Part shown: positions 1-64,000 of the stretch, piece by piece
Layout: each line of letters opens with the position of its first letter
Numbering within the stretch: the stretch's first letter is position 1
Assembly (NCBI GenBank): GCA_022376465.1
Contig: JACDTU010000009.1
Coordinates: 868,001 to 932,000, forward strand
Length of the DNA stretch: 64,000 nucleotides
Origin: Cubamyces lactineus
Lineage: Eukaryota > Basidiomycota > Agaricomycetes > Polyporales > Polyporaceae
Direction: 5' to 3'
Translations under genes and position numbers: made by a program
Notes under the pieces: generated by a model
Databases searched by the model: none
What the model was told of the DNA's origin: nothing
What the model saw: the letters and a program-made list of their open reading frames with translations, nothing else

Positions 1-1729
1 TCCTCGTACGCGCCGACGGCAGTCTGAAACTTATACCTTATGGCCACAAGTCCAGCGTCAGCTCGAATCGACGGCTCAAAACTCGCTGCCACACCGCTAC
101 CACGCCCTCCATCGACAAAGCTCACCTGTACGTCGTCCCGTCCTCGATCGGCAACAAGTCGTTCGCCATTGCCTGGTACGTAAACTCGTGCAGCAGCGGC
201 GCAAACGTGTCCATCGAGCGGTCCGTGATGATCAGCGTGCCCCGCGGCCGCAGCGGGTCGGACGGCTTCGGAAAGTCCGGGTTTGTCTTCTTGTATTCGT
301 CCAGGCTCTGCTGCACCATGAACGCGAGTACTTTCGCGACGTAGTCACCCTCGACGCTCTCGTACGCACGCGCGTCCGATCCTCGTGCGAGGTTCGTCCG
401 CCATCGGCTGGCGGTCTCCGCGGGCGGAGGCGGTCGTGTGCTTGCATGCGGTTTGAGGGGCCCGAGAGGGGGGTGGTGGGATGGGGAGTAGTAGCGGATG
501 TAGGGGTATTCGTTCAGCGTCAGGCATACGTTCATAATCTGGAGGGTCCACGGACGCGATCAGCGTGATTTCCCCAAACGTATCGCGAGAAAAGTGCCGA
601 CCATCTTGCTCATGAACCGCAGCTCTTCGTCCAGTCGGTCACGCATCGGCTTGTACAGCATATCGTTGCGCGGCGGGCTATACATGTTGAAGAACGCGCC
701 AGGGGCGCGCACGCTGAACGCTTGCGCCTCGATCGCTACACATCCCGGCGCGCAGCCCTGTGCTCAGCCGTTTATACGGACCTGTCAAGTTATGCTGAAC
801 CTACCCCAGAAGTTCAAGAAGAGCTCTTGCAACGCCCTCAAATATGGCTCCGCGGGCGAAGATGTGAGCCGCTCAAACAAGTGTTCCGCGAGGCCTTTAC
901 ACCCATGTCAGACGCACGTTCTATACCAAGTACCACATGCCATCGCGTCGCCTGGGACACCGACTCGCCGCTGTCACCTTCTACAAGGGGCAGCAAAGCA
1001 ACCCGATTTCCCCGGCCACGGCAACGCGCACGATGTGCGTTGAAGTCATGAGGAACTTTACGTACCGTCGACAAAGAAGAGATGCGCAGCGGCATACTGC
1101 TGGTGCCCGTTCGAGAAGTCGCGGATGATGCGGTCGACGTTCTGTGTTGTGGACATGAGCAGGTACATGGCCTCGAACTGCGGCTGGGGTTCGCGGTGGC
1201 TCGAGATGTTCTCAATCACTGCATGTTGCGGAATGCAGCGTTATTGTGCAGCACGTGGGCAGGCGTGCGGGATTCGAGGTGTAGTTGTAATGGCGATATA
1301 CGCGGTCCGAGTATTGATTGCACATACGCGACGTGCGTCGAAAGATCGCGCGCGACAGAGCAGGATTAAGATAGCACAAGTGTTCAGTGGATTGGACATG
1401 GAGATGTGGTAAGCATAGAAGACATACGCGTCACGTTCTCCTCGAGGATATCGAACTGCTTGAGCACCGACCCGAGCAGCCGCTGCGAGTGGTCGTCCAC
1501 GACGAGGATCTTCCATCGCCCGGGCGGGTTCACCGAGCGAATCGCCTCCAGAAACTCTGCATGCCGCCGCAAGCGTGGGCACACAAACAGCAGAACATAA
1601 GCGGCAGAGCGAAAGACATATGGTATGGTCCAGCAGTTCAGCGCATCCAATCAGCACGGGCAGCACTAATTAGACGGGGAAAGCTGAGGGGCGCGACGCA
1701 CTGGATTTGAGGGTGTTGATGAGCGACAT
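1..1729 (-). CDS. SEC1: Sec1/Munc18-family SNARE regulator (partial, runs off left edge)
   Basis: N-terminal part of a Sec1/Munc18 protein, which binds syntaxin and assembles SNARE complexes for vesicle fusion with the plasma membrane. The start is the ATG at 1729-1727 ([10 protein letters not shown]), followed at once by a short intron. The next exon (about 1570-1430) encodes the conserved block [20 protein letters not shown], continuing to [16 protein letters not shown]. Further exons lie around 1215-1050 and 900-560. The exon at about 540-122 contains [16 protein letters not shown] and [20 protein letters not shown], a Sec1-family signature. At least five introns of about 50-90 bases are implied; their exact borders were not fixed. 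The C-terminal half lies outside the window. Family assignment is firm; the choice of Sec1 over a paralogue such as Vps45 or Sly1 rests on the plasma-membrane-type N-terminus. Confidence 0.9.
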
Positions 1730-2288
1730 GGTCGCCGTTCCGCGTGTGTTCAGGCGAGCTAGCTAGAGAGGATGGGCGATGGCGGAAGCAGAGGTGACGT
1801 GCAAGGAGAGGCCAGGACGAAGAGGAAGAGGAGGTGGAGGTGGAGGAGAGCTGAGCGGGGGAGGTGGACCGCTCGAGCACTATAGCGGTGGCGATGCATT
1901 CGGCAGTGACGCATCCGGCGATCTGCGCAGTCCGAGCGCAAGCTTCAGACTTCCTGTTTCCTCAGTCTTCCACCGCTCAGCTCAACACACCTGAGCCACC
2001 ACAACACGTCGCATGGGACTTCGACAAGCAAAGAAAGTCATGAATTAGCAGGAAAAGAGTAAGGTGGTCGTCGTGTCTAGATAGTAAAACGGTCCAAGTC
2101 CTTCAAGCAGTACTAGTAGTAGCTCTTCGTGCCTTAGCAGCACGTCGCGGCGACACGCAGTCCTTAGCAGTAAGCCTCGCAATAATCAAATCAAGCTGCC
2201 TGCAGGCTTCGAGCTTTTCTAAACATCCGCTGTCTATCAACACCCCACCGATCCTACCGATTCCCATTCCACCACACAGCACGGTAGA
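1730..2288. other. Intergenic: Sec1 promoter side and chitin deacetylase 3' end
   Basis: About 560 bases between the start of the Sec1 gene and the stop of the deacetylase gene, both on the minus strand. It contains a purine-rich stretch (about 1800-1870) and a run of tagtagtag-like repeats near 2110. I see no gene in it. Confidence 0.5.
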
Positions 2289-4356
2289 TCACAAAAGACC
2301 GGCAAGAGCGACCACGGCCGCCGCGGCGCCCGCGAACGCGGACGACGCGAAGACGTGTCCGGCGGCGCTCGAGTCGGGGTCCGTCCCGTCCGCCGCGGCG
2401 CTCGACGAGTGCTGGCCCGTGCTGGACGACTTGTTCGTCGTCGTCTCCTGGTACAGGTCCGTCGGGGGCATACCCATGCACGTACCGATGGACTCGAGCT
2501 GATGAGAGCATTAGTACCATTCAAATAGTAATCGGAGCAGAGGAAGAGAACACACCTTGAAAGGCGGGTTGTGCGAGAGCGCGGCGTCGAGCGTGTAGCC
2601 GACGGCGAGGTCGACGGTGATCTCGAAAAGGTCGTGCTCAAGGACAATGAAACTAGACACTCTCCGTCAGATCGTTCCATATCTTTGCGAAAGAAAGGCG
2701 CTCACCCAGTGTCCATAATCGTCGCGTTGCCGAGCAGACCCTCGAAGATCTCGAACTGCTGCTCGCCAGTGACAGTACCAGCAGGGACGTGCCAGTCTAC
2801 AGGCAAACATTCAGGCTACTGGACTATGACCTGCTGAAAATAGGTAATAAGACGTACCGTTGGTGTCGAAGGGACCACCAGGACCGGTAGTCCAGATGAT
2901 CGGCTGGAGGCCCATCGCGTTCGAGATAGCACGGACACGGTTATCTTCACATCAATCCGCGTCAACTCGCATACACCATTTCGAAGAAACGGGATCACGT
3001 ACCAATATCACCGAACGGCGCACGCATGGTGGTTGGCGTGACGCCGAGCACGGCCTGGATCGCACGACGAGTGTAGCCAAGCTCAGCAACGATCTGCTCG
3101 TTCGTCAAAGCGGTGAGAGGCTACGAAGAGTCATCAGCACGTCAGACATGCCAAGAATCCCGTGTAAAGGAGGAAGGAGGGAATGCGTACATGATGCGAC
3201 CAGGTGTGGACGGCGATCTCGTGGCCGGCCATGTACTCGGCGATGAGAATGTCGGGGTAGGACACGACGCGCGAGCCGACGACGAAGAACGTCGCGTTCA
3301 GGTCCTTGTCTTCGAGGTATTTCAAGAGTTTCCTGTCTTTCCGTCAGTCTTCGCACTCGCGTGAGCTCATACAGTGCTGGGTACTTACGGGGCTGCAAAG
3401 CGCAAGACGGCACAAGTCAGCCTTCCGCCTTCAACACAACCAGCGAAACCCTAGAGAGAGAAAACTCACTATACGGGGCCGGCCCATCGTCGAAACTCAC
3501 GCCCCACGTCATCTTGTCCGGGCACGCGACGATATCGTTGCCGGACGTCCAGCCACCACACGTCCACCAGCCGCGCTCCTCCGCCTGTGCGGCCGCCGCG
3601 GGGTCGCCCGCGCACGAGCCGTCCTGCGTGGGGGTGATGTCCGGGATGTCGTGCCCATCGAGCTCCTTCATCCACTCCTGGACCAACGGATCGTTGTCTG
3701 TACGATATTCCGCATAAGGTCGGTACATATACTACACTGGATGATGGGATACGCACCAGTCGGAGGGACCTTGTCCAGTTCAGGCCAGTCGGCCGCGTTG
3801 AACATGACTGCACGATAAGACCGGTCAGCGCTTTTTACCGATGTTTCACTTCACCAGCCGTCTACGCACACTTGGTTGGCAGTGGGGGTGCACCCGAGAT
3901 GTACGACGGGGTAGCACCGGGCGTGTAGGTAGCCGTGAGACTAGGCAGAGGGCCCGAGGGCATGCCAGACGTAATGCTAGCGAGCGGGGGGATGTCGTAT
4001 ACACCAGTTCCGATATCCGCACTGGACGCGGGCGCAGCAGCGACTGAGGTGGCCGCGGTCGCACCCGTAGTAGCAGAAGTCACTACAGTAGAGCCGCCAG
4101 CGGGCGCACCAGCGGCCGTAGTGGAGGCAGCAGCGGTGGTACCAAGGGGGACAGCTCCTGTCACAGACAGAGAGAACGACGTCGCGCTAGAGGCGGCCGC
4201 AGCGACAGAGTCGGTCCCGGCAGGAGCCTGGCGTTTGTGAGCGTGGCCGCGGTGGGCGTGGTGGGCACCAGCGTGGAGCCCATGGGCGTTGACGGCGACG
4301 AGCTCGAGAGAGAGCGTGGCAGCTAAAAGAGCGGACAGCGCAGGGAGGGTGAGCAT
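2289..4356 (-). CDS. GPI-anchored chitin deacetylase (polysaccharide deacetylase)
   Basis: Carbohydrate esterase family 4 enzyme that removes acetyl groups from cell-wall chitin to make chitosan. The start ATG at 4356 gives a signal peptide (MLTLPALSALLAATLSLELV) followed by a His/Ala/Thr-rich spacer. Catalytic motif 1 is VSFDDGPAPYS (about 3500) and carries the catalytic and metal-binding Asp pair. The next exon has NATFFVVGSRVVSYPDIL and AVHTWSHH, the metal-binding His motif (about 3320-3190). Later exons carry an RAPFGD motif (about 3010-3030) and a conserved C-terminal block ending LDAALSHNPPFK. The tail is Ser/Thr-rich and ends in a hydrophobic stretch (SSAFAGAAAAVVALAGLL), which predicts a GPI anchor. 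About seven short introns are implied. The open frame extends upstream of 4356, but the signal peptide fixes the start. It is transcribed divergently from the EI24-like gene. Confidence 0.9.
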
Positions 4357-5477
4357 GGCTGCAGCGGGGGCAGACCGAGGAATGCTTGGGATGTGTTCAG
4401 AAAGTCGCAAGGGGCGCAACTCGCAATGCGACCTTGAGGAGAGAAGGCGAAGATGCCAAGGAGAGGCTTGGGTTGGGATGGCGGGTTGCCAGATGGATGA
4501 TGGATGAGAGAGAGGGAGGGCCTGGCTGGGTGGACGAATATTGAAAGGGGCGGTTGGGTCGCTTGGAGTCGCGGCTTGCCTGTACAGATTTGCCGACGGG
4601 TGGATGGTCTTGGCGGCGACATGTTTCCAGGCGAGGGAGCGCACTCCTTCGCTCTGCTGATCGGGTCGCGCCTCGCGAACTGGATGCGTTGTTTCTCCCG
4701 CCGACAATGCACTAGTCGGCTGCGCGCGTCGAGGAACGCCTGTCTGTCTCTCTAAACTCGGAGACTGCGCGATTTCTGCATTGCAAGGTGAGCAGTATCA
4801 TCCTCAGAGCATACACAGATGAGACAATGAGGAACGGTATTTGACGGACTTGGCAGGGCGAGACAAGCACAGATGCAGACTTCGATCGGAAGGTAAAAAG
4901 TCCGCTTCGCCCCCATTTCGGGTATGCGGCGCGCTCGTTGCCGCCCGACGGCTCCAAGCAAACGCTGACCGCCGCGAGCGGCCGTCGCCTTCAACGCATG
5001 CTTGTGTGGCCATAGCTTTGCTGGCGCAGCGCAATTGCTCTTCAGTAGGAGACCGCTCAAACGGTTGCAAAGGTTTCAACTTTTCAGAGTGACACCTGGG
5101 AAGATTGACGTGCGTATCATTCACAGGTGGAACATTCTCGGAAGCCGGTCATCGTATCACCATGGATGTGCATATGGTAGTGCTATACAGTACTAGTGAA
5201 TGGATGCCCGCACAGGACCATAGGCAGCATGTTCAGGCATCGTTCTCGGAGTCCCGACAAGCACATCTCAAGCAGAGGCCCATGAACGCGTCGAGTATAC
5301 TGCTACACGTGACCGCGACGCGACGCGTAAACGCCGGAGGGGGATGATGTCACTGGGGTTAAGCCACCCGACCGCGCGCTCAAATACCTCGTCCCACTGC
5401 GCGAGCAGCTGCAAAACGCACGACAGGACTGCTTGCAACTACGTCCGAGCATCTGTACTCATACTAGAAGTGGCATA
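4357..5477. promoter_or_regulatory. Divergent intergenic region (chitin deacetylase / EI24-like gene)
   Basis: About 1.1 kb between two divergently transcribed genes, so it holds both promoters. There is an A/G-rich tract at about 4430-4520. No convincing gene or repeat was seen; the open frames here lack domain similarity and codon structure. Confidence 0.5.
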
Positions 5478-6506
5478 ATGTCTTCAACTTCCCAAAGTTC
5501 ATCTCAACATCCTGCAAAACATCAGGCGCAGTCCCTTATAGAGAGAGTTCAGCACGAGGCGCAAGAGACTGCCTCACAATCCTTCCAAGCCATCGCCTCC
5601 TTTGCATGGCTATGGCCTATCCGCGGCCTCCTCTTCTCAATATCCCGTAAGTCAACACCTCTTCGTCATCCATACGATAGTCCAACAGCCAACTCAACCC
5701 CTTCGCAGACCCACAGATCATCCTCTCCGTCCGGCAGGCCCTCCTCAAATCGCTCGTCACCTCCGCCATCATCTTCGCCGTCCTGGCCTTCTTCACCTAC
5801 GTTCCCCAAATGGCCCTCCTCGCCATCTTCACCGGCCCGCTCGCCCCACTCGTCGCCCTCCTCCTGGTCGGCGCCGAGTCCCTCCTCCTCATCTCCTTCC
5901 TCGCCCGCGCGCTCTTCCTCGAACCCGCCCTCTCCCACGTCTTCGACGCGACGCTGAACGCACGTGGTCAGGGCCAGCTCGTGCGCGAGGCGAAGACGCG
6001 CGGGGGCGGCGGGCAACAGAGCGCGGTCGCTAGAGGTGTACAAGGCGCGCTCGTAAAGCCTCTCCAGGCGTTCTCGAAGGACGGCATTGTTCGTTACGTG
6101 CTGACGCTCCCGCTGAACATGATCCCCGCGGTGGGCACGGTGTTGTTCTTGTTGTACAACGGGTACAACGGCGGCCCCGGCTGGCACGCCCGCTATTTCC
6201 AGCTCAAGGGCTTCTCCAAGACCCAGCGTGCGTCGTTCGTCGAGCACAGGCGCGCAGAGTACACTGCGTACGTGGTATTTTTTGTGCCTATCTACTCGTG
6301 TGGGAAGTGGGGCCTGACGAACTCCTCGAATATCCAGGTTCGGAATGGCGACGTTGTTGTTCAACTTCGTCCCCATCGTCGGCCTCCTTTTCAGCTTCAC
6401 GAACACGGTCGGCGCCGCGCTGTGGGCCGCGGAGCTAGAGGCGCAGGCAAATCTCATCGACGGCCAGGTGGGCGGCACACGCAGCCGTAGAAACAGCCAG
6501 ACGTGA
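5478..6506 (+). CDS. EI24/RRT8-like multi-pass membrane protein
   Basis: Join 5478-5646, 5709-6267, 6338-6506; both introns have GT-AG ends and the frame closes (ATG at 5478, TGA at 6504-6506). The product is about 298 residues. It begins with a hydrophilic Ser/Gln-rich stretch, then has several hydrophobic segments, for example SAIIFAVLAFFTYVPQMALL, LAPLVALLLVGAESLLLISF and, in the last exon, a segment starting MATLLFNFVPIVGLLFSF. A central stretch (LPLNMIPAVGTVLFLLYNGY) and a following NGGPGWHARYFQLKGF segment resemble the fungal EI24/outer-spore-wall RRT8/LDS family. Those proteins sit in the ER or at lipid droplets in yeast. The biochemical function of the family is not settled, and I infer membership only from the overall pattern. 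Confidence 0.75.
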
Positions 6507-7471
6507 CTCGTCGGAAATTGCTGTTCATAGCTGGCACACGGTGAACGCAGCTTGCGTGGAGCTGCACGCTGTTGGCATGATCTGTGGAAATGTGTATTGA
6601 TGACATACGGACACGCGATGCAGGCCAATGTAGTTGTTGTTTTCCATTCCACCAGAGATACCTGGGCTACGACGTCCGCCACTGTGAATGTTGAGTGCGC
6701 TTCGACACAAACGTGAGCGCGAATTTAGTTCTATACTGCTGTCCTGCTGGGCAGCGCGGAGACGGTCCACTGTATGCGCACGTACGCCTCAATCACACAG
6801 TCCCTCGCAGCAGCAGGAAAGCCAGAACGATCGTGGATTGTCATTATGGTACGCGATATCCAAGCGCGAGCAAGAGACACGTTGGGTAGCGAGGTGGGGA
6901 CGGGAAGGACCGCGAGTCAAAAAGAGGACGATGAGTAGAAAACCAGAGGACACGAGAGGACGGTTTGTGTACTACGAGTAGTGAGAAATGAGTGAGCACT
7001 AGCGTACTAGTATACCGAGCAGTCTATGAAATAGAGCACCAGAGATCGAGACCAAGAGTAGTGGATGGGGGAGGGAGCGTCAGGGAACCAAACGAAAACC
7101 GAAGGCATTGGTGATTACGAGGGGGATAGAACGTGGGAGCTTAGGAGGACGGGGATAGGTGTGGAAGGCAGTAATGGCATTCACGCCGGACGTGTAGCAG
7201 CGAATTATGATGACTACGTCGGGAGGCAAAAGCGGAGATGGAGCGAAACACCAACAGAGGGGAAGATGGGGCGGATGGCTGAAGGCCAGACACCGGGACA
7301 TAAGGGGAAAACCAGATGTATAGATGTGTCCGTGGACAATGACGCGAGCGCAACGAAACGAATTAAAGAGAGTTCGGCGTACTATACCTCCCTCAACAGA
7401 ACGTCATTCGCCACAACATATTCAACAGCGCCAATGCGCGTCGCGTAGATCACGCAGGATCGCTCAGGGGC
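6507..7471. other. Convergent intergenic region
   Basis: About 960 bases between two convergent genes (EI24-like on plus, DnaJ on minus). From about 6880 to 7310 the plus strand is strongly purine-rich (many gga/gag triplets). I see no gene, tRNA or mobile-element signature. Confidence 0.45.
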
Positions 7472-9856
7472 TCATGCGGCGGACGCAGGGGCAGCCTTCT
7501 CCGCAGGTGCACTCTCGCCATTCACCTTCTCGCCGCTGCCGTTGGCGTGTGTGTGTGCATGCGCATGTTCGTGCTTCTTCGCACGTTGAGCAGCGCGCAG
7601 TTGGTGATGCTTCGACTTTCCCGATGCGGCTTCCGCGACCATCCTATTACAGAGCGTCAGTCCATTGACTGCGAAACACGACGGAGGACGAAAATGGCAT
7701 ACCGTTCGAGCTCTCGTCGCTCCTCATCACTCTCGTCAGGCTGCGTTTGCTTGAAGATGGCACCGATGAGGAGCAGACCCTGTGTCGCGAAAGCGTGAGC
7801 AACCATCGTTCGTTCGATGCGCCATAAGAAAGCAACGGACCTTGGCACGGTTATACAGTACCTGGTCCGAGACACCGGGTTCCTTGAGGACGCGATCCAC
7901 GACCTGACCAGGTATGAGCGATAAGCAAGGTCTGGCGAGTACAAGAGGCTTACCTCTCGGAGTACTTGTGAAACTTCGAAGCGGGTCCCTCGCCAGGATG
8001 CGAGCATGATCTACGATGCTAGATGAGTCTCGGAGGTTGAAGCAATGACGTCTGATTCTCACTTTTCCTGTCACGTCTTCCTCCAATGCCCGGAGCTCCT
8101 CTTCGGCGATCTCGCCCTTAGCTTGCAGCTTCTCCATTTCCTGATAGAGCGTCATGTCAGTCCAGAGCTCTTATGCCCACTGAGATATCACAAGGAGGAA
8201 CTAACCGCTATTGTTTGCTGAACACCAATACTGGAAAAATAAGCTGAGTAAGAAGCGTTGGACGACTGTATTCAGGAAAAACGTACGCGCTGCCAATGAC
8301 GCCCCAAGCATCCTTTGCCATGGCACCCTTCTCCCTCAGTCTTGAGAAGAATCCGGGACTATCGAGCAGCTCAGCCTCAGCCGGAAGCTACGCAATGTAC
8401 GACGACTTACATGCCCAAGAATTTCCTGGACTTCAGGAACGACGTCGCCTTCATCATATAGATGTTCCCGATCGTATGCAGCAATTCGACGCCAAAGCTC
8501 TCCAGCTTCAGGTCGTCCGCCTCGCGGCGCATCTTCTGCTCGAACGCAGCCGTCTCCGGGTCTTCCTTGTTACCAGGGTTGGCCGCCTCGACGAACGGCC
8601 GTAGCCGCTCAACAAGCTTCTTCGTGAGCGTCTCGATGCGCTCCTCCATGTTCTTCCGCCGCTCATCTTCGAGCTCCTGAAGCTTCTTCTTCTGCTCCGG
8701 CGTTAGCTTCGAACGCTTCTTACCCTGCGTCTCCCGCTCCTTCTCCGTCTTATGCAACTCTTTGCCATCCTTGAGGTTGGACGAAGATGAAGATGCGGGG
8801 CTCTTTGTCGTCGCAGATAGGGGGGTCTCCGCAGCTGGTGCGGGCGTGGTTGCAGGCGACGGGGACGGCGAGGGTGCGGGCGAGGGCACGAGTGATGTAG
8901 CGGCGTCGGCAGCTTGTGGTTGGGGAGATGCGGGTGTAGGAGTGGGGGATGCAGGGGTGACTGAAGGGGAGCCCGGAGCAGCGCCGCCGTTCATTTCTCT
9001 TTCGATCTCTGCCTTCTCCTCGTCAGTCATCATAGTCGTCGCCACCGAAGTCATCTCCTTCATGAGCGAAATCTCGCCGATCTGCACGCGACTGGTAAAT
9101 GGCTACGAAGGTTTGCGTATAAGACATGAGTACTCACGTAGTCCTTGAACCGCTCTCCTCCGAAGACGTTTGCGAAGAAGCCGGCGGCGTCATCCATGCC
9201 GACGCCACCTTCCTTGTCCACCTACGTGCATGACCAGATAAGTACGGCCTCGATAGTCGGGCACAACCAACGCGAGGTCCTAGACGCACCATCTTCTTGC
9301 CATTCCTGTCGTATACGGCACGGAGGTTCTGTATGAATGGTCATTCGTTTAATGAATCCTGAGCGTTTAGAGCACATGAGCTCACCGGATCTGACAAGAT
9401 CTGGTACGCTTTGCTACAAGTGAAATGTCTATTTAGGCTTGCGCGCACGCGCAAATGCGGTATACACGCACCTGATCTCTTTGAACTTCTCTTCAGCGTC
9501 GGGAGAATGGTTCTTGTCTGGATGGTACTACGCGCCCAGCAAAGTCCGCCGCACAGTCACAGATGGGCCCAGTTCGGATGCACACCGAGGTATCACACAG
9601 ACACCGCAAACACCGGAGATGCAGGGTCAGGACATGGACACTGTATGCATGCACGGGGCCGGGCAGGAAATGAAAGCGTACCTTGATTGCCTGCTTCCGA
9701 TACGCCTTCTTCAAGTCCGTGTCGTTCACGTCCGTGGGTACACCGAGCTACACACCGAGCAAAGGGGTCTTTTGGATGAGCCATCCGCGTTCAGACCAGC
9801 GTGAGTGACATGCGGCCGCGTACCAAGTCGTAATACTCTGTCTCGACCGGTGCCAT
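7472..9856 (-). CDS. DnaJ-X domain co-chaperone (CAJ1/DJP1 type)
   Basis: Class C J-domain protein that stimulates Hsp70. The start ATG at 9856 gives MAPVETEYYDLLGV. The J domain spans the first exons, with DTDLKKAYRKQAIK and then YHPDKNHSPDAEEKF (HPD triad at about 9520). KAYQILSDP and VYDRNGKKMVDKEG lead into FFANVFGGERFKDYIGEISL, the usual link to the DnaJ-X domain. A Pro/Ser/Thr-rich low-complexity stretch of about 60 residues (about 8820-8990) follows. Next come a Lys/Glu-rich coiled coil and the X-domain block SFGVELLHTIGNIYMMKAT. The C-terminus has a His/Ala-rich segment (KKHEHAHAHTHANG) and stops with TGA at 7472-7474. About eight short introns are implied. Yeast relatives act in the cytosol or in peroxisomal protein import; the exact role here cannot be read from sequence. 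Confidence 0.9.
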
Positions 9857-10490
9857 CCTTTCAATCGGTGTATGGAGCTAAGTGGCTCGGCCCAGCAGTA
9901 ATTGTTTGATCGAAGCTAGCAAGACCGCCTAGGTACGAGCAAAAAGTGATATGATTGCGAGGCAGTCGTAGAGCAGCGGGGCAAGACGTGCAAGCAGGAG
10001 GTCGTAAAAGTGGTCGTGGTCAAGTTCGGAGGAGGAAAGCAAGAAAGCAAAGCTGATCGACGTTCTCGGCCGGCTGTATCAGAGCGCCCATGACATACTA
10101 CTACTGCAGCGCCCGACATAGCCGCCACACTAGGAGGCTGACATACAGAGGCGAACGATCAACGACTTTTCCTTGTGTGAATTATCATTGCATGGGGGGC
10201 TTTATGCTCTCACACGAGAAGCTAGGAACTTGCTAAATGCAGGTGTAGATGAATAGCTCTTGCTACAGAACGTTGATGCAGCTGTGGAAATGCTATAGAA
10301 TGGGATGGGAAATTGGTGATATAGGGTGCGCAGGATGAATGTATACAATCCAAAGTCAATATGCCAATAGATAGACCGCGGGTACGCCGCCCCAGACGGC
10401 TACATGATATGAATAGGTACCGCGGGAGGATGAGTTGAATCAAGCCGAATGACCAGGAGAAAGATGCAGTGTTATAAGTGTAGCAAAATG
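9857..10490. other. Intergenic, upstream of DnaJ gene
   Basis: About 630 bases between the DnaJ start and the stop codon of the next minus-strand gene. It must contain the DnaJ promoter. No other feature seen. Confidence 0.4.
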
Positions 10491-11126
10491 CTATGTCGCC
10501 CCTGGCGGTACGTCTTGGGGACCCGGCCCTGTTGAGAATCGCACCATCTTGCGCGGTATCACCTCGGAGGTGGTAGAATCGTCGTCCGATGGCATCAGTA
10601 CCGATAGGCTGTCGGACCGCACGCTCGATGACAACGAGCCTTTACGCATAGGCAGCAGCCGCAGCATCTCCATTCTGAGTTTGCCGGGGAAAGAAGTCGC
10701 GGGCGCGCTCTGGACGGAGCGTGGCGTCGACGGCGCATTGGAAGTCAATGTCGTCATTGTTGATAGGGACGCGTCCGATGCCGAGGTAGTGAGCAATGAG
10801 CTTTCTGCCGTGGGTGGCCGGCTCGACTTCTTGAGCGACGACCGAACGGGAGGTGGGGGGAGAGCGATGGCTGACATGGAGGCGCGACGTGTCTGGGCGC
10901 TCGGTCGCGTGAGGAGGTGGCTATGTGACGCAGCACGAGCCGAGTCGCCACTTCGTCTGCCAGAGAGGAGGGGATGTGTGGTAGCGCGGTGGGGGAGCGC
11001 GTGAGGCGTGCGGGAGATATGGAGGCCCATGGCTATTTGCTCAATCGTCGGCCGAGTGTCGGGTCTATCGTGGAAGCTGTATGCCGAAGGGGTTGGAGGA
11101 CTAGTTTCCGCCGGTGTAGAGTACAT
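10491..11126 (-). CDS. Hypothetical Ser/Thr/Pro-rich protein
   Basis: Open frame ending at TAG 10491-10493. I place the start at the ATG at 11126 (MYSTPAETSPPTPSAY), although the frame continues upstream to about 11342 and a spliced upstream exon is possible. The product (about 211 residues) is rich in Ser, Thr, Pro and Arg. It contains DTRPTIEQIAMGLHISRTPH, a basic PPVRSSLKKSSRPPTAES stretch and a C-terminal RKMVRFSTGPGPQDVPPG. I recognise no domain; it looks intrinsically disordered, with many Ser-Pro/Thr-Pro sites of the kind proline-directed kinases use. It is likely real because codon use is GC3-rich across the frame, but the start is uncertain. Confidence 0.5.
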   Translation of the reverse strand: MYSTPAETSPPTPSAYSFHDRPDTRPTIEQIAMGLHISRTPHALPHRATTHPLLSGRRSGDSARAASHSHLLTRPSAQTRRASMSAIALPPPPVRSSLKKSSRPPTAESSLLTTSASDASLSTMTTLTSNAPSTPRSVQSAPATSFPGKLRMEMLRLLPMRKGSLSSSVRSDSLSVLMPSDDDSTTSEVIPRKMVRFSTGPGPQDVPPGAT

Positions 11127-12076
11127 GCCCCCTTCCTGTAGATGGTACATTATGAGATGAATGCTGTACAGAAAATACGATGCTACGCACTGGTTGCCCT
11201 CGATCCCGTTTCTTTGGAGCACTGTAAGATATCCGTCGTACGGTGTGCATGATTTTGACTGCCGTCGTTCTCGTACTGGAGGAACTGGCCGCCGCCCCAT
11301 CTTGGGATCCCTCACTGCCAAATGTCCATGAATCCACTGCATCGATGTGAATGAGCGACATCTAGTAATCGTAACCTAGGTCCTAATACGAACCTGGTTC
11401 GTTTACAGACACTGGTCTGTGCTGCCGACGGCGATGAGGGAACATTGGACACCCAGTGCGCTGGCAGTCGCCTTCAGCCGCTACTGCTATGGGTTTACAG
11501 ATGGTGCAAGGAGCCGACGGGGGTTACGTGGAAGGTGGAGGAAAGAGGAGGATGGGGACAGAGCGGTAGGGGGGAGCAGCGTCACGCGAGGAGCCAGGCA
11601 CCTGGCACGGTTCAGCACGCAGCTGAATTTCGGAATATCTCACGCCACGTGGCTGGTGTACTCCTAAAATTGGGATGTGTTTAAGTTGGTGCGTACTTAT
11701 CGGGTCTAGGGCCCTTGGCACATTCGAGCCGCGCATATTGAAGCAGAGCAACTTGCACAATTCACATAGTATATCTCTGGCCCTGTTTGCAGCAACGTTG
11801 GACGTTAAAACCCATCGCAGAGCTGTGGTGACCTTGCTGCCGCATGCGAGGCTGACGACCTCGTTGAAGCCGATGACAAGCGATGACATCATGCTCATGA
11901 CAAATGCTTTGCTTTCCACGGGATTTCTCGGGCGTTTATTCCGCTTCGGGCTTGCGACATCCTCTTGAGACTTGAGCACAGGCCGAATCGTCCGAGTCCG
12001 GTATATAATCATCTTGTACTTGTACCACCATCTTTGGGATACATATACTGCTACCGCGCTACGACAAACATACCCT
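11127..12076. promoter_or_regulatory. Divergent intergenic region
   Basis: About 950 bases between the minus-strand hypothetical gene and the plus-strand WLM gene. Long frames in this stretch (such as the minus-strand frame at 11524-12132) have no recognisable domain. The promoter of the WLM gene lies at the right end; a weak TATA-like tatataat is at about 12002. Confidence 0.4.
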
Positions 12077-13179
12077 ATGGACGCATCAAGTAACGGAAAC
12101 ATCACTATCAGCGTTTCGCATCGTGGAATCATACATCCACTCTCTCTTCTGCCTGATTCAACCCTAGCGTACCTTCAAGCGCGCCTCGAAGAACTTACCT
12201 CGGTCCCTCCATCTAACCAGAAGTTGCTCTACAAAGGCAAGAAAGTGGTGGCCGAAGATGTCAGCATTGCAGAGGCGGGCTTGAAGGACGGCACAAAGGT
12301 TCAGCTAATTGGCCCTACGGCAGAGGAGCTTGGAGGGCTGAAAGCCACTGAGAGCGAACACCAGCGCAAAGAGCGCGTATTACAAGAACGAGCACAACGT
12401 GCTCCTGTGAAGGTACGTCACCAGAGTCCAGTATATCGTTGAGCTCACTCTGACGCGATGATCCAGGTACGCTCTACTGGGCGCGCATCCCCCTCATCCG
12501 ACTCCCAGTATACCTTTCACAAGATCGAGCCTCTTCCACATCTACCCAATCCGGCTGCTGCTCGCGATTTACTGACACGCCTTGCCAACGATCCCGCTAT
12601 CCGGCATGTCATGCGGAAGCATCAGTTCGCCATCGGGCTCCTCACTGAGCTTGCGCCTCACGAGCAGCCACATCTCCTAGGACTGAACGTGAACGCAGGC
12701 CAAGCGATCAAGCTGCGCCTCCGGACCGACCGCTACGACGGGTTCCGGACGTACAAGGAGGTGCGGCGTGTGCTATGCCACGAGCTTACCCACAACGTCT
12801 GGGGAGATCACGACAATAACGTGAGTGTTGCCGACACGCGCACGAAATGTGGCCCGAAGCACTGACAGATTCATGGAATCCACAGTTCAAAGAGCTCAAT
12901 TCGACGCTGAACAAGGAAGTTGCGGAGTTCGAGCGGGCTCAAGCCGCTGGGACGCACCATCTGGCGGGGCCAGGCTTCGAATACCCGCACACTGCGTTGG
13001 AAGCAGAAGCCCAAGAATACGTCCTCGGCGGCGATGCACAAACACTTGGCGGCATGGGCGCGGCCACTGCTAGCGATACTCCGGAAGAGCGGAGACGAAG
13101 GATACTCGACGCAACCATGAGAAGACTACAGAAGGAAGAGGAGGAACTGGAACAACGATGTGGGACGGAAGGACATTGA
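12077..13179 (+). CDS. Ubiquitin-like / WLM-domain metalloprotease
   Basis: Join 12077-12412, 12467-12820, 12886-13179; all junctions are GT-AG and the frame closes at TGA. The N-terminal 90 residues form a ubiquitin-like fold (ISVSHRGIIHPLSLLPDSTL, then KLLYKGKKVVAEDVSIAEAG). The middle exon is a WLM (Wss1p-like metalloprotease) domain with the zinc site HELTHNVWGDHD (HExxHxxxxxH, about 12779-12814) and the preceding RTYKEVRRVLC helix. The C-terminus is acidic and coiled, ending EEELEQRCGTEGH. The UBL-WLM order matches the fission-yeast ubiquitin/metalloprotease fusion proteins, relatives of Wss1, which acts on DNA-protein crosslinks and SUMO conjugates. Whether this protein has the same substrates is inference. 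Confidence 0.9.
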
Positions 13180-13389
13180 AGTGAGACTGAGTTGTTGAAG
13201 CAATTTGGTTCTCATTATACTCATTGCATCTTGATGCATGCAGCATATACGTGGATAGAGCAGCAGGTCTTTACGTCTGTCGGTGTCAATGTATTAACTG
13301 AGTACTAGGATGCAGCCTGAGCCTGGAATCACCGAATCTGCCACGGAACATGTCTGGGTTGTAGATTTTACCACATAAGTAAGAAGCAT
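13180..13389. other. Intergenic between WLM gene and tRNA cluster
   Basis: About 210 bases, AT-richer than the genes on either side; no feature seen. Confidence 0.3.
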
Positions 13390-13461
13390 GGCCGCCTGGC
13401 GAAATGGCATCGCGTCTGACTACGAATCAGGAGATTGCAGGTTCGACCCCTGCGGTGGTCA
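13390..13461 (+). tRNA. tRNA-Arg (ACG)
   Basis: A 72-base intronless cloverleaf. The acceptor stem GGCCGCC pairs with GGTGGTC (two G-U pairs), and the discriminator is A at 13461. The anticodon loop CTACGAA gives anticodon ACG, read as ICG after modification. The T loop is TTCGACC with a GC-rich stem. A T-run (tttttt) begins about 5 bases downstream as the pol III terminator. An identical copy lies inverted at 14016-14087. Confidence 0.95.
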
Positions 13462-13677
13462 TTACATTTTTTCAGCATTTCATTTAGCCCACGCGTCGAC
13501 GCGGACGTGTTCTTTTTGGGTTTGACCTATTTTATGGCGCCCAGGTCATTACACCCTACTTATATCCAATTGGGGGTGGATTCTGGGTAGAGATACACAG
13601 TGCACTTCAAATTTGTGTCAGCAATGCGTCGCGGTTGCCCGGCCCGTCATACTAGCCACAGTAGTCCCCAGTGTATC

Positions 13678-13751
13678 GGGTCGGTGGCGTAGTTGGTTAT
13701 CGCATCTGTCTAACACACAGAAGGTCCTCAGTTCGAACCTGGGCCGACTCA
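13678..13751 (+). tRNA. tRNA-Val (AAC)
   Basis: A 74-base intronless cloverleaf. The acceptor stem GGGTCGG pairs with CCGACTC and the discriminator is A. The anticodon loop CTAACAC places AAC at 13712-13714. The T arm is CTCAG-TTCGAAC-CTGGG. A ttttt terminator follows within 5 bases. Confidence 0.95.
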
Positions 13752-14015
13752 GCTTTTTGCAGATCCGCCATATGCGATTCAGTACATCGAGCTGTTCAGT
13801 GGTATCAGACTGCTTACCTTCTGTAACACAGCAAGCCAGGTGCGCTTTGTAAATAGTACGACGAATTCCATTGGTAATGCGAACGCTTAAAGTGCCCCCT
13901 GAGGTGTACATTCACATAGCCAACGTCGTGTATGCATTATGCCGATGATCCATGATTGTGAGAGCAAAGAGTACAGTAGGTGTAGTATGTCATTCAAGCG
14001 AATGGCAAAAGATAA

Positions 14016-14087
14016 TGACCACCGCAGGGGTCGAACCTGCAATCTCCTGATTCGTAGTCAGACGCGATGCCATTTCGCCAGGCGGCC
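14016..14087 (-). tRNA. tRNA-Arg (ACG), second copy
   Basis: By inspection the same 72-base sequence as the tRNA-Arg at 13390-13461, on the opposite strand. The flanks differ, so the repeat is confined to the gene. A TTTT terminator follows on the minus strand. Confidence 0.95.
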
Positions 14088-15090
14088 GTTATGTAACTAT
14101 GCAACAACAAGTATCTGTCAGGGCGATGTCCATATCCACGAACAAAAGTGGATCTTGTTAGCGATTGCAAGAGCTGCCCAAGCTTCTTCCCCGTCCTCTC
14201 ACTGCGTCCGAGCCCCTCTCCCTCAATAAAGTGCACTGGTCGCCTGAATACAGGATGCCATTTTTCGCCGTACTGTATACACGCATGCGCTGTCGAACAA
14301 CAAAGACATGTATATGTCATGATGGAACGATTACCCTGAACAGACTCATTCTGCGACGACACAACTTGAAGGTGTTCACGACGTCATATACATGGTCTGT
14401 GCTCTGCTTATTTGAAAGTTGTCCAATTATACGAAATGGGGCACGCAACGGATTGACCAACTACGTTCCGAGCCGTCGCTGTGCAATGTTTTCCGCAGCT
14501 ACGGAACGGAGCGAGGGAATGCTGTGCCTTGGGGCCCCGGGCTTCCTCTCAAGCCCTACTTACCAGCCATGTTCTGAGGCCAGCTCCACCATACGGGCCC
14601 GAATGTTTTTACCGTCAGTCTGGAGTCACCAGCCCACGGTTTCGACCCATATCCTGCCTTTCCGACTCCCCAAAGTTGAACTACGGAGGCACATGCTAGC
14701 AGAGGTGCGAGGCCCACATCCAACTTTAGAACATCCTTGCATGTAATGTTCACTATGAACTGACCTAGGAAAACATCTGCTGCTGGGACGCGCATCAAAG
14801 TGCGTCCTAGTATCAGCCTTGATTCCCATTTTCACGACATGCATGCCTGTCGGCGCGACGATGAACATTGTGAGACAATTCTTCTGCATGAGCAGAGACG
14901 ATCTACAGGAACCCCGGCCATCGCCCCGCTCTTAGAATGGAGCTCGCCATGGTAGAACCCGTGTTTGCATAGTCCATGACGACATGGTGTCTTTCGCTAT
15001 GTTGCATCATCGGATCTCCTCCAATATTTATAGGACTGGAGGAGGCATACGCGACAGAACGAAGCAGCCTCTTGCACTTCGTACCGGTCG
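14088..15090. other. Intergenic, tRNA-Arg to secreted repeat protein
   Basis: About 1 kb without a supported gene. Long frames here show no domain and are crossed by frames on both strands. A TATA-like element (tatttata, 15025-15032) lies about 145 bases before the ATG of the next gene. After it, a likely 5'-UTR intron spans 15091-15147 (GTGAGT...TTCGCAG). Confidence 0.45.
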
Positions 15091-15176
15091 GTGAGTCGTC
15101 TCGTGCTTGTGGTTCTGTGACATGGGGCTCACTGTTCGTTTTCGCAGCATCCCTTCTCTTACGAACCGCCTACACC

Positions 15177-16388
15177 ATGCAGCTTTCAATCTTCGTCGTG
15201 GTCGCGGTTGCGATCGCTGTCACGGCCGCACCTGTCGAGCCGCCGCGCCATCCTCACCACCACTACAATCACAACCACACCGTATCCATTCCCTTTCCCA
15301 GCTTCCCTCCTCACGTCCCTACCCAGGCCCCCGGCCCTGTTGGCTCTCAGTCTGCGTCTGCCAACAGGTTCGGCTTCGTCAACGGTATATCATTCCCGTC
15401 GGGCTTCCCTTTCGGCGGCGACAGCTCTCGCTTCCCTCCGTTCCCTTCCGACTTCCCCCCTCCACCATTCGGCGGGCCTTCGGTGGCACCTACGACTACT
15501 AGCGATGTCATGAGCTCTTCGACTACTGACATCTCTGCGACGTCCACTGATGTCTCTGCGACGCCCACCGACGTCTCGGTCACGTCTACCAACACCTTTA
15601 CTACTCCCACTGACATCTCTACGACGAGCGATATCTCCGCTACCCCTACCGATTCGTCTACTACGGCAACCGATACCTCCGCAACATCTACCGACATACC
15701 CACCACCACTACCGATGTCCCGACGGAGACCACCGCAATCCCTGCTGAGACCACGGACATTCCTCCTGCTGTCTCTACCGACACCGGCACTCCCACCGAC
15801 ACCAGCACTCCCACCGACACCAGCATTCCTACCGACACTGCTACTCCTACCGACACTGCTGTCCCCACGGACACAGTTGTCCCCACAGACACTACTCTCC
15901 CCACTGATACTGCTGTTCCCACTGACACCAGCGTCCCAACCGACACCGCTGCTCCTACCGACACCACTACCCCTACTGACACCGCTGTTCCTACCGATAC
16001 GGCCGTGCCTACCGACACTGGTGTCCCCACCGACACGACGAGCCTCCCTACTGAAACTGGCGTGGTGCCAACCCCCACTGAGACCGACACTGGCGTCTCA
16101 TCCACTGAGCTCCCTACGCCCACCGACACTATTCTGCCCATCACCAACATCCCGACATCTACCGACCTTTCGTTCACGGACATCCTTACACCCACGAGTA
16201 TCCCGACGACCATCGAAGTCCCCACCGACGTTCCCACTGACACTGGCGCGACTGACGTGCTGTCGACGACGACGGAGATTCCGACCACCACTAGCGACTC
16301 GTCTACGGAGGTGCAGACCCCCACCGACATTCCGTTCCCTACCGAGGCTACGGTCTTCCCTGGCGGAACGCGGACGGTCACTATCTGA
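15177..16388 (+). CDS. Secreted Thr/Pro/Asp-rich repeat protein
   Basis: About 403 residues, intronless from the ATG at 15177 to TGA 16386-16388. The first 18 residues (MQLSIFVVVAVAIAVTAA) form a clear signal peptide. A His/Asn-rich stretch (HPHHHYNHNH) and a Phe/Pro-rich stretch follow, and the rest is a Thr/Ser/Pro/Asp array dominated by the hexapeptide PTDTxx. The composition suggests heavy O-mannosylation, as in fungal cell-wall or extracellular stalk proteins. It ends GGTRTVTI without a hydrophobic tail, so I see no GPI signal and expect secretion or covalent wall association. The frame is open upstream of this ATG, but a likely 5'-UTR intron at 15091-15147 and the signal peptide support this start. 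No enzyme domain was found. Confidence 0.8.
   Translation: MQLSIFVVVAVAIAVTAAPVEPPRHPHHHYNHNHTVSIPFPSFPPHVPTQAPGPVGSQSASANRFGFVNGISFPSGFPFGGDSSRFPPFPSDFPPPPFGGPSVAPTTTSDVMSSSTTDISATSTDVSATPTDVSVTSTNTFTTPTDISTTSDISATPTDSSTTATDTSATSTDIPTTTTDVPTETTAIPAETTDIPPAVSTDTGTPTDTSTPTDTSIPTDTATPTDTAVPTDTVVPTDTTLPTDTAVPTDTSVPTDTAAPTDTTTPTDTAVPTDTAVPTDTGVPTDTTSLPTETGVVPTPTETDTGVSSTELPTPTDTILPITNIPTSTDLSFTDILTPTSIPTTIEVPTDVPTDTGATDVLSTTTEIPTTTSDSSTEVQTPTDIPFPTEATVFPGGTRTVTI
15777..16041 (+). repeat. 18-bp coding minisatellite (PTDTxx array)
   Basis: About fourteen tandem copies of an 18-base unit encoding P-T-D-T plus two variable residues (ST, SI, AT, AV, VV, TL, SV, AA, TT, GV). The third codon positions differ between units, so the array is old enough to have diverged or is kept by protein-level selection. 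Confidence 0.85.
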
Positions 16389-16765
16389 AAGGTACGTCTT
16401 CAGATAACTCCAATACCAGTAGCTGCAACCTTGTTAATATCATATCGTCCAGAAAGCATCGTGAAGATGACATAGATTCCTTTCTATCTCTGATGCGCCT
16501 ATCGTCTCTATGTTGTATCCATGGTGTCCGTGACTTCCTCACTCTCTCTTCTCTCGTCTCTGTATAGCGTGGACGCTGCGAGAGCGTACATGCTGAATAG
16601 ATTTCCTGTCTCCTATTTGTATTGTATCCATACGTATCCAAATTTTTTGTCCTATCCTCTAGTCTCTCGGTAGTTCGAGTCTGCAGGCCTGACTGTATCA
16701 AACCTTGCGCTGATACGGGAAGCGTGGCGGCTGGCCGGGAAAGTGCTCAGAATCTCCACTTCCAC

Positions 16766-16848
16766 GGCCCAATGGTCTAGTCGTATGATTCGCGCTTCGG
16801 GCTTTCCGAGGTTGCGCGAGGTCCCGGGTTCAATTCCCGGTTGGGCCC
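16766..16848 (+). tRNA. tRNA-Pro (CGG) with 11-base intron
   Basis: The acceptor stem GGCCCAA pairs with TTGGGCC and the discriminator is C. The anticodon CGG lies at 16798-16800. An 11-base intron (CTTTCCGAGGT, 16802-16812) sits one base 3' of the anticodon, the canonical position. The 72 exon bases match the tRNA-Pro gene at 31088-31169, but that intron is unrelated. Confidence 0.93.
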
Positions 16849-17077
16849 TTGTTTTAGTTTTTGCGAGCCAACACGAGGTGAATCGCATCCTAGAACTTAG
16901 GAATGTCGTGGGAATGGGGTGTAGAGGTGTTGAAGAGGGCTGAAGTCGGATAGCGCTTGTGGCCGAAGTCGATCATCTGTAAATGCAAGCAGATGGTAGC
17001 GCGTTCCGGCTGCAATGGGCCTGCACAATGAATATAATACACGCGCAACACAGGACAGTAGATACGGTACAGTGCGA
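16849..17077. other. Short convergent spacer
   Basis: About 230 bases between a tRNA-Pro gene on plus and the 3' end of the TFIIIC subunit gene on minus. It contains T-runs usable as a pol III terminator just after the tRNA; nothing else seen. Confidence 0.4.
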
Positions 17078-20000
17078 TCAGAGGGATAGCCATCGGCGGT
17101 ACAGAGCCTGCACCAGCGGAGCGGCACCAGTACTAACATAGATGAGCGATAAGTTATATGCGGCTTCGCGTGCCAAACCATAGCCCTGTCAAGACACGTG
17201 AGCCTACCGTTAGCTGAAAGTTACAGGCGAACAAACCTCCTCGTTGGAGTTCGTTCTAGCTTCCGCGGCGTCTAATACCTTCTGGTAGTGGCGAACGGCA
17301 AGCGAGTGAAGGCCTGTGGACACAAATGTGAGACCGAATCGCTTAGACGGAAAGGCATCACGGACCGAGTTGCTGGAAGACTCGTCCAAAGTTGTACTCC
17401 ACCTCGTCCAGTCCTTGAGCGGTGTCTCCCCTCAGGTTGCGATAGTGTGTGAGGAACGCCATGGCCTGTCGTCATGTAAATACCAGCGATCTTATGTTTA
17501 CTCTGAGCACCTACCTGTGTGATGAGATGGTGTCGGTTATCGGACTGTCTCTGCATCGCTCGCCCTATAGACGCAATCGCGAGACAGAGGCAGACGAGCG
17601 GATCATCGGGAGCATAGTCGTAGGCCTGTAACAAATAGACTGCTCTCGAAGTGAGTTCTAAACATCACAGTATGGTATGGCATACAGCACGCACAGAGGG
17701 CACTCTGGTAGCTCTTCGCAGCCAGGAGGATTTGCCCGTATACCGCAACATTCAGCGGGTTAGGTTTCGTAGGCAACTTCGCTTTTTCGAGTTCAGTGAT
17801 GGCCGGAGCCTCGACCTCATCCTCGTCATCCTGCACGTCGTCGGGATCTCCCTTTCCGGATGTACCGACAAGGCCGTATCGCCGTTGTGCTGTGTTGTAG
17901 CGCAGAGATTCGGGATCTCGTACGGCCGCATCAGCTAGTCGCGTTTCCCGAAGCAAGTGTTTTGAAAGAGTGGACACAAGGAAAGCGTCTGTAGCATGGA
18001 GCCCGCTTCCGAGTGACGAGAGGAGGATCCGTATGGGCTCGTTGTTAAATTGATGACCGTTGATCAACTTGCGTGCTTGTTCGACGACGGTTTGGAACTG
18101 GTCTGCATGAATGGCACATGCTGCCTACAGCGTCAGGGTCGATGATGTTGTAGCATTGAAATCGGACACGGACTAATGAGAGCGAGGCGGATGGAGTCTT
18201 GAGAGGAGCGCGACTGGTATGCGTTGGAATACAGCAGGTGCCGTAAGACTTCATTCCCGAGATCGTATTGCCCGCGCCTAGTCAGTAGGAAGGCGTACTG
18301 TAGCGTAACACGTCAGTCTGAGCCCTACCGACGATGACGTTTAGCCGACTCAACATGCATGAACAATCGCAGCCAGTTCTCGAAAGAGATGGTACGGAAA
18401 GTATTGACATTATCAGACTTGGTCCCTTTACGAGCCAAGGTATCGCGGCCTAGCAGAAGTGGATTATTACTTTCCGAATTAAACATTAGAGTAGAGACTT
18501 ACCAAGCTCAAGTTGGAGCCGTGACGCCATATTGTCTTCGCTTGCCTCTGTGGTCTGCTTACGCGCACTCCTCGGGAACATGCCACGGAAACCTCGATGC
18601 TGACAGTGGAGACAATCAGTAGAATGCCGCCAGGATAGCCTCGCATGACTGACTCTACTAGTCAAGAACAACGCCCGAGTCTCCCTGAAAGACTCGACGA
18701 GCTTCTCCGCCTCGACAAGCCACTCTCGGGTCGCCGCCTCCTCATTCGCGAGCATCTGCGGCCAGAGCTCCTGCACACGGTGCCACGACTGCACCGCTTC
18801 CCTCTCCTTCTGAGCCTCCAGCTCGCGCAGCTGGACGATAGTGAGCCTGTTCGGGTTGGCCTTTGCGGGAGTGCCCTTGGCCTTGGCTCCGCGCACCTTG
18901 CCTTCTTCGAACAGGGAAGCCGAACCTGTCTCGCCGGCGCCACCTTCTGTTGTCCCTTCGCGGTGTGCCGCACGGCGCTTGCGAGATTCGATCACTGTCC
19001 AAGTGGTTCAGCTCTTTGCTGCGATAGGTAGGCGTGCAGTCATAGCTGGCTACCTTGCATCACCAGGTCAAGCGCTTTCCGTGGCTCATTTAAGATCTCG
19101 TAGATTTCTGCGAGCTTCATCTTTGCTTCGTTGTGGCCGGGATCCGCCTGTATGACTGGTGCAAGGGTGAGACGAGGTAGTAGATAGATTGATTGTGATC
19201 GCACCATGCTCGTATACTTCTGCAGCTTCTTTCAAGTCGCCAATCATGCGACGACATGAAGCGGCCTGGAGTAGCACGTACATGCTGCTGGTCTAGACGT
19301 AATTTTGTAACAAGCATCAGTACCTGTGTATGGAGTATCATGGACCAGGCTTACACCAGCATCACCACCGAGCATTTCGTAGATGTGACCAGCCTCCGCA
19401 TACAACTCCCTCTCAAAGTAGGCGTCTGCTATCTCCGAGAAGAGGGGTGCATATTCTGCGGCGTCTTGGGCCAAGATGATCTTCGCATGCATCTGTACAT
19501 CCGGATCAGTACGATCACTCATCGCACGTAGAAAGGACATCCGACCTTGCCCTCCTCGATATCGCCGCTCTTGATGCGCGCAATGGCGAGTCGATGGCGA
19601 GCGTTGACATCGAGAGGATACATGCCCGGTTGCATCTCCCCCTCACTGCTGCGCTGAACATTGCTTTCAGGTACATCCCACTCACGGTCGTCCTCGCAAG
19701 CATCCCAGAATTTCTGGGCTGCTCGTCCTTGGAGCCACCTGCACCCCTTGCGAATGGTGTTGACGGCCTTGCCGTATTCACTCAAAGTGTTGTAGAGGTC
19801 AGCGAGCACAAGGAGATGCATGAGACCGAATCCGCCGCCAGGGACTTCCTCTCCGGTTTCAGGATCGAGTCCGCGCCCCGAGGGATAGGCTGAGTGATAG
19901 TGGTCGAACGCGCCCTGGAACAGCTCAGCGCATAGAGCGAGGTCCGAGAGCTCGATGAGGATCGGCCTGAGCTCATCTAGTACGGGCAAGTGATGGGGAA

Positions 20001-21036
20001 GCCGCTTGAGCATTGCGAGCATGGTGGATCTAGCCTGCGCGCTTCATACAGTCAGATACTGTCAATAGTGCCGAGATGCCTGCGCTTACAGTCTTGAGGT
20101 CACCGATCTCTTTCGCTAGCGAAGCACGATCCCACAGTGCGTTGACGTTTGTGGGGTCCAAATGGTATATCTTCCCGTAACAGTACAGCGCCTGCTGGTT
20201 GTACCCTTGCGCTCTACGGCTGCGTTCCATATCACGCAACCGTGGGGTATATGATTAGACGTACCTGGATTGCTGAGCAAGCTCACCCCATTCGTCGGCA
20301 TCGTGGTTCAAATGGGCCGCCATGATCCTCAACTGAAGTGCCTTGCCGCGCTCACCCATGTCATCATAGCATTGCGCGAGCACACTCCACGCCGGGGCAG
20401 CGCGGGGCTCGATGCGAATGACTTCTTGCATAATTCGAATGGTCTCCGGGATGTTTGCGTCGACATATGCTTGGTTTCCCTCTCCAATGAGTGCCCGAAC
20501 TTGCTGAGAAAGGACAGGGCCACGCCGCCTTCCACGCTATGCACCTTGAATTCGGGCCAACAGTGGTATGCATACGGGTTCATAGAGCGTACCTTCTTGT
20601 TCTTGCTCCGCCCTACTCCTGAGGCCGCGCGTAAGTCATCCTTGAACTCAGCCTCTCGCTCCTCCAAGTTCATATCCCACATTTGGTTCAGCATTCCTGA
20701 ACTTGTGCCATCGCCTGCCTCTCGAATGTTCTGTATTAGACGATCAAAATCGCCCTCAATTGCGGCTTCTACCCGTTCTTCTTCTGCATCCGCATCTTGC
20801 ACTTGAGACCCGGTGGCGTGTAAATGGGCAGTTTCACCTGGTAGTCTGCTTGGGCCGGCGATGCGATCGTCTCCAGAAACGCTCTCTGAGGAACCTGAGT
20901 CCGACGTGGACTCATAGTCAGATGATCCTTCAGCGTCTTCGTCTAGTAAAGCTTGATAAAACATGCACCAAGCAGGACAGGAGGGATGAGACTCACCGGA
21001 GGAAATCCATGGGTCATTTGCGAGGTCCGAATCCAT
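17078..21036 (-). CDS. TFC4: TFIIIC TPR subunit (Tfc4/Sfc4, tau131 homologue)
   Basis: Large TPR-repeat subunit of the pol III assembly factor TFIIIC, which bridges A-box DNA to TFIIIB. The start ATG at 21036 (MDSDLANDPWISS) is followed by an acidic Ser/Asp/Glu-rich N-terminus and RSKNKKVR. TPR-like helices then follow, including YVDANIPETIRIMQEVIRIE, ALQLRIMAAHLN and the hallmark stretch YNQQALYCYGKIYHLDPTNV, with ALWDRASLAKEIGDLKTA. A second TPR array includes IADAYFERELYAEAGHIYEM and ASCRRMIGDLKEAAEVYE. The C-terminus is GYGLAREAAYNLSLIYVSTG and ends with RRWLSL and TGA at 17078-17080, a conserved end for this family. At least ten short introns are implied, and I did not fix all of them. 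It lies 230 bases from a tRNA-Pro gene, itself a TFIIIC target. Confidence 0.88.
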
Positions 21037-22625
21037 GGTAAACAGTGTCTCCGTGGTTGTAGAGCTGACACTTGGCTACCAAATATTCTGCTCAGGACAG
21101 CATAGCCTGAAGATGCGGCCGCGGAACCGAAGTAGAAAACAAAGCTGCAGGACTACTCAGTGTAAGTCTTCGGGTTGAGGACGCTGTGGACGTTACTCGC
21201 GGAGAAGCATGGCGCAGGCTCGGAATTTGCCGAGATGGAGCGTCAGGCGCTAAGCGACGTCCAGGAAAGATAGGACAGACAGGAAAGACAGGAAAGTGAG
21301 GTCTGGCAGCTGGCGTCTGCTCATTCAACGTCCTCCACGTCTTCATCGGTATCTACAACTCTGCGGCATAACTTGCTCAAACGAGGCTACTCAATTTATG
21401 GCCTGAACGAATACTGGTGGAATGCTGGTCGTATCCTTCCACCATCGGGCTGGCGGATTGCAATCTATGGTTCCGGTGACCGTGCCTTGCACAAGGCAAA
21501 CCCTTACAGACTCCGTCGGTGATATCAACATGTGAGAACTACCTAGCAAGGGTTCTGGGGCCCTGGGTTTGCGGCTAGGGCGACTCGGCGGAACTGGTGA
21601 TAGTTCCGGTCACGCCCAGAGTACACGGACTTTCAGGCGTCCCGCCCTACGTATACCAAGATACAGAACATGGTAGCCCACAGTCTTTTCGAAGCGGCGG
21701 TACTTGATCCTGAGTTCGCTTCATACATGCCGCACATAACTGATCAGGCTGAGGTCAGGTCGCAATTCTAGGCCGTGTGTCCACTATCATAACGTTGCAT
21801 GTGGCATCGACGGTGACCTGCCGTTGATTGCCCTGCCGCGTGTCTTACACCCTGGGATGCGCGGTGACGGGCCCTTTGTTCATGACATGATAGCCGCATC
21901 GATGCTGGGAAGAGCGACGGGCGAACACTCCCATGGACCCACATTCGCGTAGGAGAGTCCGGTGCGCAGCCCCGTTCCATCATGGCCTGTGACTCGTACC
22001 AATTGTCTCCCCTCCGTGAAGAGGATTCCACAGACATCTCTTGAGGCCTTGAGGCGTGATGGCGGAACTTTTGTACAGGTCCCGGAGGCCTTGCGGCGTG
22101 TACCCTCACTCACGAATCGAACTACCAGCTTACCGAAGGTCACCGGTTCACCAGGCCTTGTATACCGACGTTGTCCCCTACCTTGTCTGAGTCACCATAG
22201 GGCATGGACCCGTTCCTGCTGCACTGGTATCGCCTACCAGAATTCCGATGGATTGCACTATACCTGGACGGCTGGCCGCTCAGATCGGTGGCAACGATTC
22301 GAGAGCCATAGATGAACAGTCAGCGTACGTTCACCATGTCCACATTACAAGCACAAGGACTACAAACGAGAGCAGTGCAAGGGGTGACGGCGCAAAGCGG
22401 TGAAATTGTAGGCGGTAGAAATATGTCAACACGAGTATTGGTACCGACGACGCTGGGGACGAGCACAATGAGACAACTGATGGGCTCGCAAATTGACACG
22501 CTGCTCAATCATAGCATCGTGTTGTAGATAAACTGCGTAGTCCTAGGCCCTGTCGGCTTGATGTGCGGACGCAGTTGACGTTGTTACGGAGATCGAGTCA
22601 GAGCTGCAAACTATTGTGCTCGACC
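21037..22625. other. Unassigned 1.6-kb region
   Basis: Between the TFIIIC gene start and the kinase gene stop. It carries a promoter for the TFIIIC gene at the left end. The rest (about 21350-22550) has no frame with recognisable domains, no terminal repeats and no tRNA. The short plus-strand frame at 22312-22527 has no support. Confidence 0.4.
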
Positions 22626-23966
22626 TTAGCAGTGCGTGCCCCTATAGATTGCACAGAAGTGAACTGCATGGGAAGGTGAGAGGGATACAGCTACAGTGGA
22701 CAGGAGTTGGCGTACCAGCGATACGGCGTCACGGAACGCGCTAACAATGAACGTCTCATCGCGTGGCTTGATTCTCCAGAATCGTTGTCGAGGGGGCGTT
22801 TGCCTGCGGATCTCCCTCCACTCTTCTAGTGCCTCGGTTGCATTCGGACGCGACTGGGGATCCTTGCTTGTCATGCGTGCTACCAACGCCGCGATCGCAT
22901 CCAGGTTGGAATACTTCTACATACAGTAGAATTGTCAGTATTCAGACGCAGCCATGTCAACAATAGAACCAACGTCTAGCATATGCTGTTTGAACAGAGC
23001 CCCGAGTATGCATATGTCGACTTTGAAAGGGTCATACGGAACGTCATCGGAGAGTTCCGGGACTGACCGCTCAAGACCATCTCTGCCGATGACCAACCTC
23101 GATTGGTCGCCCTGGTCGAACTGTGTCGATATACCGAAGTCAAGGAAATAGTACTTGATGGGTGCGCTTGAACGAGGTAGAACGGGGGCATAGTCTGATA
23201 TGTCGGGCAGTGATCTTGTTTGCACCGGGTGGAAGCCTCTAGGGTACAGGGCAGTTGCGTCCATCATGACGTTCTTGTAGGCACAGTCCCTGGTCAACGA
23301 TGCTCAGCGCGAAATGTCATCAAGCGGTATTGTGCACATACCGGTGAGCAATATGATGCTCGTGCATGAACACCAAGCCCTAGAAACGAAGTGTCATGGA
23401 TATGTGAATGGGTAGTGATTCAGACTCACGTACTTCCAGAACTTGTTCTCCACAATCATAAGCATCTTCCACCGTTTCGAACGGAGGTTGGTCAATGAAT
23501 CGTAGGAAGGGCATCACCATGAACACGAGCGCTGGGTTGGTTGGATGCTGGAGCGTCTCCAAAAGAGGAATTGTGTGATTCCGGGGGTCTTTGCGCAACT
23601 CGTCCGAAGAGAGGTAGCTGAGGATTTTTAACTCAGATGATGTACTCTTCACCTCTTTCAAGTAGACCAGTTTTCCATCCGAAATGCGCGTAGCGTCCAT
23701 GACACCAATTCTCACCTAAGCATTCCTTCAGCGTCGTTGCCCGTGTTCAAGAGGAAAACGGTACCTACTGGGAACTGGATGTAGTCCTCGGCCTCATAGA
23801 ACTCAATGTTCTTTCGTTTCCAGCTCGGCTCCCAGTCAGGGTGGTATCGAGGACGCAGCCTGTAACCGTGAGATTCTAGGAAGAAGTACAGGTCCCTCCA
23901 TTCCGCCTCGAACAATGTCAGTGCGTAGTTAGAAAATTCAGGAGTGCGGTCGTCTGCGTTCGGCAT
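22626..23966 (-). CDS. Basidiomycete protein-kinase-domain protein
   Basis: Kinase-fold protein of the type expanded in agaricomycetes. I take the ATG at 23966 (MPNADDRTPEF). A 53-base GT-AG intron at 23768-23716 joins IQFP to VRIGVMDATRISDGKLVYLK, which carries the ATP-binding lysine. Then comes PALVFMVMPFLRFID (hinge region), and after another intron GLVFMHEHHIAHRDCAYKNV, a complete HRD catalytic loop split by an intron after HR. The metal-binding motif is YYFLDFGIST, and a DVPYDPFKVDICILGALF block follows. The last exons encode ALVARMTSKDPQSRPNATEA and end near 22626; the exact C-terminus is uncertain. Key catalytic residues are present, so an active kinase is possible, but the substrate is unknown. 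It may belong to the FunK1-like fungal kinases. Confidence 0.8.
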
Positions 23967-24598
23967 GCTTGTTGACACAGTGAGCTACGAGCAAGCAAGG
24001 AGGATGTGGGGGGCCACCAAGTAGCACCCACGACTACGTGCTGATACTTCTGACAGACAGTCAGCGCTTCAGAAGCAATCGGAATCCTCGTGTGTTGTCG
24101 GGGATACAATTGTTGTGTCCGCAGGCGCCCACGAGTGACTCTCCTGGATGCTACTTGTGTACATTTCAGGATAGGCGCCCAAGGCCACAACCGAGTACTG
24201 CTCGTAACATTAGCGCTCTGCTTGCCGGAGAACGTGGAAGGTCTGTTCATCGCACTTGGCTCTGTATTAGTACAAGCCTCATGGCCGTCATCATCGGACC
24301 TCTTCGGTGAGGAGTGAACGGATATCTGGATCGCTCTGTTCCGCAATGTGGGTGTATTGTACTAACCACATGTCGTTCTGCGAGATGCACCTGCGCGGTC
24401 AGGTTCACCTACATCAAGGCGGCGATATCGTGAGATACTCAGAGGCACCCTACAGCATAAAAGGGGGGAGTTACGAGGTTGGATCATCTCACACATCGAA
24501 CCATCCCAAGGTATCCCCAATTCCCGTCTACCTCGCTCGGGCCTTCACGCTTCACTTCACTACGCTTTCCGACCTCGACATCGACATACCTCTACACA
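23967..24598. promoter_or_regulatory. Divergent intergenic region
   Basis: About 630 bases between the minus-strand kinase gene and the plus-strand hypothetical gene; it must hold both promoters. A TATA-like cataaaag sits at about 24457. No gene seen. Confidence 0.4.
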
Positions 24599-25530
24599 AT
24601 GGCAGACTCTCAGGCTATGACAATCATCGGCGATGCGGCCAACATATTGAGCCTCGCTGATGCTGCTGTGTACATCGTCATAGCTAGTGTAAGTGCATTG
24701 GGGGGCTCTTGGTATACCGCAAGCCGTCCTGCAGGCGCCGGCAGTCAAATGGATGAACTAGAGCGGATCCTTGCAAGATGGAGACGCCTCCTTGAAAGGC
24801 TTCAACCGCATCAGATTGCTCAGCTTGAGGCACGTACTCGACCCGGCATCGTCGAAGTCATGCTGAGACGTGTATCATTGTATGTATGGTCTTGAGCGCA
24901 GGATTTTCCTCCCCTAGCAACGTCTGTACTAACTCTGATGTAGCCTAGAAGATGCACACTTCTCAGCTACCCGCAAGCTCGGCAACGCGACGTTATGGGA
25001 GCGCTTCCGGCCCGGTGATAGCCCGTTGCTTAAACAAGTCAATGAGGTGAAGGAATTGATACGCATAGCAGATGACGATTTTGCGGTATGCAACGACTCC
25101 TTTAATGCTGGTTTGTGCATGGGCTGATAAGTACCCTCTCATAGCGCACAACGGGCGTGATACTCAATGAATTGCTGGAGAATATGGCACTCGAGGCGCA
25201 GCAAATGGCGCAAAACGGCCAATATGTCGCTCCCCCTGGTTGGCATCTCGCTTGCTCGTCCTTTTTGGAGACTTTAAACTAATGAACACTTCAGATCCGC
25301 GGGAGGATTTACCCCCATCCATTCAAGGTCAGCCTCTCCCGCGTGATGCTGCAAGAAACATGGACTTCGCCCAGCTTGTCAGGTTCACTACTGGTCAGTT
25401 TCACCACCCTCACTTATATGAGTGACTCGCTGAGGGACGTGCAGCATATATCACCCCTCTTGTACGCCGTGCTCGTGAACGCCGCCGCCAGAATGCCGCG
25501 CGGGCTTTGGGAGCGCACGCTCATGTCTAA
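24599..25530 (+). CDS. Hypothetical protein, five exons
   Basis: The ATG at 24599 (MADSQAMTIIGDAANILSLA) opens five exons joined by four short GT-AG introns, at about 24879-24944, 25087-25144, 25231-25293 and 25394-25441. The frame is maintained to TAA at 25528-25530. The product is about 230 residues. It has a weakly hydrophobic N-terminal helix (AAVYIVIASVSALGGSWYTA), then LERILARWRRLLERLQPHQI, GNATLWERFRPGDSPLLKQV, a DFAQLVRF motif and a very basic tail (RRARERRRQNAARALGAHAHV). I do not recognise the family. Four independent in-frame introns make the gene credible. Confidence 0.65.
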
Positions 25531-26962
25531 CGGACCATAGGGATCCAGCAGTGTCACACGTGTAGCTTGGACTACTTGAATACCTCGAAGCTCAAGTGTT
25601 GTTGCATCCGCATACACCGGCTCCTGCACTGTATGACAATCGCTACATGTTTTTCGGCACTACCAGTAACTTGTCTCTTGTGATTGCTCAGACGATTGTA
25701 CCGCCTATTTATCATTGATGATCCCGGTAATATGCCAGGTGCTACGCAGGCCTCCCACTGAGTATTAACACTAGAGGTAGTATTATGAACGCAACTATTC
25801 GTATCAGTCACCGTGTAAAAGCTCACAGAACAGGGGTTGTACCGCGACCGGGAGACAAGCTGAAGCGGGATCATGACGAATGCGGCGCACAGCCGATACG
25901 CATTCCTCTGCCTCAGTGCAATCTACAGTATCTTTGAGGCCGTGCCTAACCACACCGCACCTCGAGCCCACCCCTTGATCAGGGAATCTCGAGCTACGAA
26001 CATGGCATCATCGCGTCGCCAGTATTTAGAGCACAATAGCGATTTGGATCTGCAATGTTGTGGGCGGGACGGGCGAAGTAGACGACTCATTTGAAGAAAT
26101 TCGTATCAGCCTCAGGTAACCATCGTTTATGTACTACGTGCGACGCCGCCGACGTGGGGGATACTCTGCAGCTTAGTGCCCTTATGAACTTCATGGAATC
26201 CCAAAGTAGAGGCAACTTATCAATGCCACGCCGATAAATAAGGCGCTGTGGCGGTGCTAGCACCCTCCAAGTTGCAGGCTTGCAGCGGCAAGCGCCTTGG
26301 TCCTTGCATCCTGCCACCATAATCTACTTGTACGGTGCAGTACCACCACATCTATAGAACGATAACCTGGTCGGTTTGTCATCTCTGGACGCTCTCAACT
26401 ATCTGGTGCTCATCTGAGACTCACGCGCGCAATACAGAGAGCGCAACATCATCCACTAGCAAGCGATGCGAAATGTGTCGGCTCTGGGCCGCATATGTAG
26501 CTCGCTCGCCCACAGTCAATGGCCGCTCTGTCAGCGCAGCCGTGGTCAGCTGAGCTTTCATCGATACATCTGTTGCAGGCATTTCGTCTCGATGAACATA
26601 TCTGGTCAGGCAACTGCTCAGAAGTGCTGCCTCGTGGTTCGTGGATGCTGTCAAAGACTTCATCACCGTTCTCATCGTTCTCTTTTCCGACTGCTCGCGA
26701 CGTTTCAGTGCGATGTCGCGAATCGTGCTCCCTGCACGCAGCGCCTCGTCACCGGTGTTATCCTTCCGGGACGCACACAAGCATCATCTCCATCTCGACG
26801 TCATCCTTCTATGGTCTGCAGCAAGCTGCCGGCCCCGAGGCGAAAATCAATGGAGCAGAGCGCAAGCCCTGAACAGCCTAAAACGCCAGCGCTGTGAGTG
26901 TGCGTTCCGTGGTGCATGCACTTGAACCTGCCCTGCTCTTCGTCATCTCAGGCTGTCGCGCC
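25531..26962. other. Unassigned 1.4-kb region upstream of GMC gene
   Basis: No frame with recognisable domains. Overlapping frames on both strands at about 26420-26925 look like composition effects. The right end must contain the promoter of the GMC oxidoreductase gene. Confidence 0.4.
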
Positions 26963-29365
26963 ATGACCGGTATTCTGCTCACTGCCGCAGCCTTGGCGCT
27001 TACTGCTACGTCGACGTGGGCTGCCCTCTTCACTGACCCTGCGCTCCTTCACAAGACCGGGGAGGCATACGACTACATCGTCGTCGGATCCGGTCCAGGA
27101 GGAAGCACCGTCGCAGCGCGCCTTTCAGAGGATCCTCACGTCAACGTACTCATTATCGAGGCCGGGCCAACGTAAGCTCTCACATTGTCATATCGAAAGA
27201 TACCTCGGTAAACTCGCTCATCGACCTCTAGCGGGAAAGACGCCCTCCAACTCGAAGTCCCCGCGCTCGTCCCAGATATCCAGTCAGGTTCACCTTTCGA
27301 TTGGAACTATACTATCGTTCCTCAACCGGGCCTGAACTCTCGAACCCTGCCCTACTCCCGAGGCAAAGTCCTCGGCGGGTGCAGCGCCATCAGTGAGCAG
27401 TCGGCCCGCAGCGCGTGCTCGCGCATCTCAACAGTGACAAGTGGCTGATTTTGATTCTGTGTCTCTCTGAAGACTGGATGTTCTGGGTCCGCTGTGCTCA
27501 GGATGACTATGACAAGATCGCAGAAATAACGGGAGATGAAGGCTGGTCGTGGACCTCGATGCTGCGTTTCTGGCAGAAGGTCTGTTTCCCTCACTGCTCG
27601 GCGTTGCGCATGGTGTGTTAACTCGAACAATGGACTGACGTGAACGTGACAGGTAGAACGACTTGTCCCACCTGTCGATGGGCGTGACGCAACTGGGGAG
27701 CTCGACCCCGTCATCCACGGTACTCGGGGCGCCGTCAACATCACCGTACCTAACGTGCGCTTCCCGACCGACAAGCCTGTCATCGATGCTGCGAAGGAGG
27801 TTGGCGGAGACTTCCGGCTGATTGAGGACTACAACGATGGTAATCCGCTAGGACTAGGTAAGAGCCTACTGAATCCGTGCTACTGGCAGGTCGTCTCGCT
27901 TAACCTTGGCGCTTGCAGGTTGGCTCCAAGGCGCGAACGGGCACGGTATACGGAACGATGCAGCTACGGCGTACCTCAATCCAGCACTCTCCCGCCTGAA
28001 CCTCGATATCCTAGTGGAGACGCAGGTGACGAAGCTCATCCAGACTGGCATCAGCAAGGGCAAGCCGACGTTCCTCGGTGTGGAGTTTGCCCAATCGAGC
28101 ACATGTAAGCTCAGCCGTGAGGCTCCGCGTTCCGCTATACTCACGCACCGCGTACTTCACAGCCCCACGGTACGTCCTCAACGCGGCGCGGGAAGTCATC
28201 GTCTCCGGCGGCGCGATAAACACGCCCCAACTGCTCATGCTCTCTGGGATCGGGCCCTCCGCGCACCTAACCTCGCTCGGGATCGACACCGTCGTCGACC
28301 TCCCAGATGTCGGACAACACCTCGTAGACCACCCGGTCATCACGTTCGCGTACAACGTGACCGAGTCGCGCGACGACGTGTTCACCAACCTCAACCGGAA
28401 CCAGACGTACGCCGACGAGGCCCTGCGCGAATGGCAGACAAGCCGGAGCGGGATCATGACGAACGCGGGGAACAGCCAGCTCGCGTTCTTCCGCCTCCCC
28501 GCGAACGACAGCATCTTCGAGACCGTGCCTGACCCGAGCTCGGGCCCGACCGCACCGCACCTCGAGTTCATTCCCTTGGTGCGTATCGTCTTTGCTTCTC
28601 CGGTCGTGCGATGTGTAGAAGCGGGTGGTGACGCACGCGGACTGCTGCACATACCAAGCCCGAAATTCACTGATGCCGTTCGCGTATAGCCGGGCCTGTT
28701 CCCATTCCTCGGCATCCCGCCTACAGGGTACTATACCCTCTCTGCGGTGGTAGTCGAGACGCCCACCGCACGTACGTACCCTCTCATCCCAATCCCATGT
28801 TCGACCTCGCTCACCCCACCTTCAACCATTCAATGTCCAGGTGGCAACATCACGCTCTCCTCCTCCGACCCCTTCACCTACCCCATAATCAACCCCAACC
28901 TCCTCGGCACGCCCTTCGACATCGCCGCCGCCAGGTACGGCATCCGCGCCACCGCGCGCTTCATGTCTGCGCACGCATGGGACGGCTTCCTGGCGGGACC
29001 GACGCCCGCCCTCGGGCTCGCGGGCGTCGACCTGTCGTCGGACGCGGAGGTGGGCGCGTACGCGCGCGAGCACGCGCTGACGCTCTGGCACCCGACGAGC
29101 ACCGCGCGCATGGGCGCGTGTGCCGGTAAGGACGGGAGCGTGGTCGGCCCGGATTTGAGGGTGAAGGGCGTGGAGGGTCTGCGTGTGGTCGACGCGAGTA
29201 TCTTCGTGAGTCCCAGGTTCCGCCCTCCTGCACGACTAGAGCCGTAGCTGATGTGTTTGTTGGGACCTACAGCCGTTCGTGCCTGCGGGCCACCCGCAGG
29301 CGATGATCTACACATTCGCGGAACGCGCCGCTGAGCTGATCCAGTCTGGGCATCGCGCCTGCTGA
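26963..29365 (+). CDS. GMC oxidoreductase (aryl-alcohol-oxidase-like), secreted
   Basis: FAD-dependent glucose-methanol-choline family enzyme; relatives oxidise aryl alcohols or sugars and feed H2O2 to ligninolytic peroxidases. The start ATG at 26963 gives a signal peptide ([20 protein letters not shown]). The FAD dinucleotide motif is [17 protein letters not shown] (about 27080-27130). GMC signature 1 is GKVLGGCSA (about 27365) and signature 2 is [17 protein letters not shown] (about 28205-28255). Next come [12 protein letters not shown] and the C-terminal catalytic block [11 protein letters not shown] (about 29090). The last exon carries [20 protein letters not shown], with the second active-site His. 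Both catalytic histidines are present. At least seven short introns are implied; the stop is TGA 29363-29365. I infer an AAO-like role from GCSA and the two histidines; substrate is not proven. Confidence 0.88.
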
Positions 29366-29489
29366 ATGTATCGACAGCCACTTTCCTTGCCTGCGCGTTA
29401 TAATGGATTTTGTACAAAGTTAGACGTCCTGCGCAGCAAGTGTTATACAAGCGATTGTGTGCTTCTACCGACGATCGTCTTCTGTACCC

Positions 29490-30919
29490 TCACAACTTGC
29501 CCTCGGTTGCCGTAGGCGCACCCCAGCCCTTCTCGCCTTCCCCGAAGATCTCGGCGAAGGCGCCGCCGATCTCGGGGATCATGTCTTGCGTGACCACGCC
29601 TGGAAGGCTATTCAGAAACTCCCTTCTCCTAGCTATGCAGGTGTTGAACGGCACTTACCCCGACCGCGCTTGCTGAATGCACGTCGCGACGCCGTCCGCG
29701 TTACCATCGAGCCTCCTATGGCAGCGAGCAATGGAATCCGAGATGGCGGAACTGAGCCATCACTATACGCAAGCACATGCATGAGCCGTAGAGCGGAAGC
29801 ATAGAACGCGAAACCACCGACCCGAATGCACCGCTCTCGAAGCACTTGCCCCACGCCATGATGGTGCCGACGGTGCCACTCAGGATGTCTCCCTGGCCGC
29901 CGCACCGCTTCAAGCCGCCAGGAACGTCGACGACGACGCGCTCCTCGGTGCTCTCGCCCTCTTTGATCTGCGAAGATGTACGCATATTGCCCGAGAGACA
30001 GCTGGTTTCCGCACGTACCTTGTTGAGCTCTGCTTGTTCTTTGCTGGCCTCGCCGGTGTTCGTGCAGATGATGTCCGACGCGCCCTTTTGCAGAACGGTC
30101 ACACCGCCTAGCGCGCGCGAGACGTGCATGGCGCGCTCTTCAGGCGGGATGCTCGGGTCGATTTTCTGGCCACCATGCGCTGTGAGTTCACGCGTATGAC
30201 CACTCAATGCGTAGAGGATACATACGACATTCTCACTCAGGCGCTTGAATTCCATCACGTTCGGTGTGAGGACAGCACGGCGGTAGCCATGTATGAGGCC
30301 GAGGTCCTGGCCGACCATCCAGAGGGCATCGGCGTCGAGGACGAGGTACATGCCCTGCTCCTTCGCGATCTTGACGGCGAGCTTCGCGTAGTTGATCATG
30401 TAGTCTTCCCGCCCGAGCCCGGGACCTACTACGAGGACATGTAGGCGGGAGAGGAGGGAGTCGAGCGCTGACTTGACCTGGTCTGTGGTCCTATAACGCA
30501 GGGGGCAGCGACTCAATTGGTGTAGCTGTGTTGGTATGGGGCAGATACGCACTGGTCTTCGCGTAGGATGGGATGCACGATGAGATCAGGAGAATATGAC
30601 TTGATAGCTCCAGCTGCGGTTGGAGAGCAGATGACATGGGAAAGGTCTGCGCCCTGCAAGTAGTCCAATGAGCACTGATCTCAGCCGAAGCAAGTTGAGC
30701 CAACCCACTATACGCAGAGCGGAGATCGAGGCAAAGAACGGTGCACCCGTGTAGCTGACCGCTGTTCAGCCACAATATCTACTCTATTAGCAGAAGCAGT
30801 ACTCACTCTAGCGCACCTCCGAGGACACCGACGCGACCTGATTGCCCTTTGTGGAGGGATCCGTTGAGAGGAGGGATGATGGCTTTGATTTGGTTGAGGA
30901 TGTGCTTGGGAACGGGCAT
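29490..30919 (-). CDS. NAXD: ATP-dependent NAD(P)HX dehydratase
   Basis: Repairs hydrated NADH and NADPH (NAD(P)HX) back to NAD(P)H using ATP; ribokinase-like fold (CARKD/YKL151C family). The start ATG at 30919 gives [20 protein letters not shown], then [33 protein letters not shown] (about 30430) and [20 protein letters not shown] match the family's substrate pocket. The block [13 protein letters not shown] follows. [14 protein letters not shown] (ATP site) and [17 protein letters not shown] (about 29900, with the catalytic Asp) are complete. The C-terminus is [20 protein letters not shown], with TGA at 29490-29492. About seven short introns are implied. It converges with the GMC gene, whose stop is 124 bases away. 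Confidence 0.92.
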
Positions 30920-31087
30920 TGTGTGGCGTGTCGGTCGTGGCAATCAGCTGAGGTTGTACAAGAGCAGAAAAAGTGTTAATGTGGAATGCCAATGGTTCGT
31001 TGAGACGGGAGTGGGATCCGTCATGGTCGGTGGCTGCGCAGTGCACACATTCATGACGTCAATCCTACCACGCATGCCCGCCAAAAA

Positions 31088-31169
31088 GGGCCCAACCGGG
31101 AATTGAACCCGGGACCTCGCGCATCTTGCTCAACCCGAAGCGCGAATCATACGACTAGACCATTGGGCC
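31088..31169 (-). tRNA. tRNA-Pro (CGG) with 10-base intron
   Basis: Exons match the tRNA-Pro at 16766-16848: acceptor GGCCCAA/TTGGGCC, discriminator C, anticodon CGG at 31137-31135. The intron is 10 bases (31133-31124, TTGAGCAAGA) one base 3' of the anticodon and shares no similarity with the other copy's intron. A TTTTT terminator follows directly on the minus strand. Confidence 0.93.
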
Positions 31170-31778
31170 ATGTTCTGCGGAGCACAGTGTTGCTACACAA
31201 ACGTATGAGCTATAGCAGCTCGCCGTCGATTCTGCCAAGAGGCCACGGTCGCGTGTAGGATCAACTGCATCTCAGGCACGTTCACAGCTCAGACGAATAC
31301 TGGTTTTTAGCGCATCCCTCTGACACGCTTTTTTGTTTCCACACCATAGTCATAGTTGAGCGATCTACGCAAAGAGCGAGGGTGAGAGTGCAAGGGAAGT
31401 ACTCCGAGTGAGGACTCGGACTCAACAGCAGTGACCAGTCGACCAAAGCCTTTTTACGAGGTAAACGCTATGCTTGCACTCACCATTACCAGCTTACCCG
31501 AGCTGACGAAACCAATCATATTCTCGCGGTACATGTTGTTGGGTAACAAAGCGAATGCGCCTTAATTGATAGTGCTATGACAATCACAAAAGACCATGGA
31601 ACCCCAACGCCTACTTGCAACAACCCTTCAAGGCGGCACTCATGTACAACGGCCCTTTGTAGTCCGACCCCTGCTATAAATGCACTCAGTACAACGAAGA
31701 GCCCGACATCGGTCAAGAAAACGTACTCTCAGCAGTGCCTGAGCATTCCGCCACATTTCCGCCGTGGCCCCTCAAGCT
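31170..31778. other. Unassigned region downstream of paralogue A
   Basis: About 600 bases with no recognisable gene. It separates the tRNA-Pro gene from the 3' end of the minus-strand gene at 31779. Confidence 0.35.
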
Positions 31779-32605
31779 TCATCCCATCTCCAAGTATCCC
31801 ACCGGTCCGTCCATCGTCCGCCGCCTTTCTTCGTCGTCACCCAACGTCGATCTGCCGCTGCTCGAAGTGGTGACCGCCGCGCGAGGTACGGTCTCTGACC
31901 CGCCACATGGACGAATGTCGAGGGTTATAGTAGATCTTGTGTCGTCGCCCCTCGGAGACGACCGGGTCGCTACTGAGGCGACTTCCCATGCGAGTTGCGG
32001 TTCAAGTTGGCTTGAACCGACAGAAGCACCTCCCAATCCAGGCATCGCTCTTGCGTCAATGCGTTCGCTATCGATACTCGACACCGGCGACTGGTTAACG
32101 GCCTTGACAGGTATGTCAGGGCTAGCTTCGTCCTCGGCCGACGGCGTGCCTTCTTCGACGATGGGAGCCAGTGCAGTCACATCCGCCTTTGGCGGATCCT
32201 CTCTCTCGAACAGACGTGACGGTAGCGCTTTGAAAGGAGGCCAGGGCGGAGCGATGTTGCTGGAAGGCTCGGCTTTGCGCTCCAGGTCGTACCTGTACCA
32301 GTCGTACGACCATCGGGCTTCACGATGGCATGCGATCAGGTGCTGAGTGTATGCACCTCCTACTCGCCAGTACTAGACAGAAAATGTGAGTGCTTATCGT
32401 CCGAAAGAGCGTCTGCCGGTTGGCTCACCGGGGGGTTCGCTACGTTAGGCACCATTGGTTCGACGTTGTCGTCGATCCAGTCCAGGACAGTTGCGAAACA
32501 GTTCCAGGGCTTCCAGGGACTTGGAGCGTGAATAGGAAGCGGGTGGACGTGGCTGGAAGACGCATGGACGGAGTTCGACGAAGCCTGCATATTTGAGATT
32601 GTCAT
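31779..32605 (-). CDS. Hypothetical protein, tandem paralogue A (PPWPPFKA family)
   Basis: Two-exon gene inferred by comparison with its neighbour. Exon 1 starts at ATG 32605 and contains PLPIHAPSPWKPWNCFATVL and DWIDDNVEPM. After an intron near 32400-32340, exon 2 carries WSYDWYRYDLERK and then SNIAPPWPPFKALPSRLFER. An acidic, Ser/Thr-rich tail ends GPVGYLEMG, with TGA at 31779-31781. The blocks LPIHAP..P, FAxxLxWxxD and IAPPWPPFKA are shared with the gene at 33094-33936, so both are likely real. I do not recognise the family. Exact intron borders are uncertain, and the longer plus-strand frame across this locus is a shadow. Confidence 0.55.
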
Positions 32606-33093
32606 CTCGATGGTGGGAGAGGGTGAGATTTATCGGACGAGTTGTGATAGTGAGTACTAGGACGCCTTCGATCAGAACCCTTGTGAAGATCGCTGATATA
32701 GGGGGGGACGCAGGTGCGCACACGGGAGAGGACGTCGCGGTTAACACTCAAGTTGTATGGGTTAGCCAGAAGCAAAGCGCAAGTTCGTTTTCCTAGGGCG
32801 TCTCGCGGGTACGCGCATTCGCGGAGTTGTGTGCCACTCGCGCGACGAACAGCGACGCGTGTAAGTCACATGGGCGCGAAGGAATTGCGCCGTCGGTACG
32901 CCGGTGAGCTGCTCTTTGTTCGCTTTAATCGGACTGCTGCTGAACAACGCTATCTCATTGTCTGAAAAATATTGGATCCGTAGAACGTTTCCTCCGGCCG
33001 ATCATACGATCTACCCGGGCATCGCAAAGGGATATAGACGCACACGACACCAGGAAATCAATCCGACCGCTACGAAACTACTTCTTCAACAAT
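32606..33093. other. Spacer between tandem paralogues
   Basis: About 490 bases; presumably the promoter of paralogue A and the terminator of paralogue B. No other feature seen. Confidence 0.35.
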
Positions 33094-33936
33094 CTATCCA
33101 CCGCATTCAACGTACCACCTCCCACCGTCCCCTCCACCCAATATGGTGCTCGTAGCCTGAACTATCGTCTCTATATTCCCCCTTTGTGTCCCCATTCCGA
33201 TCGGCCGAATAATTTGTATGTTGTGGTCGGCAACTCCTCGTCCGGAAGCGCGGTGACCATCCAAGAGGATGCCGAGCAGCCGCGCGATGTGAGCTCTCTC
33301 CATCGCCTCGACCCAACACAACACCTCGGAGGCATCGATAGCCTCGTCGACGGCGTCCATATCGAAAGGCGCTACAGGAACGATGGCGCCGGTGCTCGCC
33401 TCGTGGGGCATGCATGTGGACATTGCCGCACCGCGATGTTGTCCAGAGGCCCTCTCCGAGCCTATTGGGGGTATCATCAACGGCGTATTGGCCCAGCGTG
33501 AGTTGATCGTTCGGGAGGTCTCTCGTTTGTCTACTTGCGGAGTGGAAGCGACGTCTTCCCCTGGGATCAAGTGTCGGGACGCTTTGAACGGTGGCCAGGG
33601 TGGCGCTATGCCATCGTTCTGCTTGGTCTCCGCGATGTGGCACTCCAGGTATCCATGTGATCCATGTCGTGCGGGTATATTCTTTGCCTCTCGATGAGTC
33701 GCCTGGAGGGGCGCAAAGTCATCGTGAGTACATGGACGGGTTGTGGATAGCTACGGATTACTTACTGACGTGCTTGCATTGTGGTAGATGTCGTACCTAG
33801 TACCATCAACGTCTTCTACCCAGTTCAATATGGCTGCGAAGCTGTGGCGAGGCGGTAACGGCTTCGGTGCGTGGATAGGTAGGGCTGGAAGCTGGGCATA
33901 GGACTTGGGTGAAGTGGCGGAACGAGTTGTGGTCAT
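33094..33936 (-). CDS. Hypothetical protein, tandem paralogue B (PPWPPFKA family)
   Basis: Starts at ATG 33936 (MTTTRSATSPKSYAQLPALP). Exon 1 contains LPIHAPKPLPPRHSFAAILN and WVEDVDGTRYDIYH; introns lie near 33790-33720 and about 33700-33660. The later exon has EYLECHIAETKQNDGIAPPW followed by PPFKA, and it runs on to TAG 33094-33096. Unlike paralogue A, the tail includes EAMERAHIARLLGILLDGHR and ends GGRWYVECGG. The two genes share only the N-terminal IHAP/FAxxLxW block and the IAPPWPPFKA block, so they have diverged strongly. No known domain recognised. Confidence 0.55.
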
Positions 33937-34584
33937 GGTGGCTAAGTGGAGGAGAACTCGAATATGGTGCGTGTGTCTGGTGACTGCGAGCGACTGGACC
34001 CAAATACTAATCAGTGCATCTGTTCATAGCAGGCAGAGCTTAAAGTGTATTTAACAATATACGCACGGAGTTCGTCCATCAACGATGTCAGTGGTTGTCG
34101 GATGAGTAAAGATAGCCGCGAGGTGTATCCTAGGGCGTCTTTTGTGGACGCGCCGTGCCACTTTGGCCAACGAGGCGTGTCGGTCACATGGGCGCGTGGT
34201 ACGGGCGCGAGCCTAATTCTAGTAGTCTGCGGCCGCCTTCGTTGTCTATTGCTTCGAGGCATTGAGCGCGAGCGATATCCCGAATGCGTATCCATGCAGC
34301 TCGGTTGTAGACACTGATAATATGCGACACGGAGGCGCCGAGATGTGGACTAAGCTTCTCGCGCCGGCGTGCTGTAACATATGGCATCATGTACTCACGG
34401 TCCACGAGGTGTACAGTAGCGCCTCTCTGTGCTGCGGTAACGCCTGCTTCAAGTTCTCGCAACTGAGTACGGACCAGCTTGTGCATCGTCGCGTCATCCT
34501 CCCCAGAATGTGCGTCTTTCGTACTGCTCTTTGATTCCGGATATCGAGCTTATTGATGCTATTTTATCTGGTATTCCAGTCCAT
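33937..34584. promoter_or_regulatory. Divergent intergenic region
   Basis: About 650 bases between paralogue B (minus) and the first BTB gene (plus). It holds both promoters; no gene seen. Confidence 0.4.
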
Positions 34585-36337
34585 ATGGCGGACCAATTAG
34601 TCGAATCGGCCCCGCTTGCGGACCCAACCATCGCAGCCTATCCATTCAACCTCGACCACGCCGATCTGGTTCTGCGATCTTCGGACCATATCGAGTTCCA
34701 CGTCCACAGAGCAGTCCTGGCAGTTGCTTCACCAGTCTTCGCCACAATTTTCGAACTTCCCCAACCAGCAGCAGAGCGTGGCGAGCCCATATCCAATTCC
34801 AGTATTCGTCCGGTAGTGGACCTTTCCGAACACAGCTCTGTGCTAGACGCGCTCCTGCGCCTCTGCTACCCCGTGGCTAAGGCTGAGATCAAGGAACTTG
34901 ATACTGCATTCTCCGTCTTGCGTGCCGCGATGAAATATGAGATGGACTGGCCAACCTCGTACCTCACGAAGGAAATCGAGACATCCAGCATCACCGGCAC
35001 ACTCGGCACTCCGCTTCAGATTTGGGCCGCTGCCTGTCGCTGCGGTATCGAGACGATCGCTCGCAGAGCCGCTTCTTCCCTCATTCCCTCTGGCAACTCC
35101 ACTCAAGTCCCCGATCTTGTGAAGCTGATCGATGCCGCGGGCTCAAAAGTGTTGGAAGGCATCACGGTTGGAGAGTACTTGCAGCTAAAGGAGTTCCTCA
35201 GTAAGAAAGGCAAGGTGGACCCTAATTTCCGCTTTCTTGAGCCACCTACACATCGTACAGAATCCGAGCAACTAGAGAACGCCGATTCCCTTGACAACGA
35301 CACACGCCCTCACACACAGATTCTGTTTACCTCCGATATACCGTATCCGGACATGGTTTGCTGTTCCTCGGATGGCACAGAATTTCAGGTTCATGGAGCC
35401 ATCCTCGCTCTGCACTCCAATACGCTCAAGCACCGCTTCAGGCCCGAAGCACTCCAGGAGGGCACTCGAGCTCACGATGAGCATGTAGACTCTGCGGAGG
35501 TGTTGCCGGCTGCCCCCGGATCCTGTGGGTCGAATCCTCCCTCATTTCCGACGCGTCTTTCTCTTGATACGGATGCACAAGTCCTCTCGCTGCTGCTGTC
35601 GATTTGCTACGGTGACAAAGGGCGTCCGGTGCTAGACTTCCCTCTTCTCGCTAGAGCTATATCCGTGGCCGAACGCTACTGTATGGAGCGCGCGCAGCTC
35701 GTCGTCGAGGAGCTCTGGGACGAGCTCGCACGATTACACCCTCTAGAAGCGTACTTCAACGCCATCCAGTACGGTTTGACGCCCCGCGTCCTCCTCGCCG
35801 CGAAGCACGTACTCTCGAAAGGCCCCCTAACACAACAACACACACCCAGCACTGACCGCATGCCTGCTTTACCCTATTATCGACTCTCCATCTATGTTGA
35901 GGCGTGCGGAACAGTAGTCTATCGGGAACTATCAGCGGCTCAAGATTCTTGGCGTTACAGCGAGGCTTATGACGAGCACAGATACAGCTACAGTACAAAG
36001 TCAGGGACGGCATACATAGCGCATATGTACGAACAAGACTGGCTTGGCACCTACTTCGATGCACTACGACAGGAGGTCTCCGAATACGGCCTCAGACGGG
36101 ACCTTCACTCTTTGCTAGGACCCCTTTCACTCGTGAGAAGAGGCATCGTTGGCTATGCATATTGCAACAGGTCTCAAAAAGTCATCTCTCGGTTACTGGA
36201 AATCGGCGATACCCTGCCACAAAGGATGCACGGAGCAATTGACCAGGTAACGAGTTCATACTGCGTAAGCCTGTTGAACTGGTACTGATAATCCATCTCT
36301 CGTCTTCGTCCTGTGTTAGGTGAATCTCGAAGTATAG
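34585..36337 (+). CDS. Double-BTB/POZ protein 1
   Basis: Join 34585-36246, 36320-36337 (frame closes at TAG; 559 residues). The start ATG gives MADQLVESAPLADPTIAAYP. BTB block 1 is HADLVLRSSDHIEFHVHRAV, then LAVASPVFATIFELPQP, followed by LDALLRLCYPVAK and the helical LRAAMKYEM segment. BTB block 2 begins DMVCCSSDGTEFQVHGAILA, with LSLLLSICYGD and ISVAERYCM. The C-terminal third is helical and lacks known domains. BTB domains mediate dimerisation and often recruit Cullin-3 or repressors; the function in this mushroom family is unknown. The last exon is only six codons (V-N-L-E-V-stop), a structure shared with BTB proteins 2 and 3. The next feature downstream is the Copia element, 297 bases away. 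Confidence 0.85.
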
Positions 36338-36628
36338 GGGGTACCGCTGGTACACTATACCTGTGCTTGCGCCAATAGTGCTAGTATACGTAGCGATATA
36401 CACTGGGCTGGCAGACCCTGCTAGTTTTACGACTTTACCATTACTTACATCACACTTTTGTCGCCGATTTGAGGCTGGATTGCAACCAGTTGTAATGTGG
36501 TTCCAAGGAGTTACAATCGATGCAATGATTATATGTTCCTGATCAATAGTAATGTGACTAAATAGGTGTTGAGCTCCTTACGAGCGTCTTGCAAGGGCCT
36601 TTAAAGGCATGTAAACCTGATCTAGGAT

Positions 36629-36633
36629 CCGAT
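36629..36633 (+). repeat. Target-site duplication of Copia element (left)
   Basis: CCGAT, repeated exactly at 42955-42959 directly after the 3' LTR. Confidence 0.95.
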
Positions 36634-36933
36634 TGTTGAACTTCCAGGTTATCGGCTGTGCCGGACCGGGAATGTGGACCTTATGGCTGTGGCGCCTACA
36701 ACGCGCACAGCATGGACTTTATTCCTTTTATGGACTGCTCAGTGTACGTACTGTAGTTGGACATTCCTTGATTCTCTCCATCTTTCCGTTGCGTTCTACA
36801 CTGCTACGGATCCTTCCAGAGGGTTCTATACCTATGACACCATATGTCGCGATACTCGCACCATGGTCTTACTCATCGTACATAGCGATCACATGCCTCC
36901 TTTCTTCGCTTACTCATGGCACTCCTCTCTCAA

Positions 36934-36941
36934 TATATAAG
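36934..36941 (+). promoter_or_regulatory. TATA box in Copia LTR
   Basis: TATATAAG; the expected start about 30 bases downstream coincides with the beginning of the duplicated segment at 36968. The same element is in the 3' LTR at 42722-42729. Confidence 0.7.
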
Positions 36942-36967
36942 GAGGACATTCTTCGCCCCTGCTCTTC

Positions 36968-37130
36968 AGTCGTTCGCTCACAGACTGAAGAGTAAGTTCC
37001 CTTATTACCTATGGTTTATATGCAGTTACTTACTGAGTACTTGTAGCTTCTTTGTGTCGCTTTCAGGTACTTATACTATGCAATAGAGTCGTTCGCTCAC
37101 AGACTGAAGACTTCTTTGTGTCGCTTTCAG
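36968..37130 (+). repeat. LTR-internal duplication with spliced-looking copy
   Basis: Unit A (24 bases, 36968-36991) is separated from unit B (20 bases, 37047-37066) by 55 bases beginning GTAAGT and ending TTGTAG. A 20-base linker (37067-37086) follows. Unit A then recurs at 37087-37110, joined directly to unit B at 37111-37130. The second A-B junction is exactly what removal of the 55-base segment as an intron would give. The same arrangement is in the 3' LTR (offset 5788). Confidence 0.85.
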
Positions 37131-37166
37131 GTCGCTCCCCAGCCTTCTAGGTTCAGAAGTTCGTCA

Positions 37167-37185
37167 GGTTATGAGCCCTGCGCTC
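37167..37185 (+). other. Copia primer-binding site, half initiator tRNA-Met
   Basis: Starts GGTTATGAGCCCTGCGC directly after the LTR. This is the reverse complement of the anticodon stem-loop of fungal initiator tRNA-Met (GCGCAGGGCTCATAACC, containing the CAT anticodon), not of a tRNA 3' end. Drosophila copia and some fungal relatives use such a half-tRNA primer. Confidence 0.8.
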
Positions 37186-38144
37186 TAACTTGTTGCTGCT
37201 TCTGTCGACATCTCTGCGCGCACCCTCCCTTCGTCGACATCGCTGTTGTGCACCCTCCCCTCCATAATTCCTTAACTCTTGACTGTTGCCCGCCGACACT
37301 GCTACCAGGGGGACATTTCTGCGCTCGTGACGCAGCCCTGAGTGCTTTTACAATAGCCCTAGTACTCAGTAGGCTGTACAGCTCTTTGTAGTGAGCTCTT
37401 TCTAGTATCCCTGGGTCAGGCCTCGCACTTGCGACAGCCAGCCCTTGTATCCGGGTTCTTTAGGAACTTAGGACCGGAGGACAACCGTCTGGACCCTCCT
37501 TACGATACTCTTTTTGTCGGATAGCAGTACATAGTTTTTGTTGGGCACAGTTGGCAACTTCTACCCAGATTTTCGGGCATTTCGGCTGTCTGGATCTCTG
37601 GTTCTCCTGAACAGGTGTTCCCATCTACCAGGACTTCTCGGTGCACACAGCAAGTCAATCATCGCGTTTTTTTTTTTTCTGAACCGTTTTGGAGCCGACC
37701 ACAGCGGAACCCCTTGCCATAGATTCTGAGGAGGAAGTCGACGCCACTCTCGACAACCCTTCGGAATCATCTGCCTTTGATTGTTCTGGGCTTATCCACT
37801 TCTTCGACGTCGACGAGAACCTCGACCGTTACTACGACCCAGAAGACGACAGCTACTTTGCTTGCGATAGCTTCCCCTGTCCTAATCGCTACCAGAACCT
37901 TCAAGAACCTCCACCCGGTAACCTCTGGGCTGTAGTCCCAGAACCTTGGCAAGTTACTCCGCTTCCTCCTTCTTCGACAGAAGAAGAAGAAGACCTAGAA
38001 TCAGTCTACGAGCTTTCACCTCTCCTTGCTCCCACACCCCTTCCTCCGGACGCGCCTCTCCAATTCGCGCCTCCACAATCTCCACCTCCTACACTCGATC
38101 TAACCGAGAACCTCGTCGATTCACCCCAATTCTTTCTCCTCACT
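37186..38144 (+). other. Copia leader region, including an ATG-less open frame
   Basis: About 960 bases of 5' leader. From 37683 the polyprotein frame is already open, but it has no ATG until 38145. This 154-codon stretch is acidic and Pro-rich (EEEEDLESVYEL, PPPDAPLQ-type segments). A run of twelve T lies just before it (37667-37678). It could be a leader, or coding sequence reached by an alternative start or splicing. Confidence 0.6.
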
Positions 38145-41100
38145 ATGGGCGACATCAAACCTGAATCGGTCCCTCTCCTTTCTTCGGCCAGCCAGTACGC
38201 CGACTGGGCTGCAAAGATGAAGGGTCTTCTCATGTTCATGAACTGCTGGGATGTAGTCTCTTCGGAGACGACTGAACCTACCGACGCTGAAGAGCGCAAG
38301 GAGTATAAGAAGAAGAATGCCCAGGCTTGCGGTCTGCTCTTCATGCAGACTGGGCCTAGCTTCCACTATCTCCTCGAGACGAAGACGACCAACGGTACCT
38401 CCTCTCCGGCCAATCTCACTGCCAAAGAGATGTGGGATGCGCTGAAAGACAAGTTTGGGAAACCGAACTCTGCGCACGTTTGGGGTCTCTTTGAGTCGCT
38501 CATCAGCGAGTCTCGCATGTCGGACCAGCGTTCACTTCAGGATCAGATGAGTCGGATCGTCACGCGTATCTGCGAGATCTCGACCAATGGCCTGAAGTTA
38601 GAGGACAACATCCAGGCCCTCATCCTTCTCTCCAAGGTCCCGGAGTCCTATCGACCAATGATCTCTGCGCTCATGGCCACTATGGACCTCGACAAGATCA
38701 CCGTCGACGTCATCCTCGAGAAGTCTCTCTCTGAGGAAGCCATGCGCAAGACCGGTCAATCTGCTGCTAGGATCTCCAAGACCAAGCCCAAGCCGTCTGG
38801 CCCCTGCGACTTCTGTGGCAGTCAGACCCATCACGAGTCGACTTGCTACAAGAAGCACCCCGAGCTTCGCCCCAAGGGCAACAAGGGTAAGGGCAACGGT
38901 GGCAAGAAGAAGGACAAGGATAAGGAGAAGGACAAAGGGAAGGGAAAGGACAATTCTCATGACCATGCGCACGTCTCGGCCAATGTACTTGTAGCTGAAT
39001 CCGGCTCTAACATGCATGCTTCTTTCTATGATGCGGCAAAAGCTGCTGCTGGTGTGCGGTATACTTGTTGGCTGATGGACTCTGGCGCATCTCAGCACGT
39101 CACTTGGTGCTTTGACGACTTCACCAAGTACGAACCCTTCGACAAACCACTGACCTTCAATACCGCCTCATCTGGCGAAGGTTCAGTCATTCAGGGACTC
39201 GGTCAAGGCACTGTCAAAGCTGAGACTCTTGTCGATGGTCAACGGTGGACTATCACTCTTCCAAACGTCTGCTATGTGCCTCAGGCCTCTGCACGACTGT
39301 TCTCCACCGGTACCATTGAGAAGAATGGTTATTCTCTCTTCCAAGGAGCGAGGAAGATGATGATCTTTGACAAGCAGCCGGAAGGCGCTGTTGACTCAGG
39401 CTCGACGATTCGCATCAAGGGTCGAAAGATTCTTGAGGCACCGTACAATCCTGCGAGCAATCTCTATGATTTGACTCTGGAGATTATCCTGAACAGGCAC
39501 GTCCACCTAAACGTTCGCAGTTACAAGACCTGGCATCGTCGCTTTGGTCATGCAGGCAAGGAGCCTCTTCGCCACCTGCCTAAGAACGTAAAGGGTGTTG
39601 ACCAGCTTGATCCTGCGGATGATGAACCGTGTGAGGGTTGTGCCTTTGGCAAATCCCACAGACTCCCTTTCCCGCCGTCAGAAAAGCGTGCGACTGAGCC
39701 CCTTGAGCTCGTCCACACTGATCTTGATGGGCCAATGCGCACTGCGTCAGTTGGCAGCGGATTCAAGTACTTCGCTAGTTTCATCGATGATTACTCCGGT
39801 CTCGCCCGTGCTTACTTCCTGAAGTACAAGTCGGACGCCTTCAAAGCGTTCAAGGATTTCAAGGCTTGGGCTGAGAATCAAACCGGGAGGAAAATCAAGC
39901 GAGTCCGCTCTGATCGTGGTGGGGAGTACACGTCAAACGAGTTCTCCGAGCTTCTCCGCAGCCTAGGGATCGAGCACCACAAAACCATGCCTGATTCGCC
40001 TCAGCAGAATGGACGCGCTGAACGCTGGAACCGTACAATCACTGAGAAGGCTCTGTCTATGCTTCATCATGCTGGACTTAGTCACGGTTTCTGGCAACTC
40101 GCTATCGAGGCAGCCGTACATATCTACAATCGTCAGCCTATGCGTCGCCTGAAATGGCGATGCCCCATCACTCTGTGGGATGGGACCATCCCTGATGTGT
40201 CCTATTTCCGCGTTTTTGGCTGCAAAGCCTACGTTCACGTGCAAAAGGACAAGCGCAAAGGAAAACTCGACAAGAAGGCTGTCGAGATGATCTTTGTCGG
40301 GTATGAGCAGGGTTCCAAGGGGTATAAATTCTGGAATCCAGCCACCCACTCTATCGTCGTATCTCGCGATGTGATCTTCGACGAAGAGTCTTTTCCTGCA
40401 CGCAAGATTCCTGGCAATCGTCCTGTTACCCCAGACGATAGTCCGTTCTCAGATCAAGAAGTCCCTTCAGACGATGCCTCCAATGCTGAGCCTGAAAACT
40501 TCGAGATCGATATCCCTCTTCCTATTCCTCTCCCGGAGGCCGCACCTCCTGCACCTCCTGCACCTCCAGAGCAACCTGCTCCCCCTCCTCCGCAACAACC
40601 TAATCCACCACCTGCTGTTCCTCCTCCGCGGCCTAACCACCAGCGAAATCGTCATGAGCCAGTGGGAGGTCCTAGCATAGCGCGTGATCGCCCTCGTCGC
40701 AAGAACGTTCCTAGGCCTCAGCGCTACAGGGACAGCGTGTATGGTGATGAGCCACCTGCAAAGGTTGATGCTCGTACAGACGCGGAAGGGAACTTGGAGG
40801 ACGATGAACAAGTTGTACAAACTATCATTGCGATGCTCGCTGCCGCAACCCATAAGCCTGGCATTCCTAACTCTCATCGACAAGCCATGGCATCTCCAGA
40901 CGCGGAGAAGTGGCGTGCAGCTGAGAAAGCAGAGTACGACTCGCTCATTGAGAACAAGACCTGGCTTCTTGTGCCTAGGCCGAAAAACCGACAAGTTGTC
41001 GCCAATCGTTGGGTGTATGACATCAAGCATGATGGTCGGTACAAGGCTCGTCTTGTGGCCAAGGGTTTTACTCAGGTCTGGGGGGAGGATTACAATGAAA

Positions 41101-42410
41101 CCTTCTCGCCTGTTGCGCGTTTTGAGTCGATTCGTTACCTCCTCGCGCACGCTGCACTTGAGGACTGGGACATCGAGTCAATGGACGTCAAAACTGCGTT
41201 CTTGAACGGCGACTTGGAGGAGGAGATCTACATGGAACAGCCTGAGGGCTGGGTTGTTCCTGGCAAGGAAAACTTCGTGTGTCTATTGCTGAAAGCTATC
41301 TATGGCTTGAAGCAGGCGTCTCGTCAATGGAACGCCAAGATACACCAAATCTTGCTAGATCTGGGATTCATACGGACATACTCTGATGCCGGAGTCTACG
41401 TATATCGGCGACATAGGGGGGATTCCGTCACGATCATCGTTCTGTATGTCGACGATCTACTCCTCATGGGTGACAAGCCTGGCCATATCAAGGCTACCAA
41501 GGAGGCCTTGATGCAGCGGTTCAAGATGACGGATCTGGGTCCTGTCTCGCGTTTTCTTGGTCTGAACATTGTTCGCGATCGTAAAGCTCGAACGATCGAC
41601 ATCGACCAGATAGACTACATCCAGTCCGTTCTCGAACGTTTCGACATGGCTGACTGCAAGCCGGCTCGCACTCCCCTCCCTGCTGGTGCTGTACTGGAGA
41701 AATCTAGTCACACCGCCGCCGACCACTCCCGGAAACGGTACCAGAGCCTAATTGGCAGTCTGCTCTACGCGATTTTGGGTACACGTCCGGATATTTCCTT
41801 TGCGGTCCAGAAGTTGTCCCAGTACAACTCTAATCCTAGTGACGCACACTGGAACTATGCCAAGTATGTTCTGCGGTACCTGCAAGGGACCAAAGACTAC
41901 CGGTTGCGCTACTTCGGTTCCTCGAATGACGGTCTTTTGGGTTATTCAGACTCAGACTGGGCAGAGGACCGTGATGACCGCAGGTCCACTGGAGCTTACG
42001 TCTTCTTGATGGCAGGCGGCGCTATTTCCTGGCAGTCTAGGAAACAGCCGACTGTTTCGCTCTCCTCGACCGAGGCGGAATACAAGGCTGCGTCAGACGC
42101 TTGTCGTCAAGTTGTATGGCTTCGCACGTTTGGTGAAGAGTTGGGGGATGACATCTCTCGTCCTACACCCTTGTGTCTCGACAACCAAGGGTCCATCTTC
42201 TTGTCGGTTAATCCTGTCACCGAGCGTCGCACGAAGCACGTCGACGTCCAGTACCACTACACTCGTGAACAAGCTGAGTTAGGGACGATCGACATCTTCT
42301 ACGTAGCGACAGAGGATCAACTAGCTGATTCCTTGACGAAGAACGTCTCCTTCTCTATATTGGAGCGCTTCAGAAAGGCGATTGGTCTAGTCTCTCCCTC
42401 CGCAGTTTGA
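38145..42410 (+). CDS. Copia Gag-Pol polyprotein (intact)
   Basis: About 1421 residues from the first ATG (MGDIKPESVPLLSSASQYAD), a typical Copia Gag start. Gag (UBN2-like) is followed by a CCHC zinc knuckle CDFCGSQTHHESTCY (about 38804) in a Lys/Gly-rich tail. The protease is WLMDSGASQHVT (about 39070). A GAG-pre-integrase His/Cys segment lies near 39535-39660. The integrase core starts HTDLDGPMRTASVGS, with DRGGEYTSNEF and SPQQNGRAERWNRT supplying the acidic triad. A Pro-rich linker (about 40540-40630) leads to reverse transcriptase with WVYDIKHDGRYKARLVAKGF and the catalytic YVDD at 41445-41456. RNase H has YSDSDWAEDRDDRRSTGAY and SLSSTEAEYKA. The C-terminus includes TKHVDVQYHYTREQ. No stop or frameshift interrupts it, so the element may be competent. 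Confidence 0.95.
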   Translation: MGDIKPESVPLLSSASQYADWAAKMKGLLMFMNCWDVVSSETTEPTDAEERKEYKKKNAQACGLLFMQTGPSFHYLLETKTTNGTSSPANLTAKEMWDALKDKFGKPNSAHVWGLFESLISESRMSDQRSLQDQMSRIVTRICEISTNGLKLEDNIQALILLSKVPESYRPMISALMATMDLDKITVDVILEKSLSEEAMRKTGQSAARISKTKPKPSGPCDFCGSQTHHESTCYKKHPELRPKGNKGKGNGGKKKDKDKEKDKGKGKDNSHDHAHVSANVLVAESGSNMHASFYDAAKAAAGVRYTCWLMDSGASQHVTWCFDDFTKYEPFDKPLTFNTASSGEGSVIQGLGQGTVKAETLVDGQRWTITLPNVCYVPQASARLFSTGTIEKNGYSLFQGARKMMIFDKQPEGAVDSGSTIRIKGRKILEAPYNPASNLYDLTLEIILNRHVHLNVRSYKTWHRRFGHAGKEPLRHLPKNVKGVDQLDPADDEPCEGCAFGKSHRLPFPPSEKRATEPLELVHTDLDGPMRTASVGSGFKYFASFIDDYSGLARAYFLKYKSDAFKAFKDFKAWAENQTGRKIKRVRSDRGGEYTSNEFSELLRSLGIEHHKTMPDSPQQNGRAERWNRTITEKALSMLHHAGLSHGFWQLAIEAAVHIYNRQPMRRLKWRCPITLWDGTIPDVSYFRVFGCKAYVHVQKDKRKGKLDKKAVEMIFVGYEQGSKGYKFWNPATHSIVVSRDVIFDEESFPARKIPGNRPVTPDDSPFSDQEVPSDDASNAEPENFEIDIPLPIPLPEAAPPAPPAPPEQPAPPPPQQPNPPPAVPPPRPNHQRNRHEPVGGPSIARDRPRRKNVPRPQRYRDSVYGDEPPAKVDARTDAEGNLEDDEQVVQTIIAMLAAATHKPGIPNSHRQAMASPDAEKWRAAEKAEYDSLIENKTWLLVPRPKNRQVVANRWVYDIKHDGRYKARLVAKGFTQVWGEDYNETFSPVARFESIRYLLAHAALEDWDIESMDVKTAFLNGDLEEEIYMEQPEGWVVPGKENFVCLLLKAIYGLKQASRQWNAKIHQILLDLGFIRTYSDAGVYVYRRHRGDSVTIIVLYVDDLLLMGDKPGHIKATKEALMQRFKMTDLGPVSRFLGLNIVRDRKARTIDIDQIDYIQSVLERFDMADCKPARTPLPAGAVLEKSSHTAADHSRKRYQSLIGSLLYAILGTRPDISFAVQKLSQYNSNPSDAHWNYAKYVLRYLQGTKDYRLRYFGSSNDGLLGYSDSDWAEDRDDRRSTGAYVFLMAGGAISWQSRKQPTVSLSSTEAEYKAASDACRQVVWLRTFGEELGDDISRPTPLCLDNQGSIFLSVNPVTERRTKHVDVQYHYTREQAELGTIDIFYVATEDQLADSLTKNVSFSILERFRKAIGLVSPSAV

Positions 42411-42412
42411 AC

Positions 42413-42421
42413 GAGTGGGAG
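42413..42421 (+). other. Copia polypurine tract
   Basis: GAGTGGGAG immediately 5' of the 3' LTR, the expected plus-strand primer site. Short and broken by one T. Confidence 0.55.
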
Positions 42422-42954
42422 TGTTGAACTTCCAGGTTATCGGCTGTGCCGGACCGGGAATGTGGACCTTATGGCTGTGGCGCCTACAACGCGCACAGCA
42501 TGGACTTTATTCCTTTTATGGACTGCTCAGTGTACGTACTGTAGTTGGACATTCCTTGATTCTCTCCATCTTTCCGTTGCGTTCTACACTGCTACGGATC
42601 CTTCCAGAGGGTTCTATACCTATGACACCATATGTCGCGATACTCGCACCATGGTCTTACTCATCGTACATAGCGATCACATGCCTCCTTTCTTCGCTTA
42701 CTCATGGCACTCCTCTCTCAATATATAAGGAGGACATTCTTCGCCCCTGCTCTTCAGTCGTTCGCTCACAGACTGAAGAGTAAGTTCCCTTATTACCTAT
42801 GGTTTATATGCAGTTACTTACTGAGTACTTGTAGCTTCTTTGTGTCGCTTTCAGGTACTTATACTATGCAATAGAGTCGTTCGCTCACAGACTGAAGACT
42901 TCTTTGTGTCGCTTTCAGGTCGCTCCCCAGCCTTCTAGGTTCAGAAGTTCGTCA
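42422..42954 (+). repeat. Copia 3' LTR (533 bp)
   Basis: By eye identical to the 5' LTR, including the internal A-intron-B / A-B duplication. It is followed by target duplication CCGAT at 42955-42959. Confidence 0.95.
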
Positions 42955-42973
42955 CCGATGAAGAAAATATTGA

Positions 42974-42978
42974 GACTC
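42974..42978 (+). repeat. Target-site duplication of Gypsy element (left)
   Basis: GACTC, repeated at 51295-51299 directly after the 3' LTR of the Gypsy element. Confidence 0.95.
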
Positions 42979-43671
42979 TGTTACGCTCCGTGCTGTAACC
43001 CCGAAGCCCGATCCCCGAACCCCCGTACCCCGCTCCTTACTCCGCGTTACGTACTCCGTTCCTCCGTACTCCGCTCTTCCGTACCCCGTACCCCCGACTC
43101 CGTTCTCCGTACTCCGCACTTCGTACTCCGTACTTCGGACTTCCCCCGACCCCATGACTTACATGTCTCAGATAACCCCTCATGGCGCTACCTACATGAG
43201 GCTTTTGCTTACTGAGCTATCTACGTTATCTTACCCTTGGCAAGTTACTTCGTACTTTCGTTCTACTCCTTCCTATCACGTACATCTCTTATTGTTTCTA
43301 TCGGGTTTCTGACTTAGTATAAATACTGCCCCGGAATGTAGTAGCTACTCAGTTCGGAAATCTCGTTATACCCATTACTGGTTCAACTCGTAGTCCGACA
43401 CTCAACCCCGACCCTCTAGTCCGACCAACCTTCGTTCCCTTCCTACCAACCCCTTCAACCCAACCCCGTTCCCAAGTCCGACCTTCGTCCCGTCAAGTCC
43501 GTACTCCGAAGTCCGCAAATAGAGGACACCGAGTCGGAACCCGTGCGTTACTAATAGTTTCGCGAAAGTCCTCACCCCAGTGCTAGTCCGACCTCCGGTC
43601 GTACTCCGACCCCGAACTCCGTCCAAGTCCCGACCACCGGAGTTGTACCCCCGGACGGCACGGTCCTAACA
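42979..43671 (+). repeat. Gypsy 5' LTR (693 bp)
   Basis: Starts TGTTACGCTCC and ends GTCCTAACA. The first 180 bases are packed with CCGTACTCCG-like repeats. A TATA box (TATAAATA, 43318-43325) predicts a start at about 43351. Confidence 0.95.
43318..43325 (+). promoter_or_regulatory. TATA box in Gypsy LTR
   Basis: TATAAATA, 33 bases upstream of the 11-base segment that is complementary to the primer site (43351-43361). This spacing fits a transcript that starts with that segment. Confidence 0.7.
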
Positions 43672-43673
43672 GT

Positions 43674-43684
43674 ATTTCCGAACT
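43674..43684 (+). other. Gypsy self-priming primer-binding site
   Basis: ATTTCCGAACT, two bases after the 5' LTR. It is the exact reverse complement of AGTTCGGAAAT at 43351-43361, at the predicted transcript 5' end. No tRNA 3' end (TGG...) is found here. This is the Tf1/sushi self-priming arrangement, in which the first 11 bases of the RNA fold back and prime minus-strand synthesis. Confidence 0.8.
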
Positions 43685-43702
43685 CCCCGGGTTTCACTCA
43701 AT

Positions 43703-45171
43703 ATGTCCACTCGAACCGTAGTCCGCACTCAGACGCAATCTCGCGCCCTAGAGCAAGAAGACCCCGCCGAGAACTGGAGTGGCTGGACAGCTCGCCGAGG
43801 CGACTCAGCGACGCAAGAAGAAGCTACTCCGAGCCGCCGCGGGCAGTTCGCTCGAACAATCGTCGAAGCGTCCTCCGATGGGGACGACGAAGGTGACCCG
43901 CCTCAGCCTCTGGTCATCTCTACCGCGACTGCCTCGCAGGTACCCCGCGAGCCATCTCCGGGGAACCCGTTCTCCGAGGGTCAGCCTTCAGGTCCGAGCC
44001 GCGGGCCTCCGGGTCCGCCTAGTCCTCCAGGTCCGCCGGGCCCTCCAGGACCGCCAGGCCCTCCGGACAACGACCCACAAGGGCCGGGAGACGACGACAC
44101 TAGCTCAAGCTCGGACTCCTCCGACTCCGAAGACCGGGTTCAGTCGCAACTAGCGACCGCGATCTCTCTCATCGCGCGTACCCTCGAACGTACTACCGCT
44201 CCAACTCCGGCGGTTACCCAACCTTCGAACAACGAGCGGCACAACGTCCGCGAGCCGGACCAGTTCGACGGGTCCGACCCCAACAAACTCCGGTCCTTCT
44301 TCATGCAGTTGGAACTTGTCTTCAAGGCCCGACCCCGAACCTTCGACTCCGATGAGAAGAAGGTGACCTACGCCATCTCCTTCCTCAAGGGCACCGCGCT
44401 ACAGTGGTTCGAGCCCTACCTCCTCGAAGGCGACTCGGACAACCCCCCATCTTCCTTACATCCTACGACCACTTCCAGGAGGAACTCCGAGTGAACTTCG
44501 GTCCTTACGACGCCTCCGGAGCTGCGGAGCATGAGCTGATGAACCTCCGGATGGGCGACAACCAGCGGATAGCTAAGTACATCACTCAGTTCACCCGCCT
44601 CGCTACTCAAGTCCGTTGGGGTAATGCTCCGCTCCGGTACCGGTTCTACGACGGACTTCCGAACCGTCTCAAGGACCGCATCTCCGAGGTCGGCAAGCCC
44701 GAGACCCTGGTGGCCCTTCGCGACCTCGCGCAGTCGATCGACAACCGCTACTGGGAGCGCAAGGCCGAGGTCTCGCGCGAGTCCGGACCTTCGAAGTCCG
44801 GTAACAAGTCGACCTCCGACTCCAAGTCCTCCAACTCCGGCAACAAGTCCGGAGGTAACAACTCCGGACAGGCCTCCTCGTCTACCCCGTCCAAGTCCGG
44901 CAATTCCGGTATTTCGTCGAAGTCTCCTAAGACTCCGAAGACCCCGGCCAAGACGTACACCGACAAGCTCGGTAAGGACGGAAAACTCACCCCCGAGGAG
45001 CGTCAACGCCGTTTCGCCAACAATCTCTGTCTCTTCTGCGGTGGAGCTGGTCATACCGCGAGTGCTTGTCCGAGGAAGACCTCGTCCGCGACTAAGGGTC
45101 GCGCCGCTCAAGCCAACCCCGCTCCCGCTGCGCCCGCTCCGGCTGCAGCCCCGAAGGAGACAAAAAATTAG
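43703..45171 (+). pseudogene. Gypsy gag, frame broken in a C-run
   Basis: Starts at ATG 43703. It begins with an acidic region and a collagen-like Gly-Pro-Pro run (about 44000-44080), then an Asp/Ser tract. The capsid domain begins near REPDQFDGSDPNKLRSFF. The first frame runs into a stop at 44494. From 44443 the next frame continues the capsid (FQEELRVNFGPYDASGAAEH), a Ser/Lys/Gly-rich linker and the CCHC knuckle CLFCGGAGHTASACPRK (about 45034). It ends at TAG 45169-45171. The change of frame falls at six C residues (44443-44448); one C fewer than needed suffices to explain it. An alternative is -1 slippage on C-CCC-CCA, but a slip in mid-capsid would be unusual, so I favour a mutation or sequencing error. 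Confidence 0.8.
45162..45168 (+). other. -1 ribosomal frameshift site, gag to pol
   Basis: A-AAA-AAT in the gag frame, a valid X-XXY-YYZ heptamer, directly followed by the gag stop TAG (45169). After a -1 shift the frame reads Lys-Lys-Leu-Val-Arg and stays open into the protease and the rest of pol, which has no suitable ATG of its own at its beginning. Confidence 0.8.
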
Positions 45172-48100
45172 TCCGCGGTCCTCCGAACTCCGTACCCCGT
45201 GAGGACCGCGTTGACTCCTCTGGTACGGAGATCCTCAGGCTCAACGCGTCCGCTCTTTCCGACCCCCATGCACTCTTCCTCGACTTGTACTCCGATCCTA
45301 TCCCAACTCCGTTCCGCGCCCTTATCGACTCCGGTTCCTCCCATTGTTTCATCGACTCCGATTTCGCGACTATGTATCAACTCCCAACTACCGCCGTAAC
45401 CCCGCTCCGTCTACAGCTTTTTGACGGTACTTCTAACCACCTGATTACTTCGTTTACCACTCTGCCCGTACATTTCCCGTCTGGAGAAGTCCTCAATATA
45501 GATTTCTATGTTACTCCGCTCGACAAGTCCGTGTCTGCCGTTCTGGGATACAGCTGGCTCTCCGCCTACAATCCGTTGATTGACTGGAAGAAGCGCAGCA
45601 TCCAATTCCGTTCCGCACCCCCGCCGCGTCCTGTTTCTGACACCATGGTACCCCCGCCAGCTCCGGCTGAGCGTACTCCGTCTACTCCGTCTACTCCGGC
45701 TACTCCGGAACTACCGACTTCTCCTACTCCGACCTCCGTACCCCGGATCTCCCTTGTGAACGCTGCTGCTTTCGCTCGGGCTTGCAAACTCCCGGGGTCC
45801 GCGAGCTATACCCTGAACCTGTCTACCCCGGACTTGGCTACTGCGCGGAGTTCGTCCATCTCCGACTCTCCCCCGGACCTCACCGGAGTTCCGGAGGAGT
45901 ACCACGAGTTTGCGGACGTCTTCAGCAAGACCAAGGCCGACATCCTACCGGAGCATCGCCCCTACGACTTAAAGATCGACCTGGAAGAAGGGGCTACTCC
46001 GCCACTCGGACCTATTTACTCCCTCTCAAAACTCGAGCTCGACACGCTTCGGGAGTATATTGACGAGAACCTCCGATCGGGGTTCATACGTCCGTCCAAC
46101 TCTCCCTGCGGAGCTCCCGTCCTCTTCGTCAAAAAGAAGGACGGATCTCTTCGCCTTTGCGTGGACTACCGGGGCTTGAATAAGATCACCCGGAAGGACC
46201 GCTACCCCCTTCCTCTCGTCTCGGACTTGCTGGACGCGCCTCGGAAGGCCCGGATCTATACCAAAATCGACCTCCGTCACGCCTACAACCTAGTCCGCAT
46301 AGCTCCCGGAGATGAGTGGAAGACCGCGTTTCGGACCCGCTATGGGTCTTTCGAATGGTTAGTCATGCCGTTCGGACTTTCTAACGCGCCCGCTGCTTTC
46401 CAGCGGTTCGTCAATGACATCTTCGCGGACATGCTCGATGTGTGCGTCATCGTCTACCTGGACGACATCCTCATCTACTCCGACAACCCCGAGCAACACC
46501 GCAAGCACGTCAAAGAGGTACTCCGGCGACTCCGCAAGCACCGGCTTTATGCCCGCGCTGACAAGTGCGAGTTCCACACCGACTCCGTCGAGTACCTCGG
46601 TTACATCCTCTCTCCCACCGGACTCACCATGGCGGAGTCGAAGGTTAAGGCGATCTTGGATTGGCCCGAACCCCGGAAGGTCCGCGACATACAGTCGTTC
46701 CTGGGGTTCGCGAACTTCTATCGACGGTTTATTCCAAACTACTCCGAGATCGTACTACCGCTGACCCGCTTAACCCGCAAGTCCGTGCCTTGGCACTTCT
46801 CCGAGGAATGTCGGAGTTCGTTTAACGCTCTCAAGAAGGCGTTCACGACAGCTCCGGTACTACACCACTGGATGCCCGACCGACCCCTCACCGTCGAGAC
46901 TGACGCCTCGGACTACGCCATCGCCGGCATTCTCTCCCTTACCACCGAGTCCGGTGAACTCCACCCCATTGCTTTCCACTCCCGCACCTTGACCGGCGCG
47001 GAGTTGAACTACGACACCCACGACAAGGAACTCCTCGCGATCTTCGAATGTTTCAAGACCTGGCGGCACTACCTCGAAGGTTCGGCAACCCCGATCGACG
47101 TTGTCACGGACCACAAGAATTTGGTATACTTCGCGACTACGAAGTTACTGACCCGCCGTCAAGCCCGATGGTCGGAGTTCCTCTCGCAGTTCAACCTCGT
47201 AGTCCGGTTCTGGCCAGGTAAGCTTGGAGTGAAGCCCGACGCACTGACACGCCGTTGGGACGTCTACCCAAAAGAGGGGGGCAGTGACTACTCCGTCGTC
47301 AACCCACACAACTACCGACCGGTTTTCACCCAGGAGCAGCTCGCCGCGTCCCTCCGGGCTACCTACCTCCGACCCCCCGTACTCCGAGCTTCCTTCGTCC
47401 TCGACTCCGAACAACTCCTCTCGGACATCAAGTCCGCTCAAGCAACCCCGACTCCTGACCCCGAACTATCTGCTGCACTCAAGCTCGCCTCCGAAGGTAA
47501 CTCCCGATGGTCCCGCGATGAAGACGGGCTACTCCGACTCTCAGGTCGAGTCTATGTCCCGAACTCCGGCGACCTCCGCCTTCGCGTACTCCGAGCTTGT
47601 CACGACCACCCTACTGCCGGACACTGGGGACAGAACAAGACGCAAGCCCTGGTCCTGCGGGACTACGCCTGGCCCGGACTTCGACTCTTCGTCCGGGACT
47701 ATTGTAAGTCCTGTACTACCTGTGCGCGAGCTAAAGTCCCCCGGCATCTCCCCTACGGTACTTTGAAGCAACTCCCGATCCCCGAGCGACCCTGGAACTC
47801 CATCTCCATGGACCTCATCGAGCAACTCCCGAACTCCGCTGGCTACACCGCGATCTTGGTGGTAGTCGACAGGCTCACTAAGCAAGGTATATTCATCCCT
47901 ACCCACGACACGCTTACAGCCTCGGAGTTAGCGGACTTGTTCGTACTCCATGTGTTCTCCAAGCACGGAGTTCCCTCGCACGTTACCTCCGACCGGGGCT
48001 CGGAGTTCGTCTCTCACTTCTTCCGCTCCCTCGGTAAGGCCCTCGACATGCGCCTTCACTTCACCTCCGGTTACCACCCGGAAGGCGACGGTCAAACCGA

Positions 48101-48893
48101 GCGGGTTAACCAGACCCTCGAGCAGTACCTCCGGATCTATTCGAACTACCAGCAGGACAACTGGTCCCAACTCCTTCCCTTGGCGGAGTTCGCGTACAAC
48201 AATGCTCCGTCCGCAACTACCGGTATATCCCCGTTCTTCGCGAACAAGGGCTACAACCCCGCCATCTCCGTCTACCCCGAGCGGGACCTCACCTCCGCTC
48301 GAGCTCGCGACTACGCTGTCGACCTCGACGAACTTCACACCCAACTCCGACAGCAGATCGCCGAAGCCCAGGCCCGGTACCAAGTACAGGCGGACAAACA
48401 CCGTCTACCCGCGCCGGACTTCAAGGTCGGAGATCAGGTCTATGTCCGAGCTCAGCACATCCGGACTACTCGTCCCTCCAAAAAGTTGTCCGAGAAGTTC
48501 TTAGGTCCGTTCACTATCATCGCGCAGGTCGGAACTCACTCCTTCACCCTCCGACTACCGGACTCTATGCGCGCGGTACACCCCGTTTTCCATGTCTCAC
48601 AACTCGAGCCTGCAACTCCGAACACCATCCCCGGCCGCGTCCAAACTCCGCCACCTCCGATCCTGGTGGACGGAGAACCGGAGTACGAGATTTCGGAGAT
48701 CCTCGACTCCAAGATTGACCGCCGGCGTCGGAGTTGTCAACTCCTGTACCTAGTCCGATGGGCAGGCTACGAAGGTACGGACGAAGAAACTTCGTGGATC
48801 TTGGCCACGGAGCTCGGACATGCCCAGGAGCTAGTTTCGGACTTCCACGCAGCTTACCCGGACAAGCCCGGACCTCTTGCTAAATTGTCTTGA
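45168..48893 (+). CDS. Gypsy Pol with chromodomain
   Basis: About 1240 residues reached by -1 frameshift. The aspartic protease is RALIDSGSSHCFID (about 45317). Reverse transcriptase has LRLCVDYRGLNKITRKDRYP, FEWLVMPFGLSNAPAAFQRF and the catalytic YLDD at 46454-46465. RNase H begins VETDASDYAIAGILS and includes YDTHDKELLAIFE. Integrase has the HHCC zinc finger (ACHDHPTAGHWG, then YCKSCTTCARAK). Its catalytic core includes SMDLIEQLPNSAGYTAILVV, TSDRGSEFVSHFF and GYHPEGDGQTERVNQ, followed by a GPY/F-like segment. The C-terminal chromodomain is EYEISEILDSKIDRRRRSCQ, then LVRWAGYEGTDEETSWI (about 48680-48800), which in chromoviruses directs integration to heterochromatin. No internal stops. Confidence 0.95.
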   Translation, partial: LVRGPPNSVPREDRVDSSGTEILRLNASALSDPHALFLDLYSDPIPTPFRALIDSGSSHCFIDSDFATMYQLPTTAVTPLRLQLFDGTSNHLITSFTTLPVHFPSGEVLNIDFYVTPLDKSVSAVLGYSWLSAYNPLIDWKKRSIQFRSAPPPRPVSDTMVPPPAPAERTPSTPSTPATPELPTSPTPTSVPRISLVNAAAFARACKLPGSASYTLNLSTPDLATARSSSISDSPPDLTGVPEEYHEFADVFSKTKADILPEHRPYDLKIDLEEGATPPLGPIYSLSKLELDTLREYIDENLRSGFIRPSNSPCGAPVLFVKKKDGSLRLCVDYRGLNKITRKDRYPLPLVSDLLDAPRKARIYTKIDLRHAYNLVRIAPGDEWKTAFRTRYGSFEWLVMPFGLSNAPAAFQRFVNDIFADMLDVCVIVYLDDILIYSDNPEQHRKHVKEVLRRLRKHRLYARADKCEFHTDSVEYLGYILSPTGLTMAESKVKAILDWPEPRKVRDIQSFLGFANFYRRFIPNYSEIVLPLTRLTRKSVPWHFSEECRSSFNALKKAFTTAPVLHHWMPDRPLTVETDASDYAIAGILSLTTESGELHPIAFHSRTLTGAELNYDTHDKELLAIFECFKTWRHYLEGSATPIDVVTDHKNLVYFATTKLLTRRQARWSEFLSQFNLVVRFWPGKLGVKPDALTRRWDVYPKEGGSDYSVVNPHNYRPVFTQEQLAASLRATYLRPPVLRASFVLDSEQLLSDIKSAQATPTPDPELSAALKLASEGNSRWSRDEDGLLRLSGRVYVPNSGDLRLRVLRACHDHPTAGHWGQNKTQALVLRDYAWPGLRLFVRDYCKSCTTCARAKVPRHLPYGTLKQLPIPERPWNSISMDLIEQLPNSAGYTAILVVVDRLTKQGIFIPTHDTLTASELADLFVLHVFSKHGVPSHVTSDRGSEFVSHFFRSLGKALDMRLHFTSGYHPEGDGQTERVNQTLEQYLRIYSNYQQDNWSQLLPLAEFAYNNAPSATTGISPFFANKGYNPAISVYPERDLTSARARDYAVDLDELHTQLRQQIAEAQARYQVQADKHRLPAPDFKVGDQVYVRAQHIRTTRPSKKLSEKFLGPFTIIAQVGTHSFTLRLPDSMRAVHPVFHVSQLEPATPNTIPGRVQTPPPPILVDGEPEYEISEILDSKIDRRRRSCQLLYLVRWAGYEGTDEETSWILATELGHAQELVSDFHAAYPDKPGPLAKLS

Positions 48894-49000
48894 AGTTCAC
48901 ACGCGGAGTTCTCACCAGCAGATTTCTTTCTATACTCCTCCGCACTCGGACTACAAGATACTAGCTACGAAGTCCGAGGTCCGAAGTCCGTACTACCGCC
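48894..49000. other. Spacer between pol stop and antisense gene stop
   Basis: About 107 bases separate the convergent ends of pol (plus) and the antisense Zn2Cys6 gene (minus). It contains tccgaag/gtccg repeats like those in the LTR. Confidence 0.4.
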
Positions 49001-50394
49001 CTACTCCGCCATGTCCATGTCCGCCGGGTCCTCCGGCCCCTTCCCCTCCTTCGCGCCCTCGCCCTGCTCCTCCTCCTCCTCACCGGACTTGCCCCGCGCG
49101 GACTTGTCCAACCCCGACCCATTCTCCTCCTCCCAGTCCGACCCAGCAACCCCCGCCCGCTCCAGCGCGTCCGCGATCGCGTCCTCCTTGTCCTGCGAGG
49201 TGATCTCAAGGATCTCCCGCAGCATAGTCCCGAACTCCGTCGCGAGTTCGGACTTCACCGCCTCGCGGACGGCCTCGCCGATGACGGCCTTCAACTCCTT
49301 CCGCACGATCTTGGCGATGGCATCGCCAAGACCCCGGACCTCCTCCCGCATCATCTCCTCCCGCTGCTCCTCCTCGTCGACCAGCAGGTCGATGACCCGC
49401 CCCGCGGTGCGCCGGTTGCGCTGCACCGCGACGAGCAGGTGCTCGAGGAGCTCCCGGTCGGAGAGCTTCTCCGGGTCGTCGGACCACCGGAGGTCGGACT
49501 TCCCAACCTCCGGAAGTCCGGAGCTGGCGGACATCCGAGGGCCCGTCGACGAGCCTGCGATGCTCGGGCCTCGGGCGACGACTGTTCGTGCTGGGGGGTT
49601 AATTCCGGGTGGCGCGACAAAGGTCCATCGGACCTCACCTGGCTGCAGCGGCTTCTCCGCCGCCTTCTCCACCGTCTTCTCCTTCTCCTTCTCCTTCCCC
49701 TTGCCCTTCTCCGCCCGCACCTTCTCCGAACTCCGAACTCCGGTGGGCGCGGGGGTCTCAAACCCGTCGTCGTCGACGACGATGGGGGCGGACTTGACCT
49801 TCTTGCGCTGCGGGCTTGGGGCCTCCTCCTTGCGCGCGATCCGGGCTTGGATGTCCGCGGGAAGTCCGCGGGCCCCGACGCACGCGCGCGACCGAGCTTT
49901 CTGGCATTGGACGCAACTCGACGTCCGTTTGCCCGCGCGGAACCGGCACGCGATTTGCTTCGCGGCGCACCGGTCGCACCTCGTCCTGTGGAACTCCGTT
50001 AGTCCGACCCCCGTACTCCGTACCCCGACCGGACTTACCGCGGGACGAGCAACTCCGCGTTGTCCTCTTCCTCCTCCGACTCCGGCTCCTCGTCCTCCGC
50101 GGGACGCTTGCTTCCCCGCGCGGAAGCCCCGGCCTTCGCGAGGGCAGCCTGGCGGATCAGCGCTGCTGCCTTCTGCGCGGCCTCGTACTCCGCGCGCTCT
50201 TTCTCCTCCTGTGCTCGCTCCTCCTCCGCTTTTCGCGCCCTGTAAACCACCGTTAGCCCGAACTCCGTACTCCGCAACCCCGGCAACCCCGGTACTTACG
50301 CTTCGGCTGCTGCGGCCTCCTCCGCCGCTGCCTTCATCCGGAGCTGCGCAAGGTGCGCCTCCAAAGCCTGAATGTTGTCGAGGGTTGAGGACAT
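49001..50394 (-). CDS. Antisense Zn2Cys6 protein carried inside the Gypsy element
   Basis: Three exons: 50394-50300, 50239-50039, 49985-49001. Both introns are GT-AG (GTAAGT donors), the frame closes and the product is 426 residues. Exon 1 (MSSTLDNIQALEAHLAQLRM) and exon 2 form a Glu/Ala/Arg-rich coiled coil ending in an acidic patch (EEEPESEEEE-type). Exon 3 starts with a binuclear zinc cluster: C-X2-C-X6-C-X10-C-X2-C-X7-C, within CDRCAAKQIAC and CVQCQKARSRAC. This fits the fungal GAL4-type consensus. Basic KGKGKEKEKEK and central VVARGPSIAG segments follow. The C-terminal helical region (LSDRELLEHLLVAVQRNRRT, IVRKELKAVIGEAVREAVKS) may oligomerise. The protein ends DPADMDMAE at TAG 49001-49003. 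It could be a DNA-binding regulator of the element or of the host; its function is unknown. The antisense introns are expected to survive retrotransposition because the genomic RNA is sense. Confidence 0.8.
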
Positions 50395-50455
50395 AGTGCT
50401 GGTGGTGGTGGTGGGAGACAAAGAGCGAGGACGAACTGGCTAAGTCTCACCCCCG

Positions 50456-50463
50456 TCTTATAT
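50456..50463 (-). promoter_or_regulatory. TATA box of the antisense gene
   Basis: On the minus strand the sequence reads GTGTATATAAGACG around this position, about 65 bases before the antisense ATG at 50394. It lies between the gene and the 3' LTR, so the passenger gene appears to have its own promoter and not to depend on the LTR. Confidence 0.6.
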
Positions 50464-50589
50464 ACACCTTTCTTCATCGATTCTGACCCTGCCCCGATTC
50501 TTGATCTCCGTTCCCTGGACTTATCGGATTACCTTTTTTGGACAGACTTCCATTTCCCTTCACTATAGGCCCTCAAGGGTTCGGGCCTA

Positions 50590-50598
50590 GGGGGGAGG
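50590..50598 (+). other. Gypsy polypurine tract
   Basis: GGGGGGAGG four bases... shortly before the 3' LTR at 50602, the expected plus-strand primer. Confidence 0.7.
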
Positions 50599-50601
50599 CA
50601 C

Positions 50602-51294
50602 TGTTACGCTCCGTGCTGTAACCCCGAAGCCCGATCCCCGAACCCCCGTACCCCGCTCCTTACTCCGCGTTACGTACTCCGTTCCTCCGTACTCCGCTCT
50701 TCCGTACCCCGTACCCCCGACTCCGTTCTCCGTACTCCGCACTTCGTACTCCGTACTTCGGACTTCCCCCGACCCCATGACTTACATGTCTCAGATAACC
50801 CCTCATGGCGCTACCTACATGAGGCTTTTGCTTACTGAGCTATCTACGTTATCTTACCCTTGGCAAGTTACTTCGTACTTTCGTTCTACTCCTTCCTATC
50901 ACGTACATCTCTTATTGTTTCTATCGGGTTTCTGACTTAGTATAAATACTGCCCCGGAATGTAGTAGCTACTCAGTTCGGAAATCTCGTTATACCCATTA
51001 CTGGTTCAACTCGTAGTCCGACACTCAACCCCGACCCTCTAGTCCGACCAACCTTCGTTCCCTTCCTACCAACCCCTTCAACCCAACCCCGTTCCCAAGT
51101 CCGACCTTCGTCCCGTCAAGTCCGTACTCCGAAGTCCGCAAATAGAGGACACCGAGTCGGAACCCGTGCGTTACTAATAGTTTCGCGAAAGTCCTCACCC
51201 CAGTGCTAGTCCGACCTCCGGTCGTACTCCGACCCCGAACTCCGTCCAAGTCCCGACCACTGGAGTTGTACCCCCGGACGGCACGGTCCTAACA
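50602..51294 (+). repeat. Gypsy 3' LTR (693 bp)
   Basis: Same length as the 5' LTR with one difference seen by eye (T at 51261, C at 43638). Followed by target duplication GACTC at 51295-51299. Confidence 0.95.
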
Positions 51295-51299
51295 GACTC

Positions 51300-52653
51300 A
51301 TAGGATCGGGCACAATCCTTCTACACATTCAGAGATGATTACAACTCTCGGGCAAACACTGGTCATTCGAACAGAACAAGGAAATATGGCAGTTTAAACA
51401 AGCAATATATTTCTGATGACGGAAGTACATATGACACAGGTACATGACATATATATGCATATACAAAAGGGACATGGGCGTGAGGCCCGAATGTCAATCG
51501 TATGATTGTCCGCTGTGGCGCCAGCTGAACGTGAGCGGTACTTGGTACTCAGCATGTAGCAAAGAGACTCCAGAAGGCGACGCATCCCAAGACCAGTGCA
51601 CAGGGTAGAGTTCGCCTAGGCCCAGAGACTCAGATCAGCCCAACCAAGCGATAGCTGTAGATGTAGCACCCAGACAGTAGCAAGACTGGCAGATATCCGC
51701 AGACAAGTTCAAAGACTAGCAAAGACGTCGCAGCACGGAGGGACCAGAGCCAGGAGTGCCGGAAGATAGCTGTCTTGGTACGAATCCACAGCTAAGACAA
51801 TACGAAGTTAGTACACCTCAGAGAGGTGGCACCTAGGTAGTATAGCTACATGGAAGAAGGGGGCTGTGAGTCCACGTCACGACGTTGCCTACAAATTGTA
51901 TATTCAAACCCCGACGTGGTCCTATATAGTACCTGTCTATTGGCATAGGCTATTGGCGCAATCAAGCGCGCGTCCTCGTATTAGATTGCAAGTCGTCGGA
52001 ATGATTGCAAGGGCTTGGCAGGCCTTTGAAAGTTATTGTGAGATGACTGTAATGCGGTTGCAAGCCGATTTCAAGATGCATCATAATAAGACCGCTTGAG
52101 TTGGTTTGTATCGAGGCAACGTATGATAATCAATTATAACTCTATTATAACCAAGTATAAGAAGACGAATTCTCGCGCGGGCCACAATTTGGACGCCTTT
52201 TTCGTGATGTAGCGCCCCATCGATCCGAGAGTTGTTGTCATGAGTTGGTTGTCCGATTGCTCATGACATCCGTGATAGCTATTGAAACATGAGAGACATT
52301 GCTGAAGTCAACAAGGATAATAATACTGGGAATCCCGGGCCTATACGGTAATGTCGTGGTACGAGGACAAACCGGTGATGAGGTCAGAAATCATTGCGCG
52401 ATACGAAACGCTTCGGCAAGCGCCGTGGAGTAGGCGCTCATTTCGCGCGTCCAATCCACTTGCAAGAGCCTTGCCGCCACTTCACAACCGCTCCCCAGTA
52501 TCCCTAGTATCTTGACATCAGTAGTACTACAGTAGTCAGGTATGTAGTGCCTGATATACCAGTCTTACTCCAGTGGTATGAATTTGATACTGATTCATTG
52601 TGATTTTGCCTCAGCTCCGCCCCACCGAGTCCCAACGTCGACCTGTACGCGTG
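51300..52653. other. AT-richer intergenic region upstream of BTB gene 2
   Basis: About 1.35 kb of host DNA with no supported gene. A stretch at about 52080-52170 is AT-rich (tataactctattataacc). The likely promoter of BTB gene 2 is at the right end, and a short 5'-UTR intron (gtatga...cctcag, about 52577-52614) is possible. Confidence 0.4.
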
Positions 52654-54304
52654 ATGTCTCGAACCTTGGACGATTCCCAATTACTTTCAACACCATCACT
52701 CGGACAGCCGGTTGAGGCTTCTGCACCTTTCAATCAATCTTCAGCGGATATTATCTTGAGGACATCAGATCACGTCCTCTTCCGGGTCCATTCCCAGATC
52801 CTGGCACAGGCGTCCCCACTATTTGCTGACATGTTCGAGCTGCCTCAGCCCGGGCGAAGTTCTTCGGGCCCGCCGATCATCTGCATTTCCGAGGATGGCG
52901 AAACGCTCGACCTGCTCCTTCGTCTCCTTTACCCGATCCCGAAGAAGCAGCTGCAGATGAACAGCCCAGAGCGGCTGGTTCCTGCCCTCAAAGCGGCGCA
53001 GAAGTACGAGATGGGTCTACCTCTGGAGGCAATGTCCGAGCGACTCACCGCGATCGTTCCTCGGGAGCCGCTTCAGGTGTGGGCTGCCGCATGTCGCTCT
53101 GGCCTAGAGGATATCGCATATCAGGCCGCAGTGGTTCTCAGAAAGCCTGCTCAGAGCTTGACGAACCAGGCAGCCACCTCTCAGCAAGGTACTGTGAAGG
53201 AGGCCCTGACAATGATGGATAGCCTCGGGGACATGAACGGCATCTCTGCCGCGGACTATCTCCGATTGAAGCGCTTCCTCCGCGCACCACAACAACAGGT
53301 CGACGGGGGCGGATTGAAGCTCTTGAGCTCTTTACCAAGTGAGGGTAATCCGAGCTCGATCAGCCAGACACCGTTCTCTACGGATCTCCCACAAACGGAC
53401 GTGCTCTGTCGTTCGACACATCCTGCGGATGCTCCGCAGACGCTCCTCGCCCATCAGGCAATTCTCTCTGTCCACTCCCAGGTCTTGCGCGCACGTATAA
53501 CCAGTCTTCGCACCGATGATTCTAACGGCCAAACATCAGGAACGTTGGTTCTAGACTTTGATGACGATCCAGACATCGTGTCTGCATTGATGCTGGCCTG
53601 CTACGAGGGGTTTTCTGGCCTCCCTACACGCCTTGACGCCTTGGGTCGTCTCCTCCTTGCTGCGCAAAAGTACAAGATGCCACAAGTCGAGCAAATGGTC
53701 CATCTGGCTTGGGAGAAATTGGCTGGAGAAAATCCGTTAGAAGCGTTCTATGTCGCCGTGAACCACGGGCTGAAGGAGCAGGCAAAGACTTCTGCGAAGG
53801 CCGCGTACCGTCATCGTGCCCTGGACACATACCTTGCGGAGATGGAGCGCACGCCAGCGCTGGCGTATCACCGCTTATTGACATACCACGACTCATGTCT
53901 ACAAGTCATTCGGGAACGAGCAGCAACCGCGAGTAACAAAATTCCCGCACATGCAAACTTATGTACCGCTCAACATTCAACCTTCTTAAACCGTGGCGCT
54001 TCGGTGGACACGACTACAATGAGAACCGCGGTAATGAGTGCCGACGTGGTTGCAGGGCCCACAGAGCCTTTCTCTCTCAGTATCAAGCGCGCTTTCCAGC
54101 AGACTCTGCGGACTTCAATCGCGACGTATTCCAACAGTTACGTCGCGCAAGGGTTCAGAGACCTAACGTACAATGTCATCGAACTACTGGGTGATCTTCC
54201 GGAAGAGATAGAACGTGCTGTGAATGATGTAAGTTGTCGTCTTCTAATAGACGGCTGGCACTAATTTACCATCTGCGTGTCAGGTTGAGGTCAAATTGCC
54301 ATAA
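52654..54304 (+). CDS. Double-BTB/POZ protein 2
   Basis: Join 52654-54228, 54284-54304; the frame closes at TAA (531 residues). The start ATG gives MSRTLDDSQLLSTPSLGQPV. BTB block 1 is SADIILRTSDHVLFRVHSQI, then LAQASPLFADMFELPQP, with LLLRLLYPIPKKQ and ALKAAQKYEMGLPLE. A helical block REPLQVWAAACRSGLEDIAY follows. BTB block 2 is DVLCRSTHPADAPQTLLAHQ, AILSVHSQVLRARI and ALMLACYEG. The C-terminal tail includes NPLEAFYVAVNHGLKEQA and MERTPALAYHRLLTYHDSC. A phase-0 intron precedes a seven-codon final exon (V-E-V-K-L-P-stop), as in BTB proteins 1 and 3. It is closest in sequence to BTB protein 3, which starts 589 bases downstream. Confidence 0.87.
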
Positions 54305-54892
54305 GGTGAATATCCGTTACTTCGATTTGGACCTCGTTCCGGCAAGGTGTGAGCTAGGATACTCAGCTGACGCCCTTCATCCAAGTCCTAGACGTGGCGT
54401 TAGAGGACCCTAGGTGTGTGTTAGGGCTCCTGCAGAACAGCCCGAGCAGAATGATAGAATGGTATGCTATTCCCGTGTTACTGCACATGCCCCCCCTGAC
54501 TCAAGAGTTGTTTTGCGTGGCGAAGGGTCTCACATGTATCTTGGAATTGTCGTGTTGTAGTAGTATTCACTCAGCGGGTTTGTGCAAGCGTGAGCGCGCA
54601 TACATGCGTGTTACAACGCCATACGAACTACTAGTAGCATTGCTTGAGCTCAAGAATTCGACATTCGGTGCTCACAGAGAAGCAAAGACAGCCTTCGCGG
54701 CTCCTTCGCACCAAGGCTCAGCTCAGCAGCTCATGCCAGCCGCAGCACTGTAGTGCGGCCTCCTCGAGGCAAAACCTATATACCGTAGGTCAAGCACCCA
54801 ATCTATACGTCCAACAAGCAAACCCTCACCTGTGTCGCCCCGTTCTTCCCGCGCCCGACCTGTCCTTGTCCTCGATCATACACCTCACCAAC
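54305..54892. other. Spacer between BTB genes 2 and 3
   Basis: About 590 bases in a head-to-tail pair; the BTB 3 promoter should lie at about 54770-54800 (aacctatataccg, TATA-like). Confidence 0.45.
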
Positions 54893-56604
54893 ATGTCACA
54901 TCCTCTTCCACCAGACACAATAGCATCAGCACCAACAAACCCCCGCGAGCCATCCGCGCTCTTCAACCAGCCCTCAGCCGACTTCATCTTGCATACCCCC
55001 GACGGCGTTGACTTTCGTGTGCACTCACAGATCCTCGCGCAAGCCTCCCCCTTCTTCGCGGCCATGCTCAGCCTACCCCAGCCCGCCCCACAGGTTCCCC
55101 AAGACGTTGCAGACCCGCCTCAGCCCCACGAGTCCGAGCACGATTCCAAAGCCACGGCGGAGCCGCGTGCCAACGTCTCCGAGGACAGCGTGACGCTAGA
55201 CGCGCTCCTGCACCTCGTGTACCCAGTGCCGAAGACGGAGATGGAGGATCCCGCGCAGACGCTCCCGTTGGTCAAGGCTGCGATCAAGTACGAGCTGGCG
55301 CTGCCTCTGCAGATTCTCTGCCATTGGCTCGTCGCGGTCGTGCCCCGCCAGCCCCTCCTCGTGTGGGCGACCGCATGCCGCACGGGCCTGGAGGACGTCG
55401 CCCGGCATGCCGCCACGGAGCTCAGTAAACAGGATGCGCTCAACCTCAGCTCGAAGCCGAACGTGGAGGCGATGGCGTTCGTAGACAGCCTCGGGACCAT
55501 GGACGACATATCCGCGGCGGACTACTTTCGCCTCAAGCGGTTCCTCCGGTGCAAAGGGGTGCCCGCGGAGGGCGAGAGCTCGTTGCTGCTAAGCCCTACG
55601 TCGGCGGAACTGACAGAGAGAGCGCCATGCGACGTGCCTTTTGGGCGGTTCTCGACAGACATCCCGTCAACGGACGTCCTCTGCCGACCTGTGAATCCGG
55701 GAGAAGAACCGACTGAGCCATTGCGCGCGCACGAGGCCGTGCTCTCGGTCCACTCCACAGTGCTGAAGGCGAGCCTCGCCGGTCACCGGGACCCTGTCTC
55801 TAGTGACTGCGCCTCTGTTGCCCCGCTGGATAGATCGCCTTGCCGTTCGCTCCACTTCGACGAGGACGAAGCACTGGTCTCCGCCCTTTTGACCGTCTGC
55901 TACCACGGACGCGCCAGCTTAGATATACCGCGCCCCCCGACGACGTTGGCTGCACTCCTGAAAGCAGCGGAGAAGTACGACATGGCGGACGTCGCTCATT
56001 GGACCCAGGCAGCTTGGGACGAAACAGCAGCCCGCTCGCCGCTGGAGGCGTACTACGCTGCCATCGCTCATGGGCTCGAAGGATACGCCAAGGGCGCAGC
56101 GCTGAAGGCACTGGAACGCCCGTGGCTCCTCACAACACTCTATATCCCCGTGATGGAGAGGACGTCAGCTCCTGTCTATCATCGATTATTGAAGTTCGTG
56201 GACACATGCCGCCTGGTCGTCCAAGGAGCGTTGCACCCCATTCTTTCAGCCCTGCGGGGACGCTTGCAAAAAAGACCTCGTCCACAGCAATGGTTGATAC
56301 GAAGACATTGGCCCGAGGCGTATTGCGCAGACTTGAGGCTGTCAGTGCTACCGGGGCGCCGCCACGAGATTCGGAAATCAGGACGTTGGACGAGTTTCTG
56401 CCGGCAATCTTGAAAGACATACTCCCCTATGTAGCGCTACTCGGCGCCGCGGACAATACTGCGATCCCAGACGCAGCTTGGCAGCTACTCACTATCCATA
56501 AAGAAATTAAATTGGAATGCGCAACCGTACGTTGACTTTGACCTTCTGTAGAGCTATGCCGATTTCTGAACACTGATGTTGTATCCATGTAGGTCACCCT
56601 CTGA
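54893..56604 (+). pseudogene. Double-BTB/POZ protein 3, frame broken near its C-terminus
   Basis: The start ATG at 54893 gives MSHPLPPDTIASAPTNPREP. BTB block 1 is SADFILHTPDGVDFRVHSQI, LAQASPFFAAMLSLPQP, with LLHLVYPVPKTEM. BTB block 2 begins DVLCRPVNPGEEPTEPLRAH. The helical tail has SPLEAYYAAIAHGLEGYAKG and MERTSAPVYHRLLKFVDTC. The first frame is open to 56413. The expected C-terminal block (LARGVLRRLEAVSATGAPPR, LDEFLPAILKDILPYVALLG) is in the -1 frame from about 56270. The shift can be explained by one missing A in a run of six (56269-56274). The -1 frame then reaches a GT-AG intron (about 56530-56592) and a final exon V-T-L-stop at 56593-56604. It could be a pseudogene, an assembly error or a slip site. 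Confidence 0.75.
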
Positions 56605-58124
56605 GCCATAGGGGATACGATCAGTAGTAGCCAGAGTAGTGGGCAAGTTTGACGTACCCTGCACGGATCGAACTGTCAGATCAGCGCGCATATCGGGCGC
56701 TTACCATAATGTCTGAGCTGAGATGGCTGCGCGCCGCTTGGACCAGCGGCCTGTACTAAATATTCAATATCTCAGAGCATAGTTGAATTAACGCGTAGAA
56801 ATCTCAGCATACTCTAAGGGCAGAGAACAGCACTAGGATGTCCACAAACATAGACAAGTCCGAAGAAAGCAGAATCAGGCGTCCGGCACTCTCGGGCACA
56901 TCGCTGCAAGTGCCCATGTCACAATGGAAGTGGATGGTTTCGGTGCTGGTAGGCACCATCGCACACCTCTGTAGTTCTGACCTGGTTGACGATATTGGCA
57001 GATGATATACAACGTCCTGTCTTCATCTGCAGCTTTTCTTTTGCGAAAAGGAAACATGCGTGATGTTTCCGTCGATATTTCATCGCGCGCCCTTGGGGGC
57101 CAGAGCAGATGCGAACAGTTGGAGTGATGGCAGCACAAGCGAGAATGCCTGGAGATACGGTGTCCACTGGTGCTGTCACCATTGCTTTTATCGCGTCGCT
57201 CGCTGAGATGAGAGATGAAGACTAGTACGAGTGACCGCCACACGGACAAGGGACCTTGAGCAGGAATAGCTTACGAGGTCGGATGTCGCGAATGGATGTC
57301 GGCGGTTCGAGCGCGTCGGACGTGCAGGGAACGAGTCCCGGGCGTCCGACACATGCAGTGCTCCGGAGATGAAATCGGCAGCGATATCGGAGGCAGACCG
57401 AGAGTGTGAGAGCGTCCCGAGGTGTACGGAAAGGTGGTGGAGACCAACTGGAGACATAGACTGCCGGAGAGACGGAGAGCGATGATGGAAAGCTGAGAGT
57501 TTACGCCACCTGGAGAGCGCGGCGGGAGCGGTTGGGGATGAATGAAGACGGAGTGTATGTTGGAGATAGGCTTGCTGTGTACGAGAAGATCGCAGCCGAT
57601 CACAGAAAATCAAACATGGCGTGATACGCAAGGCTGGCAAACCGTCCACGGCCCAAGACAAGACGGACATGTTGCAGCTGGCCACAGCGCTAGAGGTAAA
57701 GTGGACGTACAAGACCCGCCCAGCGTAGTTCACGAGGACAGCGTCTCGTGGACTGTGGCTCTGCCACCGTTTCTTGTCCATGTTTTGTGAGGAAAGCGTC
57801 CGAGACTGCGATGATAATGAGTGATCTGCAGCAGAAGGAGGAAAAGCAAAAGCTGTAATCCTCCGGTCGTGCGATGGATGGCGGGCGTCTAGAGGGCAAG
57901 GGCCAATGAGGAGGCTGGGATGGGCGCTTGTGGAGGAGTTGAGTCGAGGGAGGTGGTACGACGGTCGCCAGATCAAAATAATACCCGAGCCTCGTCTCAT
58001 CCTCGTTTTTTTCCTATATAACATCTCCACCAGCCGCCAGCTCGTCTCATCCCGCTCCTCTCCTCCTGCATCTCCCATCTCCATCCAATCCTACGCCATA
58101 CCGCCCACGACGCGTCCTCCCACC
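56605..58124. promoter_or_regulatory. Intergenic region with HMG-CoA synthase promoter
   Basis: About 1.5 kb. A 298-codon minus-strand frame (57188-58084) covers most of it, but it has no domain, overlaps the HMG-CoA synthase promoter and leader, and reads like composition-driven open frame. I do not call a gene. The region just upstream of 58125 is pyrimidine-rich (cctcgtttttttcc), typical of a strongly expressed fungal gene. Confidence 0.45.
58015..58021 (+). promoter_or_regulatory. TATA box of HMG-CoA synthase gene
   Basis: TATATAA about 104 bases before the ATG at 58125, following a pyrimidine tract. Confidence 0.65.
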
Positions 58125-59871
58125 ATGACCATCCCTCTCAACGCTTCTACCAGCCAGGACGTCGAGGCCCTTCCCCGCGCAAAGGATGTCGGTATCCTTG
58201 CCATGGAGATGTACTTCCCCCGCCGCGTACGTCCCCAATCATCTCTTCTGCTCGCCGGGTCACCCTGACGCGTCTTGCAGTGCATTTCGGAGGAGGAGCT
58301 CGAGGAATTCGACAACGTGCCCAAGGGCAAGTACACCATCGGTCTCGGCCAAAAGTACATGGCTTGCTGTGACGACCGCGAGGACATCAACTCCTTCGCG
58401 CTTACCGGTATGTGCACCGTCTGTTCTGAACAACCCCCTGTTCCTGAGCGTGCCCTCTAGCGGTGATCAACCTCATTGAGAAGTACAACGTCGATCCCAA
58501 GTCCATCGGCCGTATTGATGTCGGTACCGAGACCATCATCGACAAGTCAAAATCCACCAAGACCCACCTCATGGACTTCTTTGCCGACGCGGGCAACACC
58601 GACATCGAGGGCGTCGATTCCAAGAACGCCTGCTACGGCTCCACTGCGGCCCTCTTCAACGCCGTCAACTGGGTCGAGTCGTCGTCCTGGGACGGCCGGA
58701 ACGCCATTGTCGTCGGCGGTGACATTGCCATCTACGCGGAGGGCAGCGGCCGCCCCACGGGTGGTGCGGGTGCCTTCGCCATGCTTATCGGCCCCAACGC
58801 GCCTCTGGTCGTTGAACGTGAGTTTCCATCCGTCGCTGTCAGAAGGCTTCTCCGTCCGCTGTGCCTCGGGACGCCATGATGTCGGTGAATCAAAGATGTT
58901 GTCCAGGGAGGAGCGCAATTGCCTCCGAACCACCGCGACAAGCGCGTCTTTTTGTTATGCCCGGGGCACCGTCCCGGAGTTGCCATTCTCAGTTTTGTTC
59001 CCACCCGCGAACGCAGTATGCTAACCCCGCTTTTTGCTCTGCAGCGATCCACGGCTCGCACATGGCGAACACGTACGACTTCTACAAGCCCAAGCTCGAC
59101 TCTGAGTACCCCGAGGTCGACGGCCCGCTCTCGATCTCGGCCTACATCTCCGCCATTGACGCGTCGTACGCCGCGTTCCGCGCGAAGCACGCAAAGGCCA
59201 AGAAGCTCTCAGGCCAGACCGGCCCCGCGTTCTCGCTCGCGGACGTCGACTACCCCGTCTTCCACTCGCCATACGGCAAGATGGTGCAGAAGGCGCACGC
59301 GCGGCTTGTCTACAACGACTTCCTCGCGAACCCCGACGCGCCCAAGTACGCGAACGTGCCCGACCGCGAGGCGCTCCTCGCGCAGCCGTACAAGGCGACG
59401 CTCACGGACAAGAACCTCGAGAAGACGTTCATGGCGATCGCCAAGGCTGAGTTTGAGAGCACGGTTGAGAAGGGCATGCGTGTCGCGCGCCGGTGCGGGA
59501 ACATGTACACCGCGTCGCTCTACGGCGGCCTCGCGTCGCTGCTCTCGACCGTCGAGCCTGCCGAGCTGCGCGGGAAGCGCATCAGCATGTTCGCGTACGG
59601 CTCCGGGCTCGCGAGCAGCTTCTACACGATCAAGGTCAAGGGCGACACCTCCGAGATCCGGGAGAAGATGGACCTCCTCCGCCGCCTGGAGAGCATGAAG
59701 GTCGTCCCGTGCCAGGAGTACGTCGACGCGCTCGCGCTCCGCGAGAAGAACCACAACGCGGGCTCGTACACGCCCACCGGTTCGCTCGACAACATCTGGC
59801 CCGGCGCGTACTACCTCGAGAACATCGACGCGCGGTACAGGCGCACGTACGTCCGTGCGCCCAAGGCGTAA
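58125..59871 (+). CDS. ERG13: Hydroxymethylglutaryl-CoA synthase
   Basis: Condenses acetyl-CoA with acetoacetyl-CoA to HMG-CoA at the head of the mevalonate (ergosterol and terpenoid) pathway, in the cytosol. Join 58125-58226, 58281-58407, 58461-58817, 59045-59871; all introns are GT-AG and the frame closes (470 residues, normal length for fungi). The N-terminus has [15 protein letters not shown] and [20 protein letters not shown]. The catalytic cysteine is in [20 protein letters not shown] (about 58618-58660), and [20 protein letters not shown] follows. The C-terminal domain has [20 protein letters not shown] and the active-site His segment [20 protein letters not shown]. The end is [16 protein letters not shown]. 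The third intron (227 bases) is much longer than the other introns. It is flanked by BTB genes and has no obvious functional link to them. Confidence 0.97.
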
Positions 59872-60340
59872 GCCGTCGTCGTCGCTTTCGTCGTGTCTGC
59901 TCCTTCCATCTGTGCTGTCGCCGCTCTCTCCACCTCCTCATTACACATTATAATCGATACCGCTGCAACCTTGCTCCCACACGCGCCCTCACATTTAATC
60001 GGTCCGTGCCGCCGTACGACAGGCCGCATACCACCATTGCTTACGCTCCCCTACCCTTTACTCCCCTTACCTTCACGACGTCGTCCGTGCTGTTGCTGTT
60101 GTAGTTGTTGTTTCTTGCGGGTTTGGAGAGGTCTCTTCCGTCGTAGAGTGTCGCCGTCGCGCCGCGGACGCACATGTACCAGTATCATTGCATAAATACC
60201 ATCACTAGACGAGCCAAGGATTATCGTTGGTCCGAAGATCGACATTTGCGTTGCGCCCTCAAGTAAGCAAGACGGAACTAGGCCTCCATTGTAACTTGAC
60301 CTGCCAGCGTTATAGTACGCGGCATCTATCAGCACAGTGG
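59872..60340. other. Convergent spacer
   Basis: About 470 bases between the stops of HMG-CoA synthase (plus) and BTB gene 4 (minus); a gttgctgttgtagttgttg repeat near 60090. No gene seen. Confidence 0.4.
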
Positions 60341-61921
60341 CTACACATTAACAGGAGCCGACGGTGCGCGTACCTCTTGTTCCCGTTGGTCTATGACTTC
60401 TTGCAAGAAGTTGCGGAACTTCGCCATCATGGGTAGATCTTCCAGCATCCTGCAGGTTCTGCACCAATTGCGAGCTTGCGTGCTCAAGAACTCCAGCACA
60501 GCGTCGCTCACTGCCGTCGCACCGCTCGGCCACCCCTCCTTTCCGACCGCCTCCAGGTAGCTGCCAAGCCAGCAAGGGAGCTTGTTGTGGCTCCGCGCAT
60601 TGTGGCAGCCCCTGAGCTTACCCCTCCACTCCGTCGAGAGCCACGGTATGCCGTTGATGCCGCCAGCAGCGGTTCTGGCCCCGTCGACGACCGAGCGCAC
60701 CGCGGCCTTGCACTGTCGGTGGTACTCCAGGAGGCGCCAGGCACAGCCCGCGGAGAGACCCAACTCGCCCGGTTCTCCGCCAGCCAGCTCCGTCAGCAGA
60801 TCTCGTCGCAGGGTCCGGTGCGCGGCCTTCTCGGCGAGCTCCCGCATCCCCAGGCGGCACGCGACGAGGTAGAGCGAAAAGTGGTTATCGGACGGGTTAT
60901 CCACCCGCTTGGAGAGTTCCCCACGGAGATGCTCCAAGGCCTTGCCCACCTGGTACTTCTTGGCCGCCTCGAAGACGAGCACCAGCGCGAGCCCCGTCTC
61001 GAGTATCGGTACGTCGGGAATCGGGTAGCATATCTGCAACAGGTTGACCATCACCTCGCCAGACTCCGGGACAGTGAGAATGGCGGGCTGCTGAACGGAA
61101 GCCTGGCGCCCTTCTTCGGACTGAAGTTTCTTGGCGAAAACGGAGGAAGACAGTCTGAGGATATCCTTGGACACTCCGAGGCGGATGCCGTCGGCGGTGT
61201 GGATGACGACCTCGGCATCTCGGGGGTTGAACGTCGTGCTCACGATGTGTCCGAGAGAATGGCGCATGGGCGAACGGGGCGCAGATGCAATAGCCTCCGC
61301 GGTGGATAGGGTCGTCGCAAGCACCGAATCGGGACTATTAGGCGTCGCGGTAGCGGTACAGTAGGCTAGTAGTTGGCGATATGCCTCGACGGAGATATCC
61401 TCGAGCTCGGTCACATATAGGTCCTGCATCCCTTGGTCGCGCACCGCATTCCGCGCGACAGTCGCCACATCCGTCAGGGATAGCCTAGACGCGATAGCAT
61501 ATACACGCAGCGGCGCGATGGCCGCGAGAGTTCGCAGCCTGGCTGTAGTGATTTTGATCGCTTCTCGCATCTGGTACTTGAGTGCTGCCTCCAGGGTCGG
61601 TCGGACCTGTTCGATCGTCTCGAGCGGCGGATCGTCCATGGGGTAACAGAGTCGGAAGAGGCTCTCGAGCACGGTGCTCGACTCAGTGACAGGGATTACC
61701 GGTAGTTCGTCTACTGTCTCTGAGTCGGGGTTCAAAGGATTGCTGGGCGATGCTGCGGTAACAGCACGATTGGGTTGTGGAAGGGAGAACATGTCGCCGA
61801 AGAAGTCTGAGGCAAGATATAACACAATTTTGTGTAGGCGGAAGTGCACATTGTCTGCCGAACGGAGGATGACGTCTGCCAAGGAGTCTTTGAAGACGGG
61901 GTGTTCGCGAGGAGCAGGCAT
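60341..61921 (-). CDS. Double-BTB/POZ protein 4
   Basis: Single open frame from ATG 61921 (MPAPREHPVFKDSLADVILR) to TAG 60341-60343, 526 residues. BTB block 1 is LADVILRSADNVHFRLHKIV, LYLASDFFGDMFSLPQP, with LFRLCYPMDDPPLE and TLEAALKYQMREAIKITTAR. BTB block 2 is DAEVVIHTADGIRLGVSKDI, LRLSSSVFAKKLQ and LLQICYPIPDVPILE. A Cys/Trp-containing C-terminal stretch (LGLSAGCAWRLLEYHRQCKA, WLSTEWRGKLRGCH, LPCWLGSYLEAVGKEGWPS) is shared with BTB protein 5. The last helix is FLQEVIDQREQEVRAPSAPV. Unlike BTB proteins 1-3 it has no terminal mini-exon, so genes 4 and 5 form a separate subgroup. Confidence 0.88.
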   Translation of the reverse strand: MPAPREHPVFKDSLADVILRSADNVHFRLHKIVLYLASDFFGDMFSLPQPNRAVTAASPSNPLNPDSETVDELPVIPVTESSTVLESLFRLCYPMDDPPLETIEQVRPTLEAALKYQMREAIKITTARLRTLAAIAPLRVYAIASRLSLTDVATVARNAVRDQGMQDLYVTELEDISVEAYRQLLAYCTATATPNSPDSVLATTLSTAEAIASAPRSPMRHSLGHIVSTTFNPRDAEVVIHTADGIRLGVSKDILRLSSSVFAKKLQSEEGRQASVQQPAILTVPESGEVMVNLLQICYPIPDVPILETGLALVLVFEAAKKYQVGKALEHLRGELSKRVDNPSDNHFSLYLVACRLGMRELAEKAAHRTLRRDLLTELAGGEPGELGLSAGCAWRLLEYHRQCKAAVRSVVDGARTAAGGINGIPWLSTEWRGKLRGCHNARSHNKLPCWLGSYLEAVGKEGWPSGATAVSDAVLEFLSTQARNWCRTCRMLEDLPMMAKFRNFLQEVIDQREQEVRAPSAPVNV

Positions 61922-62266
61922 CGTGAGGTGGATGAATGGCAAGACGAGGATGAGTAGGGCGAGGAGCGATCCGTATTATAGTCCACGATGTTGTCACGAG
62001 GTAGAGCCTGAGCATATGAACCTTCATTTGGCATGCGTGTATACTACCGCAGCTGCTGTCTCGTGGGCCTGCGGTACAGCATCGTCGTAGTGCTCGCACC
62101 CCTGCCGCGTGTGTTCTATATGAGTCAAGAAGTCTTCTTTTGTTATGCCGCAAACGCGTACCCATCCAATGTGACACTGTGTCTTTGGTTCCATCAGTCA
62201 CCTATCGAGTCATGATGTGAGCCATGGCAGCTCTACCTACAAGTGCGAACTACAATGAGCGCCTTG
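61922..62266. other. Spacer between BTB genes 4 and 5
   Basis: About 345 bases; promoter of BTB 4 (tandem minus-strand arrangement). No other feature. Confidence 0.35.
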
Positions 62267-63813
62267 TCAAGACGCGAAGAGCACCTCGAGACTGACCATC
62301 CCTTCCCGTTCGTCAATCATCTCCTCCATGTACCTGCTGAAACTCACTATCGAGGTTAGACCCTTCGTCCCGCTACAGCCGTCACATCTCCGATCGGAAG
62401 AGTAGTAATCGCTACTGCCTATTGCCGCAGTCAATGCCGTCTCGTTTGTCGGGCCTGTTCTATTGGGCCACGCCTCTCTCCCGATCGCCCTCAGGTAGCT
62501 CCCCAACCAGCAACATGGCACGGACTTAGTTGAACGCGTGCAGTGAGCCTTCAGTTTGGTCGTCCACTCTGTAGAGATCCATGTAGTGCCCCCATCGAAT
62601 AGTGCACGAACCGTAACCCGACATCGTTGATGGTAGTCGAGAAGGCGCCAGAGACAACCGGCGGAGACCCCAGGGAAATCGACATCGAGAAAAGAGCCTT
62701 TGATGAGATCTTTACGAAGTGTGCGCTGTGCAGCAACCTTGGCGAGATCCTGTATGCGGAACCGACAGGCCGCGAAGTAGAGCGAGACAGGGTCCACAGA
62801 AGGGTCGCGCGCAAGCAGCTGCATGTTGTTGCATAGGTACCAGGTCGCCTTCTTCATGTGATACTTCTGCGCGGGCTCAAGTGCGGCGATGACGACGGGG
62901 AGATCCGCCAACTCTGGGCAAATATCCGGATGGCATAGACCAAGCAGTAGCAGCATCACATCGCTGGGTTCGTCCACATCAATGACGAAGGCAGTGATGT
63001 CAGATTTGTCAGAGGAGGGAGCCGCAGTGAGTCGTCCAAAGAGAACAGGCGAGGACAGACGCAGAATCTCCTTGCTAATGCCAAGGCGAACACTGTCTGA
63101 AGTCCTAATAATGACTTCGGCACTATCAGGGTCAAAAGCTAGCGGTAATATGTCTTTGTCGGGACGACGAGATGACGCCGTGGCGAGTGGCGGCCCAATA
63201 CGGTTGCTATGTCCCCCGACGGAGGTAGGTGCGGATGCGGTAGTCCACTGTACAGTGCCACCATCGCAGTAGACAAGGAGGTTACGATACGCGCTGACGG
63301 GGATCTCCTCGAACTCTTCAACGTAGGCGCTTTGCGTCTTCTGTTGGGAGACTGTGCGAGCCGCGAAGATCATGGTGTCCATCAGGGAAAGGCAATGGGC
63401 GATGGCATACACCCTGAGCGGAGCCGCCGTGGTAAGTTGCTGTAATCTGCGGGTCGCGATGCTGACCGCTTCCTGCATCTCGTACTTGAGTGCGGCTTCT
63501 AGGGTTGCACGTATGCGGAGTCGATGGTGTTGAGAGGCGGATCAGGATAAGGATAGCATAGGAGGAAGAGGCTCTCGAGGACGTCACCAGGCTCTGTCAC
63601 ATACACAATGGGAGTTCCATCAGCGTCCGGAACAAGGCTAGGATCTGATGTGTCTGCGATCGGCTGGGGAAGGCTGAACATGGACTTGAAAAAGCTGGAG
63701 GCGAGGGAAAGAATGATCTTGTGGACTTTGAAGTACACGTTGTCTGAGGAGCAGAATATTATGTCCGCCGATGACTCCGTGAAAGGCCTGCGATACTGCT
63801 TGTGATCAGCCAT
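62267..63813 (-). pseudogene. Double-BTB/POZ protein 5, frame broken in BTB block 1
   Basis: The start ATG at 63813 gives MADHKQYRRPFTESSADIIF. BTB block 1 is SADIIFCSSDNVYFKVHKII, LSLASSFFKSMFSLPQP, with LFLLCYPYPDPPLNTIDS. The frame then stops at 63499, while the next frame continues at about 63520-63510 with ATLEAALKYEMQEAVSIATR, exactly where BTB protein 4 has its matching block. A one-base indel near 63510-63525 explains this; no GT-AG intron fits. The remainder is intact: DSAEVIIRTSDSVRLGISKE, AGCLWRLLDYHQRCRVTVRA, STEWTTKLKAHCTR, VPCCWLGSYLRAIGREAWP. It ends EREGMVSLEVLFAS at TGA 62267-62269. A pseudogene or a sequence error. Confidence 0.75.
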
Positions 63814-64000
63814 GAACGAGCGACGCTGGTTTACAGATGTTATGGGGTTGTTGTCGATGGAGGATGTCGATGATGGGTCAGACTATGGAGTCACGGTCGT
63901 CGAAAGTTCAAGTGCGCACCGACGGGCGCTCAAATCTGCCATCGTGCTGCGCCATGAGGCCTGAGCCTGAGGACTCGGAGGTCTTTTTGGCTCATGGACG
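63814..64000. other. Upstream region of BTB gene 5, to window edge
   Basis: About 190 bases; presumably promoter. A short direct repeat (gatgtcgatgatg) near 63865; no further feature. Confidence 0.3.

What the first reader, a model, noticed from the sequence alone, without database searches (positions are those of the whole stretch)
49001..50394. Antisense, intron-containing Zn2Cys6 gene carried inside a Gypsy retrotransposon
Seen: between pol and the 3' LTR lies a minus-strand gene with two GT-AG introns, a closed 426-residue frame, a C-X2-C-X6-C-X10-C-X2-C-X7-C cluster, a coiled coil and its own TATA box about 65 bases upstream. The antisense introns would not be removed from the sense genomic RNA, so the gene can be copied intact on every transposition. 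Inference: the protein could regulate the element's own promoter, act as a copy-number control, or act on host genes. The abundant CCG-containing motif in the LTR (ACTCCG/GTCCG) is attractive because many Zn2Cys6 proteins bind CGG/CCG half-sites. I know of no described Gypsy element with this arrangement, but cannot search.
Basis: partly seen in the sequence, partly recalled or inferred. Interest (0 to 1): 0.9.

Follow-up and report, generated by a model that had tools for sequence, protein, structure and literature searches.

The report
Backwards regulator gene inside fungal retrotransposon
A family of mobile DNA elements in a fungal genome carries a third, backwards-reading, spliced gene that evolution has kept intact, and its product looks like a DNA-binding protein that may recognise short marks repeated all over the element itself.

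Summary
A recent Ty3/gypsy chromovirus (42979-51294; LTRs differ at 1 of 693 bases; TSD GACTC) carries an antisense gene between pol and 3' LTR: three exons, two introns, 426 aa. It is resident, not a one-off capture: the genome has 57 places with it, fragments included, and the spliced frame is intact in 24 of 40 fetched copies. Exon indels there are multiples of three while intron 1 varies freely; dN/dS against the window copy is 0.07-0.25; its TATA promoter stretch is 97-100% conserved. The 13 named of 14 database relatives are from Trametes/Cubamyces. Six cysteines in Gal4-like spacing occur in all 24 unique intact frames; all Foldseek hits are Zn2Cys6 proteins, each weak; Pfam Zn_clus does not match. 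The CGG-containing hexamer ACTCCG is enriched about 40-fold over the whole element, mostly in one orientation, beyond codon usage in pol, so it is not LTR-specific. I read the product as a self-recognising DNA-binding accessory protein, perhaps acting like VANC anti-silencing proteins; binding and function are inferred. Antisense genes in this position are known (Grande, Retand, Botrytis Boty brtn): a new variant of a known kind.

The parts
42979..43671 (+). 5' LTR (TGTTAC...TAACA); TATAAAT at LTR position 340; U3 carries 7-9 nt arrays of TACTCCG-like units
42974..42978 (.). target site duplication GACTC (other copy 51295-51299)
43674..43684 (+). candidate self-priming primer-binding site: 11 nt complementary to 43351-43361, about 30 nt past the LTR TATA box
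   Evidence: comparison with Tf1 self-priming is recalled
43703..45171 (+). gag, split in this copy over two frames (43703-44494, 44356-45171)
45096..48893 (+). pol, 1265 codons: protease, RT, RNase H, integrase, SH3-like, chromodomain
49001..49985 (-). antisense gene exon 3: Zn2Cys6-like cluster, basic stretch, long C-terminal helix, acidic tail
49986..50038 (-). intron 2, 53 nt, GTAAGT...CTAAC...CAG
50039..50239 (-). exon 2 (201 nt; 201-237 nt in intact copies, always a multiple of 3)
50240..50299 (-). intron 1, 60 nt (51-61 nt in intact copies)
50300..50394 (-). exon 1 with ATG (95 nt in all intact copies)
50451..50560 (-). presumed antisense promoter with TATATAAG (50464-50457), 97-100% identical in 11 divergent copies
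50589..50599 (+). presumed polypurine tract before the 3' LTR
   Evidence: sequence; 50561-50601 is 100% identical in 11 copies
50602..51294 (+). 3' LTR

Best explanation
The antisense gene is a resident third gene of this chromovirus family. It is transcribed from its own promoter next to the 3' LTR, spliced twice, and makes a DNA-binding protein (Zn2Cys6-like cluster, coiled-coil-like helix, acidic tail). The protein recognises CGG-containing sites (ACTCCG = CGGAGT) arrayed mostly in one orientation along the element's own DNA. By binding its own copies in trans it raises or protects their expression, for instance by countering silencing, in the way VANC proteins act on VANDAL elements. Shown here: gene structure, residence in the family, purifying selection, conservation of the promoter stretch, cysteine cluster, motif enrichment. 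Inferred: expression, zinc and DNA binding, recognition of this motif, and the direction of the effect.
For: Residence: 38 of 46 RT places of the family have their own antisense gene downstream on the other strand, 30 of them 1920-1923 nt past the RT match; three with a full RT match and no gene also lack the 3' end of pol in the fetched stretch. 24 of 40 fetched copies intact, exon indels in threes, intron 1 free to vary. dN/dS against the window copy 0.07-0.16 in 8 intact divergent copies, 0.25 in the most divergent; random-placement control 0/1000; 3' part of pol 0.02-0.13 in 7 copies. Promoter stretch 97-100%, against 95-97% for U3, 86-93% for the 5'UTR and 70-100% for the pol-gene gap. 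Six-cysteine pattern in 24 of 24 unique intact frames and in 8 of 14 database relatives. AF2 puts a short helix at each CxxC; Foldseek returned only Zn2Cys6 chains, 7 of 7 and 5 of 5. Motif: 56 ACTCCG against 14 CGGAGT in 42979-50601, about 40-fold over host DNA of the window; in pol 27 against 8.0 in synonymous-codon shuffles, 0/1000; 492 paired TACTCCG motifs genome-wide against 15 for the reversed pattern; 0-1.3 per kb, both strands, in seven stretches at other gypsy loci.
Confidence: 0.45

Rival explanations
1. Repressive autoregulator: the protein binds the U3 arrays of the LTR and lowers sense transcription, a copy-number control like antisense HBZ of HTLV-1.
For: Motif density is highest in the LTR (9 ACTCCG against 0.6 expected, 13 per kb; gag-pol 6.9 and gene 7.9 per kb), with U3 arrays at 43050-43134. 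Antisense-encoded nuclear regulators are known in retroviruses (HBZ, PMC11963269 passage).
Against: Motif enrichment is not confined to the LTR. The family reached dozens of places, 17 of them 99-100% identical to the window's protein, so control is not tight.
Confidence: 0.2
2. Accessory factor of the replication cycle: it carries or tethers the pre-integration complex in the nucleus or acts as a nucleic-acid chaperone; the sense-biased ACTCCG repeats are an RNA packaging or Gag-binding signal unrelated to the antisense protein.
For: Motif bias to the genomic-RNA strand (56:14) and presence in all three codon phases of pol (11, 10, 6). Reviewers suggest nuclear roles for such proteins (PMC7264820).
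Against: The gene lies on the opposite strand with a promoter stretch of its own, so the protein is not made from genomic RNA; the cluster resembles those of DNA-binding regulators.
Confidence: 0.2
3. The antisense RNA, not the protein, is what matters (dsRNA or transcriptional interference).
For: Convergent transcripts could overlap; such roles are proposed (PMC7264820).
Against: dN/dS 0.07-0.25, indels in threes and kept cysteines show selection on the protein.
Confidence: 0.07
4. Passive captured host gene or chance frame without function.
For: Zn2Cys6 genes are common in the host (43 places over the Pfam cut-off).
Against: Present across divergent subfamilies, under purifying selection, promoter stretch conserved. 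No free-standing host homologue was recognised, though 9 of 19 places without a paired RT were not fetched.
Confidence: 0.03

Closest known systems
Boty / BcGypsy1 retrotransposon of Botrytis cinerea with antisense gene brtn (Zhao et al. 2011, Virology; not seen, only as cited in PMC7264820, PMC8365987, PMC4227169)
   Same: Fungal gypsy element with a chromodomain in gag-pol (PMC4227169 passage) and one antisense gene between pol and the 3' LTR
   Different: I could not compare sequences; introns, domain and selection of brtn were not seen in print here
Plant antisense aORF-3R genes: Grande gene23, RIRE2, Retand TRP28 ORFs (PMC7264820 parts 1-2, PMC11963269 passages)
   Same: Same position and strand; Grande gene23 has its own promoter and a nuclear product; TRP28 predicted to bind DNA
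   Different: Plant elements (Retand is non-chromovirus); other domains; no zinc cluster mentioned in what I read
VANC proteins of Arabidopsis VANDAL DNA transposons (PMC5735166 passages, PMC10398659 abstract)
   Same: Element-encoded protein; element-specific short motif at high density in one orientation, in tandem repeats and introns; VANC binding leads to loss of silencing marks
   Different: DNA transposon; VANC motifs lie mainly in noncoding DNA, here also in coding DNA, and 14 of 70 sites are reversed; no binding data here; homology of the proteins not tested
HBZ of HTLV-1 (PMC11963269 passage; splicing and bZIP nature recalled)
   Same: Antisense-encoded nuclear regulator of a retroelement
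   Different: Different domain and virus type
Gal4-type Zn2Cys6 transcription factors
   Same: Six-cysteine spacing, predicted fold, long helix, acidic tail
   Different: Below Pfam detection; 10-residue loop between Cys3 and Cys4; the long helix is far from the cluster

Membership tests
Antisense accessory gene of LTR retrotransposons (aORF-3R) | Open gene between pol and 3' LTR, opposite strand | tested here: met
Antisense accessory gene of LTR retrotransposons (aORF-3R) | Present in most copies with conservation like other element genes | tested here: met
   38 of 46 RT places; dN/dS near that of pol
Antisense accessory gene of LTR retrotransposons (aORF-3R) | Antisense transcript from own promoter | not testable with these tools
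   Conservation of the promoter stretch only
Homologue of Boty brtn | Sequence homology to the BRTN protein | not tested
   brtn sequence not at hand; no Botrytis protein among the hits
Zn2Cys6 binuclear cluster (PF00172) | Cysteine spacing C-X2-C-X6-C-X(5-12)-C-X2-C-X(6-8)-C (range recalled) | tested here: met
   24 of 24 unique intact frames, 8 of 14 relatives
Zn2Cys6 binuclear cluster (PF00172) | Match to the Pfam model | tested here: not met
   no match at E<=10 (none in the 8 members of A1); none of 62 genome places is an element copy
Zn2Cys6 binuclear cluster (PF00172) | Fold | tested here: inconclusive
VANC-type anti-silencing system | Element-specific motif at high density, arrayed in one orientation | tested here: met
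   orientation is a bias of 56:14, not absolute
VANC-type anti-silencing system | Protein homologous to VANC; binds the motif; causes hypomethylation | not tested
   No comparison with VANC made; works-like claim only
Ty3/gypsy chromovirus | RT-RNaseH-integrase order with C-terminal chromodomain | tested here: met
   (PF00385 26.3 bits, cut-off 25.1)

The most novel reading that the evidence does not exclude
An LTR retrotransposon that carries its own trans-acting self-recognition system: a spliced antisense gene for a Zn2Cys6-like protein plus a matching CGG motif seeded through all of the element, coding parts and introns included, so that every copy is marked for counter-silencing or activation. 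It would be the first such motif-protein pair in a retrotransposon that I know of, convergent with VANC/VANDAL.
Probability: 0.25. Interest if true: 0.87.

Novelty: new variant of a known kind. Interest (0 to 1): 0.66.

Why it matters
The function of antisense genes between pol and the 3' LTR is described as unknown in the 2020 and 2025 reviews I read (PMC7264820, PMC11963269 passages). This family offers a recognisable DNA-binding-like domain, a measured signature of protein-level selection, a conserved promoter stretch and a candidate binding site, so the question becomes directly testable. It also shows how a retroelement can keep introns, and a separately transcribed gene, through cycles of reverse transcription.

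Tried and rejected
Chance frame: rejected, although an unspliced 481-aa frame is also open; comparative data decide. Noncoding antisense RNA only: rejected by dN/dS. LTR-specific CCG sites: rejected, the motif is element-wide. Codon or amino-acid usage as cause of the motif: rejected for pol by shuffles; in the controls (copia ORF, two BTB frames) no motif went below 63/1000. Protection of motif CpGs from decay: trend only, not significant. Zinc ribbon of NEIL3 type: phmmer E 0.023; no such hit in the fold searches. Profile against PDB sequences: nothing significant, the Zn2Cys6 protein LAC9 ranked fourth at E 6.9. Linkage of gene and pol in Trametes: I compared contig lengths between and the 120 listed rows (of 7985); none agreed. 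IMG/VR and GTDB contigs: no relatives with the single protein. Rows dropped: pol values of L027, L034 and L035 (pol replaced there, alignment meaningless); L026 has no pol differences. For some searches, 65 of the 75 rows were entered (the others are fragments inside listed places) and 46 of the 115 rows (other families at 50-56% left out); 39 of the 46 found a gene but C22:4362 shares its neighbour's, hence 38. One search printed only pairs with more than 15 differences. In one search only 4 of 16 host Zn_clus stretches held the full pattern and entered the profile. The alignment A3 was made only from the 8 relatives that hold the cluster, so its invariant cysteines are no evidence and I do not count them.

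Full report
What is there. The window lies in a 36.3 Mb, 43-contig genome. The element spans 42979-51294. Its LTRs are 693 nt with one difference, flanked by GACTC, so the insertion is recent. gag (split over two frames in this copy) and a 1265-codon pol with RT, RNase H, integrase and chromodomain precede the antisense gene.

It belongs to the element. A protein search of the own genome gave 75 matches, which cluster to 57 places, fragments included, some perhaps pieces of one copy. In the 30 best loci the LTR, promoter, exon and pol pieces occur in one order, except L038, where a family LTR sits inside exon 2 and the upstream part is not seen, and L030, where exon 1 lies about 800 nt further off. 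Of 46 RT places of the family, 38 have their own antisense gene downstream on the other strand, 30 of them 1920-1923 nt past the RT match. Three places with a full RT match but no gene also lack the 3' end of pol in the fetched stretch; the other places without a gene have only partial RT matches. Ten more divergent copies were fetched (L039-L048): 6 of 10 show LTR, promoter stretch and exon 1 adjoining, 2 (L042, L044) have promoter stretch and exon 1 at the edge of the fetched DNA, and 2 (L039, L043) have lost the upstream part. I recognised no free-standing host gene, but 9 of 19 places without a paired RT were not fetched.

It is spliced and coding. In 24 of 40 fetched copies the spliced frame is uninterrupted. 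In these exon 1 is always 95 nt, exons 2 and 3 differ only by multiples of three, while intron 1 is 51, 52, 59, 60 or 61 nt. Intron 2 keeps GTAAGT in 39 of 40 and CAG in 40 of 40. The Cubamyces relative P0002 aligns well across the second junction and, through low-complexity sequence, across the first. Against the window copy, eight intact divergent copies have dN/dS 0.07-0.16 and the most distant 0.25; among other pairs most are similar, the highest being L026-L033 with 0.44 on few differences. Most differences fall at third positions, and none of 1000 context-matched random placements gave as few amino-acid changes in any of nine comparisons. Using intact copies only lowers dN/dS somewhat. 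The 3' part of pol gives 0.02-0.13 in seven copies.

A promoter stretch of its own. 50451-50560, with TATATAAG, is 97-100% identical in 11 divergent copies and 50561-50601 is 100%, compared with 95-97% for U3 of the LTR, 86-93% for the 5'UTR, 85-98% for the introns and 70-100% for the pol-gene gap; pol itself is 95-100% where it aligns. The presumed polypurine tract lies in the second stretch, so part of that conservation serves the sense strand.

What the protein is. The six-cysteine pattern is present in 24 of 24 unique intact frames, and in 22 of these there is no other cysteine. Of 14 database relatives 8 have the full pattern; 6 do not, being shorter models or having lost part of it. AF2 models give a short helix at each CxxC (block pLDDT about 69-85) and, in the longer model, a helix of about 100 residues. 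Foldseek hits were Gal4, Leu3, Put3 and Hap1 (7 of 7) and Gal4, Ppr1 and Leu3 (5 of 5), all with E above 0.5; the second model was built only with relatives that hold the cluster. Pfam Zn_clus does not match. I therefore call it Zn2Cys6-like. The 13 named of the 14 relatives are hypothetical proteins of Trametes or Cubamyces; Cubamyces is in Polyporaceae. Both searches scored only the roughly 8000 best candidates. The host is therefore probably a polypore (inference).

The motif. ACTCCG occurs 56 times forward and 14 times reverse in 42979-50601, about 40-fold over the host parts of the window; TACTCCG is about 80-fold. It appears in all three codon phases of pol (11, 10, 6) and exceeds synonymous-codon shuffles (27 against 8.0, 0/1000), as do CGGAGT, AGTCCG and CGGACT there; in the copia and BTB controls no motif went below 63/1000. 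Paired TACTCCG motifs number 492 in the genome against 15 for the reversed pattern; only the first 100 are listed and I did not count how many lie in the family. That list shows tandem gain of a 12-nt motif unit at C3:1170395-1170487, near the antisense gene at C3:1169424 and probably in its LTR. Seven stretches at other gypsy loci have 0-1.3 sites per kb, both strands (L052 counted from base 701). VANC21 motifs are likewise dense, in one orientation, tandemly repeated and in introns, though mainly noncoding (PMC5735166 passages). CpGs in the motif change less than others in intact copies of the gene (2/86 against 141/1347) and in the LTR (1/72 against 32/403), hardly in pol (4/70 against 55/698) or decayed copies (28/139 against 559/2169), and site permutation was not significant in the two sets tested. 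Motif retention was not above chance in any single comparison.

Mechanism. Shown: a resident, spliced, selected protein gene with a conserved promoter stretch and a cysteine cluster of DNA-binding type, in an element full of CGG motifs. Inferred: that the protein is made, binds those motifs, and promotes or protects expression of its own family. Fungal DNA transposons are thought to counter methylation by other means (TET/JBP genes, PMC12730594 abstract). Repression of the LTR and a role in the replication cycle remain open.

Known kinds. Antisense genes in this position are known in plants and in Botrytis Boty (PMC7264820 parts 1 and 2 of 3; PMC8365987 and PMC4227169 passages; Zhao et al. 2011 itself not seen). 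I saw no account of a Zn2Cys6-like one, nor of one in basidiomycetes, in the listings of searches, which cover open-licence PMC papers only. On checking this report I removed the invariant cysteines of alignment A3 as evidence, because its rows were chosen for having the cluster; the odds did not rest on it and are unchanged.

Noticed in passing
43351-43361 and 43674-43684: The primer-binding site seems to pair with 11 nt near the transcript's expected 5' end, suggesting self-priming rather than tRNA priming.
   Followed up: partly
whole element 42979-51294: Element-wide, strand-biased enrichment of ACTCCG and, less, ACCCCG and AGTCCG, in coding, intron and LTR sequence; in pol beyond codon usage.
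   Followed up: yes
L052:1178-2452 (-); 102 genome matches: Another gypsy family (pol about 1220 aa) carries a sense extra ORF of about 425 aa right after pol, with no convincing Pfam match.
   Followed up: partly
L026: The 3' part of pol and the pol-gene gap are identical to the window copy while the antisense gene and LTR are those of another subfamily: a recombinant, perhaps by template switching.
   Followed up: no
L038: A family LTR lies inside exon 2 of an older copy of the same family.
   Followed up: no
36631-42718: A copia element with LTR stretches identical over at least 300 nt and an open 1575-aa gag-pol frame lies just upstream.
   Followed up: no
34441-36288, 52594-54264, 54638-56413, 60341-61975: Cluster of BTB/POZ genes around both retrotransposons.
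   Followed up: no
43703-45171: gag is split over two frames in this copy.
   Followed up: no
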